Source: Thiosulfatimonas sediminis
GTDB lineage: Bacteria; Pseudomonadota; Gammaproteobacteria; Thiomicrospirales; Thiomicrospiraceae
DNA length: 64,000 bases
Direction of reading: 5' to 3'
NCBI RefSeq assembly: GCF_011398355.1
Contig: NZ_AP021889.1
Coordinates: 1,922,001 to 1,986,000, forward strand
The notes under the pieces: generated by a model
Database searches by the model: none
Told to the model about the DNA's origin: nothing
What the model saw: the letters and a program-made list of their open reading frames with translations, nothing else
Program-made: the position numbers and the translations under genes
Shown: piece after piece, positions 1-64,000 of the stretch
How positions within the stretch are numbered: the first letter of the stretch is position 1
Layout: the number at the start of each line of letters is the position of its first letter

Positions 1-220
1 CTACTTCGCCATTGCTGAAATCACCACTTGGTAGTTTAAGGTATGGCAGTAATGTCATAGCACTGTCCCCGTCATCATTGCTCCACAAATTGATTTTTGA
101 ACGCAGTTCGATTTTGCAGACTTTCTGTTACATAAGGACGATCTGCCGCCAACGGCCGTAAATCACTCGCAGGCACTGATAAAATAACGATTAAACTCAA
201 CCTGACACTCACTACCTTAC
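1..220 (-). pseudogene. Remnant of a transporter-like outer-membrane/periplasmic protein gene
   Basis: Reading the minus strand from about 220 gives a signal-peptide-like hydrophobic stretch and then PLAADRPYVTES. After about position 115 the frame changes and continues as LRSKINLWSNDDGDSA and LLPYLKLPSGDFSNGEV to the window edge. These two pieces resemble the start and middle of the family often annotated as transporter / MetA-pathway of phenol degradation (recall, not searched). The frame change, and the short distance between parts that are normally far apart, indicate a deletion plus frameshift. No clean start codon was found; an ATG near 231 runs into a stop after four codons. The rest lies outside the window. 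Confidence 0.45.
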
Positions 221-262
221 CGCAAACCCATATTAAATTTTCCAAGCACCTCTCTTAAGCCC

Positions 263-291
263 TTGACAACTTTTTAGACTAAACTAATTTT
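263..291 (+). promoter_or_regulatory. Possible distal promoter with DtxR/MntR-like inverted repeat
   Basis: TTGACA at 263-268 is followed 16 bp later by TAATTT (285-290). The spacer contains TTAG-N6-CTAA at 274-287. The same inverted-repeat format recurs at 404-421 in front of the same operon, which encodes a DtxR-family regulator, so both are candidate operators (inference). Confidence 0.4.
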
Positions 292-359
292 TTTATTAGC
301 CTTTAAGATAATAAAAATTCTGGGCAGTTAATTATTTTTTTCAATTACCCAAACAAATC

Positions 360-421
360 TTGAACTGTAAAATTTTCGCTGGTATATTTAGACGGTCTGC
401 GATTTTTAGCCTTGTCTAAAA
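360..421 (+). promoter_or_regulatory. Promoter and MntR-like operator for the metal ABC operon
   Basis: TTGAAC (360-365), a 17-bp spacer and TATATT (383-388) form a good sigma-70 promoter. Just past the expected transcription start lies the perfect inverted repeat TTTTAG-N6-CTAAAA (404-421). A regulator bound there would block initiation or early elongation. The obvious candidate is the DtxR/MntR-type protein encoded at 4548-5255. Confidence 0.55.
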
Positions 422-535
422 TTTATTTTATTGAATAATAAGTTTATGCCATTCAACACGACAGTCGGCTGTTAAAAACCTAAGGAGACACAGAATAAGT
501 CCCGATTGACTTTCCCCCTCTTTGGAAGCGATTTA

Positions 536-1462
536 ATGCAAAATTCACACCCAAAATCCACATCCCTGTTGTTATCAATTGCCAGCTTAGTCCTGCTCAG
601 TTTTAGCAGTTTGGCACAAGCGCAACTTAAGGTAACCACCACCACCGGCATGATTGCCGATCTGGTTCACAACATCGCGCAAGACAGAGCCCAAGTGCAA
701 GCACTGATGGGCGTTGGCGTCGACCCGCACTTGTATAAAGCTACACAAGGTGATATTCGTAAACTTAGCCAAGCAGACATTATTTTTTATAACGGCCTTC
801 ACCTCGAAGGCAAAATGCAGTCAATTTTCGACAAAATGGCACACAAGCAAACGATTGTCGCCGTCACCGCAAACATTCCAGAAAGCCAACTGATTGCCCT
901 CGACCAATTGCACGACCCACACGTTTGGTTCGATGTGCGTTTATGGCAATTAGCTGCCGATAAAGTCGCCGAAACACTGGTACAAAAAGACCCCGACAAT
1001 GCTGATTTTTACCGTCAAAACGCCGCACTGTATCAGCAAAAACTCACCCAATTAAATCTTTGGGTGAGCCAAGAAATGGCTAAGATTACGCCCAACAAGC
1101 GCGTCCTAATTACTGCACATGACGCCTTTGGCTACTTTGGTAAAGCGTATGATTTAGAAGTGATGGGCTTGCAAGGCATCAGCACCGCCGGCGAATTTGG
1201 TTTGCAAGACATCAAACAACTTAAAGACATTATTGTTAAGCGCGGTATTTCCGCGGTATTTGTCGAGTCCAGCGTCTCGCCAAAATTTATCCAATCGTTG
1301 GTCAAAGGCGTTCAAGCCGAAGGACAAAATCTGGTCATTGGTGGTGAACTTTATTCGGATGCCATGGGCGCAGCAGGCTCTGGCGCAGATAATTACATCG
1401 GCATGGTGAAGCACAATGTCAGCACCATTGCCAAAGGGTTGATGGGAGCTGCGCATGAGTAA
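536..1462 (+). CDS. Metal ABC transporter substrate-binding protein (TroA/MntA/ZnuA family)
   Basis: Periplasmic solute-binding protein that captures Mn, Zn or Fe(II) for the ABC importer encoded downstream; 308 aa with an N-terminal signal peptide ending near AQAQ. Metal-ligand motifs of the cluster A-I family are visible: GVDPHLYKAT (His65), DPHVWFD (His129), ITAHDAFGYFG (third His) and GGELYSDAMG (Asp). There is no long His/Asp-rich loop as in classical ZnuA, which favours a TroA/MntA type. The ATG at 536 is preferred over a TTG at 506 because GGAAG lies 7 nt upstream and the signal peptide then has normal length. It overlaps the ATPase gene by 8 bp. Confidence 0.9.
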   Translation: MQNSHPKSTSLLLSIASLVLLSFSSLAQAQLKVTTTTGMIADLVHNIAQDRAQVQALMGVGVDPHLYKATQGDIRKLSQADIIFYNGLHLEGKMQSIFDKMAHKQTIVAVTANIPESQLIALDQLHDPHVWFDVRLWQLAADKVAETLVQKDPDNADFYRQNAALYQQKLTQLNLWVSQEMAKITPNKRVLITAHDAFGYFGKAYDLEVMGLQGISTAGEFGLQDIKQLKDIIVKRGISAVFVESSVSPKFIQSLVKGVQAEGQNLVIGGELYSDAMGAAGSGADNYIGMVKHNVSTIAKGLMGAAHE

Positions 1463-2240
1463 TCAGATTCCGCTCAGCGTTGAACAGCTGTCGATTCGCT
1501 ACCACCATAAACCGGTATTAACCGATGTCAGCTTTACCATTCCTGCCGGCAAAACGGTGGCGATTGTCGGCCCAAACGGCGCCGGTAAATCCTCTCTGCT
1601 CAAAGGCATTATGGGACTCACGCCGGTGATTCAGGGTGACGTGCATTTTTATGGACGGCCACTGAACGAAAAACGCTTAACCACCGCATATGTACCGCAA
1701 CGCGAGGAAATCGACTGGGATTTTCCGATTGATGTCATGGATGTCGTGTTGATGGGACGCCACGGCCAACTAAAATTTTGGCAACGCCCAACCCAATCAG
1801 ACCGCGACCTTGCTGAACAGGCACTCAAAGACTTACAAATGTGGGACTTTCGTGACCGTCAAATATCGCAACTCTCCGGCGGCCAGCAGCAACGGGTGTT
1901 TTTAGCTCGCGCTTTGGCGCAACAAGCCAGTCTTTATCTGATGGATGAACCCTTTGCCGGCGTTGATGTCGCCACGGAAAAAGCGATTATTGAGCTGTTT
2001 AAACAGCTCAAAAACAAAGGCAACACAGTGGTGTGCGTGCATCACGATTTAAACACCGTAGGCGAATATTTTGATTATGTACTGTTGATTAATGCGCGTC
2101 TCATTGCCGCTGGACCCACCGCCGAAGTACTGACCAAAGAGAACCTAAATAAAACTTACGGCGGACGTTTATCACTGCTTAACGATTTAACCGAGCAGAT
2201 GTATCGCAGTCGTCTCGACAACGCTCACCAAAGCGACTAA
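1455..2240 (+). CDS. Metal ABC transporter ATP-binding protein
   Basis: Cytoplasmic ATPase (261 aa) powering the Mn/Zn/Fe importer. Walker A GPNGAGKSS (about residues 39-47), signature LSGGQQQR, Walker B LYLMDEPFAGVD and the switch His in CVHHD are all intact. The start overlaps the end of the binding-protein gene by 8 bp, indicating translational coupling. The region EEIDWDFPIDVMDVVLMGR is typical of the TroB/MntB/ZnuC branch. The two permeases follow directly. Confidence 0.93.
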   Translation: MSNQIPLSVEQLSIRYHHKPVLTDVSFTIPAGKTVAIVGPNGAGKSSLLKGIMGLTPVIQGDVHFYGRPLNEKRLTTAYVPQREEIDWDFPIDVMDVVLMGRHGQLKFWQRPTQSDRDLAEQALKDLQMWDFRDRQISQLSGGQQQRVFLARALAQQASLYLMDEPFAGVDVATEKAIIELFKQLKNKGNTVVCVHHDLNTVGEYFDYVLLINARLIAAGPTAEVLTKENLNKTYGGRLSLLNDLTEQMYRSRLDNAHQSD

Positions 2241-2253
2241 GGGATGGCACAGA

Positions 2254-3618
2254 ATGAATGCTTTTGACGCTTACCCAACCACCGATTTTATTTCGCAAGC
2301 TTGGCATCATCTCCAGGTTTTTTGGTCATTTGAAGACATCAATGCCACTTGGGTACTGTTCGGTAGTTTGTTACTGGGAATGAGCGCTTCGGTGATCGGT
2401 GCCTTTGCTTTTTTACGCAAACGCTCGCTGCTCGGCGATGCGCTGGCACATGCCGCCTTACCGGGCGTTATGATGGCATTTTTATTAAGCGGCAGCCGCG
2501 ATGCCGAAGTGATTTTTGTCGGCGCGCTGGCATCCAGTCTCATCGGTTTTTGGATTATTGACTGGCTCCCGAAAAACACCAAAATCAAACCGGATGCCGC
2601 TTTGGCAATTACCTTGTCATTCTTTTTTGCACTCGGCCTAATGCTACTTTCATACATCCAAAACACCGATCTACCTGACAAAAGCGGTTTGGATAAACTG
2701 CTGTTTGGTCAAGCCGCCGCAATCACCTCTGAAGACATTCAACTATTGATTATCGTGACCACGCTGGTTTTACTCACCGTACTCCTGTTTTTCCAGAAAC
2801 TGCGTCTGATTACCTTTAATCGGTCTTATGCCAAAACCTTAGGCATCAACGTCAAGTTTTACGAGATGTTACTCGCCATTATGATTGTGCTATCGGTCGT
2901 TGTTGGCTTGCAACTGGTCGGCGTCGTACTTATGGCCGCAATACTGCTCACGCCAATAGCCGCGGCGCGCTTTTGGAGCCATCAACTCAGCACGCTGCTA
3001 ATGTTAGCCGCCCTGTTCGGTGCCATTAGCGCGATACTTGGCGCACAAATCTCTTATGTTGCTCCTGCCATGCCTACCGGCCCTTGGATTGTCGTCAGTC
3101 TATCACTGCTGTTTTTCATCAGCTTTTTAGTGGCGCCCAAACAAGGATTATTGAAACGTTATTTGGAGTACCGTCGCTTAAAACAGCGCGTTATTCTGGA
3201 AAACATCTTACGCACCCTATACAAACTATTGGAGCGCGAACACTTCCAACGCAACCAATTTACCTTGGCGGAAATTACCGAACTGCGCTCGCTAAAAAGC
3301 ATTCAACTTAAACAAAGCCTAGCCATTTTAAACAAACGCAAATTGGTGATAGAAGCCCAGCAACGCTATTCACTGAGTGAAGAAGGTTTGCTCAAAGCCA
3401 TTAAATTGACCCGCCGTCATCGCCTGTGGGAGAGTTATTTAAGCCAACACGCCGATTTAAATTCTGAGCAGGTTCATCAGCAAGCAGAACGAATTGAGCA
3501 CATTTTAAATAAAGAACAAGAACAACAAATTGTCGCCGAACTTATGGAACAATTTGATCCGCACGGTTCACCAATCCCCAAACTACCATCGCAAAATCTT
3601 CAGGAAAAAAGCCAATGA
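2254..3618 (+). CDS. Metal ABC transporter permease fused to a DtxR-like C-terminal domain
   Basis: The first about 300 residues are an ABC-3 family permease (TroC/MntC type) with 8-9 membrane helices. Residues about 310-454 are soluble and read as a winged helix (RSLKSIQLKQSLAIL, then YSLSEEGLLKAIKLTRRHRLWESYL) followed by the DtxR metal/dimerisation segment (AERIEHIL, then DPHGSPIP). The Glu-x2-Glu-His pattern used for metal binding in MntR is kept in AERIEH. The same DPHGSPIP string occurs in the regulator at 4548-5255. Such fusions occur in this transporter family; the tail may sense cytoplasmic metal and gate transport or contact DNA (inference). Its stop overlaps the next start by 4 bp. 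Confidence 0.9.
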   Translation: MNAFDAYPTTDFISQAWHHLQVFWSFEDINATWVLFGSLLLGMSASVIGAFAFLRKRSLLGDALAHAALPGVMMAFLLSGSRDAEVIFVGALASSLIGFWIIDWLPKNTKIKPDAALAITLSFFFALGLMLLSYIQNTDLPDKSGLDKLLFGQAAAITSEDIQLLIIVTTLVLLTVLLFFQKLRLITFNRSYAKTLGINVKFYEMLLAIMIVLSVVVGLQLVGVVLMAAILLTPIAAARFWSHQLSTLLMLAALFGAISAILGAQISYVAPAMPTGPWIVVSLSLLFFISFLVAPKQGLLKRYLEYRRLKQRVILENILRTLYKLLEREHFQRNQFTLAEITELRSLKSIQLKQSLAILNKRKLVIEAQQRYSLSEEGLLKAIKLTRRHRLWESYLSQHADLNSEQVHQQAERIEHILNKEQEQQIVAELMEQFDPHGSPIPKLPSQNLQEKSQ

Positions 3619-4544
3619 GTGGGTTTACTATAGACGACTGGATACTCGATCTCTGGATTATCGGCACCGCCAGCCTGGTGGCCGCGTCCTGTGCTTTAGT
3701 GGGCGTATTTTTAATCCTACGTCGGCAAGCGTTGATGGGAGACGCCATTTCGCATTCGGTGTTACTCGGCATTGTTTTAGCCTATCTTCTGTCAGGCAGC
3801 AACAGCCTTAGCATTATGTTGCTCGGCGCCGTGATTATCGGCTTAATCACCACTTGGCTCTCTGAAAGCTTGCATAAAATCAGTCGCTTACAGAGCGATG
3901 CCAGTATCGGCATAGTGTTTACCCTATTTTTCTCACTTGGGGTCATCTTGGTTTCACTCTATACCGGACAGATTGACCTTGACCAAGAGTGCGTTCTCTA
4001 TGGTGAAATCGCTTTTGTCCCATTTGATACTCTCGTTTGGGGCGATATCCAAAACGGGGGCACGGAGCTTGGCCCGCGCGCTTTTTGGCTGATACTAATT
4101 GTCTTCATTTTAGTGGTCGGCAGCATTGTATTCGCCTTTGAACGCCTTAAAACCGTGACTTTCCATCCGAGTTTGGCGGTTTCTCTGGGAATCAGCATCT
4201 CGTTTTGGCACTATTTTTTAATGACCTTGGTTTCGATGACAACGGTGGCTTCATTTGACGCCGTTGGGGCGATTTTGGTGGTCGCTTTATTGATTATTCC
4301 GGCAGCAAGCGCCTATTTATTCGCTAAATCGCTCAAAAATATGCTTCTCTTAGCGGTGCTTTATTCACAATTGGCTGTTTGGCTGGGTTACGCCGTTGCC
4401 TTCCAATTAGACAGTTCGATTGCCGCATCCATTGCCGTGAGCGCTGGCTTGCTTTTACTGGTCAGCCTATTCGCACTGCAACTGCATAAACGACGTCAAA
4501 AGCATTTTTACACGCAACAACTCAAAACCGAACAGGCAGGTTAG
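3615..4544 (+). CDS. Metal ABC transporter permease, second subunit
   Basis: Inner-membrane ABC-3 family permease, 309 aa and mostly hydrophobic, with the conserved start region GVFLILRRQALMGDAISHSVLLGI and the late AVGAILVVALLIIPAASAYL helix. Unlike its upstream partner it has no DNA-binding-like tail and ends in a short basic segment. Two different permeases in one operon are usual for TroCD/MntCD-type systems. Start and upstream stop overlap (ATGA), and the regulator gene begins 3 bp after its stop. Confidence 0.92.
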   Translation: MSGFTIDDWILDLWIIGTASLVAASCALVGVFLILRRQALMGDAISHSVLLGIVLAYLLSGSNSLSIMLLGAVIIGLITTWLSESLHKISRLQSDASIGIVFTLFFSLGVILVSLYTGQIDLDQECVLYGEIAFVPFDTLVWGDIQNGGTELGPRAFWLILIVFILVVGSIVFAFERLKTVTFHPSLAVSLGISISFWHYFLMTLVSMTTVASFDAVGAILVVALLIIPAASAYLFAKSLKNMLLLAVLYSQLAVWLGYAVAFQLDSSIAASIAVSAGLLLLVSLFALQLHKRRQKHFYTQQLKTEQAG

Positions 4545-4547
4545 ACA

Positions 4548-5255
4548 ATGAGCGTCCAGAAAAAAACCACTCAACAAGCGCCCTCTCGTGCATGGGAAGA
4601 TTATTTAAAAACCATCTACAAATTAGAAAAACCCAATTCAAACGAAGAAAAAGGCGTACAGACCAAAGATGTCGCCGAACGGCTGTCGATTTCGCAAGCA
4701 TCAGTCACCAATATGCTCAAAAAATTGGCCGACGAAGATTACCTAAAATATGAACCCTATTACGGCGTTAGCTTAACGGAATCCGGCAGGATGATTGCCA
4801 TGAAAATGGTGCGAAACCACCGTATTTTAGAAACCTATCTGGTGGAGCGTTTAGGCTATTCATGGGATGAAGTGGATGAGGAAGCGGAAACTCTGGAACA
4901 TTTTTTATCGGATAAATTGGTCGAACGAATGTGGAACGATTTGGGGCAACCCACGCATGATCCGCACGGCTCGCCAATCCCGAACGTCAATGGGGTGATT
5001 ACCCCAAATCAAGCACTAAACCCACTTGCGGAAACCGCCATCAACCAAGCGGTCACATTGCAGCGCATTAAAAACCGTTCGCCACAGGAGTTGCGCTATT
5101 TAGCGTCTATTGGCATGCATATCGGTGCAAAAATCGTCATTAAAAACCAAGCGCCATTTAATGGCCCGCTGTTGATTGAAGTGGATGACGCGCAATTTCA
5201 TGCGTTGGACTACCGCATGGCGTTGGCATTATTCGTCGCGACGCCAGAGGCTTAA
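4548..5255 (+). CDS. DtxR/MntR-family metal-dependent transcriptional regulator
   Basis: Predicted repressor (235 aa) that binds DNA when loaded with Mn or Fe. The N-terminal winged helix contains WEDYLKTIYKLE and the recognition region RLSISQASVTNMLKKL. The dimerisation/metal domain has RNHRILETYL, EEAETLEHFL and HDPHGSPIP. The C-terminal about 75 residues fit an SH3/FeoA-like domain, as in DtxR and IdeR. It is the last gene of the metal importer operon and probably closes a feedback loop through the TTAG-N6-CTAA repeats at 274-287 and 404-421. Confidence 0.9.
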   Translation: MSVQKKTTQQAPSRAWEDYLKTIYKLEKPNSNEEKGVQTKDVAERLSISQASVTNMLKKLADEDYLKYEPYYGVSLTESGRMIAMKMVRNHRILETYLVERLGYSWDEVDEEAETLEHFLSDKLVERMWNDLGQPTHDPHGSPIPNVNGVITPNQALNPLAETAINQAVTLQRIKNRSPQELRYLASIGMHIGAKIVIKNQAPFNGPLLIEVDDAQFHALDYRMALALFVATPEA

Positions 5256-5320
5256 AGCAACTATCGCCCAAAAGCCCCCAACGCGATTACGAAATTTTTT
5301 CTAAATTTTTTCTAAATTTT

Positions 5321-5734
5321 CTAAAAGGTAGCCAGTTCAATTAGCTCGGCAAACTGTTCTGGGCTAAGAATCGCTTTTAAGCCTTCAGCACAATCGACCG
5401 TCAAGACCAAGCGTTTAGCTTCCATTTTCGCCAAGGACTCAATCAATTTTTGCTCAGCCGCTGGATGCGGTTTTGGGTCAAACAAAAGATCGCGCAGCTC
5501 CGTTTTAACCAAATGATACTCGGCATTTAAATACTCTAAATCAGCAAAACTTTTACGCGAAATCGAGCGCACTTGCTGCATCTGCTCGGGCGTCAACTCA
5601 AATAAATTCAAATTATCCATCAAAACGGGCATCAGCTTAACCACCGGATCGGCGGGCGTAAAATCCTTGGCTTGTGCCGAAAACGTCAAAGACAAAAACA
5701 GAACGACAGAGAGAACGGGCATGATTTTCAACAT
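5321..5734 (-). CDS. Spy/CpxP-like periplasmic protein
   Basis: Small secreted protein (137 aa) with a clear signal peptide ending near SAQA. The mature part is helical and contains LTPEQMQQVRSI and ILSPEQFAELIEL, resembling the LTxxQ repeats of Spy/CpxP-type periplasmic chaperones and metal-stress proteins. It stands alone, convergent with the metal operon. The relation to Spy is by pattern only; the exact role (chaperone, metal resistance) cannot be told. Confidence 0.65.
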   Translation of the reverse strand: MLKIMPVLSVVLFLSLTFSAQAKDFTPADPVVKLMPVLMDNLNLFELTPEQMQQVRSISRKSFADLEYLNAEYHLVKTELRDLLFDPKPHPAAEQKLIESLAKMEAKRLVLTVDCAEGLKAILSPEQFAELIELATF

Positions 5735-5931
5735 GTTATAAACACCTTTTGATTTTGTGATTGATGACGCAAATAAATTTACTAACCCAATTGATTATCA
5801 CGAATAGTCTAAAGAACGCAAGCCCCCCAGCATTCTAAACCTAAGTTGACAGAATATATCAATCGTTACAGCAACTTACTTCTTTTCGGGCTAACGAAAA
5901 GTGGAAAAATACACTGTCATTTACGAGACAC

Positions 5932-5971
5932 AAAAAAAAACGCCCCGATTAAATCTAATCGGGGCGTTTTA
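5932..5971. terminator. Bidirectional rho-independent terminator
   Basis: CGCCCCGATTA / TAATCGGGGCG form an 11-bp stem with a 4-nt loop, flanked by an A-run on the left and TTTT on the right. The minus-strand U-tract suits termination of the SulP gene that ends at 5996. Confidence 0.85.
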
Positions 5972-5995
5972 TTAAACGAACTTCTCGTCAGCGGA

Positions 5996-7573
5996 CTATC
6001 GCTTACCGCTCATGGACACATGATAATGCGGGTCTTCCGAGACATTAACCTCAATCAAATCACGCGCATTATGCAACAAGGTTTGGCACTCTGGACTGAG
6101 ATGCTTCAAAGTCAATTTCTTACCGGCCGCCTTGTATTTCTGGGTTAAATTCTCAACCGCTTCAACCCCTGTATGGTCATAAACCCGCGAGTGCATAAAA
6201 TCAATATGCACACACTCTGGATCGTTTTTCGGATCAAAACTGTCCATAAAATTTTTCGCCGAAGCGAAGAACAAAGGCCCCTGTAGCTGATAAATTTTAA
6301 TCAATTTGCCGTCTACCGTCTCTTGCGAAGTGGTGATTAAAATGCGCTGCGCGTGTTGCCATGCAAACACCAATGCGGCAATAATCACCCCGGAAATCAC
6401 CGCCACCGCAAGGTCGAACATCACCGTTAATACCGTAACCACTACGACCACAAAAGCATCCGCTTTAGTCATACCGCGCATTATCTGTAAGCTAGACCAG
6501 TTAAACGTCGCAATCACCACAAAGAACATCAAACCAACCAGCGCGCCGATTGGCACCATTTCAATCAACGGTGAAATCGCCACAATCATCAGCAGCAACA
6601 CAAAAGACGCAGTGATTCCAGACCAACGTCCGGTGCCGCCGGATTTCACATTAATCATCGACTGACCGATCAGCGCACAGCCGCCCATCGTACCAAAGGA
6701 ACCGGCCACACAGTTGGCCGAACCCAATGCGATACACTCTTTATTCGCCTTACCGCGGGTTTCGGTAATGTCATCAATTAAGGTCATCGTCAACAGCGAT
6801 TCCGTCGAACCAATGATTGTTAGGATGAGCGCATAAGGCAAGACAATCCATAAAGTGGTCAACGACCAAAACCCTTCCGGCAAGGTCGTTACCCAGCTCA
6901 AACCTTGGAAACCACCCTGCGTACCATCACCAAAAATCAAAGACTCCAAGGTCCCGGAAACCGCCGCTTTATCCCCAACGGTAATCGCATTTAAATCAAA
7001 CAACGCCACCACCACAGCGACCAACACAATCGCCGCCAAAGCCGACGGCACCGCTTTAGTCACTTTAGGCAGTAAATAGATAATCGCCAAAGTCGCCGCA
7101 ATAATCGCCACCATCATCGTCAGCGCATCACCGCTCAACCAATTGCCGTCAACATCTTTAAACTGCGTAAACTGCGCCACCAAAATAATCAACGCCAAAC
7201 CATTCACAAAGCCCAGCATCACCGAACTTGGCACCATGCGGATAAACCGCCCCCATTTCATCAGGCCGATGATTATCTGAAAAACCCCCATCATAATCAC
7301 CGCCAAAAATAAAAACGCCGCGCCATGCTCCATCACCAAATGCATCATCACCACCGCCAGCGAGCCAGCCGCCGCCGTAATCATCCCCGGACGACCGCCA
7401 AAAATAGCCGTAATCATGCCAACAATCACCGCCGCATACAGCCCCACCAAAGGGTGAACACCTGCGACAAACGCAAACGCCACCGCCTCAGGAACCAACG
7501 CCAACGCCACGGTAATCCCAGACAAAGTGTCATTTTTATACGTTCGCCAATTAAAAGGCTGACTTGGATTCAT
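5996..7573 (-). CDS. SulP family inorganic anion (possibly bicarbonate) transporter with STAS domain
   Basis: Inner-membrane transporter, 525 aa. The N-terminal part has the SulP pattern (LSGITVALALVPEAVAFAFVAGVHPLVGLYAA, then GGRPGMITAAAGSLAVV), with about 10-12 helices, followed by a cytoplasmic STAS domain from about residue 420 (DSFDPKNDPECVHIDFMHSRVYDHTGVEAV). SulP proteins carry sulfate, bicarbonate or other anions; in Thiomicrospira-type autotrophs some are linked to dissolved inorganic carbon uptake, so bicarbonate is a reasonable guess here. The ATG at 7573 has AGGAG 6 nt upstream and is preferred over an in-frame start at 7621. It is transcribed away from the small ORF at 7679. Confidence 0.88.
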   Translation of the reverse strand: MNPSQPFNWRTYKNDTLSGITVALALVPEAVAFAFVAGVHPLVGLYAAVIVGMITAIFGGRPGMITAAAGSLAVVMMHLVMEHGAAFLFLAVIMMGVFQIIIGLMKWGRFIRMVPSSVMLGFVNGLALIILVAQFTQFKDVDGNWLSGDALTMMVAIIAATLAIIYLLPKVTKAVPSALAAIVLVAVVVALFDLNAITVGDKAAVSGTLESLIFGDGTQGGFQGLSWVTTLPEGFWSLTTLWIVLPYALILTIIGSTESLLTMTLIDDITETRGKANKECIALGSANCVAGSFGTMGGCALIGQSMINVKSGGTGRWSGITASFVLLLMIVAISPLIEMVPIGALVGLMFFVVIATFNWSSLQIMRGMTKADAFVVVVVTVLTVMFDLAVAVISGVIIAALVFAWQHAQRILITTSQETVDGKLIKIYQLQGPLFFASAKNFMDSFDPKNDPECVHIDFMHSRVYDHTGVEAVENLTQKYKAAGKKLTLKHLSPECQTLLHNARDLIEVNVSEDPHYHVSMSGKR

Positions 7574-7678
7574 ACAATACTCCTGAAATTTTGGCCAAAA
7601 AACTGGCGCAAATTCTACCAAAAAGCCGCTAGAATTATCGGACTATCAAAAACTTAGCGATAAAAATCGAGGAAGATT

Positions 7679-7816
7679 ATGTGGATTGAACACATCGGCA
7701 CCATTGGCATGATCGCCGTGGTGGTATTGATTGCTGCACACTTTGCCGTGCATTTTTTCTTTAAATGGAAAAAACGAAAACAAAAACAACAACAACAACA
7801 ACAACAACGAGATTAA
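7679..7816 (+). CDS. Small single-helix membrane protein with Gln-rich tail
   Basis: A 45-codon ORF preceded by GAGGAAG at good spacing. The product has one hydrophobic helix (about residues 8-27) followed by a basic juxtamembrane patch and seven consecutive Gln residues encoded by a CAA run. It is divergent from the SulP gene, with start codons about 105 bp apart, so the two may share a regulatory region. No family is recognised. The CAA run could vary in length by slippage. Confidence 0.55.
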   Translation: MWIEHIGTIGMIAVVVLIAAHFAVHFFFKWKKRKQKQQQQQQQRD

Positions 7817-7887
7817 ACAAGACTACGGAAAACAAACAACTGCCACCAGCGCAAGGCTATGCCAATGGCATCCATTCGAATACACAA

Positions 7888-9867
7888 ACTAAGCCTCCAT
7901 CAGCGCGAGGAAGACGGCTTGTGCCGCGTTGATCTTATCGCGTTCGAGAAAACATCCCCACTGGCGTGGGGAAGACCATTTTAAGATTTTGGCCAGCTCC
8001 CAGAATCGGGAAACACCCCCACGGGCGTGGGGAAGACAAAACGCTAGTTTGCTCAGGGTCAGAAGTAATAGAAACACCCCCACGGGCGTGGGGAAGACGC
8101 GCTTGGTTTGGATTTAGCCGACACGCTAACGGAAACACCCCCACGGGCGTGGGGAAGACCGATGATGACGGTGACGAGTATAAATGGATATGGAAACACC
8201 CCCACGGGCGTGGGGAAGACGACTTCAATCAATCGATTCTGCAAACGGCCATAGAAACACCCCCACGGGCGTGGGGAAGACATACAGTGCATCTAATATT
8301 TTATTTTCAAATTAGAAACACCCCCACGGGCGTGGGGAAGACGCCAGCCGCCTATTGTCGAATTGCCGCCTCAAAGAAACACCCCCACGGGCGTGGGGAA
8401 GACCAGAGTTTGAAAACAAAATTCGCCAAAAAGAAAGAAACACCCCCACGGGCGTGGGGAAGACAACTACTACCAGCTGGCACCTATCCGGCGATCAGAA
8501 ACACCCCCACGGGCGTGGGGAAGACTGTGATAAGTCATCCGGCTTGAAACTTGATTTGGAAACACCCCCACGGGCGTGGGGAAGACGTGAATCTACTATA
8601 TATATATATAGAATTATTAGAAACACCCCCACGGGCGTGGGGAAGACCAATCAAAATAAAAGAGATGGGCGATAATCACAGAAACACCCCCACGGGCGTG
8701 GGGAAGACTTTTTGAAATGCTGGAGATGATGAACCCAAGAGGAAACACCCCCACGGGCGTGGGGAAGACGCCTAATTGCTGTTGCGGTCATGTACTCCAC
8801 CAGAAACACCCCCACGGGCGTGGGGAAGACAAAACCCGGCAAGAGGCATGGCGCGCAATTGGAGAAACACCCCCACGGGCGTGGGGAAGACAGGTTATGC
8901 CGCGCTAAGTGAATATCACGGTTAGAAACACCCCCACGGGCGTGGGGAAGACAACTACTCTGATCTTGAAGATCACGAGAAGGAGGAAACACCCCCACGG
9001 GCGTGGGGAAGACGCTTCTGCTGCATCCTCTAAAGCCCAAATCTGAGAAACACCCCCACGGGCGTGGGGAAGACTGGCACCTATCCGGCGATCATTGTTG
9101 AGTCTGAGAAACACCCCCACGGGCGTGGGGAAGACATATCAATGTATCGTCCCTCAAAAATGGACTGAGAAACACCCCCACGGGCGTGGGGAAGACAAAC
9201 TGTCCTGTATTGCTTGGCTAATATCTTTGGAAACACCCCCACGGGCGTGGGGAAGACTTTTCACGGTCTGAAACTGTAGCCACTTGCACAGAAACACCCC
9301 CACGGGCGTGGGGAAGACTTTGTAATGTCGCACTGCATTTATGAACTCCTAGAAACACCCCCACGGGCGTGGGGAAGACGAGGCCCGCAAGGGCAAAATG
9401 GTCAATGGCGTAGAAACACCCCCACGGGCGTGGGGAAGACTGTTATGTACCTCAAACCCATGCTCTTTCAAAAGAAACACCCCCACGGGCGTGGGGAAGA
9501 CTTAAAGTATCAAAGCAAATCGAAGAAGCAAAGGGAAACACCCCCACGGGCGTGGGGAAGACCCAAGGCAGATTTCCCTCCACCACCCGATGTAAGAAAC
9601 ACCCCCACGGGCGTGGGGAAGACGTCTATGGCAGCAAAATACTCTAATGCCGCTTGGAAACACCCCCACGGGCGTGGGGAAGACGTTATCTCAAGCTTGC
9701 AAGAGTCACCTAGCCGAGAAACACCCCCACGGGCGTGGGGAAGACTTATAAAGCAGATCAATACCGCTTTGCTTATGAGAAACACCCCCACGGGCGTGGG
9801 GAAGACAGTATGTAGCGACACTAGATAGTCGCACACGCAGAAACACCCCCACGGGCGTGGGGAAGAC
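7888..9867 (-). CRISPR. Type I-E CRISPR array, 33 repeats / 32 spacers (two decayed trailer repeats)
   Basis: Thirty-one near-identical 28-nt repeats run from 8010 to 9867 with an exact 61-bp period (33-nt spacers). The core is the hairpin CCCCCACGGGCGTGGGG. A repeat with three mismatches lies at 7949-7976, and a strongly decayed one (17 of 28 matching) at 7888-7915, each exactly one period further left. On the minus strand the repeat begins GTCTTCCCCACGCCC, the usual I-E orientation. Together with the decayed left end and the cas genes on the right, this puts the leader at the right and makes crRNA from the minus strand. Every spacer ends, in plus-strand reading, in A or G. The spacers at 8465-8497 and 9075-9107 overlap in sequence by 20 nt. 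Confidence 0.97.
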
Positions 9868-9925
9868 ATCAACAAATTGTTAAAGAACGGTACTGAAACC
9901 ACAATTTGCTGTGTTGGGTTACAGA
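9868..9925 (-). promoter_or_regulatory. CRISPR leader with IHF-like site
   Basis: The 58 bp between the newest repeat and the cas2 stop is the only room for a leader. ATCAACAAATTG at 9868-9879 matches the IHF core ATCAA-N4-TTR and abuts the first repeat. In E. coli type I-E, IHF bending of the leader directs integration at the first repeat, so a similar role is likely (inference). Array transcription probably starts here or reads through from cas2. Confidence 0.6.
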
Positions 9926-10216
9926 TTAAAGCGTTTCGATCTGTTTTTCAATGACCAGTTGCAGACCGGATATTTCGATGATTTGACGGTTATGATCACC
10001 AAGCCCTCGAATTTCATAACCCGGGGTTTCGGCGATACGACGAAATATCATCAAGCCGCTTTCCGCAGGGCAATGTTCATAAAGGTAGTCCACCACTTTT
10101 TTGGCCACCGAGTCTTTTATTCCAGAAACAAACACATTGGGTTTGGGTTCGACAAACCAGAGTTTCATACGCCCGCGAACCGCAGGCGGTAAATCATTTG
10201 CGAGGACGACGAGCAC
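9926..10216 (-). CDS. cas2: CRISPR-associated endoribonuclease/integrase subunit Cas2 (type I-E)
   Basis: Cas2e, 96 aa, partner of Cas1 in spacer integration. The start of the family is recognisable as LVVLANDLPPAVRGRMKLWF, matching the E. coli pattern of LVVVTENVPPRLRGRL. The GTG at 10216 is chosen because it gives the family length and has GGGAG 6 nt upstream; the open frame extends further but overlaps cas1 out of frame. It overlaps the cas1 3' end by 23 bp, so the two are translationally coupled. The array leader begins directly after its stop. Confidence 0.92.
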   Translation of the reverse strand: MLVVLANDLPPAVRGRMKLWFVEPKPNVFVSGIKDSVAKKVVDYLYEHCPAESGLMIFRRIAETPGYEIRGLGDHNRQIIEISGLQLVIEKQIETL

Positions 10217-11081
10217 GTTTTTCTCCCAAAATAGCTTCAATATCTTTGGCAATGGTTTGCAACAGATCCATTTCAATCACTCGGTCTTTAAAAGCATTGG
10301 CGACTTTATATTTGTTATAGCGCCCACCCATTTGCAAGGTGAGCGAAAAAGCTAAATCAATACAAAGGCGTTCTTTGTATAAATCAGCCAAATCATAAAC
10401 AAAAGGCAAAGGACTGCCAGAGTGAATAAACCCAATATGCGGTGAATAACCCAGTGAATGCACGACTGAACTTAAAATGCCGTAAAGTGCCGCGTTACAG
10501 GAGGTGAGAATTTGGTTGGTCATATCACTGAGTTCAAATTTACCTTGCACAAATTTGCGCCCTTGCCAACCAACGCCATATTCTTGGGCTTTTTCCTCAT
10601 AAATTTGCCGTACCCGATAGCCTTCCATACCCATCATTTCGGCTAATGCTTTCCCTTCCAAATCCGCGCTAGGAAAACGTCGCATAAACATTTTTCTGGC
10701 GATTTCTACGGACTTAATCGGGTCGGCAGACAGCTCTATTTGGTGGCGCAGATTTCGCGTGTCAGAAGATGGCGTTTGTCCGGCGGCATAAAACAATAAG
10801 CTGTCTTCACCCACCCAACAGATGCCACAGTTGGCAGCGGCTGTGACCTTAACCGCCTCATGGGTAATGCTGGTGCCAGGCCCTAATAACAGACAATTGA
10901 GCGTGGCAATGGGTAAACGCACCACATTACCCGTGCTGTCTATCCATTTGACGCTGGCATCGTCAATCTCTAGCCGACCGCGTTCTAGATAAATAAATGG
11001 GTATTTATCTTTGACTTGCGGCAGGCTATCGCGAGTGACTTTGATAAACAGGCGTTTTACCTCCTGTTTCGGCTCAGCCAC
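10194..11081 (-). CDS. cas1: CRISPR-associated integrase Cas1 (type I-E)
   Basis: Cas1e, 295 aa, the metal-dependent integrase that inserts new spacers. Active-site residues can be placed by comparison with E. coli Cas1: Glu153 in GMEGYRVRQ, His220 in IGFIHSGSPLPF and Asp233 in VYDLADLYK. Length and motifs are normal, so adaptation should be intact. It overlaps the cas5e end by 8 bp and cas2 by 23 bp. Confidence 0.96.
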   Translation of the reverse strand: MAEPKQEVKRLFIKVTRDSLPQVKDKYPFIYLERGRLEIDDASVKWIDSTGNVVRLPIATLNCLLLGPGTSITHEAVKVTAAANCGICWVGEDSLLFYAAGQTPSSDTRNLRHQIELSADPIKSVEIARKMFMRRFPSADLEGKALAEMMGMEGYRVRQIYEEKAQEYGVGWQGRKFVQGKFELSDMTNQILTSCNAALYGILSSVVHSLGYSPHIGFIHSGSPLPFVYDLADLYKERLCIDLAFSLTLQMGGRYNKYKVANAFKDRVIEMDLLQTIAKDIEAILGEKRARRPRK

Positions 11082-11805
11082 CTTCGTAATCCTCTTGTGA
11101 ATAGAACAAGGTCACTTGGCGGTCACGGTATTTTTTGTGCTGACCAAATTGAATCGGCACATCATTGAGCGTTAAATGTTCATCGCCCTCCTGTTCGCCT
11201 TGCAACACCTGAAAATCTTCCAACAGTTTTTTACTCACGGCAATCTCAGCGGCTTTGATTTTTAAGGCCGAAAGGTCATTAAAAACACCTTGAAAAACCA
11301 GTTCGGTTGGGATGCAGTTTTTGCGCCCCAAATAGATGTCCCAATTCGGATTTTGCAAGGCTTGCGCAAGGTCATCTGCCAAGTCCGCCGGTACTTGCAA
11401 GGCCACGGCAAAAACCGCGTCTTGCAAATAATAGCGGTAGGTCAACTTTGAACCACCGCCTACGGCTTTTTTACCTTCTGCTGTTTTGGGTATTAATAAA
11501 GTTTGCCAAGGGTCTTGATCGTCATACCCATTTCCCACCGTTTGAAAATCCCGCAAAAGCGGTTGTTTGTCTTGCCTTTGTTGCTTGGCATTGGTTTTGC
11601 GATAGCTAATGACCTGCATATCCAAGGGTGCAAAACGCACCAACAATTCGGATTGCTCACCGCCCGCACCCAAGGCGCTACAGACCAAACCCAACACGCC
11701 GGATTTGGTGGGGAATTTTAGGGTATCACGCCGTCCAAATTTGGAATCCGCACCCCAAGATTGCAGGGGTGCTTCAAACCAAAGCAATAGATAAGGATCA
11801 CTCAT
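11074..11805 (-). CDS. cas5e: Cascade subunit Cas5e (CasD)
   Basis: Cas5e, 243 aa, binds the 5' handle of crRNA and caps the Cas7 backbone of Cascade. The N-terminus LLLWFEAPLQSWGADSKFGRRDT and the following FPTKSGVLGLVCSALG are the typical Cas5e signature. It is slightly longer than E. coli CasD. It starts 3 bp after the cas7e stop and overlaps cas1 by 8 bp. Confidence 0.95.
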   Translation of the reverse strand: MSDPYLLLWFEAPLQSWGADSKFGRRDTLKFPTKSGVLGLVCSALGAGGEQSELLVRFAPLDMQVISYRKTNAKQQRQDKQPLLRDFQTVGNGYDDQDPWQTLLIPKTAEGKKAVGGGSKLTYRYYLQDAVFAVALQVPADLADDLAQALQNPNWDIYLGRKNCIPTELVFQGVFNDLSALKIKAAEIAVSKKLLEDFQVLQGEQEGDEHLTLNDVPIQFGQHKKYRDRQVTLFYSQEDYEGG

Positions 11806-11808
11806 AAG

Positions 11809-12870
11809 TTACTCCGCATCCGCAGGCAAAAAAGTCTGTAATTGGGCAATCAAATCATCAATATTTTTAGGTTTCTCGACGTTACCTAATTCAATTTCTG
11901 CTTGTTTACCAAATAAGGAACCGGCCATTTGTTCTTTTTTCGCCAAATCCGCATTCAGCGCCTCAATGCTCGGTGCAAGATAACCTTCACCTTTGGCTTT
12001 CACCGGGTTATCAAAACTGGCTTGCAGAGATTGGCCTTTGCGCACCAATACTTTGGCGTAATCCCAAGCGGACAAACCGGCCATGGTGGTTTGACGCGCT
12101 GTTGGTACCGCGAGATACAAGGCTTTAACAAAGGATTCAATGGCTCCCGCCATGTTTTGACCGTTTAGCGATTGATAAAGTTGACCTAAATCGAGGCTAA
12201 CATAGCGGTAATAAGTGGCGGAGTTGAACTCCAAACTCCCCATGTGTGCCGAGCCGGAATCTTCGCGAATGCCCATAGGGTCATCGTCAACAGCCGTAAA
12301 AAACTCTACTTCATTGGCAACCTTGTGGGTGGAAATGGCATGGGCAAAGGAGCAGGCCGCTTCAACATTCAATTCGGCCGCCTGCGCCACCATGCGGCCG
12401 AATAGGGCAATGTCGATTCCATCGACCGCGAGATTAAGTGCCTTTTTACCCACTTTATGGGTTTCTTTGTCTTTGAGTTTGCTGGCATCAAATTCTTTTT
12501 CAGCCGCGTAGCTAGCAAAAGCGTTGGCTTCCGTTTCAGTAAAAAACAACAGCGTGTCTTTGCTGATATGGCTGGCAATGCTCTCTCCACAAGCATTAGC
12601 CTGTTCTTCGTTAGCGCCTAGATTAAGGCAAGATTTTGCAATTAATTCAGCGATATGTTTGGTGCGAACACCCAACTTTGCGCCATAGTCTTGCATGGCT
12701 AAACGCACTGGGCGCTTCCAAGCTTGCGAACTGACGCGCGCGCGCGGTACGCCCCCGACAATTGCTGTCTTAGGCGCGCCGACATCATCGCGGTTTAGGC
12801 AAGTGACAGGAAAAGATTGCAAAATATGAAATTCAATACGCGTGTTTTTTAAAGGGTTTGTGTTGGTCAT
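11809..12870 (-). CDS. cas7e: Cascade backbone subunit Cas7e (CasC/Cse4)
   Basis: Cas7e, 353 aa, polymerises along crRNA to form the Cascade backbone. Recognised from FHILQSFPVTCLNRDDVGAPKTA and VPRARVSSQAWKRPVR near the N-terminus, and SAHMGSLEFNSATYYRY in the middle. Length is close to the E. coli protein (about 360 aa). It follows cas6e with a 44-bp gap, the longest space among the Cascade genes. Confidence 0.95.
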   Translation of the reverse strand: MTNTNPLKNTRIEFHILQSFPVTCLNRDDVGAPKTAIVGGVPRARVSSQAWKRPVRLAMQDYGAKLGVRTKHIAELIAKSCLNLGANEEQANACGESIASHISKDTLLFFTETEANAFASYAAEKEFDASKLKDKETHKVGKKALNLAVDGIDIALFGRMVAQAAELNVEAACSFAHAISTHKVANEVEFFTAVDDDPMGIREDSGSAHMGSLEFNSATYYRYVSLDLGQLYQSLNGQNMAGAIESFVKALYLAVPTARQTTMAGLSAWDYAKVLVRKGQSLQASFDNPVKAKGEGYLAPSIEALNADLAKKEQMAGSLFGKQAEIELGNVEKPKNIDDLIAQLQTFLPADAE

Positions 12871-12914
12871 TTGGGTTCTCCAATAATCTAAAAATAAGTT
12901 TTTAATCCAGCGTT

Positions 12915-13550
12915 TTAGTCGTTTAACGGAACGATTTGCAGCAGGCCAAAACCAAAGGCTTTACCACGTCCGATACCGCTTAAAAAAGATTGAATAAATT
13001 GATTACGATCCGTCACCAATAACTCGCCTTTTAAATGGGCGCTATTGTGGGTGACAGTTTTGCCGGTTTTCTTAAATTCCAAAACAGGGTTAATTTGCAC
13101 TTGTAGGTGATTTGGGTTGATCTCAAACCCCCAATTTTTATGGGCGCGCTCAATCGCCCAAAGCGCAATTTCGTCCCGCTTGCGAATCGCTTCCACTTTG
13201 CCCGTTTTTTTGTTGCGTTTACTGGGATTGAGCGTGATTTCAAAACCATAGCGGCGGTGTTGCACAAAGTCGGGTTTAATCACGCGACTTTCCACTTCGC
13301 CAAACTGCGGTGTTTGATGCGGCTTGCGCGTAGAAAGCATCAGGATTTGGCGATGGTGAAAATCGCCTCCTTTATCGACCCACAAAATACCGCTGGATTC
13401 GCTATTGGCTTTATCGTCATCCGTGCGCACATCATCAAACAGACCATAGACTTGCTTGTGTAAGCTATAGGCGTCGGTGATTTTGAGGGTTTTGATGTCG
13501 CTACGGCTAAGGCGGAGTACCGAGGCATAGGCTAAAACTTCATCAGTCAT
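12915..13550 (-). CDS. cas6e: crRNA endoribonuclease Cas6e (CasE/Cse3)
   Basis: Cas6e, 211 aa, cuts the pre-crRNA at the base of the repeat hairpin and stays bound to it. DAYSLHKQVYGLF aligns with the E. coli segment containing the catalytic His, and the C-terminal SGIGRGKAFGFGLLQIVPL is the Gly-rich RNA-binding loop. The ATG at 13550 follows AGGAG with good spacing and overlaps the cse2 stop by 8 bp; a longer in-frame start at 13646 lies inside cse2 and is rejected. Its position, between cse2 and cas7e, differs from the E. coli order where it follows cas5e. Confidence 0.92.
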   Translation of the reverse strand: MTDEVLAYASVLRLSRSDIKTLKITDAYSLHKQVYGLFDDVRTDDDKANSESSGILWVDKGGDFHHRQILMLSTRKPHQTPQFGEVESRVIKPDFVQHRRYGFEITLNPSKRNKKTGKVEAIRKRDEIALWAIERAHKNWGFEINPNHLQVQINPVLEFKKTGKTVTHNSAHLKGELLVTDRNQFIQSFLSGIGRGKAFGFGLLQIVPLND

Positions 13551-14055
13551 TCGCAGTCTCCTCAACTTGCTTGCCATAGAAGTTTTGCGCCCATTTGGCT
13601 TTGATGCGCTGGCGGGATTCGTCATAACTAAACCAGAGCAAATCATCGAGCAAGGTGGCGTAATTCAAAGGTTTAATCCCTTTGGACTCGGCCAAGGTTA
13701 ACAGCGGACGCAAAATTCGGCAGGCTTCAGCAGTGGTGTCGCAAGCCAATAACCGCCGCAATTTGGCTTTAGCTTGGTCGCTTTGATTGCCCTCGTCATA
13801 ACAGCGGGCAATCGCTTGACCAATCAGGATTTTGCCATTGTGTTCAGGCTTGGCTCGTGCCATATCCGCAGCAATAGCGGCAAAGGGCAAGCGTTCGTTT
13901 TCACTATCCAATTTGATATGAAAGCCTGCCAAAATTTCCCAAGATTGGTATTCCGTATTGGGATTATCGGCACGGCGTAAAGCTGCGGCATCGCCCTTGT
14001 TATTTTTGATTCGCTGGATAATGTAATCCACGAACTTTTCACTGCGTTCGCTCAT
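13543..14055 (-). CDS. cse2: Cascade small subunit Cse2/Cas11e (CasB)
   Basis: Cse2, 170 aa, an all-helical subunit present as a dimer in Cascade that stabilises the R-loop. The sequence shows the family pattern of short helices: an N-terminal KFVDYIIQRI, AALRRADNPNTEYQSWEIL, ARAKPEHNGKILIGQAIARC, and FRRLLACD-like AKLRRLLACDTTAEACRILRP. Start and stop overlap the neighbouring cas8e (4 bp) and cas6e (8 bp). Confidence 0.92.
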   Translation of the reverse strand: MSERSEKFVDYIIQRIKNNKGDAAALRRADNPNTEYQSWEILAGFHIKLDSENERLPFAAIAADMARAKPEHNGKILIGQAIARCYDEGNQSDQAKAKLRRLLACDTTAEACRILRPLLTLAESKGIKPLNYATLLDDLLWFSYDESRQRIKAKWAQNFYGKQVEETAND

Positions 14056-15551
14056 GCAACCTCCTTGTTCGGCTGGGCTAAATATTTACTTAAATTGGGG
14101 CGAGATTGCGCCCATGCGTCTAATTGACGGGCGGTTTCTTTGGGACAGTAATTTTCAAAGGCTTGAATAACAAATCCGGCAAAGACTTTGCGTAGTATGT
14201 AACGTTGTTCTTCATACTCTGCGCCATTAACCAGATCTTGAAAACGGCTTTCGCAGAGTTGCCAAAATAAATTGGTGGCTTGAGCAGCCTGATTTTTGCC
14301 ATCGACTAATTGGTGTTTGAAATAACTTAAAACACAGCCATACAAGGTTTTAGCTAGGCTATCCAATTCGGTCATTTCCGCTTGCAGATGGGCAAACCAA
14401 ATGGCACCTAAATGTTCGGTTGGAACGGTGATTGTTGACTCTAGCGAGTCATCCGAACCAGAAACATACTGTTCACCCGCATTGCTACTGACTCGCAAGC
14501 CACCCGACCAAATGGCAATTTGATTGGTCTGTTTAGCGCCACGGGGCAAGCAAAACTCCAATTGTGAGCAAGTAAAAACCTCTTTTTGCTGAGTGGCCAT
14601 AAAACTCAATAAAGCGGTCAACATTCGCCACGGACGCTTTTCGGTATCTACCCAAATGGCTTTGGGGTCTTTGCCTGAATAGTTAACCGAAACACTCGGA
14701 TCGCTCATTCCATCCTTGTAGCCTGCATGAGCAATCCCTTCTGAATAATGCAGCCCACTCTCAGCAAGCAATACAAAGCGACCGAGAGGAATCAAACGTC
14801 CTATTAGAGATTGACTTATTTTTTGAGCGATTTCATCCGCTTCTCCGATAGGCATCTGCTCCCAAGGCGCTTGACCTAATCCCGCTTCAAGTACACGAAT
14901 TTGATTTATTTGCTCTTGAGTGAACAGGTTTAACCAAATTGAAGCTTGAAGGTTTTGCCCCTGTAAAAAATTATGCAAGAAGCCCATAAATCCAATCGAA
15001 CTTCCCGGCTTACCTGTCATCCCTTTGCCATTTTCCTTGGTTTTTCCGCTGTAGCCGGTGGTTAAAACGGCTGTGTTGTCGGTTTTTTTACCGCCTAAAC
15101 CAAACCCCATCAATTGCAAAACTAAAAGTGCTTTATCCGCATCATCTAAGTCTTTTTCCTGCTGAATTTGGGTATGGACGGTGGTATTGCCCGTGGCAAT
15201 TTCAGGCAGTACCGCGCCAAAAGGTTGAATGGCGGCTTTAGCGATCGCCGGCATTTGCAAAAAGGGTTTTTCGCCATAGAGATAAAAACGGTCGTGCCAT
15301 TTTTCCAAATAGGCTAAACACGCCTTGGCGAGCCCTTCTGACCCGAGAGTTTTCCAGGCTTGATTGTCTGCGGGCGTGTTGGCACTTTGGGCAATCGCTA
15401 AAAGCAGTTTGGTCAGCGCGATTTTTTGCACGGGATTGCCGCCCAAGGCTTTGAGATTGGGATTGCTAAAGATCTCTTTGAGACTCACCCGCCCCACATC
15501 CACCACGGGAATCCAAGGTTCGTCTATTAAGTTAAATCGGTTTTCACTCAT
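14052..15551 (-). CDS. cas8e: Cascade large subunit Cas8e (Cse1/CasA)
   Basis: Cas8e, 499 aa, recognises the PAM and recruits Cas3. The N-terminal FNLIDEPWIPVV is the classic start of this family, and the length matches E. coli CasA (502 aa). GSSIGFMGFLHNFLQGQNL and KDPKAIWVDTEKRPWR fall in the conserved core; the C-terminal helical bundle is complete. GAGGAAG lies just upstream of the ATG. It starts 18 bp after the RhuM-Fic gene. Confidence 0.93.
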   Translation of the reverse strand: MSENRFNLIDEPWIPVVDVGRVSLKEIFSNPNLKALGGNPVQKIALTKLLLAIAQSANTPADNQAWKTLGSEGLAKACLAYLEKWHDRFYLYGEKPFLQMPAIAKAAIQPFGAVLPEIATGNTTVHTQIQQEKDLDDADKALLVLQLMGFGLGGKKTDNTAVLTTGYSGKTKENGKGMTGKPGSSIGFMGFLHNFLQGQNLQASIWLNLFTQEQINQIRVLEAGLGQAPWEQMPIGEADEIAQKISQSLIGRLIPLGRFVLLAESGLHYSEGIAHAGYKDGMSDPSVSVNYSGKDPKAIWVDTEKRPWRMLTALLSFMATQQKEVFTCSQLEFCLPRGAKQTNQIAIWSGGLRVSSNAGEQYVSGSDDSLESTITVPTEHLGAIWFAHLQAEMTELDSLAKTLYGCVLSYFKHQLVDGKNQAAQATNLFWQLCESRFQDLVNGAEYEEQRYILRKVFAGFVIQAFENYCPKETARQLDAWAQSRPNLSKYLAQPNKEVA

Positions 15552-15569
15552 AAGGCTTCCTCAATAAAC

Positions 15570-16547
15570 TCAAGCCTGAGGGCTGAGCATGTTCATTATC
15601 AGTTTGATTAAAATATTTTTTTGCTTAGGGTCGGACTCGGCCACCAATAAGGTTAAGGCCGCTAATCCAGTGTCATTGATGACAGGTTGCTGTTTGGCAT
15701 CGAATAAACGCCCATTACGGTGTAAAAAATCGACAAATAGAAAAGCGCCAGAGCGTTTATTACCGTCGTTAAATGGATGGTTTTTAACCACAAAATAGAG
15801 TAGGTGAGCCGCTTTGCTCTCAATAGTTGGGTAAGCGGGTTCACCAAATGCCGTTTGATCCAAATTGCCTAAAATAGCAGACAAACCATCCCCACGCGCC
15901 TCGGCAAATAAAGAGGAGGCTTGTCCTTTTGCCATTAGGTTTTGTTTGAGTTCTGCTAGCGAACTCTCAGCTTCATCAATGGCAGGTAGATTGCCGCCGG
16001 GCTGTCCGTCGGGTTGATCCAGCAAGCCTTCGTCATAACGCTGCAACCATAAAAAAGTTTGGGTATAACGGCTCACGATATCCACTAACCCACGTCCAGA
16101 TTCCAGTGTTAACTCAGTTGATCGTGCTGCTTTTCGCACTAGCTCAATCGCTTGCTCTAAAGCTTGCGCATTTTCTTCAAAACGCTGTTGGTTTAACGTG
16201 TAACCTTGCAAAAGATGCTGTTTAAGAATTTGGGCGGCCCAAATGCGAAACTGCGTGCCACGTAAAGATTTAACGCGGTAACCCACCGAAATAATGACGT
16301 CTAATGAGTAATAGATCACGGGTTTATCTGAATTTGCAATATGCATTTTTTGCATATTGCTTTGCTTGTCTACCTCACCCTCTTTAAAGACGTTGTTAAT
16401 ATGTCTAGAAATAACCGATTGATCACGACCAAATAAATCAATCAATTGGGTTTGATTAAGCCAAACCGTGTCTTGATTTAAAGTGACTTCAAGACTCACA
16501 GCACCATCTGGCGTGGTAAAGAGTTGCATTTGGTTTTGAGCTTTCAT
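15570..16547 (-). CDS. RhuM-type protein with C-terminal Fic/Doc domain, inside the cas operon
   Basis: 325 aa. The N-terminal part (about residues 1-130) is the RhuM/virulence-protein module with a DNA-binding-like segment (WLNQTQLIDLFGRDQSVISRHINNVF, SLDVIISVGYRVKSLRGTQFRIWA). The C-terminal part is a Fic fold with the motif HPFNDGNKRSG (257-267). The GNKR form resembles Doc (kinase-like) more than the GNGR of classical AMPylating Fic proteins. It starts 3 nt after the cas3 stop, its Shine-Dalgarno GGAGGGG lying in the last cas3 codons, and ends 18 bp before cas8e, so it must be co-transcribed with them. The cellular target is unknown; a toxin-like or guard role is inference. Confidence 0.88.
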   Translation of the reverse strand: MKAQNQMQLFTTPDGAVSLEVTLNQDTVWLNQTQLIDLFGRDQSVISRHINNVFKEGEVDKQSNMQKMHIANSDKPVIYYSLDVIISVGYRVKSLRGTQFRIWAAQILKQHLLQGYTLNQQRFEENAQALEQAIELVRKAARSTELTLESGRGLVDIVSRYTQTFLWLQRYDEGLLDQPDGQPGGNLPAIDEAESSLAELKQNLMAKGQASSLFAEARGDGLSAILGNLDQTAFGEPAYPTIESKAAHLLYFVVKNHPFNDGNKRSGAFLFVDFLHRNGRLFDAKQQPVINDTGLAALTLLVAESDPKQKNILIKLIMNMLSPQA

Positions 16548-16550
16548 CGT

Positions 16551-19139
16551 TTACCCCTCCGTTTTTAGTGTTTGATACCCCAACCAATCGTTATAGCTGA
16601 GGGTATATTTTTCGTTGATTTGGGGACTGCCGTCCAAAGTGATTAATTGGTCGTCTTCACGAATTAGGGCAATTCGAATCGCGGCATCCGCTTGCTCGTC
16701 CGGATACCCCAAATAGAGATAGTCTTTAAGCCAAGCTAAGTTTTTTTGTTTGACGGCTTTCGGCGTTTGATGAATAGCGATCTTGACTAAACTAAGTTGC
16801 AGCTTAGCGGCAAGCTCTCGCCATTTTTTATGACCGAAAGCACGACCATTGTGAGGATAAAATTCGCGGTGGTCATCGCTGAAAGTGAGCCAGGTGCCTA
16901 GTTGATTTTGATGCGTTTGATTGAGCTCGACTTGCTTTAGCAATAAGACTTCTACTGTTTCTTGTTCCGAATAACGTGTGGTGACAGCCTCATCCGGCTT
17001 GGCACGACCAATCGCACTCATCCCTTGCAGAGCTAAGCTGCGTAGTTTTTTGCGCTGTGTTTCTAACTCGTGCAAATAGGTGGCGAGCGAGTCTGTTTCG
17101 GTACGCGTTTGATAAGTCGCCTCAATTAAGGTGCGAATATCTTGTGGTAAATTCACTTGGCTTAGATCTTGCCAAAGTTGTAATGTGCGGCAAAGCACAT
17201 AAGTGGCATAGACCCAAGCAGAATGACCAAAAGCCTGTTTAGGATTTTCAATCGCCTGCGCCAATGCGGGTGCCAGCAACCAAACCTCACATTGAGCCTG
17301 TGCATGACGATTAGGGTTATCATGTCGCCACAAACGCCCAAGCCTTTGCAAAATCATGTCGGTTGGCGCAAGGCGTGTCACGAGAAAGTCGGCATCAATA
17401 TCAAGCGATTGCTCCAATACTTGTGTCCCCACCAAAATACGCCCTTGTTGGTTTCGCTCTGCCCATCCTGCCTTGCCATAGGCGGTGACCCACTGATGTT
17501 CATTGATTTGACGATGACTTTGCGTAAAGCGTGAATGAAGCAAACCGGTTGCGATATTTAAACCTGACGCTTGTGCCGAGAGAGTTAAAAATACCGCTTG
17601 CGCTTCGGCGACCGTGTTTTCAATCCACAACACTTGCTGACCTTGCTCTGCTCGGCTTAACGCCTCTTCGATGGCGGCTTGTGTATCCGCTTCTATGTGA
17701 ATCGCAACGGATTTCGCCTCCATCTGCTCAATCGTGATTTCTGTGAGTGTGTCATGCGCCACGCCACTGATAAGCGGATAAGCTTGCTCAACAACGGGGG
17801 TTTTGAGTAACGCCTGACGACGCTCTTGGGTCAGCGTGGCACTGAGAATAATCACCGTACAATGCAGTTGACGCAGTGTATCCACTAACTCATCCATCAC
17901 CGTGCCGGTATAGGCATCGTAAGTATGCACCTCATCCAAAATCACCACTTTTCCGGCCAAGCCAAAAGTGCGTACAAAACCGTGCTTAACGTGCAAAACG
18001 GCCATCAAAGCTTGATCAATCGTGCCCACTGCAAAAGGCGCCAAAATCCCTTTCTTGCCTTGACTAAACCATTCGCCACCGGGCGCGGCATCTTCACCCA
18101 TCTGGGCTTTTAACCAAGCTTGTCCATGCAGTAAAAGCGGACTGGTATGCAATGAATCCTCTTCGAGAATGGTCTTTAAAAAGGCATCGACGCGCTCGTG
18201 AATTTTTTCCGAGGTAAGCTGGGTGGGCAGCGCAAAATACAGGCCGGTTGCTTTATTTTGGGCAAGCAATTGATAAGCGGCATAGAGTGCGGCTTCCGTT
18301 TTGCCCAATCCCATCGGAGCTTCAAGCACATAGACACCCGGCTGATTAGCCAGCTCAATTAACGCGGTCTGAGCTTGCCGAGGTTCAAAGCCAAAGAGTT
18401 GCGCAAAACTGAGATTCTGCTTAATTTTTGGCGCAACAAAGCCCGCTTGCTCAATGGCCTGCTCGATTTTGAGTTGCCAATCTTCATTTGGGTCATCAAA
18501 TAAACTGCCTGAACCAATCCAATCGGATACCGTGGTTAAACCAGCCAGTAACTTGGCTTGGATTGCATTTTCAACCGCAGGAAAATCTTGCTTCAATGCA
18601 GTTTTGAGCTGTTCAATCAGCACTATGCGTTGCGACAACCAAGGCTGACCGCCAAACACTTCGGCAATGGCTTGGCGTGCGCCGATATTAGGCGACCAGC
18701 CGTGATGTTGACCGGCAATTTCAGCAATATATTTTCCGGCATCAAGATGTTCTAGAGTCACCTGACTGACTCCGGCATGACCGCCCCATTGAGCATTTTC
18801 ATCCAGCGTATGACTTTTAAGAACCGCCCAGATATCTTCCGGCGTTGCAGATAGATTTTTATAAATTTTGTGCTGAAAAGTCGGGCTCACCTTGCCATCA
18901 TCATGACACGCTACCACCAAGGCGGAACCTTCCGGAAAGTAAGCCTCTTTGAGCCAATCCGGCATTTGCGCAATCAATTTTTGAGCGACCGTGCCAACAA
19001 TCAAACAATGGGTCAAAACATCACGGCCTGCAAGAACCGAACCTTCCGATTGTTTCCAAGTTTTGGCAAGACAAGCGGGTAATGGCACATTGGTTTCATT
19101 ACTCATTTGCGTCTCTTTTTTCACGCTTCTTCTCATCAT
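16551..19139 (-). CDS. cas3: CRISPR-associated helicase/nuclease Cas3
   Basis: Cas3, 862 aa, unwinds and degrades DNA marked by Cascade. The N-terminal HD nuclease has His44 (THCLIVG) and HDDGK at 79-83; the SF2 helicase has Walker A EAPMGLGKTEAA, DEVH (VVILDEVHTYD), SAT (ILSATLTQERR) and the late GRLWRHD motif. All look intact. Start 19139 has GAGG 10 nt upstream; a second start at 19106 (MSNETNVPL) is possible and would remove a basic 11-residue extension. First gene of the operon, preceded by the WYL regulator gene. Confidence 0.95.
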   Translation of the reverse strand: MMRRSVKKETQMSNETNVPLPACLAKTWKQSEGSVLAGRDVLTHCLIVGTVAQKLIAQMPDWLKEAYFPEGSALVVACHDDGKVSPTFQHKIYKNLSATPEDIWAVLKSHTLDENAQWGGHAGVSQVTLEHLDAGKYIAEIAGQHHGWSPNIGARQAIAEVFGGQPWLSQRIVLIEQLKTALKQDFPAVENAIQAKLLAGLTTVSDWIGSGSLFDDPNEDWQLKIEQAIEQAGFVAPKIKQNLSFAQLFGFEPRQAQTALIELANQPGVYVLEAPMGLGKTEAALYAAYQLLAQNKATGLYFALPTQLTSEKIHERVDAFLKTILEEDSLHTSPLLLHGQAWLKAQMGEDAAPGGEWFSQGKKGILAPFAVGTIDQALMAVLHVKHGFVRTFGLAGKVVILDEVHTYDAYTGTVMDELVDTLRQLHCTVIILSATLTQERRQALLKTPVVEQAYPLISGVAHDTLTEITIEQMEAKSVAIHIEADTQAAIEEALSRAEQGQQVLWIENTVAEAQAVFLTLSAQASGLNIATGLLHSRFTQSHRQINEHQWVTAYGKAGWAERNQQGRILVGTQVLEQSLDIDADFLVTRLAPTDMILQRLGRLWRHDNPNRHAQAQCEVWLLAPALAQAIENPKQAFGHSAWVYATYVLCRTLQLWQDLSQVNLPQDIRTLIEATYQTRTETDSLATYLHELETQRKKLRSLALQGMSAIGRAKPDEAVTTRYSEQETVEVLLLKQVELNQTHQNQLGTWLTFSDDHREFYPHNGRAFGHKKWRELAAKLQLSLVKIAIHQTPKAVKQKNLAWLKDYLYLGYPDEQADAAIRIALIREDDQLITLDGSPQINEKYTLSYNDWLGYQTLKTEG

Positions 19140-19178
19140 TTCGCTCTATCCTCTTTTGCAGACTCTAAGCAATATACC

Positions 19179-19193
19179 TTGCCGAACGGTCAA
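19179..19193. promoter_or_regulatory. Imperfect inverted repeat upstream of cas3
   Basis: TTGCCGAACGGTCAA lies about 40 bp before the cas3 start, around CCG-AA-CGG, in the 83-bp gap between the WYL regulator gene and cas3. On the minus strand TATATT follows closely (19171-19176) but no matching -35 box is visible at 16-18 bp, which would fit a promoter needing an activator. Weak evidence. Confidence 0.3.
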
Positions 19194-19222
19194 ATCTTGT
19201 CCCTACGTTTTTTCTTATGCGA

Positions 19223-20194
19223 TTATTCACTTTGATACGCCTCCCAAGCTTGTGCTAAGCGTTGTTTGACTTTGTCTTTGAGGTCTTGCGGGGCAAGAAC
19301 CTTGACATTGGAGCCGTGTTTTAGAATGTCTTGAATAAGTTCAATATCGTGGTGATATGGCAGGTGCATAATCAGGCTTCCATCGGGTTGCTTTTCGCTA
19401 ATCTGCTGCGGATGCCAGATTTCGTGTTCAACCCAGCGGGTGATGTATTCATCAAAGTGTAAGCTTGCAGTTTGAGTGGCTTGGCCGCTGAAGATTCCAT
19501 AACTTTGTTGAAAATGGCGGTCAATTTCTCTTGGTTCAATTTGCCGATATTGGCTTGGCAAGGATTCTGTCACCTTGATAATCGCGTCTAAAGCGAAACT
19601 TCTCAGGTCATTGACTTGGTGGCAATAGGCATCGACATACCAATTATCTTTATAACGAACAAGCTGTTGAGGGGAAAGTGTCCGAATTTGCTGTTGATCA
19701 TCGCTGCGCTTCCAGTAAAGCACGGTAATCACAGTGCGCTGGGCAATACAACGATGTAATTGCTGGAAAAGCTGCGGGTCGAGTTGGCGATTGGCTATTT
19801 CAATGATTTTGATCGGCGATTTCGGTAATTTGTTCGCCGATTGTTGCTGTGAAATCGCTCCGATGATGCGCTCTTTAACCGGATTGAGCAACCCTTGCAG
19901 CGCGCCGTTAGAGAGGTTGTCAACGCTATGATAGAGCGCAATCAAACCATTCAATTCTTCGCTGCTGAGCCAGTTATCCTCAATTTGAAAGCGTTTTTTT
20001 TGTTCTTGGTCAATATAGACTTTATTCTCGAAAATATACCAAGGCGACTTTTTGCATTCGGCTAGTTCCTCAATATCACGGCGTATGGTCTTTAAGCTGC
20101 AGGCAAAATGCTCCGCCAATACCGCGACAGCGACCGCTTGATTGAGAGAGAGCAGATAATTATAAAGTTTTTCTTGTCGTAGAGACTTTTTCAA
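19223..20194 (-). CDS. HTH/WYL-domain transcriptional regulator adjacent to cas3
   Basis: 323 aa. The N-terminal DeoR-type winged helix (LYNYLLSLNQAVAVAVLAEHFACSLKTIRRDIEEL) is followed by a WYL domain (VITVLYWKRSDDQQ, VRYKDNWYVDAYC, LRSFALDAI) and a C-terminal WCX-like extension (HEIWHPQQISE, then IQDILKHGSNVKVLAP). WYL proteins sense nucleic acid or other ligands and often regulate phage defence loci. It is co-directional with cas3 and lies directly upstream, so control of the cas operon is likely (inference). An 18-bp perfect palindrome sits 12 bp upstream of its start. Confidence 0.88.
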   Translation of the reverse strand: MKKSLRQEKLYNYLLSLNQAVAVAVLAEHFACSLKTIRRDIEELAECKKSPWYIFENKVYIDQEQKKRFQIEDNWLSSEELNGLIALYHSVDNLSNGALQGLLNPVKERIIGAISQQQSANKLPKSPIKIIEIANRQLDPQLFQQLHRCIAQRTVITVLYWKRSDDQQQIRTLSPQQLVRYKDNWYVDAYCHQVNDLRSFALDAIIKVTESLPSQYRQIEPREIDRHFQQSYGIFSGQATQTASLHFDEYITRWVEHEIWHPQQISEKQPDGSLIMHLPYHHDIELIQDILKHGSNVKVLAPQDLKDKVKQRLAQAWEAYQSE

Positions 20195-20205
20195 ACGCAG
20201 CGCTC

Positions 20206-20223
20206 AATTAATAATTATTAATT
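20206..20223. promoter_or_regulatory. 18-bp perfect palindrome upstream of the WYL regulator
   Basis: AATTAATAATTATTAATT is a perfect palindrome 12-29 bp before the regulator start, within an AT-rich stretch holding other TATA-like elements. It is a candidate autoregulatory operator, although an AT-only palindrome can arise by chance. Confidence 0.4.
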
Positions 20224-20283
20224 AATACGCAATTCTATATTCAAAAATACTTTTTTCAATATTAAAAATTATCTTACCGACAT

Positions 20284-20315
20284 AAAAAAAGCCAAGCGTT
20301 TTTGCTTGGCTTTTT
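20284..20315. terminator. Bidirectional rho-independent terminator
   Basis: AAAAAGCCAAGC / GCTTGGCTTTTT form a 12-bp stem around a short T-rich loop, with A/T runs on both sides. It ends the gloA-ppnP transcript on the minus strand. Confidence 0.88.
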
Positions 20316-20336
20316 GGACGAAATAATCGGTCGGGA

Positions 20337-20654
20337 TTATTCTGTCAGGTAGGTGCAGCAGTAGTCGGCGATGCTGTTGACTTTGATGCCGAACTTCGAG
20401 TTCGCAGGCACTTCAAAGCTTTCGCCGGCCGGAATCGCTTGCCATTCGGTTTGTCCGGGAAGCAATACTTCGACTTCACCTGCCATCATTTCCATGATTT
20501 CCGCAGCGGCCGTGCCGAACTCGTACTCACCCGGCATCATAATGCCAAGAGTTTTGTAGGAACCGTCGGCAAAAATGACTTTGCGGCTGGTGACTTTGCC
20601 ATCGAAATAGACGTTGGCTTCGCGCACAACGGTGACATTGTTAAATTCAGACAT
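20337..20654 (-). CDS. ppnP: Pyrimidine/purine nucleoside phosphorylase PpnP (YaiE/DUF1255)
   Basis: 105-aa cupin that phosphorolyses diverse nucleosides to base plus ribose-1-phosphate. The sequence is typical along its length: VTVVREANVYFDGKVTSR, KTLGIMMPGEYEFGT, EIMEMMAGEVEVLLPG, IPAGESFEVPANSKFGI, YCCTYL. A good Shine-Dalgarno (AAGGAAAAAAG on the coding strand) precedes the start. It follows gloA by 29 bp and is probably co-transcribed. Confidence 0.93.
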   Translation of the reverse strand: MSEFNNVTVVREANVYFDGKVTSRKVIFADGSYKTLGIMMPGEYEFGTAAAEIMEMMAGEVEVLLPGQTEWQAIPAGESFEVPANSKFGIKVNSIADYCCTYLTE

Positions 20655-20683
20655 CTTTTTTCCTTTGTCTTAAATTTTTAAAA

Positions 20684-21079
20684 TTAAGTGCGAACGTGGT
20701 CCGCGCCGATAAATTCAATTTGATAACCGTCCGGATCTTCGACAAACGCGATAATGGTCGTGCCGGCGTTCATCGGCCCCGCTTCACGAATCACTTTACC
20801 GCCGGCTTTTTTGACCTCTTCTGCGGCTTGGTAAACGTCCGCTACTTCAATGGCGATATGGCCGTAACCTTTACCTAAATCATAAGACTCAACGCCCCAG
20901 TTATAGGTTAATTCTAAAACGGTATTTTCTTCTTCGTTTCCGTATCCCAAAAACGCTAAGGTAAATTCGCCTTTCGGGTAATCTTTCTGACGCAGCAACT
21001 GCATCCCTAAAACTTTAGTGTAGAACTCGATTGAACGCTCAAGATTACCGACGCGCAACATAGTATGCAGTAGACGCAT
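20684..21079 (-). CDS. gloA: Lactoylglutathione lyase (glyoxalase I)
   Basis: 131-aa glyoxalase I converting the methylglyoxal-glutathione hemithioacetal to S-lactoylglutathione. Metal ligands by family comparison are visible in [18 protein letters not shown] (His5), NTVLELTYN (Glu), GYGHIAIEV (His) and YQIEFI (Glu). Length and motifs match the Ni-dependent bacterial class. It is the first gene of a short operon with ppnP. Confidence 0.95.
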
Positions 21080-21225
21080 TTTATTCCCCTAAGATTGATT
21101 CAAAAATTTAGTCGCGCCATTGTATCAGTATCGCCAGCGAACGCCTACACTAAGACTGCGTCCCATTAAGTGCGTACTCTCTTTAAGCATAAGAGTGGAT
21201 TTTGCGTGTAGGCATCCAAGCCGTT

Positions 21226-22422
21226 TTAAGCGGCAAACGGATCGCGCATATTTTGCCAGTAAGCAACACCGGCATAGAGTTCATCTTCTTCGAGCAGACA
21301 GTTATGCAGCTGCTGGAGCATCTGTTTTTTATCAAGATCCTGACCGATAAACACCAATTCTTGGCGCATATCGCCAAACGGCTCCACCCATTTTTTGGCG
21401 ATAAACTCGCGTGATTCCGGATCGTTCGGCCATTGGTTTTCCGGCACCGCCTTCCAAAACATCCCCGCTAAACTGTGATGCGCTATGCCGCCGGCTTGCT
21501 GCCAAACATTGGCAATTTGAGGCTGCGAAGCCAACCAGAAATAGCCTTTTGAACGCAGTAATTTGCCTTGCGCTAAATCTTGATGCAGAAAATCCCAGAA
21601 CTTTTGCGGATGAAAGGGTTTACGCGCTTGAAACACAAAACTGCTGATACCGTACTCTTCGGTTTCCGGCGTATGCTCACCGCGCATCTCTTTTAACCAG
21701 CCGGGAGCTTGTTGCGCCTTTTCAAAGTCAAACAGGCCGGTATTTAAGACTTTATCTAATGCAATCTTCCCGTTTTTCATCGGGTAAATTTTGGCTGGCG
21801 GGTTGAGTTTTTTTAAGGTTGCCTGCAAGGTCTCAATTTCGTTCGCGCTCATCAAATCGGTTTTGCTGATCAACAAGACATCGGCAAATTCGACTTGGTC
21901 GATTAACAAATCGGCAACAGAACGCTGATCTTCCTCGCCAAGACTTTCGCCGGCCTCTTGCAGCGACTGCGCTTGGTGAAAATCGCGCAAGAAGTTTTTG
22001 CCGTCAATCACCGTCACCATGGTATCGAGCCTCGCCACATCGGAAAGCGAACGACCAAATTCATCGGCAAAGGTAAAGGTCTCGGCGACCGGCAAGGGTT
22101 CGGAAATGCCGGTGGATTCAATCAGCAGATAATCAAAACGCCCCGACTCCGCCAATTTGCCGACTTCAATCAATAAATCTTCACGCAAGGTACAACAGAT
22201 ACAGCCGTTGGACATCTCCACCATTTTCTCTTCCGCGCGGTTCAACTCTACCTCGCCATTGAGCAAGTCGGCGTCGATATTCACCTCGCTCATGTCGTTG
22301 ACAATCACCGCCACGCGCAAGTCTTCGCGGTTATTTAGAATTTGATTTAACAAGGTGGTTTTACCCGCCCCCAAAAAACCGGATAGAACGGTAACCGGCA
22401 GACGCACAGAATTGATAGACAT
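21226..22422 (-). CDS. COG0523 GTPase, zinc metallochaperone (ZigA/YeiR/CobW family)
   Basis: 398 aa. G-domain motifs: Walker [11 protein letters not shown], metal-binding CxCC in [20 protein letters not shown] (switch/Walker B) and SKTDL for guanine. A C-terminal CobW domain follows ([20 protein letters not shown]). Zur-controlled members deliver zinc to key client proteins when zinc is scarce. The Zur-type box at 22453-22467 directly upstream and the zur-like gene beyond it support that role. It is longer than CobW proper, as usual for ZigA-like members. Confidence 0.9.
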
Positions 22423-22452
22423 AATTAACTCTCCTTTTTAACATAAAAAGAA

Positions 22453-22467
22453 TGTTATAACATAACA
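22453..22467. promoter_or_regulatory. Zur-like operator
   Basis: TGTTATAACATAACA is an inverted repeat (TGTTAT / ATAACA) around 3 bp, very close to the gammaproteobacterial Zur consensus core GTTATANTATAAC. It lies 31 bp upstream of the COG0523 start and 96 bp downstream of the Zur-like gene end. Low zinc should relieve repression of the metallochaperone. Confidence 0.75.
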
Positions 22468-22562
22468 ACAGGCAATTCCATCATTTAACCAATCGAACTC
22501 AAAGAGAACACATCAACAGTAAGCGCTACAACAGAGAAGATAAAGGAATAACAAGATACCGC

Positions 22563-23003
22563 TTAGCGGCAGTTTCGACACAGGCCATGAATTTCTAAAC
22601 TAGGCTGTTTGACCAGAAAACCGATATTCTCGGCTTGGTCATGAATTTCGTGCCACAGCGCCGGTGACACCAATGACTCTTCGACCGTACCGCACTGATC
22701 GCAGATAAAAAACTGCGTCATATCGTGGGAATGGTGTTCGCCGATGTGATCGCAAATGACAAACTGACGCGTCGAAGCCATGCGATGAATCAAACCGTTC
22801 TCTTCTAAAAAAGCCAAAGCGCGGTAGATGGTCGGCGGCTGAGCGCCAGATTGGCTATTCTCGCGGTATTTATCCAGAATGTCGTAGGCGCTCATCGGCT
22901 GGCCGGCCTGCGATAAGATACTTAAGACAGTTTCCCGAATCGGGGTCAGATTCTGTCCGTTTTCAAAACAGATTTGTTTGGCTTTTTGCAAATCACTCGG
23001 CAT
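22563..23003 (-). CDS. zur: Fur-family regulator, probably Zur
   Basis: 146-aa Fur-family protein with winged helix (LTPIRETVLSILSQAGQPMSAYDIL, PPTIYRALAFLEENGLIHR), the regulatory-site segment CDHIGEHHSHDMTQFFICDQCGTVEE, and a C-terminal CRNC. The two Cys pairs (CDQC and CRNC) form the structural zinc site. Zur rather than Fur is inferred from the adjacent Zur box and COG0523 gene and from the HIGEHHSHD spacing. Co-directional with the metallochaperone gene. Confidence 0.85.
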   Translation of the reverse strand: MPSDLQKAKQICFENGQNLTPIRETVLSILSQAGQPMSAYDILDKYRENSQSGAQPPTIYRALAFLEENGLIHRMASTRQFVICDHIGEHHSHDMTQFFICDQCGTVEESLVSPALWHEIHDQAENIGFLVKQPSLEIHGLCRNCR

Positions 23004-23088
23004 TTACTTTACTCAAATTCTTAGCCATCAACGGCTTTAACGGGTAAAAACAGCGTCACCATAGCGTGTTTAAACGACTTTGCGCAAA

Positions 23089-24237
23089 TTATTTCACCCA
23101 ACGCCAAGCAATCAACAACGCTAAAAGTGCAAAACCAGACATCAGTCCATAACTCAGCGGCGCGCCGCCAGCCTGCCAAGCGTAACCGGCAATCAGCATC
23201 CCCACCGCACCGCCCAGCCCGTGACTGGAGGCGGCAAACAACGCTTGACCTTTACCGTGATGGCTGCCGGTAAAATACTGGTCGATTAAATAGATCGCAC
23301 CGGCATGAAATAGCCCAAAACTGGCGGCATGCAACAGCTGGGCAACAACAATCCAGCCCAGATAGTGGTCAAGTTGTCCCGTCAAACTCCAACGAATAAT
23401 CGTCAAAATGATTGCCAATAAAATCAGTTGGCGCACCTTAAACCGCTGAAACAGGCTCGCCATCCACCAAAAAACCGCGATTTCGGCAATGACCCCTAAA
23501 GCCCATAGCCAAGCAATCAGCGTCTTATTTAGGCCCAATTCGGTCATCTGAATGGTAAAAAAACTGTAATAGACGCCGTGCGATGCTTGTAGCAGAAAGC
23601 TGACCAGCAATAATCCCAAGACTTCAGGGCGGCGCACCAACGCGAGGAAGCGATCGTTTAATGGCGTCGGCTCAGCGTGCACTCTCTGCTCTTGAACTAA
23701 ATAGGTACTGCCCCATACGATCAGCAACAATCCACTCAATATCCACGGCAAAAGTGCGATGCCAAAGTTTTCAAACAGGCTGCCGAAAGCCACTACCGCG
23801 GCGATAAAACCGATTGAACCCCATAAACGAATTTGTCCGTAACGGTGTTTTGCCGCACCGAGCTGTTTAAAGGTGTAGGACTCAAATTGCGGTAAAGAGG
23901 CGTGCCAGAAAAAACTGAACAGCAGTAAAACCCAAAACAGCGCCCAGAACGTTTGAAAGACGATTAAACCGATCGACAAAACCAAGGCGGTAAAAGTGGC
24001 GATGCGTACCCAAAAAATAGGTTGCCCGGAACGATCGGCTAAGACCCCCCAAACATTCGGCGCAATCACCTTAGTCAGCATGAAGATGGCCAAAAGTTCG
24101 CCGATTTGTACCGGCGTGAACGCCAAGCCGCTGAGATACAGCCCGAGATAGGGCAAAATCGTCCCTAAAAGAGAGAAATAGAAAAAATAGTGAAAAGACA
24201 GTGGCCAACACCGGCAAGGCTGCATCATCGCGTGCAT
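23089..24237 (-). CDS. MFS transporter (HcaT/PPP-like family)
   Basis: 382-aa inner-membrane permease with about 12 helices. The N-terminus (FHYFFYFSLLGTILPYLGLYL, then GELLAIFMLTKVIAPNVWGVLADRSG) and QIRLWGSIGFIAAV match the MFS_1-like family that includes the phenylpropionate transporter HcaT and LacY relatives. The substrate cannot be told from sequence; no catabolic genes are nearby. The exact start among Met1, Met4 and Met5 is open. Confidence 0.82.
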   Translation of the reverse strand: MHAMMQPCRCWPLSFHYFFYFSLLGTILPYLGLYLSGLAFTPVQIGELLAIFMLTKVIAPNVWGVLADRSGQPIFWVRIATFTALVLSIGLIVFQTFWALFWVLLLFSFFWHASLPQFESYTFKQLGAAKHRYGQIRLWGSIGFIAAVVAFGSLFENFGIALLPWILSGLLLIVWGSTYLVQEQRVHAEPTPLNDRFLALVRRPEVLGLLLVSFLLQASHGVYYSFFTIQMTELGLNKTLIAWLWALGVIAEIAVFWWMASLFQRFKVRQLILLAIILTIIRWSLTGQLDHYLGWIVVAQLLHAASFGLFHAGAIYLIDQYFTGSHHGKGQALFAASSHGLGGAVGMLIAGYAWQAGGAPLSYGLMSGFALLALLIAWRWVK

Positions 24238-24251
24238 GAATCCTTAATCAT

Positions 24252-24284
24252 AAAAAAAGCGCTCTCCACCGAAGCAGACAGCGC
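24252..24284 (-). terminator. Rho-independent terminator after aroC
   Basis: On the minus strand GCGCT and AGCGC close an imperfect stem around a TTCGG-type loop, followed by seven T residues. It lies 50 bp after the aroC stop. Confidence 0.65.
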
Positions 24285-24333
24285 CATCGTTCAATCACTG
24301 TTGATGCCTAAATTGCAGAGCATTAACGCGCGT

Positions 24334-25437
24334 TTAGCGGGCTGACTTTTTGGCCAAATCCATAATCGGCGCAATCACATCGGCATTTTGCGCACGGTTA
24401 CGCATAAAGTGATCAAGTAACACAATCGCCATCTGTGCTTCGGCAATCGGCGTGGCGCGAATCCCCACACAAGGATCGTGCCGCCCTTTGGTAACCATCT
24501 CGATGGTTTCACCAGCGGCGTTAATTGAGCGCCCGGGCGTCATAATCGACGAGGTCGGTTTGAGCGCAATGTGCGCGACAATATCCTGCCCGGTGGAAAT
24601 GCCCCCTAAAATCCCACCGGCGTGGTTGGATTGGAAACCCTCGGTGGTCATCTCGTCGCGATGCTCGGTGCCTAACTGCCCTGCTACCGCAAAACCGTCA
24701 CCGATTTCAACGCCTTTAACCGCGTTAATGCTCATCAAAGCGTGCGCTAAATCGGCGTCTAAACGGTCAAAGACCGGCTCGCCCAAACCGACCGGCACAT
24801 TTTTGGCAATAATCGAAATCTTCGCACCGACGGAGTTTTTCTGTTTAAGCAGTTCGTCCATATAGTGACGAATTTCTTCCGTTTTTTGCGGGTCGGGACA
24901 AAAATACACATTGTCGTTATCAAAAGGCCACGTCACGTTTTCAACTTTAATCGGCCCTAGTTGAGATAAATAGCCTTTCACTTCCACGCCTAAACGGTCT
25001 TTGAGATATTTTTTGGCAATCGCACCGGCAGCAACGCGCATGGCCGTCTCGCGCGCCGAAGAACGCCCACCACCGCGATAATCGCGGAAACCGTATTTTT
25101 GCGTGTAAGTATAGTCAGCGTGTGCCGGACGAAAGGTTTCCGCCACCTTGGAATAGTCTTGCGAACGCTGGTCTTTATTGTGAATAATCATGCCAATCGG
25201 CGTACCCGTGGTTTTACCTTCGAAGACACCGGATAGAATCTGCACTTCATCGTCCTCACGGCGCGCAGTCGAGTGTTTTGAAGTACCCGGCTTGCGACGA
25301 TCCAGTTCCGCCTGAATGTCCGCTTCGCACAGCTCCAATCCCGGAGGACAACCGTCCACAATGCACCCCAAGGCTAAACCATGACTCTCGCCGAAAGTGG
25401 TGACACGAAAATTTTGACCTAAAGTATTTCCTGACAT
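24334..25437 (-). CDS. aroC: Chorismate synthase
   Basis: 367 aa; last step of the shikimate pathway, converting EPSP to chorismate with reduced FMN. Family signatures are clear: [22 protein letters not shown] at the start, [20 protein letters not shown], and [15 protein letters not shown]. The ATG at 25437 gives the standard N-terminus; a longer frame to 25662 would overlap the thioesterase gene and is rejected. Confidence 0.97.
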
Positions 25438-25518
25438 ACGCTGATTCTTCTTTAAATTTTTACCATTGCGGCGTATTTTACTTGATTTAAACGCCATTGG
25501 CACGAAGGCACGACGTTT

Positions 25519-25920
25519 TTGAAAACTTACTCTGAAATTTACCACGTGCAAGAATCCGATTTGGATTTTCTCGGGCACGTAAACAATAAAAGTTATCTGG
25601 ACTGGATGGAGAAAGTCGCTTGGGCGCATGCCCAATCGGTCGGCATCAGCCATGACATGCAAAAATCGTTAAATCGAATTCTCGCAGTTTACGAGCATCA
25701 CATGCATTATCTCGGAAGCTGCTACGCCGATGACGAAATTAAATTAACGACTTGGGTTGGCGAACAACTAGGCTGTTGCCGTCGAGAACGGTTCTATGAA
25801 TTTATACGGCTGAAAGATAATAAAACCGTATTTAAAGCCGAAAGTGTTTATGTGTGTATCAGCCTAGATACACACCGTGCAAAAAAAATTCCAGACGAAT
25901 TTATGCTTGCTTACATTTAA
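25519..25920 (+). CDS. Acyl-CoA thioesterase, 4HBT hotdog family (YbgC-like)
   Basis: 133-aa hotdog-fold thioesterase. The active-site segment [22 protein letters not shown] carries the typical D-x-x-GHVNN-x-x-Y-x-x-x-x-E pattern. The start appears to be TTG (25519). It is divergent from aroC, and its stop overlaps the 3' end of the convergent carbonic anhydrase gene by 4 bp. The natural acyl substrate is unknown. Confidence 0.82.
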
Positions 25921-26879
25921 TAATATTCATACATAGGTTCTTGCTGAACCGCTTCCGACCATGATTTTAGTACACTACGCGAATTGATGGAATTAACTGG
26001 CCGAGCATTTTCACCTAAGACGTCATTAAACTGTTGAATCTGTTCTGCAGAAGCGGAAACTGGCTGCTTGAACACCATCCAGTAAACTCCTTCACTACAA
26101 GGCGGCGTAGTCAAAGAGCCACTGTATTTGTAGAACTCGGTGTTTACCGGGATAAAATGCGCCGGATTTAAGCTAAGTGCCGAGTAGATTTTCTGTTTCC
26201 CAGCTTGTTTCGGCAGAACGTTAAGCAAAGTATTAAGGTGTTGATTCTCTTCACCTTCTTGAAAAATCACCCCTATCACGGCAAGATTTCCATCACCATC
26301 CCGATGCACCATGTGCACTTCCATCGGATAATTAAATCCCTCTTTCTGATGTTCGCTTGGCGTGTGAAAATGATACTGCAATAATTCATAACGCTTACCG
26401 CCGACCTTAATATAACTGCCTAGCGGGTAATTAACTTGTATCGTATGGCCATTATTTTCAATTTTAAGTGGCACATCACGATAACGAATATCTAAATCCG
26501 CTAAACCTTGGGTGCCGACGGCTTGAGCATCACGCAAATCAATCGGCGACTGATTTTTGCCCTCTTTACAGGTGGCAAATTCGGGACTCAAGTCTCCCCA
26601 ATATCGAGGGCCTTCATGTCCGGCATATCCCCAATGCAATGGTTTGTCATGCGCGATTTCAGCGGCCTTATTCTCTTTTGGCGGCGGCACATTGGCTAGC
26701 GGCTTTGTCACAGTTTGGGCTGTTACAGCATGAGTCTCTTCAGGGGCTGCTTTTAACTGTTCAAGCTCGGCACCTAAATCAAGAATCGGCCCGTCCTGAG
26801 CGACCGATACAGAAGACATCCCCGTTGTCAAAGCAACACTCAAGACGATAAAGATTTTTTTAGACCAAGAATCGCGCAT
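25917..26879 (-). CDS. Periplasmic alpha-class carbonic anhydrase
   Basis: 320 aa from the ATG at 26879 (a GTG three codons earlier is less likely). Signal peptide to about residue 28, then a linker of about 50 residues rich in Ala, Pro and Glu, then the catalytic domain. Zinc ligands His170 and His172 (QYHFHTPSEH) and His189 (PMEVHMVH) are intact, as are SLTTPPCSEGV and QSPIDL. The two Cys residues (in FATCKEG and PPCSEG) match the usual disulfide. It would interconvert CO2 and bicarbonate in the periplasm, which fits an autotroph with a SulP transporter nearby. The long linker before the domain is unusual. Confidence 0.94.
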   Translation of the reverse strand: MRDSWSKKIFIVLSVALTTGMSSVSVAQDGPILDLGAELEQLKAAPEETHAVTAQTVTKPLANVPPPKENKAAEIAHDKPLHWGYAGHEGPRYWGDLSPEFATCKEGKNQSPIDLRDAQAVGTQGLADLDIRYRDVPLKIENNGHTIQVNYPLGSYIKVGGKRYELLQYHFHTPSEHQKEGFNYPMEVHMVHRDGDGNLAVIGVIFQEGEENQHLNTLLNVLPKQAGKQKIYSALSLNPAHFIPVNTEFYKYSGSLTTPPCSEGVYWMVFKQPVSASAEQIQQFNDVLGENARPVNSINSRSVLKSWSEAVQQEPMYEYY

Positions 26880-26986
26880 AAAACTCACACTCTTAACAGG
26901 CGACAGTGCCGAAAAATCGGCAATGCCTTAAAGCAAAATTGGAATTAGTCCGCAATGAAGCGATAAACGTGCCAGAACAAAACGAC

Positions 26987-27922
26987 TTATGCCGGATTAA
27001 GACGCTGCTGAATTTCTTCGGCAAACACTTCTAGTTCGGATTTATGAATCGCAAACACCCCTTCGCCGCCATTTTCAAACTCAAACCAAAAAAACGGCAG
27101 TTCGGGGTATTCTTCTTCAAGATAATATTGCGACACCCCCACTTCGACAATCAACACGCCATCGTCTTTTAGGTAGCGCGGCGCTTCAGCCAATATCCTA
27201 CGAACTAAATCCAAACCGTCTTTGCCTGCCGCCAACCCCAAAGCCGGCTCGCGCTGAAACTCCTCCGGCAGATGCGCCATCTCAATTTCATCGACATACG
27301 GCGGATTAGAAACAATCAGGTCGTACTGCTTGCCTTGCAAATGACTGAACAGATCAGACTGGATCGGATAGGCGAAATCTTGCAATTGAAACTGTTCGAC
27401 ATTTTGCTGCGCGACCGCTAAGGCCTCGGCTGAAATGTCCACCAAGTCGACCTGCGCGTTAGGAAACGCTTGCAAGGACGCAATACCAATACAGCCACTG
27501 CCGGTACACATATCCAATACATGGGTGACTTCATCAGGATTAACCCAAGGCTCATAACGCTTGGCAATCAACTCGGCAATCGGCGAACGCGGCACCAAAG
27601 TCGCCTCGGAAACGATAAAACGCAAACCGGCAAACCACGCTTCGCCGGTTAAATAGGCGGCTGGCTGACGACTTTCGATACGGCGACGAAACAGTTCGGT
27701 GACCTGTTGTTTCTCGCTTTGTGTCAAACGCGCGTTCCAGTAGTTGTCGGGAATCGTTTGCGGTAACTGTAACCCGAAAAACGTCAAAACTTTGGCTTCA
27801 TCAAAGGCATTATCAGTGCCATGTCCAAAAAACAGCTGCGCCTTACTGAACAGCGAACCGCCCCAACGGACAAAATCAATCACCGTCTCCAAGCCATCAT
27901 ATTGATAATTTAAATTACTCAT
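26987..27922 (-). CDS. prmB: 50S ribosomal protein L3 N5-glutamine methyltransferase
   Basis: 311-aa SAM-dependent methyltransferase of the HemK/PrmB group, modifying a glutamine of ribosomal protein L3. Motif I VLDMCTGSGCIGI and the catalytic VSNPPYVDE are present, plus the N-terminal helical domain with YLTGEAWFAGLRF. The long form and RWGGSLFSKAQLFFGHGTDNAFDEA identify PrmB rather than PrmC. It lies 22 bp after mogA and is probably co-transcribed. Confidence 0.93.
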   Translation of the reverse strand: MSNLNYQYDGLETVIDFVRWGGSLFSKAQLFFGHGTDNAFDEAKVLTFFGLQLPQTIPDNYWNARLTQSEKQQVTELFRRRIESRQPAAYLTGEAWFAGLRFIVSEATLVPRSPIAELIAKRYEPWVNPDEVTHVLDMCTGSGCIGIASLQAFPNAQVDLVDISAEALAVAQQNVEQFQLQDFAYPIQSDLFSHLQGKQYDLIVSNPPYVDEIEMAHLPEEFQREPALGLAAGKDGLDLVRRILAEAPRYLKDDGVLIVEVGVSQYYLEEEYPELPFFWFEFENGGEGVFAIHKSELEVFAEEIQQRLNPA

Positions 27923-27944
27923 GAGAATCTCCTGCTACGGCAAA

Positions 27945-28499
27945 TCAAGCTTGTGATTTGAGCGCGTGTTTTGGACGGAAGGCGTTAATAAAGGCCTCAT
28001 CCGTTTCCAGATAAGGGCCGTGAATCAAATCAATACAATAAGGTACCGCCGGGAAAACCGCCGCCAAACACTCACCGATAGCGGATGGTTTGCCCGGCAG
28101 ATTAATGATCAGGCTCTCACCACGAATACCGGCAATCTGCCGCGATAAAATCGCCGTAGGTACATATTCGAGCGAGACTGCGCGCATCTGCTCGGCAAAC
28201 CCGTCCAGAATTTTATGGCACACCGCCGCCGTCGCTTCTGGTGTCACATCACGCTTGGCCGGCCCGGTTCCGCCGGTCGTCAAAATCAAACAGCACTGCT
28301 CGCCATCCGCCAGCTCTTTTAGCGTGCTTTCAATCAAACCTTGTTCATCCGCAATCACCCGCGCAACCGGCTGCCACTCGTTCGTCAAGGCACGTTTCAT
28401 CCACTCTTGCATCGCAGGACCGCCAAGGTCTTCATATTCTCCGCGACTGGCGCGATCCGAAACCGTCACAAAGCCGATTTTAATTGGCGAATTTTGCAT
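27945..28499 (-). CDS. mogA: Molybdopterin adenylyltransferase
   Basis: 184 aa; adenylylates molybdopterin before metal insertion. KIGFVTVSDRASRGEYEDLGGPA, LTTGGTGPAKRDVTPEA and LPGKPSAIGECLAAVFPAVPYCIDLI are the MogA signatures. The ATG at 28499 has AAGGG upstream and is preferred over a start at 28517. Its 5' region overlaps, on the other strand, the -35 region of the lon heat-shock promoter. Confidence 0.94.
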   Translation of the reverse strand: MQNSPIKIGFVTVSDRASRGEYEDLGGPAMQEWMKRALTNEWQPVARVIADEQGLIESTLKELADGEQCCLILTTGGTGPAKRDVTPEATAAVCHKILDGFAEQMRAVSLEYVPTAILSRQIAGIRGESLIINLPGKPSAIGECLAAVFPAVPYCIDLIHGPYLETDEAFINAFRPKHALKSQA

Positions 28500-28501
28500 C
28501 T

Positions 28502-28535
28502 TTTTCCCTTGAATCAAAAAAATTTAGCCCCATAT
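28502..28535 (+). promoter_or_regulatory. Sigma-32 (heat-shock) promoter for lon
   Basis: TTTTCCCTTGAA (28502-28513), a 14-bp spacer and CCCCATAT (28528-28535) match both halves of the sigma-32 consensus (CCCTTGAA, N13-17, CCCCATNT) almost exactly. The lon ATG lies about 90 nt downstream of the expected start site. Confidence 0.82.
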
Positions 28536-28633
28536 CATAACCTATTCAATCAGCAACTGTGCAGCCGTGCATTGCATTTTCCGACCACCACTTACGGCAG
28601 TTGTTGTCAAATTAAGGGCGAAATAAAACAATT

Positions 28634-31294
28634 ATGAGTGATAAGCAAGATTTGTTAGAGCCGCACACCGACGGGATGCTGCCGGAAAAAGATTCAGACA
28701 GCCGCATCGCTGAAACGCCAGATGTGATTTCAGAGCAGCCATCAAGCGAGAAAAAAGCCCCGGTAATCATCGAAATTAACGCAAGCGCGCAGGATACCGT
28801 CCATCCTGAATTAACCGATAATCTCATCGAAATATTAAGCCAAGCAAAAGAACAACGCGGCGAAACGAACGAGAGTAATCAGGTATTTGGTGAACTGGCG
28901 CACGCCGACCAAAACTTGCCACAAGAAATTTATCTTCTGCCCATTAAAGAACGGCCTTTTTTCCCAGGACAACAGTTGCCGGTCATCTTAGCGCGTGAAA
29001 TATGGGAAGACACCTTTAAGGCAATCAAAGATGGCAAATGCCAATACATTGGCTTAGTGTATGTTGATAATGAAGAACATCATAAAACCCCAACGGAAGA
29101 TTTTAGCCAAATAGGCACTTTAATCCGCGTCCGCAACCCAAAGGTACGTGAAGATTACATTCAAATGGTTGCCGAAGGGATTTGCCGTTTACAAATCGAT
29201 TTTTGGGTCTCCAAAGAAGCCCCTTACCGCGCTTTAGTTCGCTATCCAGAAGATATCATTACCTGCAGTGACGATGTTCTAAAAGCACACGGCATGGCGA
29301 TCATGAATGCTTTCCGCGATCTTTTGCCGCTCAATCCGCTGTATTCTGAAGAGTTAAAGTATTTTCTGAATCGTTACAGTTTTACTGAGCCATCGCGATT
29401 GGCTGATTTTGCGGCCAGCTTAACCACGGCTGAAAATGAAAAACTACAGCTCGTTTTGGATACGCTCGACTTAGAGCGCCGCTTAGAAATGGTTTTGGCG
29501 CTACTTAAACACGAAGTCGAAGTCACTCGTATCCAGCTCAATATCCGTGAGCGCGTTGAAGAGTCACTCAGCGATCATCAGCGCGACTTCTTCCTGCGCC
29601 AGCAACTTAAAGAAATTCAGCGCGAACTCGGCATCCTTAAGGACGACCAAACCTTAGATCGTGATCGATTTGAAGAACGCATCGAAAAACTCGCGCTGAG
29701 CGATGAAGCGCTCAATAAAGCAGAAGAAGAGCTCAGTAAACTCTCCATTCTTGACCCGCAATCACCCGAATATAACGTGGCGCGTAACTGGTTAGACTGG
29801 CTAACCCAACTTCCATGGGGGCAGTACAGCGAAGATAATCTGGATTTGAAACGCGCCCGCAAAGTGCTGGATAAAAAACATGACGGTCTGGATGATGTAA
29901 AACAGCGCATTCTCGAGTTTCTCGCTGTCGGTGCCTTAAAAGGTGAAGTCTCTGGCTCGATTATCTGCTTGGTCGGCCCACCAGGAGTTGGTAAAACCTC
30001 GATTGGAAAATCGATTGCCGAAGCCTTAAATCGCAAGTTTTATCGTTTTTCAGTGGGTGGCATGCGGGATGAGGCGGAAATCAAAGGCCATCGCCGCACC
30101 TATATTGGCGCTATGCCTGGAAAGTTCATGCAAGCGCTCAAAGATTGCGAAACAGCCAATCCGGTGATTATGCTTGATGAGGTCGATAAAATCGGTTCGT
30201 CATATCACGGCGACCCTGCCTCAGCGCTGTTAGAGGTGCTGGACCCCGAACAAAACAGCGAGTTTATGGATCATTTTATGGATTTGCGTTTTGATTTATC
30301 CAAAACGCTGTTTGTCTGTACTGCCAATACACTCGATAGCATTCCAGGGCCTCTTTTAGACCGCATGGAAGTGATTCGTCTGTCGGGCTATATCACTGAA
30401 GAAAAAATCGACATCGCCAAACATCATCTTTGGCCAAGCCTATTGGCAGAGTCGGGAATTAGCAAAGAGCAAGTGCAAATTACCGTGCCGGCCATTCGAC
30501 ATGTCATTGAGGGCTATGCCCGTGAGTCTGGCGTGCGTAATCTGAAAAAGCAGCTTGGTAAATTGGTCCGCAAACTGGCGCTGAAGCTGGTCACGGGCGA
30601 AATCGAAACCGCTAAAATCCATGTCAATGAACTGCAAGAAATGCTTGGCCAGCCGCGTTTCCATCCGGAAAAGCTCAATCAGCAAACCGGCACTGTGACC
30701 GGCTTGGCCTGGACGTCGATGGGAGGCGCAACACTGACCATCGAAGCCAGTCGCGTCCATACGCATAATCGCGGTTTCAAACTCTCTGGCCAATTGGGCG
30801 AAGTCATGCAGGAATCGGCTGGCATCGCTTACAGTTTTATCAGCTCGAATCTGGATAAATACAAAGCCGATCCTGAGTTTTTTGATAAAGCCTTTGTGCA
30901 TCTGCACGTACCTGACGGTGCCACGCCGAAAGATGGCCCTAGTGCAGGCATTACCATGGCCACAGCGCTCTTGTCTCTGGCGCGGAATGAACCGGCAAAA
31001 GGCCCTTTGGCTATGACCGGCGAATTAAGCCTCACCGGACAAGTCTTACCTGTCGGGGGGATTCGCGAAAAAGTCATCGCTGCAAGGCGTTTAGGCATTA
31101 AAGAGTTGATTTTGCCAGAAGACAATCGCAAAGATTTTCAAGAACTGCCGGATTATCTACAAGATGGAATGACGGTGCACTTTGCTAAGCAGTTTGATGA
31201 GGTGGCGCGGTTAACATTCAATATCCGCACTAAATCGCCCGCTTTAAAAGTGTATTTAGCCAACCGCGAAGAAGATGTTGGTACACAACATTAA
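28634..31294 (+). CDS. lon: ATP-dependent protease Lon, with acidic N-terminal extension
   Basis: 886-aa AAA+ serine protease for misfolded and regulatory proteins. The LON substrate-binding domain begins near residue 100 (LLPIKERPFFPGQQLPVIL), followed by a coiled region, Walker A GPPGVGKTS at 448-456, Walker B VIMLDEVDKIG, and the protease dyad Ser770 (PKDGPSAG) and Lys813 (REKVIAARR), 43 residues apart as in E. coli. The first about 95 residues are acidic, low in hydrophobics and absent from E. coli Lon (784 aa). It is behind a sigma-32 promoter. Confidence 0.97.
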   Translation: MSDKQDLLEPHTDGMLPEKDSDSRIAETPDVISEQPSSEKKAPVIIEINASAQDTVHPELTDNLIEILSQAKEQRGETNESNQVFGELAHADQNLPQEIYLLPIKERPFFPGQQLPVILAREIWEDTFKAIKDGKCQYIGLVYVDNEEHHKTPTEDFSQIGTLIRVRNPKVREDYIQMVAEGICRLQIDFWVSKEAPYRALVRYPEDIITCSDDVLKAHGMAIMNAFRDLLPLNPLYSEELKYFLNRYSFTEPSRLADFAASLTTAENEKLQLVLDTLDLERRLEMVLALLKHEVEVTRIQLNIRERVEESLSDHQRDFFLRQQLKEIQRELGILKDDQTLDRDRFEERIEKLALSDEALNKAEEELSKLSILDPQSPEYNVARNWLDWLTQLPWGQYSEDNLDLKRARKVLDKKHDGLDDVKQRILEFLAVGALKGEVSGSIICLVGPPGVGKTSIGKSIAEALNRKFYRFSVGGMRDEAEIKGHRRTYIGAMPGKFMQALKDCETANPVIMLDEVDKIGSSYHGDPASALLEVLDPEQNSEFMDHFMDLRFDLSKTLFVCTANTLDSIPGPLLDRMEVIRLSGYITEEKIDIAKHHLWPSLLAESGISKEQVQITVPAIRHVIEGYARESGVRNLKKQLGKLVRKLALKLVTGEIETAKIHVNELQEMLGQPRFHPEKLNQQTGTVTGLAWTSMGGATLTIEASRVHTHNRGFKLSGQLGEVMQESAGIAYSFISSNLDKYKADPEFFDKAFVHLHVPDGATPKDGPSAGITMATALLSLARNEPAKGPLAMTGELSLTGQVLPVGGIREKVIAARRLGIKELILPEDNRKDFQELPDYLQDGMTVHFAKQFDEVARLTFNIRTKSPALKVYLANREEDVGTQH

Positions 31295-31305
31295 TAATTT
31301 ATGGC

Positions 31306-31345
31306 CGCAAACTTACTCGCTAAAACAGCCTACAGTAAGTTTGCG
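31306..31345. repeat. 12-bp perfect inverted repeat after lon
   Basis: CGCAAACTTACT (31306-31317) and AGTAAGTTTGCG (31334-31345) are exact reverse complements separated by 16 bp. It lies 12 bp after the lon stop. No T-run follows on either strand, so it may be an mRNA 3'-end stabiliser or a protein site rather than a simple terminator. Confidence 0.6.
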
Positions 31346-31427
31346 CTATTTGCATTCTGAGATTGAATTTTCAAAATTGTCCATCTGAAAACGAAGAAGG
31401 CACTTCGCCTTTTGTCGCAACCGGATT

Positions 31428-32261
31428 TTAACTTTTATGATTACAAGTAATCAGATTGGCGCGCAATTCTCTAACGACGCCTGAATCAAGCATTAATTCA
31501 GCAACCGCTTGCTGCTCCACAAGCTTCATCTCTTCACCGCGATAAGCGCCGATCGAAATCTCGGCAACAATCGCATTCGACAGTTGCAACATCGCGACCA
31601 TCAGTCGTACTTGTTCGTTGCTGATCTTTTGCAAATTGGCGCTGTGGTGCAGCATAATGCCATTGATAATCGGCATCGGCAGTTGCCATTTTTTAGCAAC
31701 TAAAACGCCAACCATACAGTGATCTGCTCCCATTAACTCGCGTTCCTTTATTAGCAGTCGAACCGGGTGCACCATACTGATGCTAAACAGTTTTTCGTAG
31801 ACTTCCGGACTCTTCGCCGCCAACATCAAACTGCCGGCATTGTGAAAAAGTCCCATCATATAGGCTTGATCACGCGGCACGCCGTGCACATATTCGGTCA
31901 GATAGGACATGCAAAAAGCGACATCAACACTGTGTTCGAGAATGTCTCTTTGTAAACTACCGGAATTAAATATGCGTTTAAAAGCCGCCGCCACAACCAA
32001 ATTACGTAATTGTTCCAAGCCCATTCCGGTAACGGCTTCACGAATATTTTCCGCCGGTTGCTTAAGCTTGACCATCGGTGAATTTACTAATCGCATCACT
32101 TCACCAGAGAGAGTGATATTCTGCTCAAGAATCGCCACAATTTTATGTACATTGGCAAATTTACTATTGATCTCATTATCAAGTTCAATGATTTCTTGAG
32201 GGAATTCTGGGATTTTCACCCCTTTAATCGCTTCCAATGCAGCACGCAACTGTTCTTGCAT
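31428..32261 (-). CDS. HDOD domain protein
   Basis: 277 aa, soluble. HDOD domain seen from IVAILEQNITLSGEVMRLVNSP, REAVTGMGLEQLRNLVVAAAF and YMMGLFHNAGSLML. The phosphohydrolase His-Asp pair is lacking (HNAG in place of HD), as expected for HDOD. These proteins take part in signalling and regulation but the partner is unknown. A second HDOD gene is at 46617-47498. Confidence 0.82.
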   Translation of the reverse strand: MQEQLRAALEAIKGVKIPEFPQEIIELDNEINSKFANVHKIVAILEQNITLSGEVMRLVNSPMVKLKQPAENIREAVTGMGLEQLRNLVVAAAFKRIFNSGSLQRDILEHSVDVAFCMSYLTEYVHGVPRDQAYMMGLFHNAGSLMLAAKSPEVYEKLFSISMVHPVRLLIKERELMGADHCMVGVLVAKKWQLPMPIINGIMLHHSANLQKISNEQVRLMVAMLQLSNAIVAEISIGAYRGEEMKLVEQQAVAELMLDSGVVRELRANLITCNHKS

Positions 32262-32368
32262 ATCCTTTCTCTCTCAGAAACACCGTGTCCAGTTGACGGT
32301 GATAACAGCCCAATATAGCAATAACCGAGAACCAGTAAACAATGTGCAATTAAAAAATTAATACAAAT

Positions 32369-33064
32369 CTAGAAATAAGCAGAAATCAGAGGCCATAGAC
32401 GTTCAACAATCAGATTTTGCGCCGCCGCTGTTGGATGCAATCCATCGGCTTGCATCATGTTCGGCTCCAGAGCAACCTCTTCTAAGAAAAACGGATCAAA
32501 GCTGAGTTCATATTTTTGCGCTAAACCCCGATAAACTTTACTCAATAGCCGCTCATAAGCTGGACCGTAATTCGACGGCAAACGAATGCCGAGCAACAGC
32601 ACTTGACAGCCGTTGGCTTGTTGGCGACAAGCTTGAATCATCTGTTCTAAATTGGCCTTGGTTTGTAGCAAGTTTTGCCCGCGCAATGCATCGTTTGCGC
32701 CGAGTTCTAAAATCATCAAGCGGGGCTGTATTTCAGCAAGGGTTTTTGGCAAGCGCTGTAAACCGCCCGAGGTTGTTTCTCCGCTAAGACTCGCATTATG
32801 CACGCTGATTTCCGAATTTAATTGCTGCAATCTCAACGCTAATAAAGCAACCCAACCTTGAGTTTTATCAATGCCATAGGCAGCGCTTAAACTATCGCCA
32901 AAAACCAACACGGACGCCGGTGGAGAAATCTTACTGATTTGCCCAACCTCTGCCGCTTGCTGTTGCGCAGTGACTGCACTAGGATTAAGCAAAACCAGAC
33001 AAAGTAGCGTTGCACTGAAAAAGGCGTTATTGATCATGCTGAATTGTGTCTTAATCTTCATCAT
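32369..33064 (-). CDS. tesA: Multifunctional acyl-CoA thioesterase I / lysophospholipase TesA-like (GDSL)
   Basis: 231-aa SGNH hydrolase, secreted: signal peptide ends near AVTAQQ. Block I VFGDSLSAAYGI (catalytic Ser), block III LGANDALRG (oxyanion Asn) and block V DGLHPTAAAQ (Asp/His) are all present. It is divergent from ybbA-ybbP, the standard arrangement in gammaproteobacteria. Confidence 0.92.
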   Translation of the reverse strand: MMKIKTQFSMINNAFFSATLLCLVLLNPSAVTAQQQAAEVGQISKISPPASVLVFGDSLSAAYGIDKTQGWVALLALRLQQLNSEISVHNASLSGETTSGGLQRLPKTLAEIQPRLMILELGANDALRGQNLLQTKANLEQMIQACRQQANGCQVLLLGIRLPSNYGPAYERLLSKVYRGLAQKYELSFDPFFLEEVALEPNMMQADGLHPTAAAQNLIVERLWPLISAYF

Positions 33065-33099
33065 TTACCCGTTTAGCGATGTATTTCTAGGAAAAATTT

Positions 33100-33804
33100 A
33101 TGAAAACAGCCCATACCGAAATCATCCATCCTGTATTAGAACTAGAGAATATCAGTTATCGAGTCCGCACTGATGAACAAACACTGGATATCTTAACCGA
33201 CTGCAACCTTTCGCTGGCAGCACAACAGACCGTGGCCATTGTTGGACGTTCCGGTTCCGGGAAATCAACCTTACTGTCAATTATGGCCGGCCTTGAAAAA
33301 CCATCTGATGGCGAAGTATCTTTACTTGGCCACAGTTTACGTCAGTTAAACGAAGATCAATGCGCACAGATTCGCGCTCAACAGGTCGGTTTTGTGTTTC
33401 AGAATTTTCAACTGCTTTCCAGCATGACTGCATTGGAAAATATTTTAATGCCATTGGAACTGTTCCAAGTCGACAGTGCTCGCGAAAAAGCGTTCGATGC
33501 ATTGGATAAAGTTGGACTGAGCAAACGCGCGCATCATCTTCCAGCCCAACTTTCTGGTGGAGAGCAACAACGTGTGGCGATTGCCCGCGCTTTTGTCAGC
33601 ACGCCAACTATTTTATTTGCCGATGAACCCACCGGCAATTTAGATGAACACACCGCAGCGCAAATTCAGCAACTGCTTTTCGAACTCAATCAAACCCACC
33701 AAACAACCTTAGTTCTGGTCACCCATGATATGAATTATGCCCGCCAGTGCCAGCAAGTTCTGCAACTGCAACACGGGCAACTCACACCGTGGCCACACTC
33801 TTAA
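33100..33804 (+). CDS. ybbA: ABC transporter ATP-binding protein YbbA
   Basis: 234-aa ATPase of the LolD/MacB type. Walker [10 protein letters not shown], signature LSGGEQQR, Walker [12 protein letters not shown] and TLVLVTHD are intact. Followed 18 bp later by a FtsX-type permease, with which it should form a complex acting on envelope lipids or proteins; the precise substrate is not known. Confidence 0.93.
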
Positions 33805-33822
33805 TACTGTTAGGATAGCTCA

Positions 33823-36312
33823 ATGACAGCGCATCATTTCAACGAATCCGTCACCGCTTGGCGTTGGTTTTATCGCAGTTTTAAACGCGGCGATTGGCTT
33901 TGGCTATTTGTCGCGATTGCCATCGCCAGCATGAGTTTAACCGCGATTAGTCATCTGGGCGCAAGCATCAAACAAAGCATGTTGCAAAAAGCCGCGGATA
34001 GCTTGGGGGCCGACATCGTATTACGCTCTTCACGACCACTGGATGAGATTTGGCAAACACAAGCGCAAGCACTCAACTTACGCAGCCAAAAAAGCCTCAG
34101 CTTTGTCACCATGGCGATGGTCGAACAACCACAAGAAGCTTTTCAACTGGTGAACTTAACTGCGCTAGAAAACAGTCAACCGCTTAGAGGCGAAAGAACT
34201 TTAAATCCGCAACTTCCCTTTCATCCGCTTAGCACTGGAACCATCTGGATTGAACCTAAATTAATTCAAATGCTTTCTCTGCAAAGTGATAGCAAGGTGC
34301 TTCTGGGCCAAAAACACTTCTCTCTTGCAGGTGCCGTTGAACCAAATGCATTGCTCAATCCGATGACCCAGTTTGCGCCGCAGGTTATTATGTCGCTGAG
34401 CGATTTACCTGCAACCGAACTCATCGGCCCAGGGAGTCGCATAACCTATCAACTCGCGCTGGCAGGTAGCACCGCCGACATTCAACAATTCAGCGCGCAA
34501 TTCAAACAGCAAAATCCTCCGTTTGTCGACTTAATTTCAGCACAGGCTCCTAACGAAGACCTCCAAAAAACCTTGGACCGCGCATGGCTGTTTTTAGATT
34601 TAGCGGCACTATCGGCGGTATTTGTCGCCGGCTTGAGCATTCTCATTGCCAGCCGTTTTTATCTGAATCGCTGGCGTAGCACCCTTGCCTTATTGCGCGC
34701 TTTCGGAGCCAGCGACAAGACGCTGCGCCGTTTATTTTCATGGCAGTTTTTCTGGATTGGCTTGAGCAGTAGCTTACTCGGCGTACTGCTTGGCATCGGA
34801 CTTATCCTGTTAGCAACGCCATGGCTGCAAACGCTGTTTACGCCCTTTGTCCACGTCAGCTATCTCAATGCCGCCCTATTAGGGTTAATCAGCGGTATGT
34901 TAGTGTTATGGAGTTTTGCTTGGCAGGCTTACCAAAGCGCGATGCAGACCTCGCCTTTGCAGGTCTTCAAACAAACCACCAATCGCCAGCAGCTCCGCCA
35001 CTGGCTAATCTCTTTTGGATTGATGCTGGGGTTAATGAGCCTCATCGTACAAATCGATTTTCTCATTTGGATACTGGCGATTGGTATGACCTTGAGTCTG
35101 ACGTTTTATCTCTGTGCCAACGCACTCTTGTGGGGACTGAAAAAAATTCATGGCGGCACTCGCGGCTGGCTTCGATTGGCAATTACAGCACTGCTCAAAC
35201 AGCCGGAATTGCTAAAAATTCAATTAGTTGCCATCGGACTGGTGTTATTTGTACTGATTTTAATGACGTTTGTACGCCAAGATCTAATCAACAACTGGCA
35301 AAACAGTTTGCCAACTCAAACTCCGAATACATTTTTAGTGAATGTCCAGCCCTATCAAGTCAATGATGTGCAAGAAATATTCGCCAAACACGAGCTAACC
35401 CCGGATTTTGTTGCCGTAGCGCGTGGCCGCTTGATTGCTAAAAATAATCAGACTTTAAAAGCTGAAAACCTCACCACCGAGCGGGCACAACGCTTGTTAC
35501 AGCGCGAAGCGAATATCGCGGTCAACGAACAAATGCCGCAATATAATCAAGTCATCGCGCAACTGCCCAGCAACCAATACAATGGACTCGGGGTCAGCGT
35601 CGAACAAGGCATTGCAGGGGCGTTTAATATCCAACTTGGGGATACACTCACCTTTGATTTTGCTGGCCGAGAACAGCATTATCAGGTACGCACTATCCGC
35701 AGCCTCAATTGGCAAAGTTTCCGTTTGAACTTCTTTTTTATTGTGGATCCAAATCCTGCGCAACCACTGGAAATCAGTTATCTCAGTAGTCTGTATATTG
35801 ATAACCAAGCCACTCGCAATGCACTCACCCAACAATTAGCACAACAGGCTTCTGGCGCGCTTTTAGTCGATGTTCAACAGCTTATTGAACAAATTCGAGA
35901 GATTATGGAGCAAGCGGCTTCTGGCGTCAGTGCACTGTTCTTTTTCACGTTTGCGGCCAGTATTGCGGTCTTATTTAGCGCAACCTTAGCCAGCCAACAG
36001 GCGCGCATACAGACATGGCTGCTACTGCGAACACTCGGAGCCAGTAATAAACAAATTATGCTAATCGGGCTAAGTGAATTTATGCTACTTGGATTGTTAG
36101 CAGCGTTACTCGCCGCCAGTTTTGCACAAACCATCAGTGTAATCATTAGTGTTCAACTTTTCGATAGCACACCCGCTTTGTCAACCCAGCTCTGGCTAAT
36201 TACATTTATCGGTAGCAGTAGCATTCTGTTATTGGTGGGTTATCTATCGCAGCGCCCTTATTTACGCATGAGCGCCAACCAACTTAAACGCTATCTTTCA
36301 ACAATGGGGTAA
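33823..36312 (+). CDS. ybbP: ABC transporter permease YbbP (FtsX/MacB-like)
   Basis: 829-aa inner-membrane protein with duplicated FtsX modules. Helices are seen near residues 25-45, 255-275, 305-330, 345-365, about 390-440, 465-485 and three near the C-terminus (LFFFTFAASIAVLFSATLA and following), with two large periplasmic domains between. LALLRAFGASDKTLRRLFSWQFFWIG and WLLLRTLGASNKQIMLIGLSEFMLLG are the paired conserved loops that contact the ATPase. Confidence 0.92.
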   Translation: MTAHHFNESVTAWRWFYRSFKRGDWLWLFVAIAIASMSLTAISHLGASIKQSMLQKAADSLGADIVLRSSRPLDEIWQTQAQALNLRSQKSLSFVTMAMVEQPQEAFQLVNLTALENSQPLRGERTLNPQLPFHPLSTGTIWIEPKLIQMLSLQSDSKVLLGQKHFSLAGAVEPNALLNPMTQFAPQVIMSLSDLPATELIGPGSRITYQLALAGSTADIQQFSAQFKQQNPPFVDLISAQAPNEDLQKTLDRAWLFLDLAALSAVFVAGLSILIASRFYLNRWRSTLALLRAFGASDKTLRRLFSWQFFWIGLSSSLLGVLLGIGLILLATPWLQTLFTPFVHVSYLNAALLGLISGMLVLWSFAWQAYQSAMQTSPLQVFKQTTNRQQLRHWLISFGLMLGLMSLIVQIDFLIWILAIGMTLSLTFYLCANALLWGLKKIHGGTRGWLRLAITALLKQPELLKIQLVAIGLVLFVLILMTFVRQDLINNWQNSLPTQTPNTFLVNVQPYQVNDVQEIFAKHELTPDFVAVARGRLIAKNNQTLKAENLTTERAQRLLQREANIAVNEQMPQYNQVIAQLPSNQYNGLGVSVEQGIAGAFNIQLGDTLTFDFAGREQHYQVRTIRSLNWQSFRLNFFFIVDPNPAQPLEISYLSSLYIDNQATRNALTQQLAQQASGALLVDVQQLIEQIREIMEQAASGVSALFFFTFAASIAVLFSATLASQQARIQTWLLLRTLGASNKQIMLIGLSEFMLLGLLAALLAASFAQTISVIISVQLFDSTPALSTQLWLITFIGSSSILLLVGYLSQRPYLRMSANQLKRYLSTMG

Positions 36313-36425
36313 CGATTCTTTTCCTTCGGGTTAAAAAATTTAATTGTAATTATTACGTATCAAGTGTAAATTAATACTAACTTTTACGCATTTACCTTTA
36401 ACTTTTGACTGGAAGGAATTACGTC

Positions 36426-36644
36426 ATGACTGCAAAACTGTTATTACAAACCGGTCGTTTTACCCAATTTTTTGGCGGCATTAACGTTATTCTCTTGTTT
36501 TGGTATGGAGCCTACACCACACTGTTACACGATATGACTAAAGGGATTACCTTGATTGCCATCAGCTTGATTATTGCTTGGTCAGTCGCACTGATTGTTG
36601 GAGGCTGCTATTTAGCTGCCGATAGCTACCGCCAAAGAGCCTAA
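36426..36644 (+). CDS. Small two-helix membrane protein
   Basis: 72 aa, starting at the ATG with GGAAGGA nicely spaced upstream (an in-frame TTG at 36405 is inside that leader). Two hydrophobic helices: GGINVILLFWYGAYTTLL and GITLIAISLIIAWSVALIVGGCYL. No family is recognised. It has its own terminator and appears monocistronic. Confidence 0.65.
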   Translation: MTAKLLLQTGRFTQFFGGINVILLFWYGAYTTLLHDMTKGITLIAISLIIAWSVALIVGGCYLAADSYRQRA

Positions 36645-36677
36645 GCCTAGAGCATTCAAAAACCGCTTTTCTTCCCC

Positions 36678-36704
36678 ACTCTCAAACGGATTTGAGAGTT
36701 TCTT
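36678..36704 (+). terminator. Probable rho-independent terminator
   Basis: ACTCTCAAA / TTTGAGAGT form a 9-bp perfect stem with a CGGA tetraloop, followed by TTCTT. It ends the small membrane protein gene. Confidence 0.65.
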
Positions 36705-36890
36705 AAGAAGTTTTCCTAACAGTATTCCCGTCCGAAATAGTTTATCAGCCCACCTCTCTAGTTAAATACGCAGTATTGCCAAGTGAATTATTTGCTAAGC
36801 GCCGATATAATTCATGCTCAATAACCTTTCAATCCACTTGGTTTTTTGATTGGTTGTGCAAAACCCTGCAACTTTTGAATGGGCGTAAAT

Positions 36891-37109
36891 ATGAAAATTA
36901 CACTGCAAAATATTGAAAACTTCTCTGTCATCGACGAAATTCACGCGGGGTATATTGAAAAACCTCAATCTGCGGAACTTAAGAACGTGATGACCCGCGC
37001 AGGAGGAGAGTTGAACTTAAAACCTGTTAACTTGTTTAAAGCCGATCTAAAACAGCAAATGGTTCTAAAATGTAAGGCTTCAGGCACCACCTACACAATT
37101 CACAGTTAA
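36891..37109 (+). CDS. Small hypothetical protein
   Basis: 72 aa (76 if an in-frame ATG at 36879 is used). Soluble, with an N-terminal beta-rich segment MKITLQNIENFSVIDEIHAGYI and a Lys-rich C-terminal half. No motif is recognised. A strong terminator follows the stop by about 40 bp, which supports a real monocistronic gene. Neither start has a clear Shine-Dalgarno. Confidence 0.5.
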   Translation: MKITLQNIENFSVIDEIHAGYIEKPQSAELKNVMTRAGGELNLKPVNLFKADLKQQMVLKCKASGTTYTIHS

Positions 37110-37149
37110 GCTAATTGTCAGTTCCTAAGCTTCCAAGTTGTTATCAAAT

Positions 37150-37186
37150 AAGCGCCTCAGAAACTTTTCTCAGGCGCTTATTTTTT
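37150..37186 (+). terminator. Rho-independent terminator
   Basis: AAGCGCCT / AGGCGCTT form an 8-bp stem with an inner AGAAA / TTTCT helix, followed by TTTTTT after a single A. Confidence 0.88.
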
Positions 37187-37238
37187 ATCCAAATTGAAAC
37201 GACAAAACGTCTTATGCCAAGCAACAAACTGAAAACTC

Positions 37239-37649
37239 ATGAACTATCTGCAAGCCATTAAAATGCTCCGGCAAACTCCGAACCATCCACTATTGGGATT
37301 GTTTTTGGACACCGAACAGCAATACTTGCACTTTTTTGTGTTGCAGAGTCGTGAAAATGACACCGCCCAAGTTGATATTTTTTACAGCGGCAGCTATTTA
37401 TTTGAAATGACCGCCACCGAAGGAAACTACCCACAACAGTCTTTTCCAGCAAGCCTAAAACCTTATTTAGACCTTGCGCAATTTCGTCACTACAACGACA
37501 TCACTGACCTATACTATATGATTCCCGCACAAATCTTGTACACTCTTTTCCCTGAACTAACCAACCCGACCACGCAGATTCAAGGACCCCAAAACAAAGC
37601 GTTTTTTTGCTTGCACGCCGCGGAATTGATTAAACGCTATTGGAAGTAA
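37239..37649 (+). CDS. Hypothetical protein
   Basis: 136 aa, soluble, rich in aromatic residues (LHFFVLQSR, QVDIFYSGSYLFEM, DLYYMIPAQILYTLF), with no signal peptide and no known motif. The codon use and composition look like a real gene. It is flanked by a terminator upstream and about 130 bp of featureless DNA downstream, so it is probably monocistronic. Confidence 0.6.
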   Translation: MNYLQAIKMLRQTPNHPLLGLFLDTEQQYLHFFVLQSRENDTAQVDIFYSGSYLFEMTATEGNYPQQSFPASLKPYLDLAQFRHYNDITDLYYMIPAQILYTLFPELTNPTTQIQGPQNKAFFCLHAAELIKRYWK

Positions 37650-37779
37650 TTGAAACGACATCCTAACTATCCGCCGACTAACGATAAAAACGCGGCCAAA
37701 ACGCACCATTGCCAGCAAATACCTGAATATTCAACTAACAAACCAAAAGCAAACCAACTCAGGAAATAAACGCTAAACC

Positions 37780-38415
37780 ATGACAAAACTCAGCGACCAA
37801 ATCAACCTAGACACTTGGATTGTGTCAGATACGCACTTTGGACATGAGGCCATCTTAACGTATGAACCTACTCGAGCAGCTGCGATGCAAGCGGATGGCT
37901 TTTCCAACCAAAATGAATGGATGATTCATCAATGGAATCGCCTAGTGGACAAAACAGATTTAGTCTTGCATCTAGGGGATTTTGCCTTCAAAGGTAAGAG
38001 TGTCATAGAACAGCTCAATGGTTGCATTGTGTTATTAATCGGCAACCATGATGTGAAAAACGTGCCTTGGTATCGTGCATATCAAAAACAATTTCCTGAA
38101 AGGTTTCAACTGATTGAAGAAGCAGGGAAATTATCCGAGCCAATCGGTGTCAGTGGACTGATTAAAACGTTCGCTAATCAAAAAGTATTTTTTAGTCATT
38201 ACCCGCTGGTTAGCGAAGATCCATTTACTCGAGGTAAAGCCAAAGCGACCCGTGATGCCATGGCTCAATTATTTATTGCAGAGCAATGTGCTTTCAATAT
38301 CCACGGTCACGTACATTCCAATGACGGTTTTACCGATAAAACTCGTGAACGAAATGTGTCATGGGAAAAAACGGACTTTCAACCCATTCAACTTAAAGAA
38401 CTGCTCAATCTTTGA
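37780..38415 (+). CDS. Calcineurin-like metallophosphoesterase
   Basis: 211 aa. The metal-binding blocks of the superfamily are present in order: SDTHFGHEAIL, LHLGDFAFKG, LLIGNHDVKN, FSHYPL and HGHVHSND. This is the type often annotated as a phosphoesterase or 2',3'-cyclic phosphodiesterase-like protein; the substrate cannot be told. No operon partner. Confidence 0.88.
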   Translation: MTKLSDQINLDTWIVSDTHFGHEAILTYEPTRAAAMQADGFSNQNEWMIHQWNRLVDKTDLVLHLGDFAFKGKSVIEQLNGCIVLLIGNHDVKNVPWYRAYQKQFPERFQLIEEAGKLSEPIGVSGLIKTFANQKVFFSHYPLVSEDPFTRGKAKATRDAMAQLFIAEQCAFNIHGHVHSNDGFTDKTRERNVSWEKTDFQPIQLKELLNL

Positions 38416-38596
38416 AAATTATAAGCAAATCAATACAACTGATTACGTTTGTGTGATTGCTGACTGAGATGCATTTTTGGTCAGTACGATAAAGAAAGTA
38501 TTTGAATAATATGTCCCTAATAAATCCCAGAAAGGAGTTATTGAGAAAATAAGACTTTCACAGGCTATGTAAGAGATTGTTTTTAAAAGAAAAATT

Positions 38597-38673
38597 GGTC
38601 GGAGTGACAGGATTTGAACCTGCGACCACCACACCCCCAGTGTGGTGCGCTACCAGACTGCGCTACACCCCGA
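38597..38673 (-). tRNA. tRNA-Pro (anticodon GGG)
   Basis: The minus strand folds as a complete cloverleaf: acceptor CGGGGTG / CACTCCG, D-arm GTAGCGCAGTCTGGTAGCGC, anticodon stem CCACA / TGTGG with loop CTGGGGG (anticodon GGG) and T-arm GGTTCAAATCC. The 3' CCA is encoded (TGGT on the plus strand at 38597-38600). Confidence 0.95.
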
Positions 38674-38749
38674 TTTTGAGACAGTGCTTTGAGCACTTAA
38701 TTTTTGAAGAGCGTATTATAACCAGCTAATGAAAGATTCACAGCAAGGA

Positions 38750-39202
38750 TTAATAATTTTCTTCGAGATGCTTTTGAAAGGCATGGATCTGTTGTTGAAG
38801 CACTTCCGCAATTTGCCGCGCTTGCTGTAACTGAGCGATATCGCACTTTACGGCTAAAACCAGAGGAGCAAGTGCGCCATCCGTTTGTTGCGACTGCTGA
38901 GCAGGTGCCTCAGCAGAAAGCCCATTTTTTGGCTGTTTTGCTAAACGATTCTGTGCGCCGGCAATCGTCAAACCTTCGTCATTTAACAAATGACTGATTT
39001 CAATAATCAGCAGGACGTCATCACGTTGATAATAACGACGTCCGCTACGTTTAGATGGCGTTAACTGAACAAAATGCTGTTCCCAATAACGCAATACATG
39101 ATCTTTAATACCAGTAAAGCGCGATACCTCACCAATGGTGAGGTACTTTTTAGCGGGAATCGAGTCTAAATCGAAAGATTTTGTCTTAGTTGCTACCATC
39201 AA
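38750..39202 (-). CDS. MerR-family transcriptional regulator downstream of ihfA
   Basis: 150 aa. MerR-type winged helix: [25 protein letters not shown], then [19 protein letters not shown] and [12 protein letters not shown]. The C-terminal half is a coiled coil without Cys ligands, so it is not a metal sensor. A MerR gene after ihfA is the usual gammaproteobacterial arrangement. It overlaps the ihfA end by 17 bp. Confidence 0.88.
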
Positions 39203-39506
39203 AACTGTCTATTTGCGCGCGTAATTTTTGACCAGGTTTAAATGTTACCACTCTTCTTGCCGAAATAGGAACATCTTCACCGGTTCTTGGATTTCTTCCT
39301 GGACGCGATGCTTTATCACGCAGTTCAAAATTTCCAAATCCAGATAATTTTATCTGCTCTCCGGACACCAACACATCGCTGATTTCTTCGTAGAACTGTT
39401 CAACCAAGTCTTTTGATTCACGTTTATTAAAACCGAATGTATCGGACAGTTGTTGCGCAATTTGCGCTTTGGTTAAAGTATTACTATCTGCCCATTCTTC
39501 AGACAT
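39186..39506 (-). CDS. ihfA: Integration host factor alpha subunit
   Basis: 106-aa HU/IHF-family DNA-bending protein. [69 protein letters not shown] fit IHF alpha, including the Pro that intercalates (GRNPRTGE). The ATG at 39506 has AGGGG upstream. In the classical position after pheT. IHF also serves type I-E spacer acquisition, so it may act on the leader at 9868-9925. Confidence 0.95.
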
Positions 39507-39538
39507 ACTTGTACCCCTAATCACTTTTCTTCTGATCC

Positions 39539-41926
39539 TTAACGTAGTTGTGCATTAACGGTATCTTTAGCAACCTGCAGAATGCGAGCAACCAGCGCTT
39601 CCACTTCTGCATCTTCTAAAGTGCGTTCTTGATGTTGTAATTTCAAGGTAAGCGCGACACTTTTCTGATTTGGTTCAACACCTTGGCCACGATAAATATC
39701 AAAAATTTCAACATTGCGTAAAATTTCTGATTCAACGTGCACCGCATCCAACAACTGTTGCACTGGCAAAGATTGTTCAACCACAAAAGCTAAGTCACGC
39801 TGTACTTCTGGAAACTTAGAAATCCCTTGCGCCGCCGGAACGTCCATCGTCATCAAGGCATCCTGGCGAATCTGGAACATGAACACGGTGCCTGAAACCC
39901 CCATGGTTTTAAGCAATTGCGGATGCAATTGACCAATAACCCCAACTTCCTTACCATCTTTCATCAAAGAGGCTGACTGACCTGGGTGCAGTGCGGGATT
40001 ACGGCAAGCCTCAAAACGAATTTTACCAAGTTGATGGCTCATACGTAGCAAGGTTTCAACATCGCCTTTCAGGTCAAAAAAGTCAGCATTTCGTGACTTT
40101 TCATCCCAACCGGATGCCGCTACAGGACCAACGATCGCGGCCGCTAACATCGGTACTTGCGTTGCGCCAGTGGCTTCTTGATCGTTTTTATAGAAGACCA
40201 AACCAGATTCGAACACACGAACACGCCCTTGCTGGCGATTCTGATTGTAAGCAATGCTTTGTAGAAGACCAGGGAAAAGCGTGGTGCGCATCGCTTTCAT
40301 ATCTTCCGAAATCGGATTCTGCAACAGCACATAAGGCAAGTCCGGCGCCAAAGCGATTTGCTTCTTCTCCTCAACAAACGAATAAGTCACCACTTCGTTA
40401 TAACCATTTTGTACCAATGCAATTTTAAGTGCCATCAACTCTTGTTCAGACTCTGGCAACTCGCGCAAAGTAATCGGCGCCATAACCGGATCTTCTGGCA
40501 AATTGTTATAGCCATAAACACGGCCAATTTCTTCGACCAAATCCATCTCGATTTGCATATCAAAACGATAGGATGGCGCGGTTAGCAACCAACCATCAGC
40601 TATGCGCACAACGCTAAAACCAAGACGCTCAAAAATCGCCTCGACCGTTTCCGCAGGAACGGCAACACCAAGCTTCTCGACCAGCGTTTGTTCACGAAGC
40701 GTAATTTGCGCCACACTCGGCATATACTCATCGCTGATATGCGCCGAAATTTGCGACACTTCACCGCCGGCGATTTCTAACAGCAAGCTCAAAGCACGAT
40801 TTAAAGCACGCTCCGGCAACATTGGGTCAACACCACGCTCAAAGCGCATCGATGAGTCGGTATGCAAGCCATAGGCACGCGCTTTTCCGGTAATCGCCAA
40901 AGGCGCAAAATGCGCGCATTCAAAAAAGATCGCACTCGTTGCATCGGTGACTGAGGTACTTAGGCCACCCATCACACCCGCAAGCGCAATCACACCACTA
41001 TCATCGGCGATTACCAAAGTACCCTCTTTGAGAGTAATCTCTTTCTCATCGAGGGTTATCAGTTTCTCACCCGCTTGCGCCATGCGCACTTGCACCGTTC
41101 CTTGCAATTTCGCTAAATCAAAGGCGTGCATCGGTTGACCCATTTCCAGCAGAACGTAGTTGGTAATATCAACCGTTAAGCTCAGCGGACGCAAACCGGA
41201 ACGTTCCAGGCGCTGCTTCATCCAAACAGGCGTTGCTGCTTGAGGGTTAAAGCCGCTGACCACGCACCCTAAATATTTTGGACACGCCTTAGGTTCTGCC
41301 ACTTGAATCGCCACGGAACAAGGCTCTGAACCAGCCATCTCACACTCTACGAACGGAACCTTAAAAGGTGCCGCACTGATGGCATGAACATCACGTGCGA
41401 TCCCTAAAACACTGAAGCAATCCGCGCGGTTTGGGGTCAAATCAACATCCAAAGAGGTGTCATTTAAATCCAAATAGTCACGCACATCCATACCGATTGG
41501 CGCATCTGAAGGCAACAAATGCAAACCGTCAACACCGTCATCTGGCAAACCAATTTCACTGGCACCGCACAGCATACCGTTAGACGGTACACCGCGAAGT
41601 TTCGCTTTTTTGATTTTAAAATCACCCGGCAAAACCGCGCCGACCATCGCGCAACACACTTTTTGCCCAGGTGCGACATTTTTTGCACCGCAGACGATTT
41701 GCACTAATTCACTCTGGCCGACATCAACTTGTGTCACGTTCAACTTATCTGCGTCAGGATGTTTTTCCATCGACACCACGTGAGCAACCACCACATGACT
41801 AAATTGTCCAGCAACCGGTTCAACGGCATCGACTTCCAAACCGGCTAAACTGAGCGCTTCAGCTAACTCGTTCGCATCCCACTCTGGGTTGGTCCATTGA
41901 CGTAACCAATTCTCACTAAATTTCAT
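39539..41926 (-). CDS. pheT: Phenylalanine-tRNA ligase beta subunit
   Basis: 795 aa, the usual length. N-terminal start [14 protein letters not shown], tRNA-binding EMAP-like domain ([25 protein letters not shown]), B3/B4 editing domain, B5 and the C-terminal ferredoxin-fold anticodon-binding domain ([14 protein letters not shown]) are all recognisable. Pairs with pheS, whose stop lies 38 bp upstream of its start. Confidence 0.97.
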
Positions 41927-41964
41927 CTTTTTCAGTGCCTTTTCTTTATCGCTTGCCGCAGTGT

Positions 41965-42969
<1,005 letters not shown>

Positions 42970-43096
42970 TTAAGTCCTAAAACAGCTTAAAATTCTTTAT
43001 AAAACAAAGGATTATATCCGAAATAAAGGGGGTTCGTTTTCTAAAAAACGTAATAACCCGTTCTTTTATAAAGACTTGGAAAAAACAAAATAGCAC

Positions 43097-43123
43097 AAAA
43101 AAATAGGGGACCAGAGCCCCCTA
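43097..43123 (-). terminator. Terminator or attenuator between rplT and pheS
   Basis: On the minus strand TAGGGG / CCCCTA form a stem around about 8 nt, followed by seven T residues, 41 bp after the rplT stop. It may end the infC-rpmI-rplT message or act as an attenuator ahead of pheST. Confidence 0.75.
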
Positions 43124-43163
43124 CTTTTAACGAAACCATTTTACCGGTTTGCGAATGTGCGAC

Positions 43164-43520
43164 TTACACTAGCGCTGCTTTTGCTTGTTCAGCAATGGCA
43201 GTAAACGCTGCTGCATCATGCACTGCGATGTCTGCAAGAACCTTACGGTCTACTTGAATACCCGCTTTTGTCAAACCGTCGATAAAACGGCTGTACGTCA
43301 TACCGTTCATACGAGCTGCAGCGTTAATACGCGCAATCCATAAACGACGGAATTGACGCTTTCTTTGACGACGGTCACGGTATGCATATTGACCCGCTTT
43401 GATTACCGCTTGACGAGCAACACGGAAAACCTTGCGACGAGCACCGAAATAACCTTTTGCCGCTTTTAGTACTTTATTATGACGACGACGTGCAATCACG
43501 CCTCTTTTAACTCTTGCCAT
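43164..43520 (-). CDS. rplT: 50S ribosomal protein L20
   Basis: 118 aa, strongly basic, standard length. [30 protein letters not shown] is diagnostic. L20 binds 23S rRNA early in assembly and, in E. coli, represses its own message. Confidence 0.98.
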
Positions 43521-43536
43521 TTTTCAATCTCTCCTA

Positions 43537-43734
43537 TTAAGCGTAAGGCAACATGCGGCGAACCATTGCCACATCGTGATCGTGAATCATGCTACCAGAA
43601 CGTAGCTGACGTTTACGCTTTGTCGTTTTCTTAGTAAGAATGTGACGTAGGTGAGCCTGTTTACATTTAAAACGGCCAGAACCAGTTTTCTTGAAGCGCT
43701 TAAGTGCGCTGCTGTTAGATTTCATCTTTGGCAT
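43537..43734 (-). CDS. rpmI: 50S ribosomal protein L35
   Basis: 65 aa. [33 protein letters not shown] is typical L35. It lies 16 bp before rplT and follows a 169-bp structured gap after infC. Confidence 0.98.
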
Positions 43735-43903
43735 GAAATAAAACTCCGCATTTAAGTGAGTGTCGAAACACCACTTGATTTCTTAACTAGCCTCTTAGCG
43801 AGGCCACATGGAAACAACGAACAGCACTGAGGGAGCTGCACCGGAAACGCCCATATGAATGAAACGCCCCAGCTGTTGTAGTTGGCTTAAATTAGCGAGC
43901 TAA
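43735..43903 (-). promoter_or_regulatory. infC-rpmI intercistronic region with hairpins
   Basis: 169 nt separate infC from rpmI, unusually long for this operon. On the minus strand there are at least two hairpins: GCCTC / GAGGC, and AAGTG-x-TGT / ACA-x-CACTT with a TTCG loop just before rpmI. L20-mediated repression acts at this location in E. coli, so a similar control element is plausible; no consensus was matched. Confidence 0.35.
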
Positions 43904-44461
43904 TCAGCCTTTTTTGATTGGAGCAACCATCATTTGCATTTGACGACCTTCCATCTTCGGCATCTGTTCAACAGCACCGATTTCCTGAATGTCTTCGCGC
44001 ACGCGCTCCAATACTTTCAATCCCAGTTCCTTATGGGTAATTTCACGGCCACGGAACCAAATAGTTACCTTGACACGATCTCCCTTAGTTAGGAATTTCA
44101 CCAGGTTGCGTAGCTTGACCTGATAATCCCCCTCCTCAGTTCCTGGGCGAAATTTAACTTCTTTAACTTGAACTTGTTTTTGGTTTTTCTTTGCTTCATG
44201 CGCTTTTTTCTGCTGCTGATACAAATACTTGCCATAGTCCATTACTTTGCAAACCGGAGGACTTGCTTTGGCTGCAATTTCGACTAAATCTAAACCCGCT
44301 TCAGTTGCCGCTGCTAAAGCGTCTTGAATTGAAACGACACCTGCCTGTTCGCCGGCTGCATCGATTAATCGAACTTCTTTAGCAATAATTGCATGATTAA
44401 TGCGATCTTTTGGCGCTTCAGGTTGTTGCGGTCTAGGACGACCACCTCTACGAATTGCGAT
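43904..44461 (-). CDS. infC: Translation initiation factor IF-3 (non-canonical AUC start)
   Basis: 185 aa when read from an ATC at 44461, which has GGAGG 8 nt upstream. The product then starts [12 protein letters not shown] and includes the full N-domain ([21 protein letters not shown]) and C-domain ([55 protein letters not shown]). The first ATG (44242) would remove the whole N-domain and is not credible. Rare AUU/AUC starts on infC are known and let IF-3 repress its own translation. An ATT at 44467 is too close to GGAGG to be preferred. Confidence 0.93.
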
Positions 44462-44486
44462 AGCAATATCCTCCAGTTGTTAAAAA

Positions 44487-46430
44487 TTAGTTTTGGGTGT
44501 CGGGTGATTCCACCACTCGGCCAAGATTGGCGACATCGTCTAACAGTAACTTAATAATCTGTTCGAAATCGAATGAACCTAGGTTTTGGCCGCCACGAGC
44601 ACGGACGTTAACCGAGCCCTGCTCTTTCTCTTGGTCACCTACAACCAAGATGTATGGTACACGTTGCATCGTGTGCTCGCGAATTTTAAACCCAACCTTT
44701 TCATTTCTCAAGTCTGTTTCGACCCTAAAGCCATGTTTTTGCAGTTTTTTCGCAAAATCTTGCACATATTCATTGTGAACTTCAGAAATTGAGGCAATCA
44801 CGACTTGCACGGGCGCCAACCACGTTGGGAATTTTCCTTCGTAATGCTCGACCAAAATTCCGACAAAACGCTCCAGCGATCCTAAAATCGCACGGTGAAT
44901 CATCACCGGATGTTTTTTCTCGTTATTTGAATCAACGTACACCGCATTTAAGCGTTCAGCTTGTGTCATCGAGAAATCCAACTGAATCGTACCGCACTGC
45001 CAAACACGGCCAATACAGTCTTTCAATTGGAACTCAATTTTCGGGCCATAGAAAGCACCTTCGCCCGGTTGCAGAGCATAGTCAAGACCGGCATCTTTCA
45101 AGGTTTCTTCCAGCGCAGCTTCCGCTAAATCCCAAACTTCATCTGCACCAACGCGCATTTCAGGACGAGTTGAGAACTTCACCGCAATCTTATCAAAACC
45201 GAAATCTTTATAGGTTTCATACACTAAATCGATACAGCCTTGCACTTCCGATTTGATCTGTTCCGGCGTACAAAAAATATGCGCATCATCTTGGGTAAAC
45301 GAACGCACACGCATCAAACCATGCAGCGTTCCCGAAGGCTCGTTACGATGCACTGTTCCAAATTCAGCAATGCGCGTTGGTAAATCACGGTAAGAGCGTA
45401 AATGCTGGTTGTAAACCTGAATATGTCCGGGGCAGTTCATCGGCTTCACCGCATAATCGCGATTATCGGTTTCCGTGGTGAACATATTCTCTTTAAACTT
45501 GTCCCAGTGACCCGATTTTTCCCATAGCGAACGGTCCATAATAAATGGGGTACGAATTTCGTCATAATCGTTAGCGACTAACTGGCCGCGCATGTACTCT
45601 TCTACAACGCGATAAAGGGTATACCCTTTTGGATGCCAATAAGCCATCCCCGGCGCGACTTCATCAACATGGAATAGGTCAAGTGCTTTACCCAATTTAC
45701 GGTGATCGCGTTTTTCCGCTTCTTCCATCATTTTCAGATAGTCTGCCAAATCGTCTTTATTGGCAAAGGCCACACCGTAAATACGTTGCAACATCTTGTT
45801 TTCAGAATTACCACGCCAGTAAGCACCGGCAACGTGCGTCAGCTTGAACGCTTTGGTAAAAGACATATTTGGCACATGCGGACCAACGCACATATCAACG
45901 TATTCTTCATGGAAATAGAAACCGAACTGGCTCTCATTTGGCAGATCTCGAATCAATTCCAACTTATAATCTTCGCCACGTTCTTCAAAGGTCTTAATCG
46001 CTTCGTCACGCGGCAGCACTTTCTTAACAACCGCGTATTTAGTTTTCGCCAGTTCATTCATGCGCTTTTCAATGGTTTTTAAATCGTCCGGCGTAACCTT
46101 GTACTCCATATCGATGTCATAGTAAAAACCATTATCGATAACCGGTCCGATTGCCATTTTGACATCTGGATAAAGCTGCTTCAGCGCGTGCCCCAACAAA
46201 TGCGCGCAAGAGTGGCGCATAATATGTATGCCGTCATCGTCTTTCATGGTCACAATTTCAAGCGTTGCGTCTTGGGTAATTAAATCACACGCATCTTTCA
46301 GGGTGCCGTTAACACGCCCCGCGACCGTCGCTTTTGCTAAGCCGGTACCGATGCTTTCCGCAACCTGCATAACAGACACTGCTTGCTCAAATTCTTTTGT
46401 TGACCCGTCAGGTAAAGTGATGATTGGCAT
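44487..46430 (-). CDS. thrS: Threonine-tRNA ligase
   Basis: 647 aa. TGS domain ([20 protein letters not shown]), editing domain ([18 protein letters not shown]) and class II catalytic core ([43 protein letters not shown]) followed by the anticodon-binding domain. All complete. First gene of the operon; an inverted repeat lies just before its start. Confidence 0.98.
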
Positions 46431-46444
46431 AAAGGGAATCTCTT

Positions 46445-46482
46445 TAATATTATGCGTTTAAATTAAAAAACACATAATATTA
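46445..46482 (-). promoter_or_regulatory. 10-bp inverted repeat in the thrS 5' leader
   Basis: TAATATTATG (46445-46454) and CATAATATTA (46473-46482) are perfect reverse complements around an 18-nt loop, ending 15 nt before the thrS ATG. A hairpin here would reach the ribosome-binding region. E. coli ThrS represses its own translation through leader hairpins, but no tRNA-Thr-like anticodon loop was recognised. Confidence 0.5.
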
Positions 46483-46616
46483 GCATTTTCTGTCTAGCTA
46501 AAGAAAATATTTGCAAAAAATGCGATGAACGTCGTAAAGCGCAAAAGAGATAACAAGCCCAGAATACACGTCTCTCCCTCTTTACAAGAGACAATCGAGA
46601 CTTAATTTGGGCTTAT

Positions 46617-47498
46617 TTAATTGACATTGTTGCTGGGGCTAAGGTGATTAAATTCGACAAAAGATTTTTGCAAGACCGATTCAAAATGCTCGTTGGATAC
46701 ATTCAGCTCTTCTAACGCAACGTCCACTTTTTCATCTACTTTCGGCCAGTACTCTGGAGGTATTTCACCAATTCCATTGTCGACACCTAATTTGAATGCG
46801 CCAATCTCAGTGAGGTATGTAAGATAAGCATAAGCCGAAAAACCCTCTTTCACCTTGTCTGGAATATGATGATAGGCCACACCCATAATGACCTCTTGTG
46901 AAAAATTCCATAACTGTAATAGTCGTGCGCTCATCAGGGCATGATAGGTGCCAAATGCTTTATTTTCATGCACGGGTAATTTGAGGATATTAAAATCAAC
47001 TTTCGTCAAAACTTCTTGATATTTATCACGATTTTCTAAGGCTAACAAGTAAATACCAATGTCGCGTAACAGGCCGCACAAAAACGCTTCGCCCTGATTA
47101 AGCTTACATAATTCTGCCAAATTTTGACCAATCAGTGCGCTAAGCATCGCTTGGCGCATAAAACGCTCCTCACTAAACGGTGGCTTACGTTTAAAAGACT
47201 GCTGATAACTGATGGCGTACGCCAACATCCGCACATCGTGCAAACCAATACGAATGACCGCTTCAAACAGATCATTTACCTGCGAACCCAAAGAGTACTT
47301 GGCGGTGTTCGCCATAAAAATAATACCTGCCGTTAAGCGTGAGTCCATCGCAATCAAATTAACGATGTCATCAATATCGGCATTGGATTCATCGGACAAC
47401 AGTTTTTCCAGCTTGATTAACGCATCCGGAATATGCGGTAAGTCACCCAGTTCAGCAAGGCGTTCGACAATTTCTTTGGTAACACTGGCTTCTGACAA
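46617..47498 (-). CDS. HDOD domain protein
   Basis: 293 aa. HDOD pattern in LPHIPDALIKLEKLLSDESNADIDDIVNLIAMDSRLTAGIIFMANTA and VIRIGLHDVRMLAYAI, then FLCGLLRDIGIYLLALEN in place of the HD site. Soluble, no output domain fused. Role unknown; the family often works in second-messenger or stress signalling. Confidence 0.8.
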   Translation of the reverse strand: MSEASVTKEIVERLAELGDLPHIPDALIKLEKLLSDESNADIDDIVNLIAMDSRLTAGIIFMANTAKYSLGSQVNDLFEAVIRIGLHDVRMLAYAISYQQSFKRKPPFSEERFMRQAMLSALIGQNLAELCKLNQGEAFLCGLLRDIGIYLLALENRDKYQEVLTKVDFNILKLPVHENKAFGTYHALMSARLLQLWNFSQEVIMGVAYHHIPDKVKEGFSAYAYLTYLTEIGAFKLGVDNGIGEIPPEYWPKVDEKVDVALEELNVSNEHFESVLQKSFVEFNHLSPSNNVN

Positions 47499-47555
47499 AG
47501 GAACCTCTAAAAACGGAATTAAACAATCATTTAAACATCATAACATAGCTCTGGG

Positions 47556-47690
47556 TCATGCTATCAATCGGCATTTAGTCACCAGTAAATCAATGGGGTC
47601 CCATGTAAAAGCACCACAATCAGGACACTTTTCGCTTAAGCAAGCGATAAATTTTAATTTTTTCACATTCAGGAGTAAAATCCTCAGCAT
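47556..47690 (-). CDS. Possible 44-residue zinc-ribbon-like small protein
   Basis: A short open frame from an ATG at 47690 encodes a product with a hydrophobic/basic N-terminal half and then CPDCGAFTWDPID...TKC, resembling a CxxC zinc ribbon. No clear ribosome-binding site was seen. It could be a remnant of a larger gene or chance. Confidence 0.28.
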   Translation of the reverse strand: MLRILLLNVKKLKFIACLSEKCPDCGAFTWDPIDLLVTKCRLIA

Positions 47691-47724
47691 ATTTTAACTG
47701 TTTAACATTTAATTAACTCAAATC

Positions 47725-47816
47725 ATGCCAAGGGGAGGCCGAACATCCGGCCTGAGATTTCATTGCGAAAGACCCTTAAGCACCTGATCCGGATAATACT
47801 GGCGTAGGGATGGCAA
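47725..47816 (+). ncRNA. TPP riboswitch (THI element)
   Basis: The THI-box core is clear: GGGGAGGCC ... GGCCTGAGAT at 47732-47758, GACCCTT at 47771-47777, ACCTGATCCGGATAATACTGGCG at 47782-47804, closed by P1 TGCCA (47726-47730) / TGGCA (47811-47815). It binds thiamine pyrophosphate. An intrinsic terminator follows 13 bp later, so TPP should shut off transcription of the TonB receptor gene downstream. Confidence 0.95.
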
Positions 47817-47828
47817 ACATAGCAAAAC

Positions 47829-47854
47829 CGACATTTTTGATGTCGCATTTTTTC
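47829..47854 (+). terminator. Riboswitch expression-platform terminator
   Basis: CGACAT / ATGTCG form a 6-bp stem around TTTTG, followed by CATTTTTT. Placed between the TPP aptamer and the gene, it is the likely switchable terminator. A second hairpin, GATTGATA / TATCAATC (47877-47895), lies just before the ribosome-binding site. Confidence 0.75.
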
Positions 47855-47919
47855 TGTTTTTCTTCTTACGAGGTGCGATTGATATTTTATCAATCTGGCA
47901 TTTGTTGTAAGGAAAAACC

Positions 47920-50016
47920 ATGCAAAGAAAACTTCTCCTCAGTGCCCTACTGACCGCTATCAGTTCAACAGCCATTGCACAGACTGAATTAGAAACCGTC
48001 ACCGTTAATGCGGATTTTCGTGCAACCGACATTGAAAACAGCAGCACAAGCGTGTCCGTAATTGACAGCATTGAATTGAACAAACGCAACGCACAACATA
48101 TGCAAGACGCGTTAAACCTTGCGCCAAATGTTAACTTTGCAAGCGGTGCATCACGCGGCAATTACGTGCAAATTCGCGGCATTGGCGAACGCAGTCAATT
48201 TGAAACGCCTATCAACCCTTCCGTTGGTTTATCGATTGACGGGATTGATTACAGCAGAACCGGTTCAGCCGGCCTCCTTTTCGACACCAAACAAGTGGAA
48301 ATTTTACGCGGCCCACAGGGAACCGTATTTGGCGCAAGCGGCATGGCCGGAATGGTCGTTATCACTAGCAATGAACCGACCAAAGACACCGAAGGTTATG
48401 TTTCACAAGGGTTTGGCAGCTACAACACAAGCACGACAGAAGCAGCAATCGGCGGCACGATTATCGAAGACAAATTATTGGGTCGACTGGGCGTTCACAG
48501 TCATCAATCAGACGGTTACATCACCAATGAATACCTTGAACGCGATGACACCAATAACCAAGATGAAATGGCCGCCAGAGCCCAGTTCAAATGGTTCGCT
48601 AGTGATACCTTAACCTTTGATATCACCGCTATGCACATCAAAACCAATAACGGCTACGACGCCTTCAACCTTGAAAATGGCTATACCACTGAGTCGGATA
48701 CTCCAGGTAAAGACGCGCTGGATTCCAGCGCCCTGTCAGTAAAAGCGACTTGGAAAATCAATCCTGCCGTGATTATGCAAACCACCTTATCAGCAAGTAA
48801 CTCAGACATTGAGTATAGCTATGATGAAGACTGGGTCTATGCCGGTAAATTTGATGAGAATCTTTATCCGTACAATTATTTTGACGAATACCTTCGCGAT
48901 CGCCAAAACAGCACCGCAGAAGTGCGCTTGCTGTCTTCTGAACAAGGGCGTATTTTCAATAACACTACAGACTGGGTTATTGGCGCTTATCAAAACCGTC
49001 AAGATGAAGGTTTAGTACGTAATCGCGATAAAGACACTGCGGATGGCAACACACCAACAACGGTAACAACCAGCCAGTTTGATACGATCAACAGCGCCCT
49101 CTATGGCCAATTGGATTATCACGCCACCCCTGCCTTGACATACAGCTTTGGGCTACGCGGTGAGCGCTATGAATCGGATTACACCGATTCAAACGGTGAA
49201 AATAATCAAGTCAATGAAACCTTATTTGGCGGCAAACTGGCGGCTCAATACCAAATCAACCCACTGCACAACAGCGTCACTTCACTTTCGCGTGGCTTCA
49301 AAGCCGGCGGCGTGAATAGTAGCCCCCTGCTAGACTCTCAATATCGCAACTTCACGCCCGAATATTTGTGGAACCTCGAAACCGGATTAAATTCATCTTT
49401 CATGGACAATGCGCTAAAAACTCGCATCACCGTGTTTTACTCATGGCGTGACAATCCGCAAACCAGTAACTCCGCTTACAATCCAGACGAGCAAGAATTT
49501 GTGGCCTACACGGGAAATACCGAGCGAGGCTACAATTACGGCTTAGAAGCGGAGTTTGATTGGCATCTAAACGATGAGTGGCGAGCCATCGGCTCACTGG
49601 GCTTACTGCAAAGCGGCTTGAGTGCTTACACCTATACAGGGACTTACGGTGAAGAATTCTTTATTGCCGAGGGACGCGACCAAGCGCATGCGCCCAACTA
49701 TCAGTTTTCAATTGGTGCCGAATACTACTTCGCAGCAAACTGGACATTGGCAATGAACATCGAAGGCAAAGACGGCTTCTATTACTCCGATAACCATAAT
49801 GAAACATCTTCAGGCTATGAACTGGTCAATGCCAGTTTAGAGTATGCTGAAAACAACTGGACCTTAACCTTATGGGCACGCAATCTATTGAATCGTGAAT
49901 ATGATGTACGTGGCTTCTATTTTGGCAATGACCCAAGCGCCGAATACGCCTCAATGGTGTACACCCAAAAAGGTGAACCGCGTATGCTCGGATTAAACTT
50001 CCGTTACGACTTCTAG
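47920..50016 (+). CDS. TonB-dependent outer-membrane receptor, probably for thiamine
   Basis: 698 aa with a signal peptide (ends at AIAQ), a TonB-box-like ETVTVNA just after it, a plug domain (VQIRGIGERSQFETPINPSVGLSIDG, EILRGPQGTVFGASGMAG) and a beta-barrel ending in the aromatic residue F. Thiamine or a thiamine phosphate is the probable ligand because of the TPP riboswitch upstream and thiamine-type transport genes downstream. The terminator at 50023-50056 separates it from those genes but likely leaks or they have weak promoters of their own. Confidence 0.9.
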   Translation: MQRKLLLSALLTAISSTAIAQTELETVTVNADFRATDIENSSTSVSVIDSIELNKRNAQHMQDALNLAPNVNFASGASRGNYVQIRGIGERSQFETPINPSVGLSIDGIDYSRTGSAGLLFDTKQVEILRGPQGTVFGASGMAGMVVITSNEPTKDTEGYVSQGFGSYNTSTTEAAIGGTIIEDKLLGRLGVHSHQSDGYITNEYLERDDTNNQDEMAARAQFKWFASDTLTFDITAMHIKTNNGYDAFNLENGYTTESDTPGKDALDSSALSVKATWKINPAVIMQTTLSASNSDIEYSYDEDWVYAGKFDENLYPYNYFDEYLRDRQNSTAEVRLLSSEQGRIFNNTTDWVIGAYQNRQDEGLVRNRDKDTADGNTPTTVTTSQFDTINSALYGQLDYHATPALTYSFGLRGERYESDYTDSNGENNQVNETLFGGKLAAQYQINPLHNSVTSLSRGFKAGGVNSSPLLDSQYRNFTPEYLWNLETGLNSSFMDNALKTRITVFYSWRDNPQTSNSAYNPDEQEFVAYTGNTERGYNYGLEAEFDWHLNDEWRAIGSLGLLQSGLSAYTYTGTYGEEFFIAEGRDQAHAPNYQFSIGAEYYFAANWTLAMNIEGKDGFYYSDNHNETSSGYELVNASLEYAENNWTLTLWARNLLNREYDVRGFYFGNDPSAEYASMVYTQKGEPRMLGLNFRYDF

Positions 50017-50022
50017 GAAGAC

Positions 50023-50056
50023 AAAAAACAAAGGTCCATCGCGGGCCTTTTGTTTT
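50023..50056 (+). terminator. Rho-independent terminator after the TonB receptor gene
   Basis: AAAACAAAGGTCC / GGGCCTTTTGTTTT form a long stem with a five-base loop and a T-rich right arm. Confidence 0.75.
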
Positions 50057-50086
50057 CCCCCCCAAAAAAATAAAGGTTCTTTTAGT

Positions 50087-50353
50087 ATGAAAATTTCAGT
50101 TGATATAAGCATGTACCCACTGCATGAAGATTACTGCCAGCCAATCATCGATTTTATTGAGGCGATGGAACAACACAGCGCAGTATCGATTCAACGCAAC
50201 AGCATGAGCACACATATTTACGGCGAGTTTTCTGATGTGATGGGTGCGATGAATAATGAAATCGAACAGGTTTTGCAAAAACTCCCCACCACGGTCTTTG
50301 TGATTAAGCTAATTGGCACCGACCGCGAAAAGGTTAACTACCGTGGCTGCTGA
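50087..50353 (+). CDS. Thiamine-binding protein family (MTH1187/YkoF-like)
   Basis: 88 aa. The ferredoxin-like family is recognised from ISVDISMYPLHEDYCQPIIDFIEAMEQ and STHIYGEFSDVMGAMNNEIEQVL. Members bind thiamine or related compounds and often lie in TPP-regulated loci, as here. Cytoplasmic, no signal peptide. Overlaps the pnuC-like gene by 11 bp, so the two are coupled. Confidence 0.82.
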   Translation: MKISVDISMYPLHEDYCQPIIDFIEAMEQHSAVSIQRNSMSTHIYGEFSDVMGAMNNEIEQVLQKLPTTVFVIKLIGTDREKVNYRGC

Positions 50354-50984
50354 TTCCAATTGGCTGCTGAATGCGTTTAACGCGCTACTGGCGCAATCCG
50401 GCTGGGAGTGGTTAGCGGTTTTTTTAGGCATCGCCTATGTGATTCTCGCTGCCAAAAATTCCAAATGGGCTTGGCCAAGTGCTTTTGTCAGCACATTAAC
50501 TTATACCGTGCTGTTTTGGGAAGGACAATTGCCGATGCAAGCCCTACTCAACGCCTATTATTTAATCATGGCGCTGTACGGCTTCTGGTTATGGAGTCAA
50601 TCGGAAAAAACAACGACCACTGAACAAAGCGCAACCCATGTTTCGATACATCAACGCAGTTGGAAGTTTCATATCGGCTTTATCGCTCTAGGTACAACCT
50701 TAAGTGCACTGATTGGTTGGTATTTAGCGTCATCAGAGGCAAGTCAATTACCTTATCTGGATGCAACGGTCACGGTTTTCTCGGTGATGAATACCGTACT
50801 AATGGCTCGTAAAGTTTTGGAAAACTGGCTGTACTGGATCGTGATTGATGCCGCTGCCATCTATCTATACTGGGAAAGCGGCTTCTACGTGACGATTATT
50901 ATGTTTAGTTTGTATCTACTGCTTGCGTTTTACGGCTATCGTCAGTGGAAACAACTGATCACCCAACAACAAACTAGTCAATAA
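50343..50984 (+). CDS. pnuT: PnuC-family vitamin transporter, probably thiamine (PnuT)
   Basis: 213 aa from a GTG with AAAGG upstream. Seven-helix SWEET-like permease; family motifs LNAYYLIMALYGFWLW and NWLYWIVIDAAAIYLYW. PnuC transports nicotinamide riboside and relatives transport other vitamins; TPP-riboswitch context with a TonB receptor is known for the thiamine member PnuT, so thiamine is favoured. The alternate TTG start at 50313 lies deep in the preceding gene. Confidence 0.85.
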   Translation: MAADSNWLLNAFNALLAQSGWEWLAVFLGIAYVILAAKNSKWAWPSAFVSTLTYTVLFWEGQLPMQALLNAYYLIMALYGFWLWSQSEKTTTTEQSATHVSIHQRSWKFHIGFIALGTTLSALIGWYLASSEASQLPYLDATVTVFSVMNTVLMARKVLENWLYWIVIDAAAIYLYWESGFYVTIIMFSLYLLLAFYGYRQWKQLITQQQTSQ

Positions 50985-51915
50985 TCTCATCGAGTATTGG
51001 TGGCAAACTTCGCCACCAATTCCAATCTTGATCACCCAGCAATCCGATACCGCAAAACAAGGCACGATACAACATCCGAACTTGCTGCAAATCTGCTCGA
51101 CTTGGCATACTAACCCTTTGCTTATATTCAAGAATAACGATTTTAATCTGGCTTGCAGTCAATATCACTTCAAGCATTAACCAATCCATTTCCAAAGGTG
51201 CGCTAAGGGCTGCATCGAGGTCAAGTAACACCAAATTACCTTCCGGATTTCTGACAAACTGATCCCAACGTAAATCCAACACCATTGGCACCAAAGACAA
51301 CGGTTTTACGCTGAGCCCGCAGTCCACTAACTCTGCTTTTTCATCAGTTTCCATACTCTGTAAACGCTCTGACTGGTGTAAAAATTGCACAATACGCTGT
51401 TGAAACTCACTCAAAGACAAACAATTCGATGCACCCAAACCCCCAATACCTTGCTGCTCAAGCTGATGCATAGCCACTAGATACCGCGCTAACTGCTGAC
51501 AATCAGCAGCACAAACCGACTGAACATCCAGTGTCTGTCCCTCGACAAAGTCGGTCAATAGCACCGCCTTACCACCCTTATCAGCAACACAACAGGCCAA
51601 TAAGTTCGGCACCGACAACATGGCTCGTTCTGCAAAAAAACGATAAGTTCCGGCGAGCCGCGAATAATCTGCACTTAAATCCCAAGCAAACAACGTCTGT
51701 GCACCCTGCCAAAAAGGCTGTTGCCGTAACCTTGGCAAATCCGCCAACTTCAGAACGGCAGCTTGGTTCACCCCCTCAAGTCGCCAAATCTGATGGGTAC
51801 TATCGCTAAACTTTACACCGTAAAGCTGAGCATCGTCATAAGCCTCCAACAAAGCATTACAGGGCTTGCCGAGCAAGCCTCTCAGAAGATCAATTGAATT
51901 GCCATAAACTGCCAT
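50974..51915 (-). CDS. Aminoglycoside phosphotransferase-fold kinase, possibly thiamine kinase
   Basis: 313 aa. The APH/choline-kinase fold is seen in LLTDFVEGQTLD, MVLDLRWDQFVRNPEGNLVLLDLDAAL (catalytic Asp in LDLRWDQ, metal Asp in LLDLDAA), with the usual His before the catalytic Asp replaced. It is convergent with, and overlaps by 11 bp, the PnuT gene. A facilitator of the PnuC type needs a kinase to trap its vitamin, so thiamine phosphorylation is an attractive guess, not shown. Confidence 0.65.
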   Translation of the reverse strand: MAVYGNSIDLLRGLLGKPCNALLEAYDDAQLYGVKFSDSTHQIWRLEGVNQAAVLKLADLPRLRQQPFWQGAQTLFAWDLSADYSRLAGTYRFFAERAMLSVPNLLACCVADKGGKAVLLTDFVEGQTLDVQSVCAADCQQLARYLVAMHQLEQQGIGGLGASNCLSLSEFQQRIVQFLHQSERLQSMETDEKAELVDCGLSVKPLSLVPMVLDLRWDQFVRNPEGNLVLLDLDAALSAPLEMDWLMLEVILTASQIKIVILEYKQRVSMPSRADLQQVRMLYRALFCGIGLLGDQDWNWWRSLPPILDEIID

Positions 51916-52002
51916 CTAACTATGCCATTGGTTCGTTTTGAGTTGAATTAAGTTGCATAAGTCTAACAAACACGACCAGCAAGGAATTTCCTTTTAGAAA
52001 AT

Positions 52003-52031
52003 TTTTCAAAAAATGAATTTTTCGATATAAT
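52003..52031 (+). promoter_or_regulatory. Promoter of the pcm-like gene
   Basis: A perfect TATAAT at 52026-52031 is preceded at 17 bp by TTTTCA (52003-52008). Confidence 0.6.
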
Positions 52032-52048
52032 CAGCCGGCTAAATTTTT

Positions 52049-52082
52049 CGGTGCTCCCTGACTTAATCGAGCGGCTGCACCG
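52049..52082 (+). promoter_or_regulatory. Hairpin in the 5' leader of the pcm-like gene
   Basis: CGGTGC / GCACCG enclose 22 nt in the 5' untranslated region, with GGTGC starting about 15 nt after the predicted transcription start. It might control a SAM-dependent methyltransferase gene but matches no riboswitch consensus known to me. Confidence 0.35.
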
Positions 52083-52108
52083 CCAATGACAACGAAAAGG
52101 ACTATCCT

Positions 52109-52756
52109 ATGAATTTAGATCAAGCCCGTTTTTTTATGGTTGAACAACAAATCCGTCCTTGGGATGTGCTAGACCCTAAAGTTCTTGATCTTTTGATGGA
52201 CACTCCTCGTCATCTATATGTCGCGGAAACCCAACAAAAATTGGCTTACAGCGACATTGAACTTCCAATTGGCGAAGGCCAAGTGATGATGGCGCCCAAA
52301 GTTGAAGGAAAAATACTTCAAGCAATCGATATTCAAGAAAATGACAGTGTATTAGAAATCGGTACTGGCAGCGGCTACTTAACCGCATTAATGGCAACTT
52401 TCGCTAAAGAAGTGACCACCGTCGAAATTTATAAAACATTGCAAGAAGCAGCAAAAGAGCGCCTAAAAGATTTTGACAACATCAACTTCCATATTGGCGA
52501 TGCCAGCGAAGACTGGGCTGATAATCGCGAATACGACGTGATTGTCTTGACTGGCGCAGTCGCACAGATTCCACCGGCGTTTTTGAGCAAATTACGCATT
52601 GGTGGACGCCTAGCGGTCATTCACGGGCAATCACCGGCAATGAGCGCTGATGTGTTAACCCGAATCAGCGAACGTCAGTACCAGACTGAATCCTTGTTTG
52701 AAACCGACATCGCTTACCTAGTCAACAGCGCCAAAAGTTCAACATTTACCTTCTAA
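52109..52756 (+). CDS. Protein-L-isoaspartate O-methyltransferase family protein
   Basis: 215-aa SAM-dependent methyltransferase of the Pcm family. N-terminal MVEQQIRPWDVLDPKVLDLLMDTPRHLYV, the QVMMAPKVEGKILQAI segment and motif I VLEIGTGSGYLTALMA are visible. This is the Pcm-like subfamily often placed near tolC, lacking the usual APxxxPxxL motif. Monocistronic, with its own promoter and terminator. Confidence 0.88.
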   Translation: MNLDQARFFMVEQQIRPWDVLDPKVLDLLMDTPRHLYVAETQQKLAYSDIELPIGEGQVMMAPKVEGKILQAIDIQENDSVLEIGTGSGYLTALMATFAKEVTTVEIYKTLQEAAKERLKDFDNINFHIGDASEDWADNREYDVIVLTGAVAQIPPAFLSKLRIGGRLAVIHGQSPAMSADVLTRISERQYQTESLFETDIAYLVNSAKSSTFTF

Positions 52757-52778
52757 AAAAGCCTTAAGCCCTTCTTGT

Positions 52779-52816
52779 AAAAAGCCTGTTTTCGTCCAGT
52801 CAAAACCGGCTTTTTT
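52779..52816 (+). terminator. Rho-independent terminator
   Basis: AAAAAGCC-x-GTTTT / AAAAC-x-GGCTTTTTT, a long stem with one mismatch, loop CGTCCAGTC. Confidence 0.85.
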
Positions 52817-53250
52817 AATTATGATCAACCCTTCAAAAGAACAATTAGTCTAATTGCCGACCATACGCTTGATTTTGAGTAATTTTTAAACATTTAGTGC
52901 TAAAACGCACTCATTAAACATTCCTTTTACCTGTTTATTCGTCTTTTTTTTGTTTACACTTTTTAACACTAAGAAAGTGTGCAACTGTTCCTTGCATCAT
53001 TTTGGTACAGCAAAATTCTTCTAAGCTGAACGTCGCCTGGAATTGTTCTGTATCTATTTAGGTATTCGTTGCAATGTCTAGTAAGCCGGTAGATGGCCAG
53101 GCAAATAATTCAAAACAAATCCTTCCATAACTTTTTTGAATAGCAAAAGATAAGGTTTTTTTGTTTTCTACTTTTGCAAAGCACTTCTACAATGGCCAAC
53201 ACTCAATATCCTTATACCTAAATCAATAATTTTTATCAAAGGATCTTATT
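52817..53250. other. Long upstream region of the sulfide oxidation operon, no gene seen
   Basis: 434 bp without a supportable gene. Hairpins AGTGC / GCACT (near 52896-52912) and ACACTTT / AAAGTGT (near 52955-52980) are present. No clear sigma-70 promoter could be chosen. An 18-codon frame at 53074-53130 is the best of several short ones but lacks support. The length suggests regulation of the following operon. Confidence 0.5.
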
Positions 53251-54705
53251 ATGGACTTTATCAGCCTCTATCCGACTTGGTACGAACCCACTGTTGGCTC
53301 CGGATGGGTGGTTGCTTTGATTGCAACTTTCCACGTCCTCGCCTCGCACACGTCGGTTGGTGCCGCACTTTTATTTGCTTACCTGTCGCATAAAGCCTAT
53401 CGCGAAGACCGCGATGATCTTCTCGATTTCATCAAAAAGTACGGTCTATTCTTAATGGTATTTACCTATGTTGCCGGTTCGATTACCGGTCCTGGCATCT
53501 GGTACTCCACCACAGTCGCAAGCCCGAACGGCATCGGCGCACTGATTCACTCGTTTGTTTGGAAATGGGCAACCGAATGGGTCTTCTTCGTTATCGAGGT
53601 AGTCGGTGTTTATATGCTGGTATACCTAGTGGGTAAAGTCGATAAAAAAACCCATATGAAAATCTCGGTGATTTTCGGTATGGCGTCTCTGGCGACCATG
53701 GTGATTATCGTCGGTATCCTTTCATTCATGATGCTACCGGGTAAAGAACAGTGGTTTGCTGAAGGTGGTTACCTAAACGGTTTCTACGGTACCAATACCT
53801 TTATCCAAATGGGTATGCGTATGGCGTTTATGTTCACCATGACAGCGGTTGTCGGTGGGATTGTTATCGCGAGCATTAAAGACCCAGCGTTTAAAAAAGA
53901 GATGGCGCGTAAATTGGGCTGGCTGGGGATTATCTCAACCTTAACCGGTGCGGCGATGTTCCAGTGGTACTTAACTTCCGTACCGGATCAAGCACTGCTT
54001 GTTATGGAAAACCGTCTACCGGATTACTTCGGTCCGAGCGTGATGATTGTTCTGGCGGGGACTTTGGCGTACTTCATCATCACCATGCTACGTCCGCAAC
54101 TGGTCGTGCAAGGTTTTGCAGGCGCGATGACCGTTATCATTTTGGTTGCCGGTCTATGGCCTGAAGAAACCGCGCGCGAATCCATGCGTAAGCCTTATGT
54201 TGCCGGACAATACGTCTACTCGAACCAAGTCATCGGTCGCGATGTTCCGGGCATGGACATCAAATCACAACTACCGACCATCGAAAAAGTCGGTATTTTG
54301 AAAGCGCATCCATTTACTCCGGACCATCTGCGTGAAGTAAAACAAAGCAATATGATTCAAGCCGGTGAATTTATCGCCATGACTTATTGCTCGAACTGTC
54401 ACTCACCGAGTAAAACGGGGATCCGTCCGCTGCATCGCTATTTCCCGGAAGGCACTTCGCAAGAGCGTATGGCGCAATATGTTAAGGGGGTTCTAACCAC
54501 CGGTAACATCGCTTATATGCCGAAAATGCCGATGCTGGATTCGGAAGCCGAAGCCCTAGCGGCTTATCTAGTGATGAACAATGACGGTGGCGAGGCGGCA
54601 ACGTCTGCGGCAATTGATATGGAAATTGAACAACGTGAACGCGCTCTGGCCGAGCAAAAAGCCGCTGACAAAGTGGCCAGCGTTGAATTAATGGAGGGCA
54701 AATAA
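53251..54705 (+). CDS. Cytochrome bd-superfamily oxidase-like subunit I with C-terminal haem c
   Basis: 484 aa: eight or so membrane helices, then a periplasmic cytochrome c domain. The first helix has FHVLASH (His28 aligns with the high-spin haem ligand of CydA); Glu109 and Glu116 match the paired Glu of the proton path, though one residue closer. The segment FIQMGMRMAF has Gln where CydA has the low-spin haem His, and the classical GRQPW and quinol loop are missing. RESMRKPY (309-316) is kept in the partner protein. The C-terminal domain has CSNCH (380-384) and Met423 or Met426 as possible axial ligand. This fits the haem c-containing branch of the superfamily, which takes electrons from cytochrome c rather than quinol. 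Confidence 0.82.
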   Translation: MDFISLYPTWYEPTVGSGWVVALIATFHVLASHTSVGAALLFAYLSHKAYREDRDDLLDFIKKYGLFLMVFTYVAGSITGPGIWYSTTVASPNGIGALIHSFVWKWATEWVFFVIEVVGVYMLVYLVGKVDKKTHMKISVIFGMASLATMVIIVGILSFMMLPGKEQWFAEGGYLNGFYGTNTFIQMGMRMAFMFTMTAVVGGIVIASIKDPAFKKEMARKLGWLGIISTLTGAAMFQWYLTSVPDQALLVMENRLPDYFGPSVMIVLAGTLAYFIITMLRPQLVVQGFAGAMTVIILVAGLWPEETARESMRKPYVAGQYVYSNQVIGRDVPGMDIKSQLPTIEKVGILKAHPFTPDHLREVKQSNMIQAGEFIAMTYCSNCHSPSKTGIRPLHRYFPEGTSQERMAQYVKGVLTTGNIAYMPKMPMLDSEAEALAAYLVMNNDGGEAATSAAIDMEIEQRERALAEQKAADKVASVELMEGK

Positions 54706-55955
54706 TGGATGCTCAAAATGTCGCTCAAGTCACTGAGATGATGTATGCCCTGCGTAACCCTGCCGGGCTGCCAACCTACCCGATTATTTTCGTCGGGCTT
54801 AACGTGCTGACCTTTGCACTGCACATTCTATTCGTCCAGCTTTTGCTAGGAACGTCTTTAGTGGCTCTGTATGGCGCTTATACCAATAACCCGCTTTGGC
54901 GTCGTTTAGGTATGGCGATGATTGATGTGGCGAAAGTTTCGGTTTCGGTTGCCATCGTCGTTGGGGTCGCTCCGCTACTGTTCGTACAGGTGGTTTATGA
55001 CCCACACTGGTATACGTCCAACGTACTCTCTGCCGATTGGGTCATCGCCTTTATCTTTATTTTGATTTTGGCTTACTGGGCTATGTACTTGTATTACTTC
55101 CAAAACTACAAGCGCGAAGACAAAACTGCAGAGCCGAAATCGCGCTGGTCGCTGATTGTCAGCTTGGCGCTGATGCTATTGGTCGGTTTCATTATGCACA
55201 GCCTGACATCACAAATTCTGCACCCTGAAATGTGGAAAGAGTGGTACATGCAAAACGGCAAATTGGATTACAGTGGTGACACCTTACACGCATACAATTT
55301 CTGGCGTTATGCCTTCTTTATCTCAATGGCGATTCCGGTTGCCGGTGCAATGATGGTCACCTACCGTCGTTTCAAGATGGTGCGTGAAGATGCCGACATG
55401 CAATACCTAAACTTCGCGGCGGAAGTCGGCAAGAAATGGATTCTGGTTGGTTCGATTATCTCTACCGTACTATACGTTGCTTGGATGATGACCATTCAAG
55501 AAACCGCCGGCGATTTCGCGACTTCTTTCTGGGGCATTATCGGTGGTGTTGCCGTACTGGGTTACGCATTGTGGGCGAAGCTTCGTCTGAATGGTAAATC
55601 AGCAGATATGTGTAGCTATATGGCGTTACCTATGGCATTGGTTATCGGTTTGGTTGTGGCGACTTCTCGTGAAATCCTGCGTTACGATATCTTGAACGGT
55701 TTCTTCGGTTACGATTTCTTCGATTACAAAATCGTCATGGATTGGTACTCGACCGGCCTATTCTTCCTAACCTTCGCGATCGTTGGCGGCGTGGTACTGA
55801 GCTACTTCCTGACCATCGCATGGAAAGCCGGTCAAACCGTCGGCATTTACACCCCGGGGCCCGGCGTGCAAAAACTCGGAACCGTCGCTATTTGGGTGGT
55901 TGCCCTTTGGTTGGTGCAGTTCTTTGTCGTCGGTTTCTACGTATGGGCGCAGTAA
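54705..55955 (+). CDS. Cytochrome bd-superfamily second subunit, paralogue of subunit I
   Basis: 416 aa, about nine helices, no CxxCH. Its start (FVGLNVLTFALHILFVQLLLG) parallels subunit I, with His40 at the haem-ligand position and Gln45 where subunit I has a second His; SREILRYDIL (321-330) parallels the RESMRKPY motif. So both subunits derive from a CydA-like ancestor, as in CydAA'-type enzymes, rather than being a CydA/CydB pair. Start and upstream stop overlap (TAATG). Confidence 0.8.
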   Translation: MDAQNVAQVTEMMYALRNPAGLPTYPIIFVGLNVLTFALHILFVQLLLGTSLVALYGAYTNNPLWRRLGMAMIDVAKVSVSVAIVVGVAPLLFVQVVYDPHWYTSNVLSADWVIAFIFILILAYWAMYLYYFQNYKREDKTAEPKSRWSLIVSLALMLLVGFIMHSLTSQILHPEMWKEWYMQNGKLDYSGDTLHAYNFWRYAFFISMAIPVAGAMMVTYRRFKMVREDADMQYLNFAAEVGKKWILVGSIISTVLYVAWMMTIQETAGDFATSFWGIIGGVAVLGYALWAKLRLNGKSADMCSYMALPMALVIGLVVATSREILRYDILNGFFGYDFFDYKIVMDWYSTGLFFLTFAIVGGVVLSYFLTIAWKAGQTVGIYTPGPGVQKLGTVAIWVVALWLVQFFVVGFYVWAQ

Positions 55956-55966
55956 AGGAGTACCGC

Positions 55967-56353
55967 ATGAAAAAAACATTATTAGTTAGCTTAATCTCTG
56001 CTTCCGCCCTTTTCGGCATGAACGCAGCCAATGCCTCAGGTGCCCTGATTCCGGCAGACGAGTTTGCCAAAGACCCTGCGATTCCGGGCAAAATGCTCGG
56101 CGATAACTGCTCGGCTTGTCACGGAACCCTTGGACGTTTTTACGACGAATCCATGCCGCCACTAGCCGGTATTCCGCGTGATGTATTTATTAAACTGATG
56201 CAGGATTTCAAAAACGAAGTTCGCCCATCTATCGTGATGAACCACGTTGCTAAAGTATTTACCGATGCGGAGATTGAGCGCATGGCCGATTACTTCGCCG
56301 CGCAAGCGGATAAGCCGTGGAAAGATGAAAATGTCCTACAAGGAGCCCAGTAA
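55967..56353 (+). CDS. Periplasmic monohaem cytochrome c
   Basis: 128 aa, signal peptide ending near NASG, one haem site CSACH (48-52) followed by a class I-like fold (MPPLAGIPRDVFIKLMQDFKNEVR, FTDAEIERMADYFAAQ). AAAGGAG precedes the ATG; an upstream open frame to 55742 lies inside the previous gene and is rejected. Located between the oxidase-like subunits and fccB, it is the likely electron shuttle between them (inference). Stop overlaps the fccB start. Confidence 0.87.
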   Translation: MKKTLLVSLISASALFGMNAANASGALIPADEFAKDPAIPGKMLGDNCSACHGTLGRFYDESMPPLAGIPRDVFIKLMQDFKNEVRPSIVMNHVAKVFTDAEIERMADYFAAQADKPWKDENVLQGAQ

Positions 56354-57651
56354 TGAATAACCTATCACGCCGTGAATTAATGAAGCGTTTTGGTGCCGCT
56401 GGTCTGAGCATGGGACTGTTCGGCGCCTCAAAAGAAGCTTGGTCGAAAACCGCACCGCACGTGGTCATCGTCGGTGGCGGTATCGGTGGAGTGTCTGCCG
56501 CTAAGTATCTACGTATCTTAGATAAGAACGTCAAAATCACCATTATCGAGCCGAATTTGGAATACGTTTTCTGTCCGGGTTCCAATGAAGTCCTGAACGA
56601 TTTTGTCTCGATCGAAGATTTGACCGTGAATTATGAAAACATCAAGTCACGCTATGCCGTCAATATCGTCACCGATTTGGCGACCGATATCGACTACAGC
56701 GGTAAGCGCGTCAAAACCAAAGCAAACGGCTACATCCACTACGACAAGTTGATTGTTGCACCGGGGCCTGACTACAAGTTCGGCGACATCGAGGGCTACT
56801 CAAAAGAGTTGGCGCAAGGCGATTTCCCGCACGCTTGGAAAGCCGGTCCACAGACATTGAAGCTACGCGAACAGATTCACAATATGCCCAAAGGTGGTGT
56901 AGTGGCCATTTCGTCGCCGCCAATGCCATACCGCTGCCCGCCGGCACCTTATGAGCGTGCCAGCTTCATTGCCGAATGGTTATCCCACCACAACCCAACC
57001 GCAAAAGTGTTGATTCTGGATTCGAAAAACAGCTTTACCTTCCGAACGCATTACATCGACTACTGGACCAAAAAGCGCGGTTTCGGCACCAAAGACGCGA
57101 TGATCGAATGGGTTCCTGCGGAAAAAGGCGGACGTGTCACACAATTAGACGCGGCCAATAAAACTTTAGTCACCGCGGACGGCGAACGCATTCAAGCGGA
57201 TGTGATCAATATCATCCCCGCACATACGGCTGCGAAATTTACTCATGACACTGGATTGTCTCAAGGAAACGAATGGGTACCGATTGATCCGATGGATTAT
57301 CGCTCGCGCGTCGATCAAGACGTCTACGTTGTCGGCGATGCGACCGAATCCAGCCCGATGGTAAAAACCGGCTATCTGGCCTCTAACCACTCAAAAGCGG
57401 TGGCGCAATCCATCGTTAATTCGTTTGTCGGCAAACCGCCGGTGCAACCCTTATACACCAATAATTGTGTTGCTCTGGCAGGCGAAGATTACGGTATGAC
57501 CATTACCGACACCTTCCGCGTACAGAACGGCAAAATCGTCAAGCAGTACGGTCACCAGTCAACCGAACTTGATAATGATGCATTGCATCACATCCGAGCG
57601 TCGCTGGCGATGAACTGGCAGCGCGCTTTCCGCCGCGACATTTTTGAATAA
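56353..57651 (+). CDS. fccB: Flavocytochrome c sulfide dehydrogenase, flavoprotein subunit
   Basis: 432 aa; oxidises sulfide to sulfur/polysulfide in the periplasm. A Tat signal (SRRELMKRFGAAGLSMGL) is followed by an FAD-binding VVIVGGGIGGVSAAKYL. Cys74 in FCPGSNEVL aligns with the cysteine that binds FAD covalently, and Cys195 (YRCPPAPYERAS) with Cys372 (TNNCVALAG) match the redox-active pair. YVVGDATES is the second FAD motif. The neighbouring dihaem subunit follows 19 bp later. Confidence 0.92.
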   Translation: MNNLSRRELMKRFGAAGLSMGLFGASKEAWSKTAPHVVIVGGGIGGVSAAKYLRILDKNVKITIIEPNLEYVFCPGSNEVLNDFVSIEDLTVNYENIKSRYAVNIVTDLATDIDYSGKRVKTKANGYIHYDKLIVAPGPDYKFGDIEGYSKELAQGDFPHAWKAGPQTLKLREQIHNMPKGGVVAISSPPMPYRCPPAPYERASFIAEWLSHHNPTAKVLILDSKNSFTFRTHYIDYWTKKRGFGTKDAMIEWVPAEKGGRVTQLDAANKTLVTADGERIQADVINIIPAHTAAKFTHDTGLSQGNEWVPIDPMDYRSRVDQDVYVVGDATESSPMVKTGYLASNHSKAVAQSIVNSFVGKPPVQPLYTNNCVALAGEDYGMTITDTFRVQNGKIVKQYGHQSTELDNDALHHIRASLAMNWQRAFRRDIFE

Positions 57652-57670
57652 TTAAGACCGGAGACGATTG

Positions 57671-58384
57671 ATGAAATTAACGAAATTACTTATCGCGACT
57701 GGCTTAAGCGTCTTAAGCGCGAACAGCGTCATGGCGAGCAACGTGCCGCATGCCGAGCCTTGGACGGCCAAAGAGTGGCTAGAAACCAAAGCCGCTATGC
57801 CGCAAGGCGATATTGACAAAGGGAAACTACTCGCTCAGGAAGGTTACTGCTACAGCTGTCATGGTGTCGGCGGTAACAACCCGACACAATCAACCCCGAG
57901 CCTCGCCGGACAAAATGCGACCTACACCTATAAGATGTTACTCGACTACAAGTCCGGGCGTTTTTATGTCGACCATAAATCGCACGTTATGGTAAATGTC
58001 ATGCAGTATTACAACGAGCAGCAGATGGCCGATATGGCCGCCTATTTCGCCGCACAACCGCTGCCTTATGCCGAATATGTCGAGAAAGATGTCGACGTCG
58101 ATCCGGCAATTGTGCGTTTGGTTGCCAAGGGCGACACCTCGCGCATGATTGTGCCTTGCGCCTCTTGTCACGGTGCCCACGGTGAAGGCGGCATGAACGA
58201 GACTCCGGCGCTGACCGGCCTCAGCCCACGCATGTTTATTCGTCAAATGCAGAAATACAAGGACGGTGAACGCCATAACGATGTGAATGCCGGCATGGCG
58301 CAATTCACTAAGGAGCTAACCGATGATGAGATTAAAGCGCTTGCCGATTACTATGCGCAGCTCAAACCAAGAGGAGTGAAATAA
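57671..58384 (+). CDS. fccA: Flavocytochrome c sulfide dehydrogenase, dihaem cytochrome subunit
   Basis: 237 aa, signal peptide ending near VMAS. Two haem c sites, CYSCH (60-64) and CASCH (163-167), in two related class I domains (QMADMAAYFAAQP and EIKALADYYAQLKP end each). It takes electrons from FccB. The ATG at 57671 has GGAG upstream; a TTG three bases earlier is less likely. Order fccB-fccA is the reverse of Allochromatium. Stop overlaps the next start. Confidence 0.9.
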   Translation: MKLTKLLIATGLSVLSANSVMASNVPHAEPWTAKEWLETKAAMPQGDIDKGKLLAQEGYCYSCHGVGGNNPTQSTPSLAGQNATYTYKMLLDYKSGRFYVDHKSHVMVNVMQYYNEQQMADMAAYFAAQPLPYAEYVEKDVDVDPAIVRLVAKGDTSRMIVPCASCHGAHGEGGMNETPALTGLSPRMFIRQMQKYKDGERHNDVNAGMAQFTKELTDDEIKALADYYAQLKPRGVK

Positions 58385-58479
58385 TGAACGGTAAACAAGC
58401 AATTCTTTGGGGACTGATTCTCACATTTGGTTCAATTGCCATCATGTGGTTACTCAGCATGGTTACCGTGGTCAGCTAA
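58384..58479 (+). CDS. 31-residue single-helix membrane peptide, CydX-like by position
   Basis: The ATG overlaps the fccA stop (TAATG), and the 31-residue product is almost entirely one helix: MNGKQAILWGLILTFGSIAI, then MWLLSMVTVVS. Canonical bd oxidases need a single-helix small subunit (CydX/CydH) of this size, so this may be the equivalent for the bd-like complex encoded upstream. Sequence similarity to CydX is not evident. Confidence 0.7.
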   Translation: MNGKQAILWGLILTFGSIAIMWLLSMVTVVS

Positions 58480-58628
58480 CTTGGTTAGACGACCGTCAAA
58501 ACATTAAAGAGCAGATTCTCGTTTTGCTTCGACATTCATCGCCAAAGCGATGAAGCAAAAGCCCAACATCGAATCTGCACTGTGACACGCCTCTCCCAAA
58601 AAACTTGGAAAAAGTGAACAGAAAGCCT

Positions 58629-58652
58629 CAATAGCGAAACTATTGGTTTTTT
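58629..58652 (+). terminator. Rho-independent terminator of the sulfide oxidation operon
   Basis: CAATAG / CTATTG with a CGAAA loop, followed by GGTTTTTT, 150 bp after the last gene of the operon. Confidence 0.7.
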
Positions 58653-58666
58653 GCCAAATCCCAGAC

Positions 58667-58690
58667 AAAAAAAAGCGCACCAAGGTGCGC
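58667..58690 (-). terminator. Rho-independent terminator for the minus-strand gene at 58777
   Basis: GCGCACC / GGTGCGC with a 2-nt loop; eight T residues follow on the minus strand. Confidence 0.85.
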
Positions 58691-58776
58691 AACAAGAGGC
58701 TACTACTAAAAACTGTTTAAGTTCAACCCATTAAAAATTCGATTGGAATTTGTCCAAACAACATCACCAAACACCC

Positions 58777-59190
58777 TTACGAATGCGGATTAAACCTTTT
58801 TAACTCAAATACACCCTGAGTGGCTTCAATCTCATCAAAATGATTGTTTCGCCACACCATCAACATCCAACTCAAGATGACAAAAACAGCGGCAAGATAC
58901 ATAAAAAACATAATTGCTTGACTACTTAAACCGCTGATGCTCGATAAATAAAACGGCACTATCATCATTAATAAACTGCTAAAACTGATAAAAACCTTAA
59001 AAGGCGCACTACCTTCAATCAAAATTCCGGTATAAGTCATAGCAATAACCGCAACCATCATGCAAATCGGCACTAATTGAATAAAGTGTGCTAAAACGTC
59101 TTTCGGCAAGCTGCTTCCCATCACAAGATAGAACAAAAAACTGATGCCAATCAGGAGGCTTCCAAATGAAATTCGACAAGGCTGCATCAT
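58777..59190 (-). CDS. Small four-helix membrane protein
   Basis: 137 aa with four hydrophobic helices (about residues 8-25, 38-55, 65-85, 92-112) and a short charged C-terminus. No family is recognised. It is monocistronic, convergent to the sulfide oxidation operon and has a strong terminator. Confidence 0.6.
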   Translation of the reverse strand: MMQPCRISFGSLLIGISFLFYLVMGSSLPKDVLAHFIQLVPICMMVAVIAMTYTGILIEGSAPFKVFISFSSLLMMIVPFYLSSISGLSSQAIMFFMYLAAVFVILSWMLMVWRNNHFDEIEATQGVFELKRFNPHS

Positions 59191-59732
59191 ATACTCTCCA
59201 ACACCTCAAACCATTCGCCATAAATGGTAAGTATTTATACCCAGTATACTCCAATTCATAATTAAGTAAATATACTAAATTAAATAGAAACAACACTTAT
59301 CCGTAAATTCCACACAATAAAGCACTAAATGCAATTAATTTACTGCGCTTATGCAATAAAAAAGCGGCGTTAAAAACCTGAACTAATTACGAAAGTTAAG
59401 AGCGGACAGAATATCCGTCACGGTGGAGATGTGACGCAGCAAAATCGTATTCGGCGTGACAGCAGGATTGATTACAGTGATTGCCACTTCTATACGCGAA
59501 AGGCCACTCATATCTGCGGAGGAACAGAACCACTCCAAATGGTTTCAGGCTCAGAAGAATTTGCGCCTTACAATCCCGCACTGAAATCAACAAGAACTTG
59601 TTCTGTGTCTTCCTAAAATATAGGGCAATCCTTAAATGTCTTAGCGGATTTTCACATCCTCGAAATAACTAAAAAATGGCCCTGCAGGATGCCGAACAAT
59701 TTTTTACTGCGCTGTAGGACGCTTTGATAGGT
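59191..59732. other. Region without a supportable gene
   Basis: 542 bp. The first 180 bp are AT-rich and hold the promoter area of the minus-strand membrane protein. Positions 59390-59620 are more GC-rich and have short frames on both strands, with interrupted protein-like text on the plus strand (IVFGVTAGLITVIATSIRE and following), which may be a decayed gene. No RNA element consensus fitted. Confidence 0.35.
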
Positions 59733-60788
59733 TTAAATTTGTGGGATATCTTTACCTTGATAAGCTTGATTTTGCATATCTTGCAACTGGTCAGAGAAAT
59801 GCTCTACACGTTCTTCAGCAAGGTCGGTACGAATAAAGTGCGCGATATGAAACAAGGCTTCACCCTCATTCACTAACGGCATCACCATCTGGCCTATTAC
59901 AATTCCGCTGCAGGGCGCAAACACATGAAATTCATCTTCGCCAAACGGATCGGAAACCACGCCAAGCAAGGTTTTATCTTTTTGCACGCGTGCGCCATCT
60001 TTGACTAAAGAGCGAAAAATCCCCCCTTGCGGCGCGCGTACCCAATGACTATTTTTTGCAATAATCGGTTTAGGGCGCGCCGCAACACGGCGCCCTTCCG
60101 GCAGCATTTGCAAATGGCGCATAACGTGCAAAATGCCATTTACGCCGGCGCGAATCGATGCTTCATCAAAACGCAAGGCTTCGCCCGCTTCATACAACAA
60201 CACCGGAATTTTGCGCTTTACTGCGGCGGCACGCAATGACCCTTTACGCAACGCAGAATCCATAATTATCGGCGAGCCGAACGCTTGAGCCATCGCCAGT
60301 GTCTCAGGGTCTTTCAAGTTGGCGCGAATCTGCGGCAAATTAGTACGGTTGATCGCACCTGTGTGCAAATCAATGCCATGCGTACAGCGATCAATGATTT
60401 CGGTCAAAAAAAGATGCGCCATACGACCTGCTAAAGAGCCTTCCGGCGAACCGGGAAAAGAGCGGTTTAAATCACGGCGGTCTGGCAGATAGCGGCTTTG
60501 GTTAATCAGGCCAAACAAATTAACAATCGGCACGACAATTAAGGTGCCACGAATGCGCTCAATCGTTTTAATTTTTAACAAACGTCGAATAATTTCCACG
60601 CCGTTTAACTCATCACCATGAATCGCCGCACTGACAAACAAAATTGGCCCCGCACGCTTGCCATGGACCACTTGCACAGGCATATTCAATTTTGAATGGG
60701 TATACAAACGCCCTACTTCCAAACTCACCGTTTTACGTTCGCCCGGCGCAATCGAGACGCCACCAATGGTAATCGACTTTTGCTTCAT
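59733..60788 (-). CDS. Succinylglutamate desuccinylase/aspartoacylase family zinc hydrolase
   Basis: 351 aa. M14-like zinc motif SAAIHGDELNGVEIIRRLL (His and Glu ligands), the Arg-containing LNRSFPGSPEGSLAGRMAHLF and the third ligand region IDLHTGAINRTNLPQIRANL. The C-terminal barrel-like part (GIFRSLVKDGARVQKDKTLLGVV) is typical. Genes of this family regularly follow rimK, as here (12 bp gap), suggesting work on a RimK product; the substrate is not known. Confidence 0.88.
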   Translation of the reverse strand: MKQKSITIGGVSIAPGERKTVSLEVGRLYTHSKLNMPVQVVHGKRAGPILFVSAAIHGDELNGVEIIRRLLKIKTIERIRGTLIVVPIVNLFGLINQSRYLPDRRDLNRSFPGSPEGSLAGRMAHLFLTEIIDRCTHGIDLHTGAINRTNLPQIRANLKDPETLAMAQAFGSPIIMDSALRKGSLRAAAVKRKIPVLLYEAGEALRFDEASIRAGVNGILHVMRHLQMLPEGRRVAARPKPIIAKNSHWVRAPQGGIFRSLVKDGARVQKDKTLLGVVSDPFGEDEFHVFAPCSGIVIGQMVMPLVNEGEALFHIAHFIRTDLAEERVEHFSDQLQDMQNQAYQGKDIPQI

Positions 60789-60800
60789 GCGATTTGGCTC

Positions 60801-61706
60801 TCACCCCTTACCACGCGTCCGCGTATTGTGCGGACGAGCATTCTTCTCAATAAATTCAATAATCGCCGCCGCGATATTTTTGCCAGTAGCTTTTTCAATC
60901 CCTTCAATGCCCGGTGAAGAGTTAACTTCCATCACCACTGGCCCGTGGTTGGAGCGCAACAAATCCACACCACAGACATTCAATCCCATCACACGCGCCG
61001 CTTGCACTGCGGTAGCACGCTCTGCTGGGGTGATTTTAATCAAGCTCGCACTGCCACCTTGATGCAAATTAGAACGAAACTCCCCGTCTTTGGCTTGGCG
61101 CTTCATCGACGCGACGACTTTACCGTCAATCACAAAACAACGAATATCCGCACCTTTTGCCTCGGCAATAAATTCCTGTACCAGAATATTGGCTTTTAAA
61201 CCGTTAAACGCTTGAATCACCGACTCAGCCGCTGAATGCGTTTCAGCCAATACCACGCCAACGCCCTGCGTGCCTTCCAGCAACTTGATAACCACAGGCG
61301 CACCGCCAACTGTCTTTAATAAGTCATTCACATCATCTGGGGAATGTGCAAATCCCGTCACAGGCAAACCAACGCCTTTACGCGACAACAATTGCAAACT
61401 GCGCAACTTATCACGCGAGCGAGAAATCGCCACAGACTCATTTAATGGATAAGTCCCCATCATTTCAAACTGGCGCAATACCGCCGTGCCGTAAAAAGTA
61501 ATCGAAGCACCAATACGCGGAATAATCGCATCAAACTCTTTTAACACCCGACCTTTGTAATGCACTTCTGGTTTATTTGCGGAAATGTTCATATAACATC
61601 GCAACGCATCAATGACCTCAACCTGATGGCCGCGTTCTTCTGCCGCCTGAATAAGACGCTGCGTGGAATAAAGGTTCGCATCGCGAGATAAGATTGCAAT
61701 ATTCAT
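60801..61706 (-). CDS. rimK: RimK family alpha-L-glutamate ligase
   Basis: 301-aa ATP-grasp ligase that adds glutamates to the C-terminus of ribosomal protein S6. Central ATP-grasp elements: [49 protein letters not shown] and [19 protein letters not shown]-terminal [19 protein letters not shown] is typical of RimK. Length matches E. coli (300 aa). Confidence 0.94.
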
Positions 61707-61972
61707 GTTGATTCTCTAAGTAAAAGGTCACTAAAGGTCATAATAAACCGCTAAAAAAGCGATTAACTCAATGGTATATTTGAATATTCCCCAAAACATA
61801 AACGCCAAGAACGGCGACCAGGGACAGAACGGATATTCAGGGTAAAAACAGAGTTGAATTTTGGATACAAAGCAGCCAAAAAGCAATCATTATTTATATG
61901 CTAAAGATTCAAAACCGTGACAGAGTCGTAGAAGACGTCCAAATAGCGTCAAGCACCGCAGCTTTGCAAAAT

Positions 61973-62254
61973 TTAATTCAAATTTTGATTCAGAAAGGTA
62001 TTCCATTCCTGCACGGCATTGGTCGCCGCTTGATGATGCCGCTCCATCGCCCGCTCATGCTCTTCAATAAAAAGATTCATGCACTTTTTATAGTCAATAA
62101 AGTGCTTGTTAAATTCGGCAAATTCAGCGAAGTTTTGATAAGACGCCGGCTTGACCGGTTTTTGACAGCCGTGCGCAATAGCCGCCTCATCAGCAGCGTA
62201 TACCAAAAAAGGAACTTGTAAGACTAAAACCGGAATCCAAAAGACTAATTTCAC
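61973..62254 (-). CDS. Small periplasmic hypothetical protein
   Basis: 93 aa. Signal peptide ends near VYAA; the mature part is helical and charged with two Cys residues (AHGCQKP, YKKCMNLF) that could pair. No family recognised. It stands alone between rimK and tRNA-Leu. Confidence 0.6.
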   Translation of the reverse strand: MKLVFWIPVLVLQVPFLVYAADEAAIAHGCQKPVKPASYQNFAEFAEFNKHFIDYKKCMNLFIEEHERAMERHHQAATNAVQEWNTFLNQNLN

Positions 62255-62424
62255 TAATGCGACTCATCTGTAAAATTTTAACATAATAGAAAATCATAAA
62301 GCGCATCAAACAAAAAAACAATGTAAATATTGTTTACACTTTGCCGTTAAAAGCGCTCTATCAAACCACCTAATAGAGGAGTCAATCAGCCGTAAAAACA
62401 TTTTGATTTTTTTCCATTTGCCTA

Positions 62425-62452
62425 TTGACGCCGGCAGAGAAATCACTAAAAT
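62425..62452 (+). promoter_or_regulatory. tRNA-Leu promoter
   Basis: TTGACG (62425-62430), 16 bp, TAAAAT (62447-62452), ending 12 bp before the tRNA gene. Confidence 0.7.
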
Positions 62453-62464
62453 TCAGCCCATAAT

Positions 62465-62548
62465 GCGAGCGTGGCGGAATTGGTAGACGCACCAGATTTA
62501 GGTTCTGGCGCCTTTGGTGTGAGAGTTCGAGTCTCTCCGCTCGCACCA
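62465..62548 (+). tRNA. tRNA-Leu (anticodon UAG)
   Basis: Cloverleaf with acceptor GCGAGCG / CGCTCGC, anticodon stem CCAGA / TCTGG with loop TTTAGGT (anticodon TAG), a long variable arm and T-arm GAGAGTTCGAGTCTCTC. CCA is encoded at the 3' end. Confidence 0.95.
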
Positions 62549-62553
62549 TATTC

Positions 62554-62588
62554 AAAACCCTAGTTATTGATTTAACTGGGGTTTTTTC
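62554..62588 (+). terminator. Rho-independent terminator after tRNA-Leu
   Basis: AACCC-x-AGTT / AACT-x-GGGTT with an 8-nt loop and a T-run. Confidence 0.75.
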
Positions 62589-62604
62589 GTTTCTGGGGGT
62601 TGCG

Positions 62605-62625
62605 ATACCCTAAAAAATACCCTAA
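62605..62625. repeat. Tandem ATACCCTAA repeats beside tRNA-Leu
   Basis: ATACCCTAA at 62605-62613 and again at 62617-62625, separated by AAA (12-bp period). Short direct repeats of this kind next to a tRNA 3' end resemble arm-type sites of tyrosine recombinases. No integrase gene is seen in the window. Confidence 0.4.
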
Positions 62626-63305
62626 TAGTTTTTACTTCACTCTTATCTAGCCTCCACCACAGCAACTTTGCCGTGATGGGCTTAGATTCCGTAACAAGTT
62701 GATTGAGTTTATTTTTTAGATTCCAGAAGACGATGCTCTTCGCTATTCACGTTTTGGTATCTATTCCCATGCTGAGAATTGTTTCATTTTGATTGGTTAA
62801 TCATTTTCTTTATAGAAAAATGAACCGATTTTTTCCTGTTGATGCACCTACCCCTAGATACAGTAACGTGCTTAAGAGAAGTTTGCGATCTATGCCCTTG
62901 CTAGGATTGGGGTAGATACCAAGCAAATTTTAAAACTTTCCGGCCGGAAGAATTTTGATGACGTTAAAAACGTACAAAAACGAGCAATCATTTCAAATAG
63001 AAAAACCTACGCAAGCGTACAGAAAAACTCATAAAAAAATTTGTTCGCGTTTATTATCAGTGAAGTTCTTACTGATGACTGACACCTTGGTAAACCATCC
63101 CCCAAGTAGCTCCTGAGAAGCTCACTGTCTAACGATCAACTGCAAACCAGCAAACGCTTATCAATCGTTTTGCCTATTCTTAATTATTCTATTGCTAAAA
63201 CGCCTAAATAAAGTTGCTTTTACTACGCACTATTCCCTTGTTTTGAACAGGGAGTTAAGTAAAAATAATCCACAGTAAATAAAACCTACTTCTTGAGGTA
63301 TTTAG
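62626..63305. other. Gene-poor stretch after tRNA-Leu
   Basis: 680 bp without a supportable gene, AT-rich, with several short broken frames. One minus-strand frame reads through 62560-62745 without a stop but has no start codon. It may be the scar of an integrated element; the last 60 bp contain the leader of the next gene. Confidence 0.4.
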
Positions 63306-64000
63306 ATGGCGACTGCAGAAAAAACCAAAAAAACAATCGAAAGCATTTTTGAAGAATTTTATCTGATTGTAATGAAAGATCATTACATGGCGAGTTTTAT
63401 CAACTCACATCAATTCATGGAGCGTTTGATCCAGTCGCAATCTCATTTTCTGTATCGTGCCCTTTTTGAACTCGAGGCTGAAGAAGTCTATGAGGAATAT
63501 TATAAAATCGGAGCGATTCACTGGAAAATCCGTCTTGATGAAGGCTATCTGTTCAAAATGCTGAATTTCATTGAAGAACAGCTTGCCGAAAAAATTCGTA
63601 CCCAACAAATCCATCTCGATTTCGATAAACTGGATGAAGTTTTCAATAAAATTCGAAACTCGACCGGCTTCGCATACATTTTCGGGAATCTGGATGATAC
63701 GCTTTATGATTTGCGCCCAGTTTCCGAAGAGGGCAAGTATCTGATCACCAATATTAAACGCTTCCGTAACCACCTACTAAAAGTGCATAACTGGGGGTCT
63801 TTAATTTACGATAAAGAGTGTGAGAGTTTTATAAGCGATTTCACCACGGCTGAGCTTGGTAAAGCGCTGGCAACCATCGCTTTCCGCATCAAAAGTCACT
63901 CCAATCGAAAACAACAGCTACAAATTGAAAGCTTGAATAAGAGCATTCACCAAAAAGCGGAACTATCGATTAAATATTACGAGATGGGGAACTACACGCA
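63306..64000 (+). CDS. Probable sensor protein, N-terminal part (runs off the window)
   Basis: The frame opens at ATG 63306 with GAGG upstream and stays open for 231 codons to the window end. The first about 95 residues (FINSHQFMERLIQSQSHFLYRALFEL, IGAIHWKIRLDEGYLFKML) resemble globin-coupled sensors, with His in GAIHW as a possible haem-side residue; the match is loose. A second helical segment with a coiled coil follows (LQIESLNKSIHQKAEL). Globin-type sensors commonly lead to GGDEF or chemotaxis domains, which would lie beyond the window. Confidence 0.6.
   Translation, partial: MATAEKTKKTIESIFEEFYLIVMKDHYMASFINSHQFMERLIQSQSHFLYRALFELEAEEVYEEYYKIGAIHWKIRLDEGYLFKMLNFIEEQLAEKIRTQQIHLDFDKLDEVFNKIRNSTGFAYIFGNLDDTLYDLRPVSEEGKYLITNIKRFRNHLLKVHNWGSLIYDKECESFISDFTTAELGKALATIAFRIKSHSNRKQQLQIESLNKSIHQKAELSIKYYEMGNYT

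Follow-up and report, generated by a model that had tools for sequence, protein, structure and literature searches.

A bd-like membrane pair encoded in one unit with flavocytochrome c sulfide dehydrogenase: a candidate electron route from sulfide to O2

Introduction

The bd-type oxidases are copper-free O2-reducing enzymes. Cytochrome bd is associated with sulfide-resistant respiration (as described in PMC4815019), and this ability to support respiration in sulfide gives a reason to couple an oxidase of the bd kind to a sulfide dehydrogenase. Closer in composition to the locus described here are the OR-N type CydAA' enzymes of Nitrospira and Nitrospinota, which are described as having two CydA-like subunits and are thought to use cytochrome c, not quinol (PMC10839748, PMC12342949). 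They are reported near genes for nitrite oxidoreductase, complex III or alternative complex III (PMC12342949, PMC6606698). Flavocytochrome c sulfide dehydrogenase (FCSD, FccAB) also occurs in monohaem forms, in Thiobacillus sp. W5 and Ectothiorhodospira vacuolata, both called membrane-bound in the titles of papers listed among the references of PMC12010331.

A unit of Thiosulfatimonas sediminis, found in a 64-kb window (the whole stretch of DNA analysed, from NZ_AP021889.1), brings these two kinds of systems together. Its membrane pair A-B resembles the OR-N type in consisting of two CydA-like subunits without a quinol site (compared by description, with the criterion of PMC10839748) but is encoded with a sulfide dehydrogenase. 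Its FccAB resembles known FCSDs, including the two monohaem forms, in having a FAD subunit with the catalytic Cys pair and Glu and a monohaem cytochrome; what sets it apart here is that its genes share a unit with those of two oxidase-like membrane proteins. The joint presence of fcc genes and a bd-like pair in one unit in many sulfur bacteria suggests a short cut from sulfide to O2.

Gene content and layout of the unit

The unit comprises six open frames, all on the + strand, at positions 53251-58479 of the window:

53251..54705, +: A, CydA-like membrane subunit with a C-terminal haem c domain (484 aa; CSNCH at 380-384, Met423)
54705..55955, +: B, homologue of A and second CydA-like subunit (A'), without haem c (416 aa; no CXXCH)
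55967..56353, +: predicted FccA, monohaem cytochrome subunit of sulfide dehydrogenase (128 aa; CSACH)
56353..57651, +: predicted FccB, FAD subunit of FCSD (432 aa; PF21706 E 1.5e-37, PF09242 E 2.8e-9; 1fcd E 9.5e-89)
57671..58384, +: cytochrome c4-like dihaem carrier (237 aa; CYSCH and CASCH)
58384..58479, +: peptide with a single hydrophobic stretch (31 aa)

The frames are packed as the original prediction had described: three of the five junctions are one-base overlaps and the other two are gaps of 11 and 19 bases, a spacing from which the six genes likely form one transcript. Promoter-like sites are fewer than in shuffled sequence, and terminator-like sites exceed shuffles by at most one standard deviation. 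Judged from their sequences, all six frames behave as genes; their dN/dS relative to the related locus L007 is 0.013-0.087, values to be read with a dS that is above 1, and hence saturated, for every gene except the peptide. Among 60 loci carrying A, drawn from Gamma-, Beta- and Alphaproteobacteria, the peptide is present 3' of the dihaem gene in 19, all from the Thiomicrorhabdus-Thiomicrospira-Hydrogenovibrio group. Hydrogenovibrio is near kin of Thiosulfatimonas sediminis.

The membrane subunits A and B

A and B had been predicted to be two homologous membrane subunits of the bd superfamily, and neither falls outside it. They are homologous to each other (hhalign E 1.3e-7), and both are predicted from their models to have the fold of cytochrome bd subunits. 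Indeed, in Foldseek searches of the PDB, ranks 1-10 for model A are all cytochrome bd chains (best E 2.4e-4; TM-scores of 0.37-0.50 when scaled by query length, with only four matches below E 0.001 and a model of middling confidence, pLDDT 73.7 and pTM 0.60), as are ranks 1-13 for model B (best E 1.2e-5, only three matches below E 0.001). For A, profiles point the same way: A and five distant relatives align with 17 CydA at E 5e-7 (hhalign in local mode, trimmed CydA sequences); B reaches only E 0.024 against the CydA profile. PF01654, searched at an E limit of 10, matches 44 of 58 A proteins (best E 1.2e-5) but misses the A of the window itself; it is absent from the 25 of 34 families listed for B and has no match in the genome. 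Comparing the A and B profiles with CydA in global mode, or searching the PDB with one A or B sequence at a time, gave no match, while PDB profile searches returned cytochrome c domains and one chance match for A and nothing credible for B.

A nevertheless departs from cytochrome bd quinol oxidase (CydAB) in several respects. The two share the fold, a helix-1 His and one aligned acidic residue, and the A motif Glu-x-x-Arg-Lys-Pro resembles, by eye, the E-x-x-R-Q-P-W of CydA. By contrast, A adds a haem c domain, its partner B is a second CydA-like protein, and the quinol loop is missing from both models, in which the longest stretch between long helices is about 21 residues in A (measured before its C-terminal domain) and 17 in B. 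The absent loop and the added haem c rule out an ordinary quinol-type bd oxidase. The haem c motif CXXCH and a Met are found in all 68 aligned A proteins, including 10 distant relatives. H28, E109, R190, E310, R313, C380, C383, H384 and M423 are conserved in every one of these rows, and H40, R201 and R326 in all 66 rows of B.

The high-spin haem ligands of CydA are His19 and Glu445. In the hhalign alignment His28 of A falls on the haem-binding His in helix 1 of CydA, and Glu310 corresponds to a haem ligand of CydA only through a motif compared by eye. The low-spin haem His of CydA aligns with Phe193 of A, invariant in 58 rows, and A has no conserved His at this aligned place, in contrast to CydAB; an Arg substitution there, suggested by eye, was not borne out by the hhalign alignment. 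As His33 (68/68 rows) and His100 (65/68) are conserved elsewhere in A and might bind a further haem, another low-spin haem may still be present.

These residues bear on the reading that A-B is not an oxidase and serves as a membrane dock and electron conduit, anchoring FccAB and passing electrons elsewhere. A role of this kind is proposed in PMC6606698 for some bd-like proteins adjoining nitrite oxidoreductase genes of Nitrospira, and the title-based membrane attachment of the two monohaem FCSDs is in keeping with it. His28 and Glu310, kept in 68/68 A proteins, point instead to a working haem site, and we regard a mere dock as improbable.

The sulfide dehydrogenase subunits and the dihaem cytochrome

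The predicted identity of FccB was confirmed: beside its matches to PF21706, PF09242 and 1fcd, the redox pair Cys195 and Cys372 and the active-site Glu201 are kept in all 55 operon FccB rows. The FAD-linking Cys is present in the window's FccB and in 28 of the 55 rows in all, the others having Pro (24) or Gly (3); its absence from these 27 is a further difference from known FccAB.

The cytochromes, on the other hand, have to be reassigned, as the gene labelled dihaem fccA in the original prediction is c4-like and the monohaem gene is the FccA. Searched as a single sequence, the monohaem gene has the FCSD cytochrome subunit as its best PDB match (E 2.3e-14), and its profile scores better against the haem subunit of FCSD (E 2.1e-29) than against cytochrome c4 (2e-23). 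The preference is reversed for the dihaem gene (E 3.3e-38 to cytochrome c4 versus 3.9e-17 to the FCSD haem subunit). Furthermore, a dihaem FccA encoded elsewhere in the same genome is nearer to the monohaem gene than to the c4-like gene in 45 of 46 rows. The dihaem gene is thereby ruled out as FccA and is best described as a putative c4-like carrier; both the FAD subunit and the monohaem cytochrome can be assigned to FCSD on these matches. The carrier resembles cytochrome c4 in its two CXXCH motifs and its best profile match, and differs in its setting, since a solved c4 sequence is also found in a PDB entry with cbb3 oxidase chains (8smr) whereas here the gene lies in a unit with a bd-like pair.

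Conservation of the linkage between A-B and fcc

Relatives were found to keep the genes together, which the prediction required. In 54 of the 60 loci fccB lies on the strand of A at most 2.1 kb away, and in the remaining six the contig stops 0-1741 bases past A; this rules out chance linkage. The usual order is A-B-FccA-FccB-c4, and seven loci differ: six have FccA-FccB-A-B-c4 (L031, L043, L044, L051, L052, L054) and L040 has FccA-FccB-A, its contig being cut early in B. On the tree of A, which is a quick tree, L015, L035, L047, L049 and L058 are labelled fcc although their contigs end before fccB; in L047, L049 and L058 a frame resembling FccA is seen where the contig stops.

The A proteins of the Thiomicrorhabdus group form a single clade on this tree (support 100). 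For the FccB of the same group four changes are required on the FccB tree, at least three of them forced by well-supported branches. FccB was thus exchanged between lineages in the operon slot, yet the gene set stays together. Besides the operon copy, the genome encodes four other FccB, all excluded from the operon FccB branch (support 99), which includes one further copy, of L042. Over the 43 rows with all five proteins, the distances of FccA and FccB follow each other more closely than A and B account for (partial r 0.82); c4 distances are also tracked by FccA (0.59) and FccB (0.53), so that the link between FccA and FccB is the stronger one but not the only one. FccB exchange and changed gene order weaken common descent alone as the cause of the linkage. 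All sampled loci may derive from one first joining of A-B and fcc, and one recruitment of A-B to sulfide dehydrogenase would account for the sampled tree.

It could also be that the two parts are co-regulated but separate, FccAB and c4 feeding the general cytochrome c pool and a haem-copper oxidase, and A-B being an independent sulfide-tolerant cytochrome c oxidase under the same signal. A-B pairs without fcc do exist among more distant relatives (L078-L080, L115-L119), which makes A-B a separable cytochrome-c-linked module, OR-N-like, that does not depend on FccAB; second A-B copies without fcc adjoin a monohaem cytochrome in four of five cases, and the genome holds one COX1-family oxidase gene. 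However, fcc is kept with this A clade in every locus that can be judged, through reordering and FccB exchange, and a link held only by shared regulation would be expected to break more frequently. Separate systems are therefore rather unlikely, if worth keeping in mind.

A candidate electron route

The reading that we favour, if only slightly above even expectation, is that the unit encodes a route in which electrons pass from sulfide to FccB, FccA, cytochrome c4, the haem c of A and finally O2. Two electrons from sulfide would enter FccB at its FAD and move on to FccA, the monohaem subunit. Cytochrome c4, with its two haems, would then carry them to the C-terminal haem c domain of A, from which they would enter the membrane haem site of A, where O2 would be reduced. 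B would be a structural, perhaps haem-bearing, partner of A, and the 31-residue peptide would play the accessory part that CydX has in cytochrome bd. Since the models lack the long quinol loop found in ordinary cytochrome bd, no quinone would be needed. The direct route from sulfide to O2 proposed originally thus stands in part: the bd-like pair, the haem c in all A proteins and the kept linkage speak for it, while the role given to the dihaem gene as FccA does not survive. The steps and the final acceptor are deduced, as are the number and type of haems and a physical complex.

More tentatively, and with the balance against it, A, B, FccA, FccB, c4 and the peptide may form one stable membrane sulfide:O2 oxidoreductase working without quinone, free cytochrome pool or copper. 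If true, such a six-protein complex would explain membrane-bound monohaem sulfide dehydrogenases. FccAB could instead feed the COX1-family oxidase via cytochrome c4.

In many sulfur bacteria, A-B is probably an electron partner dedicated to sulfide dehydrogenase. The cytochrome-c-linked branch of the bd superfamily would thereby gain a natural donor, and its supposed oxidase activity would become testable with a known substrate. If the route from sulfide to O2 is correct, O2 and energy yields of sulfide oxidation in these bacteria would need another calculation than the one that applies to haem-copper oxidases.

It seems very unlikely that A-B passes the sulfide electrons to an acceptor different from O2, for instance nitric oxide, or that its removal of O2 is purely protective, as Hydrogenovibrio is described as requiring O2 for sulfur oxidation (PMC5733100). 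What hints at such a function is a distant fcc-less relative, L076, which adjoins a frame resembling, by eye, a NorR-like sigma-54 activator.

Organization of the six-gene unit

The host genome, a single contig of 2.72 Mb, carries six tightly packed genes on one strand, as originally noted, with junctions of -1, 11, -1, 19 and -1 bases in order.

Features of the unit
53251..58479, + strand, six-gene unit
53251..54705, + strand, A, bd-like membrane subunit with a C-terminal haem c domain
54705..55955, + strand, B, bd-like membrane subunit
55967..56353, + strand, monohaem cytochrome (FccA)
56353..57651, + strand, flavocytochrome c sulfide dehydrogenase (FCSD) subunit (FccB)
57671..58384, + strand, dihaem cytochrome (c4-like)
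58384..58479, + strand, peptide

A purine-rich stretch precedes the start of each gene. The nearest upstream gene-like frame ends at 52756, 494 bases off on the same strand, and the next gene-like one downstream (58777..59190) lies on the opposite strand. The six-gene observation is sound and general, save for the label of one gene.

Membrane subunits

A and B match no curated family above its cut-off and, as single sequences, no PDB entry. Comparison of their aligned families, 58 A proteins against 57 B proteins, shows that the two share homology (hhalign E 1.3e-7). Cytochrome bd chains occupy ranks 1-10 of the fold matches of model A (pLDDT 73.7, pTM 0.60; best E 2.4e-4, TM-score by query length 0.37-0.50) and ranks 1-13 for model B (pLDDT 87.8, pTM 0.86; best E 1.2e-5), only four and three matches, respectively, having E <0.001. 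A profile of 17 CydA (bd subunit I) proteins matches A, with five distant relatives added, at E 5e-7, and B at only 0.024. The proposed bd kinship is upheld by fold for both subunits, and by profile for A. Both are predicted to be devoid of the long quinol loop, since the gap between successive long helices never exceeds about 21 residues in model A, counted up to its C-terminal domain, or 17 in model B.

In the profile alignment, the helix-1 His of CydA is matched by His28 of A, a conserved Glu by Glu116, and the low-spin haem His by Phe193, which is invariant in 58 rows. Across 68 A proteins, 10 distant ones among them, the invariant residues are His28, His33, Glu109, Arg190, Glu310, Arg313, Pro315, the CXXCH motif and Met423; Glu310-x-x-Arg-Lys-Pro was paired by eye with the CydA motif E-x-x-R-Q-P-W. 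As His33 (68/68) and His100 (65/68) are conserved, A may hold a further haem. In B, His40, Arg201 and Arg326 are invariant in 66 proteins and Glu323 is kept in 63 of them.

Two papers (PMC10839748, PMC12342949, after Murali et al. 2021) describe CydAA' of the OR-N type, a branch of the bd superfamily, as a presumed user of cytochrome c whose function is unconfirmed. Bd-like proteins next to nitrite oxidoreductase genes have been proposed to be an oxidase or an anchor (PMC6606698). Among the matches listed, no description of the A-B/fcc link was found in the open literature; subscription papers, above all Murali et al. 2021, could have it.

Sulfide dehydrogenase and cytochromes

FccB carries FCSD domains and is close to solved FCSD enzymes; its redox cysteines and Glu are conserved in 55/55 rows. 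The FAD-binding position (74 in the FccB of the window) is Cys in 28 of 55, Pro in 24 and Gly in 3. The 27 operon proteins with Pro or Gly at the covalent-FAD Cys of known FCSD include none from the Thiomicrorhabdus or Sulfurivirga groups, and fall among, without comprising all of, loci L027-L052, L054, L057, L064 and L065.

The dihaem gene had been labelled fccA; this label is wrong, as its 21-row profile matches cytochrome c4 best (E 3.3e-38 vs 3.9e-17 for the FCSD subunit), and it likely encodes a carrier. The monohaem gene is assigned as FccA because its best match is the FCSD haem subunit, both as a single sequence (E 2.3e-14) and as a 23-row profile (2.1e-29 vs 2e-23 for cytochrome c4), because it sits directly before fccB, and because the host's own dihaem FccA is nearer to it than to the c4-like gene in 45/46 rows. 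The sulfide dehydrogenase of Thiobacillus sp. W5 reportedly has subunits of about 40 and 11 kDa. Monohaem FccA is known from two enzymes, this one included, which the titles of their papers call membrane-bound (PMC12010331).

The host genome encodes four further FCSD-type genes: for three of them the gene directly before encodes a cytochrome with one or two haems, and the fourth follows a 337-residue frame containing a single CXXCH. Three fccB copies, each with its own cytochrome gene, are clustered at 2919-8838 of host locus L113, one pair being on the opposite strand.

Proposed electron route

From this gene content and these residues, a mechanism leading from sulfide to O2 is plausible, and we infer that the proteins could form a complex. 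Electrons from sulfide would pass through the FAD of FccB to FccA, then to the c4-like cytochrome and the haem c of A, and finally via a haem site in the membrane to O2, the presumed acceptor. Support of respiration in sulfide by cytochrome bd (PMC4815019) offers a reason for pairing A-B with a sulfide dehydrogenase. The host genome has no PF01654 match and therefore no ordinary cytochrome bd; its one COX1-family gene remains a rival sink for the electrons.

Conservation of the linkage

The genome scan started from six peptides taken from the A protein of the window, and so leans to near relatives. It found 60 loci with A (55-97% identity in the best segment), the closest named relative being Thiomicrorhabdus marina (97% in A). 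Related genomes keep the oxidase-like genes with fcc, as had been expected: in 54 loci a same-strand fccB is no more than 2.1 kb away, and in the other six (L015, L035, L047, L049, L056, L058) the contig stops 0-1741 bases past A. At L042, the near fccB is 9957-11294 and the best-scoring one a further copy. By record name, the genera are Thiomicrorhabdus, Thiomicrospira, Hydrogenovibrio, Sulfurivirga, Halothiobacillus, Guyparkeria, Thioalkalivibrio, Thiothrix, Marinobacterium, Thiomonas, Thiobacillus, Hydrogenophilus, Sideroxydans, Rubrivivax, Roseospira and others. FccA-FccB precedes A in seven loci (L031, L040, L043, L044, L051, L052, L054), and the peptide occurs in 19/60, all of the Thiomicrorhabdus-Thiomicrospira-Hydrogenovibrio group.

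In Thiomicrorhabdus heinhorstiae (L009, 2996-11439), the A-B part is doubled in tandem, flanking the fcc genes on both sides; both A copies score alike against the window (980 bits), and the contig end cuts the second B.

A-B pairs devoid of fcc

A is present in 42/62 genomes of the host's family (37 of the 50 good ones). Five of them (L115-L119) carry a second A copy (50-53% identity) with its B, accompanied by a monohaem cytochrome in four; no fccB lies near these copies in the 9-12.5 kb read. Judged by eye, the neighbouring genes resemble either a sensor kinase with a response regulator or a metal GTPase with a Fur-type regulator.

For the plasmid relatives from Methylosinus (47%), Thermus (33%) and Agrobacterium (29%), the flanks covered contain no fcc within 7 kb. 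The Methylosinus relative adjoins genes for methanobactin and iron uptake; like the Agrobacterium one, it is accompanied by genes annotated as ATP-binding (kinase-like) proteins and response regulators. The Agrobacterium pair and its companion genes (L080, 7010-11554) lie on a conjugative-typed plasmid of a soil strain.

The fcc-less pairs (L115-L119; L078, 7001-10050; L079, 6235-8801) form a second group, several members of which adjoin apparent genes for a metal GTPase, a Fur-type regulator, methanobactin synthesis or metal transport. This group may be a copper-free oxidase for metal shortage.

In a profile search of 398 genomes drawn from the phylum, nine had a match, three of which (host included) extend beyond the haem c domain. 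A quick-method tree of A, containing long branches, separates 58 fcc-side proteins (five on contigs ending before fccB) from 10 others by one branch (support 98).

Exchange and co-variation of FccB

A proteins of the Thiomicrorhabdus group form one clade (21 rows, support 100), but explaining their 21 FccB (L066, where A is cut, replacing L015, which has no FccB) takes four changes on the tree of that protein, three or more of them forced by well-supported branches. This discordance indicates that FccB has been replaced, as far as sampled, by a different FccB from its own branch. The window FccB adjoins that of Sulfurivirga (support 85). The operon branch (support 99) excludes the host's four other FccB and includes one further copy of L042.

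In distance correlations over 43 rows including the window, related rows not being independent (999 permutations, p 0.001 each), the partial r between FccA and FccB, A and B being allowed for, is 0.82; towards c4, it is 0.59 for FccA and 0.53 for FccB.
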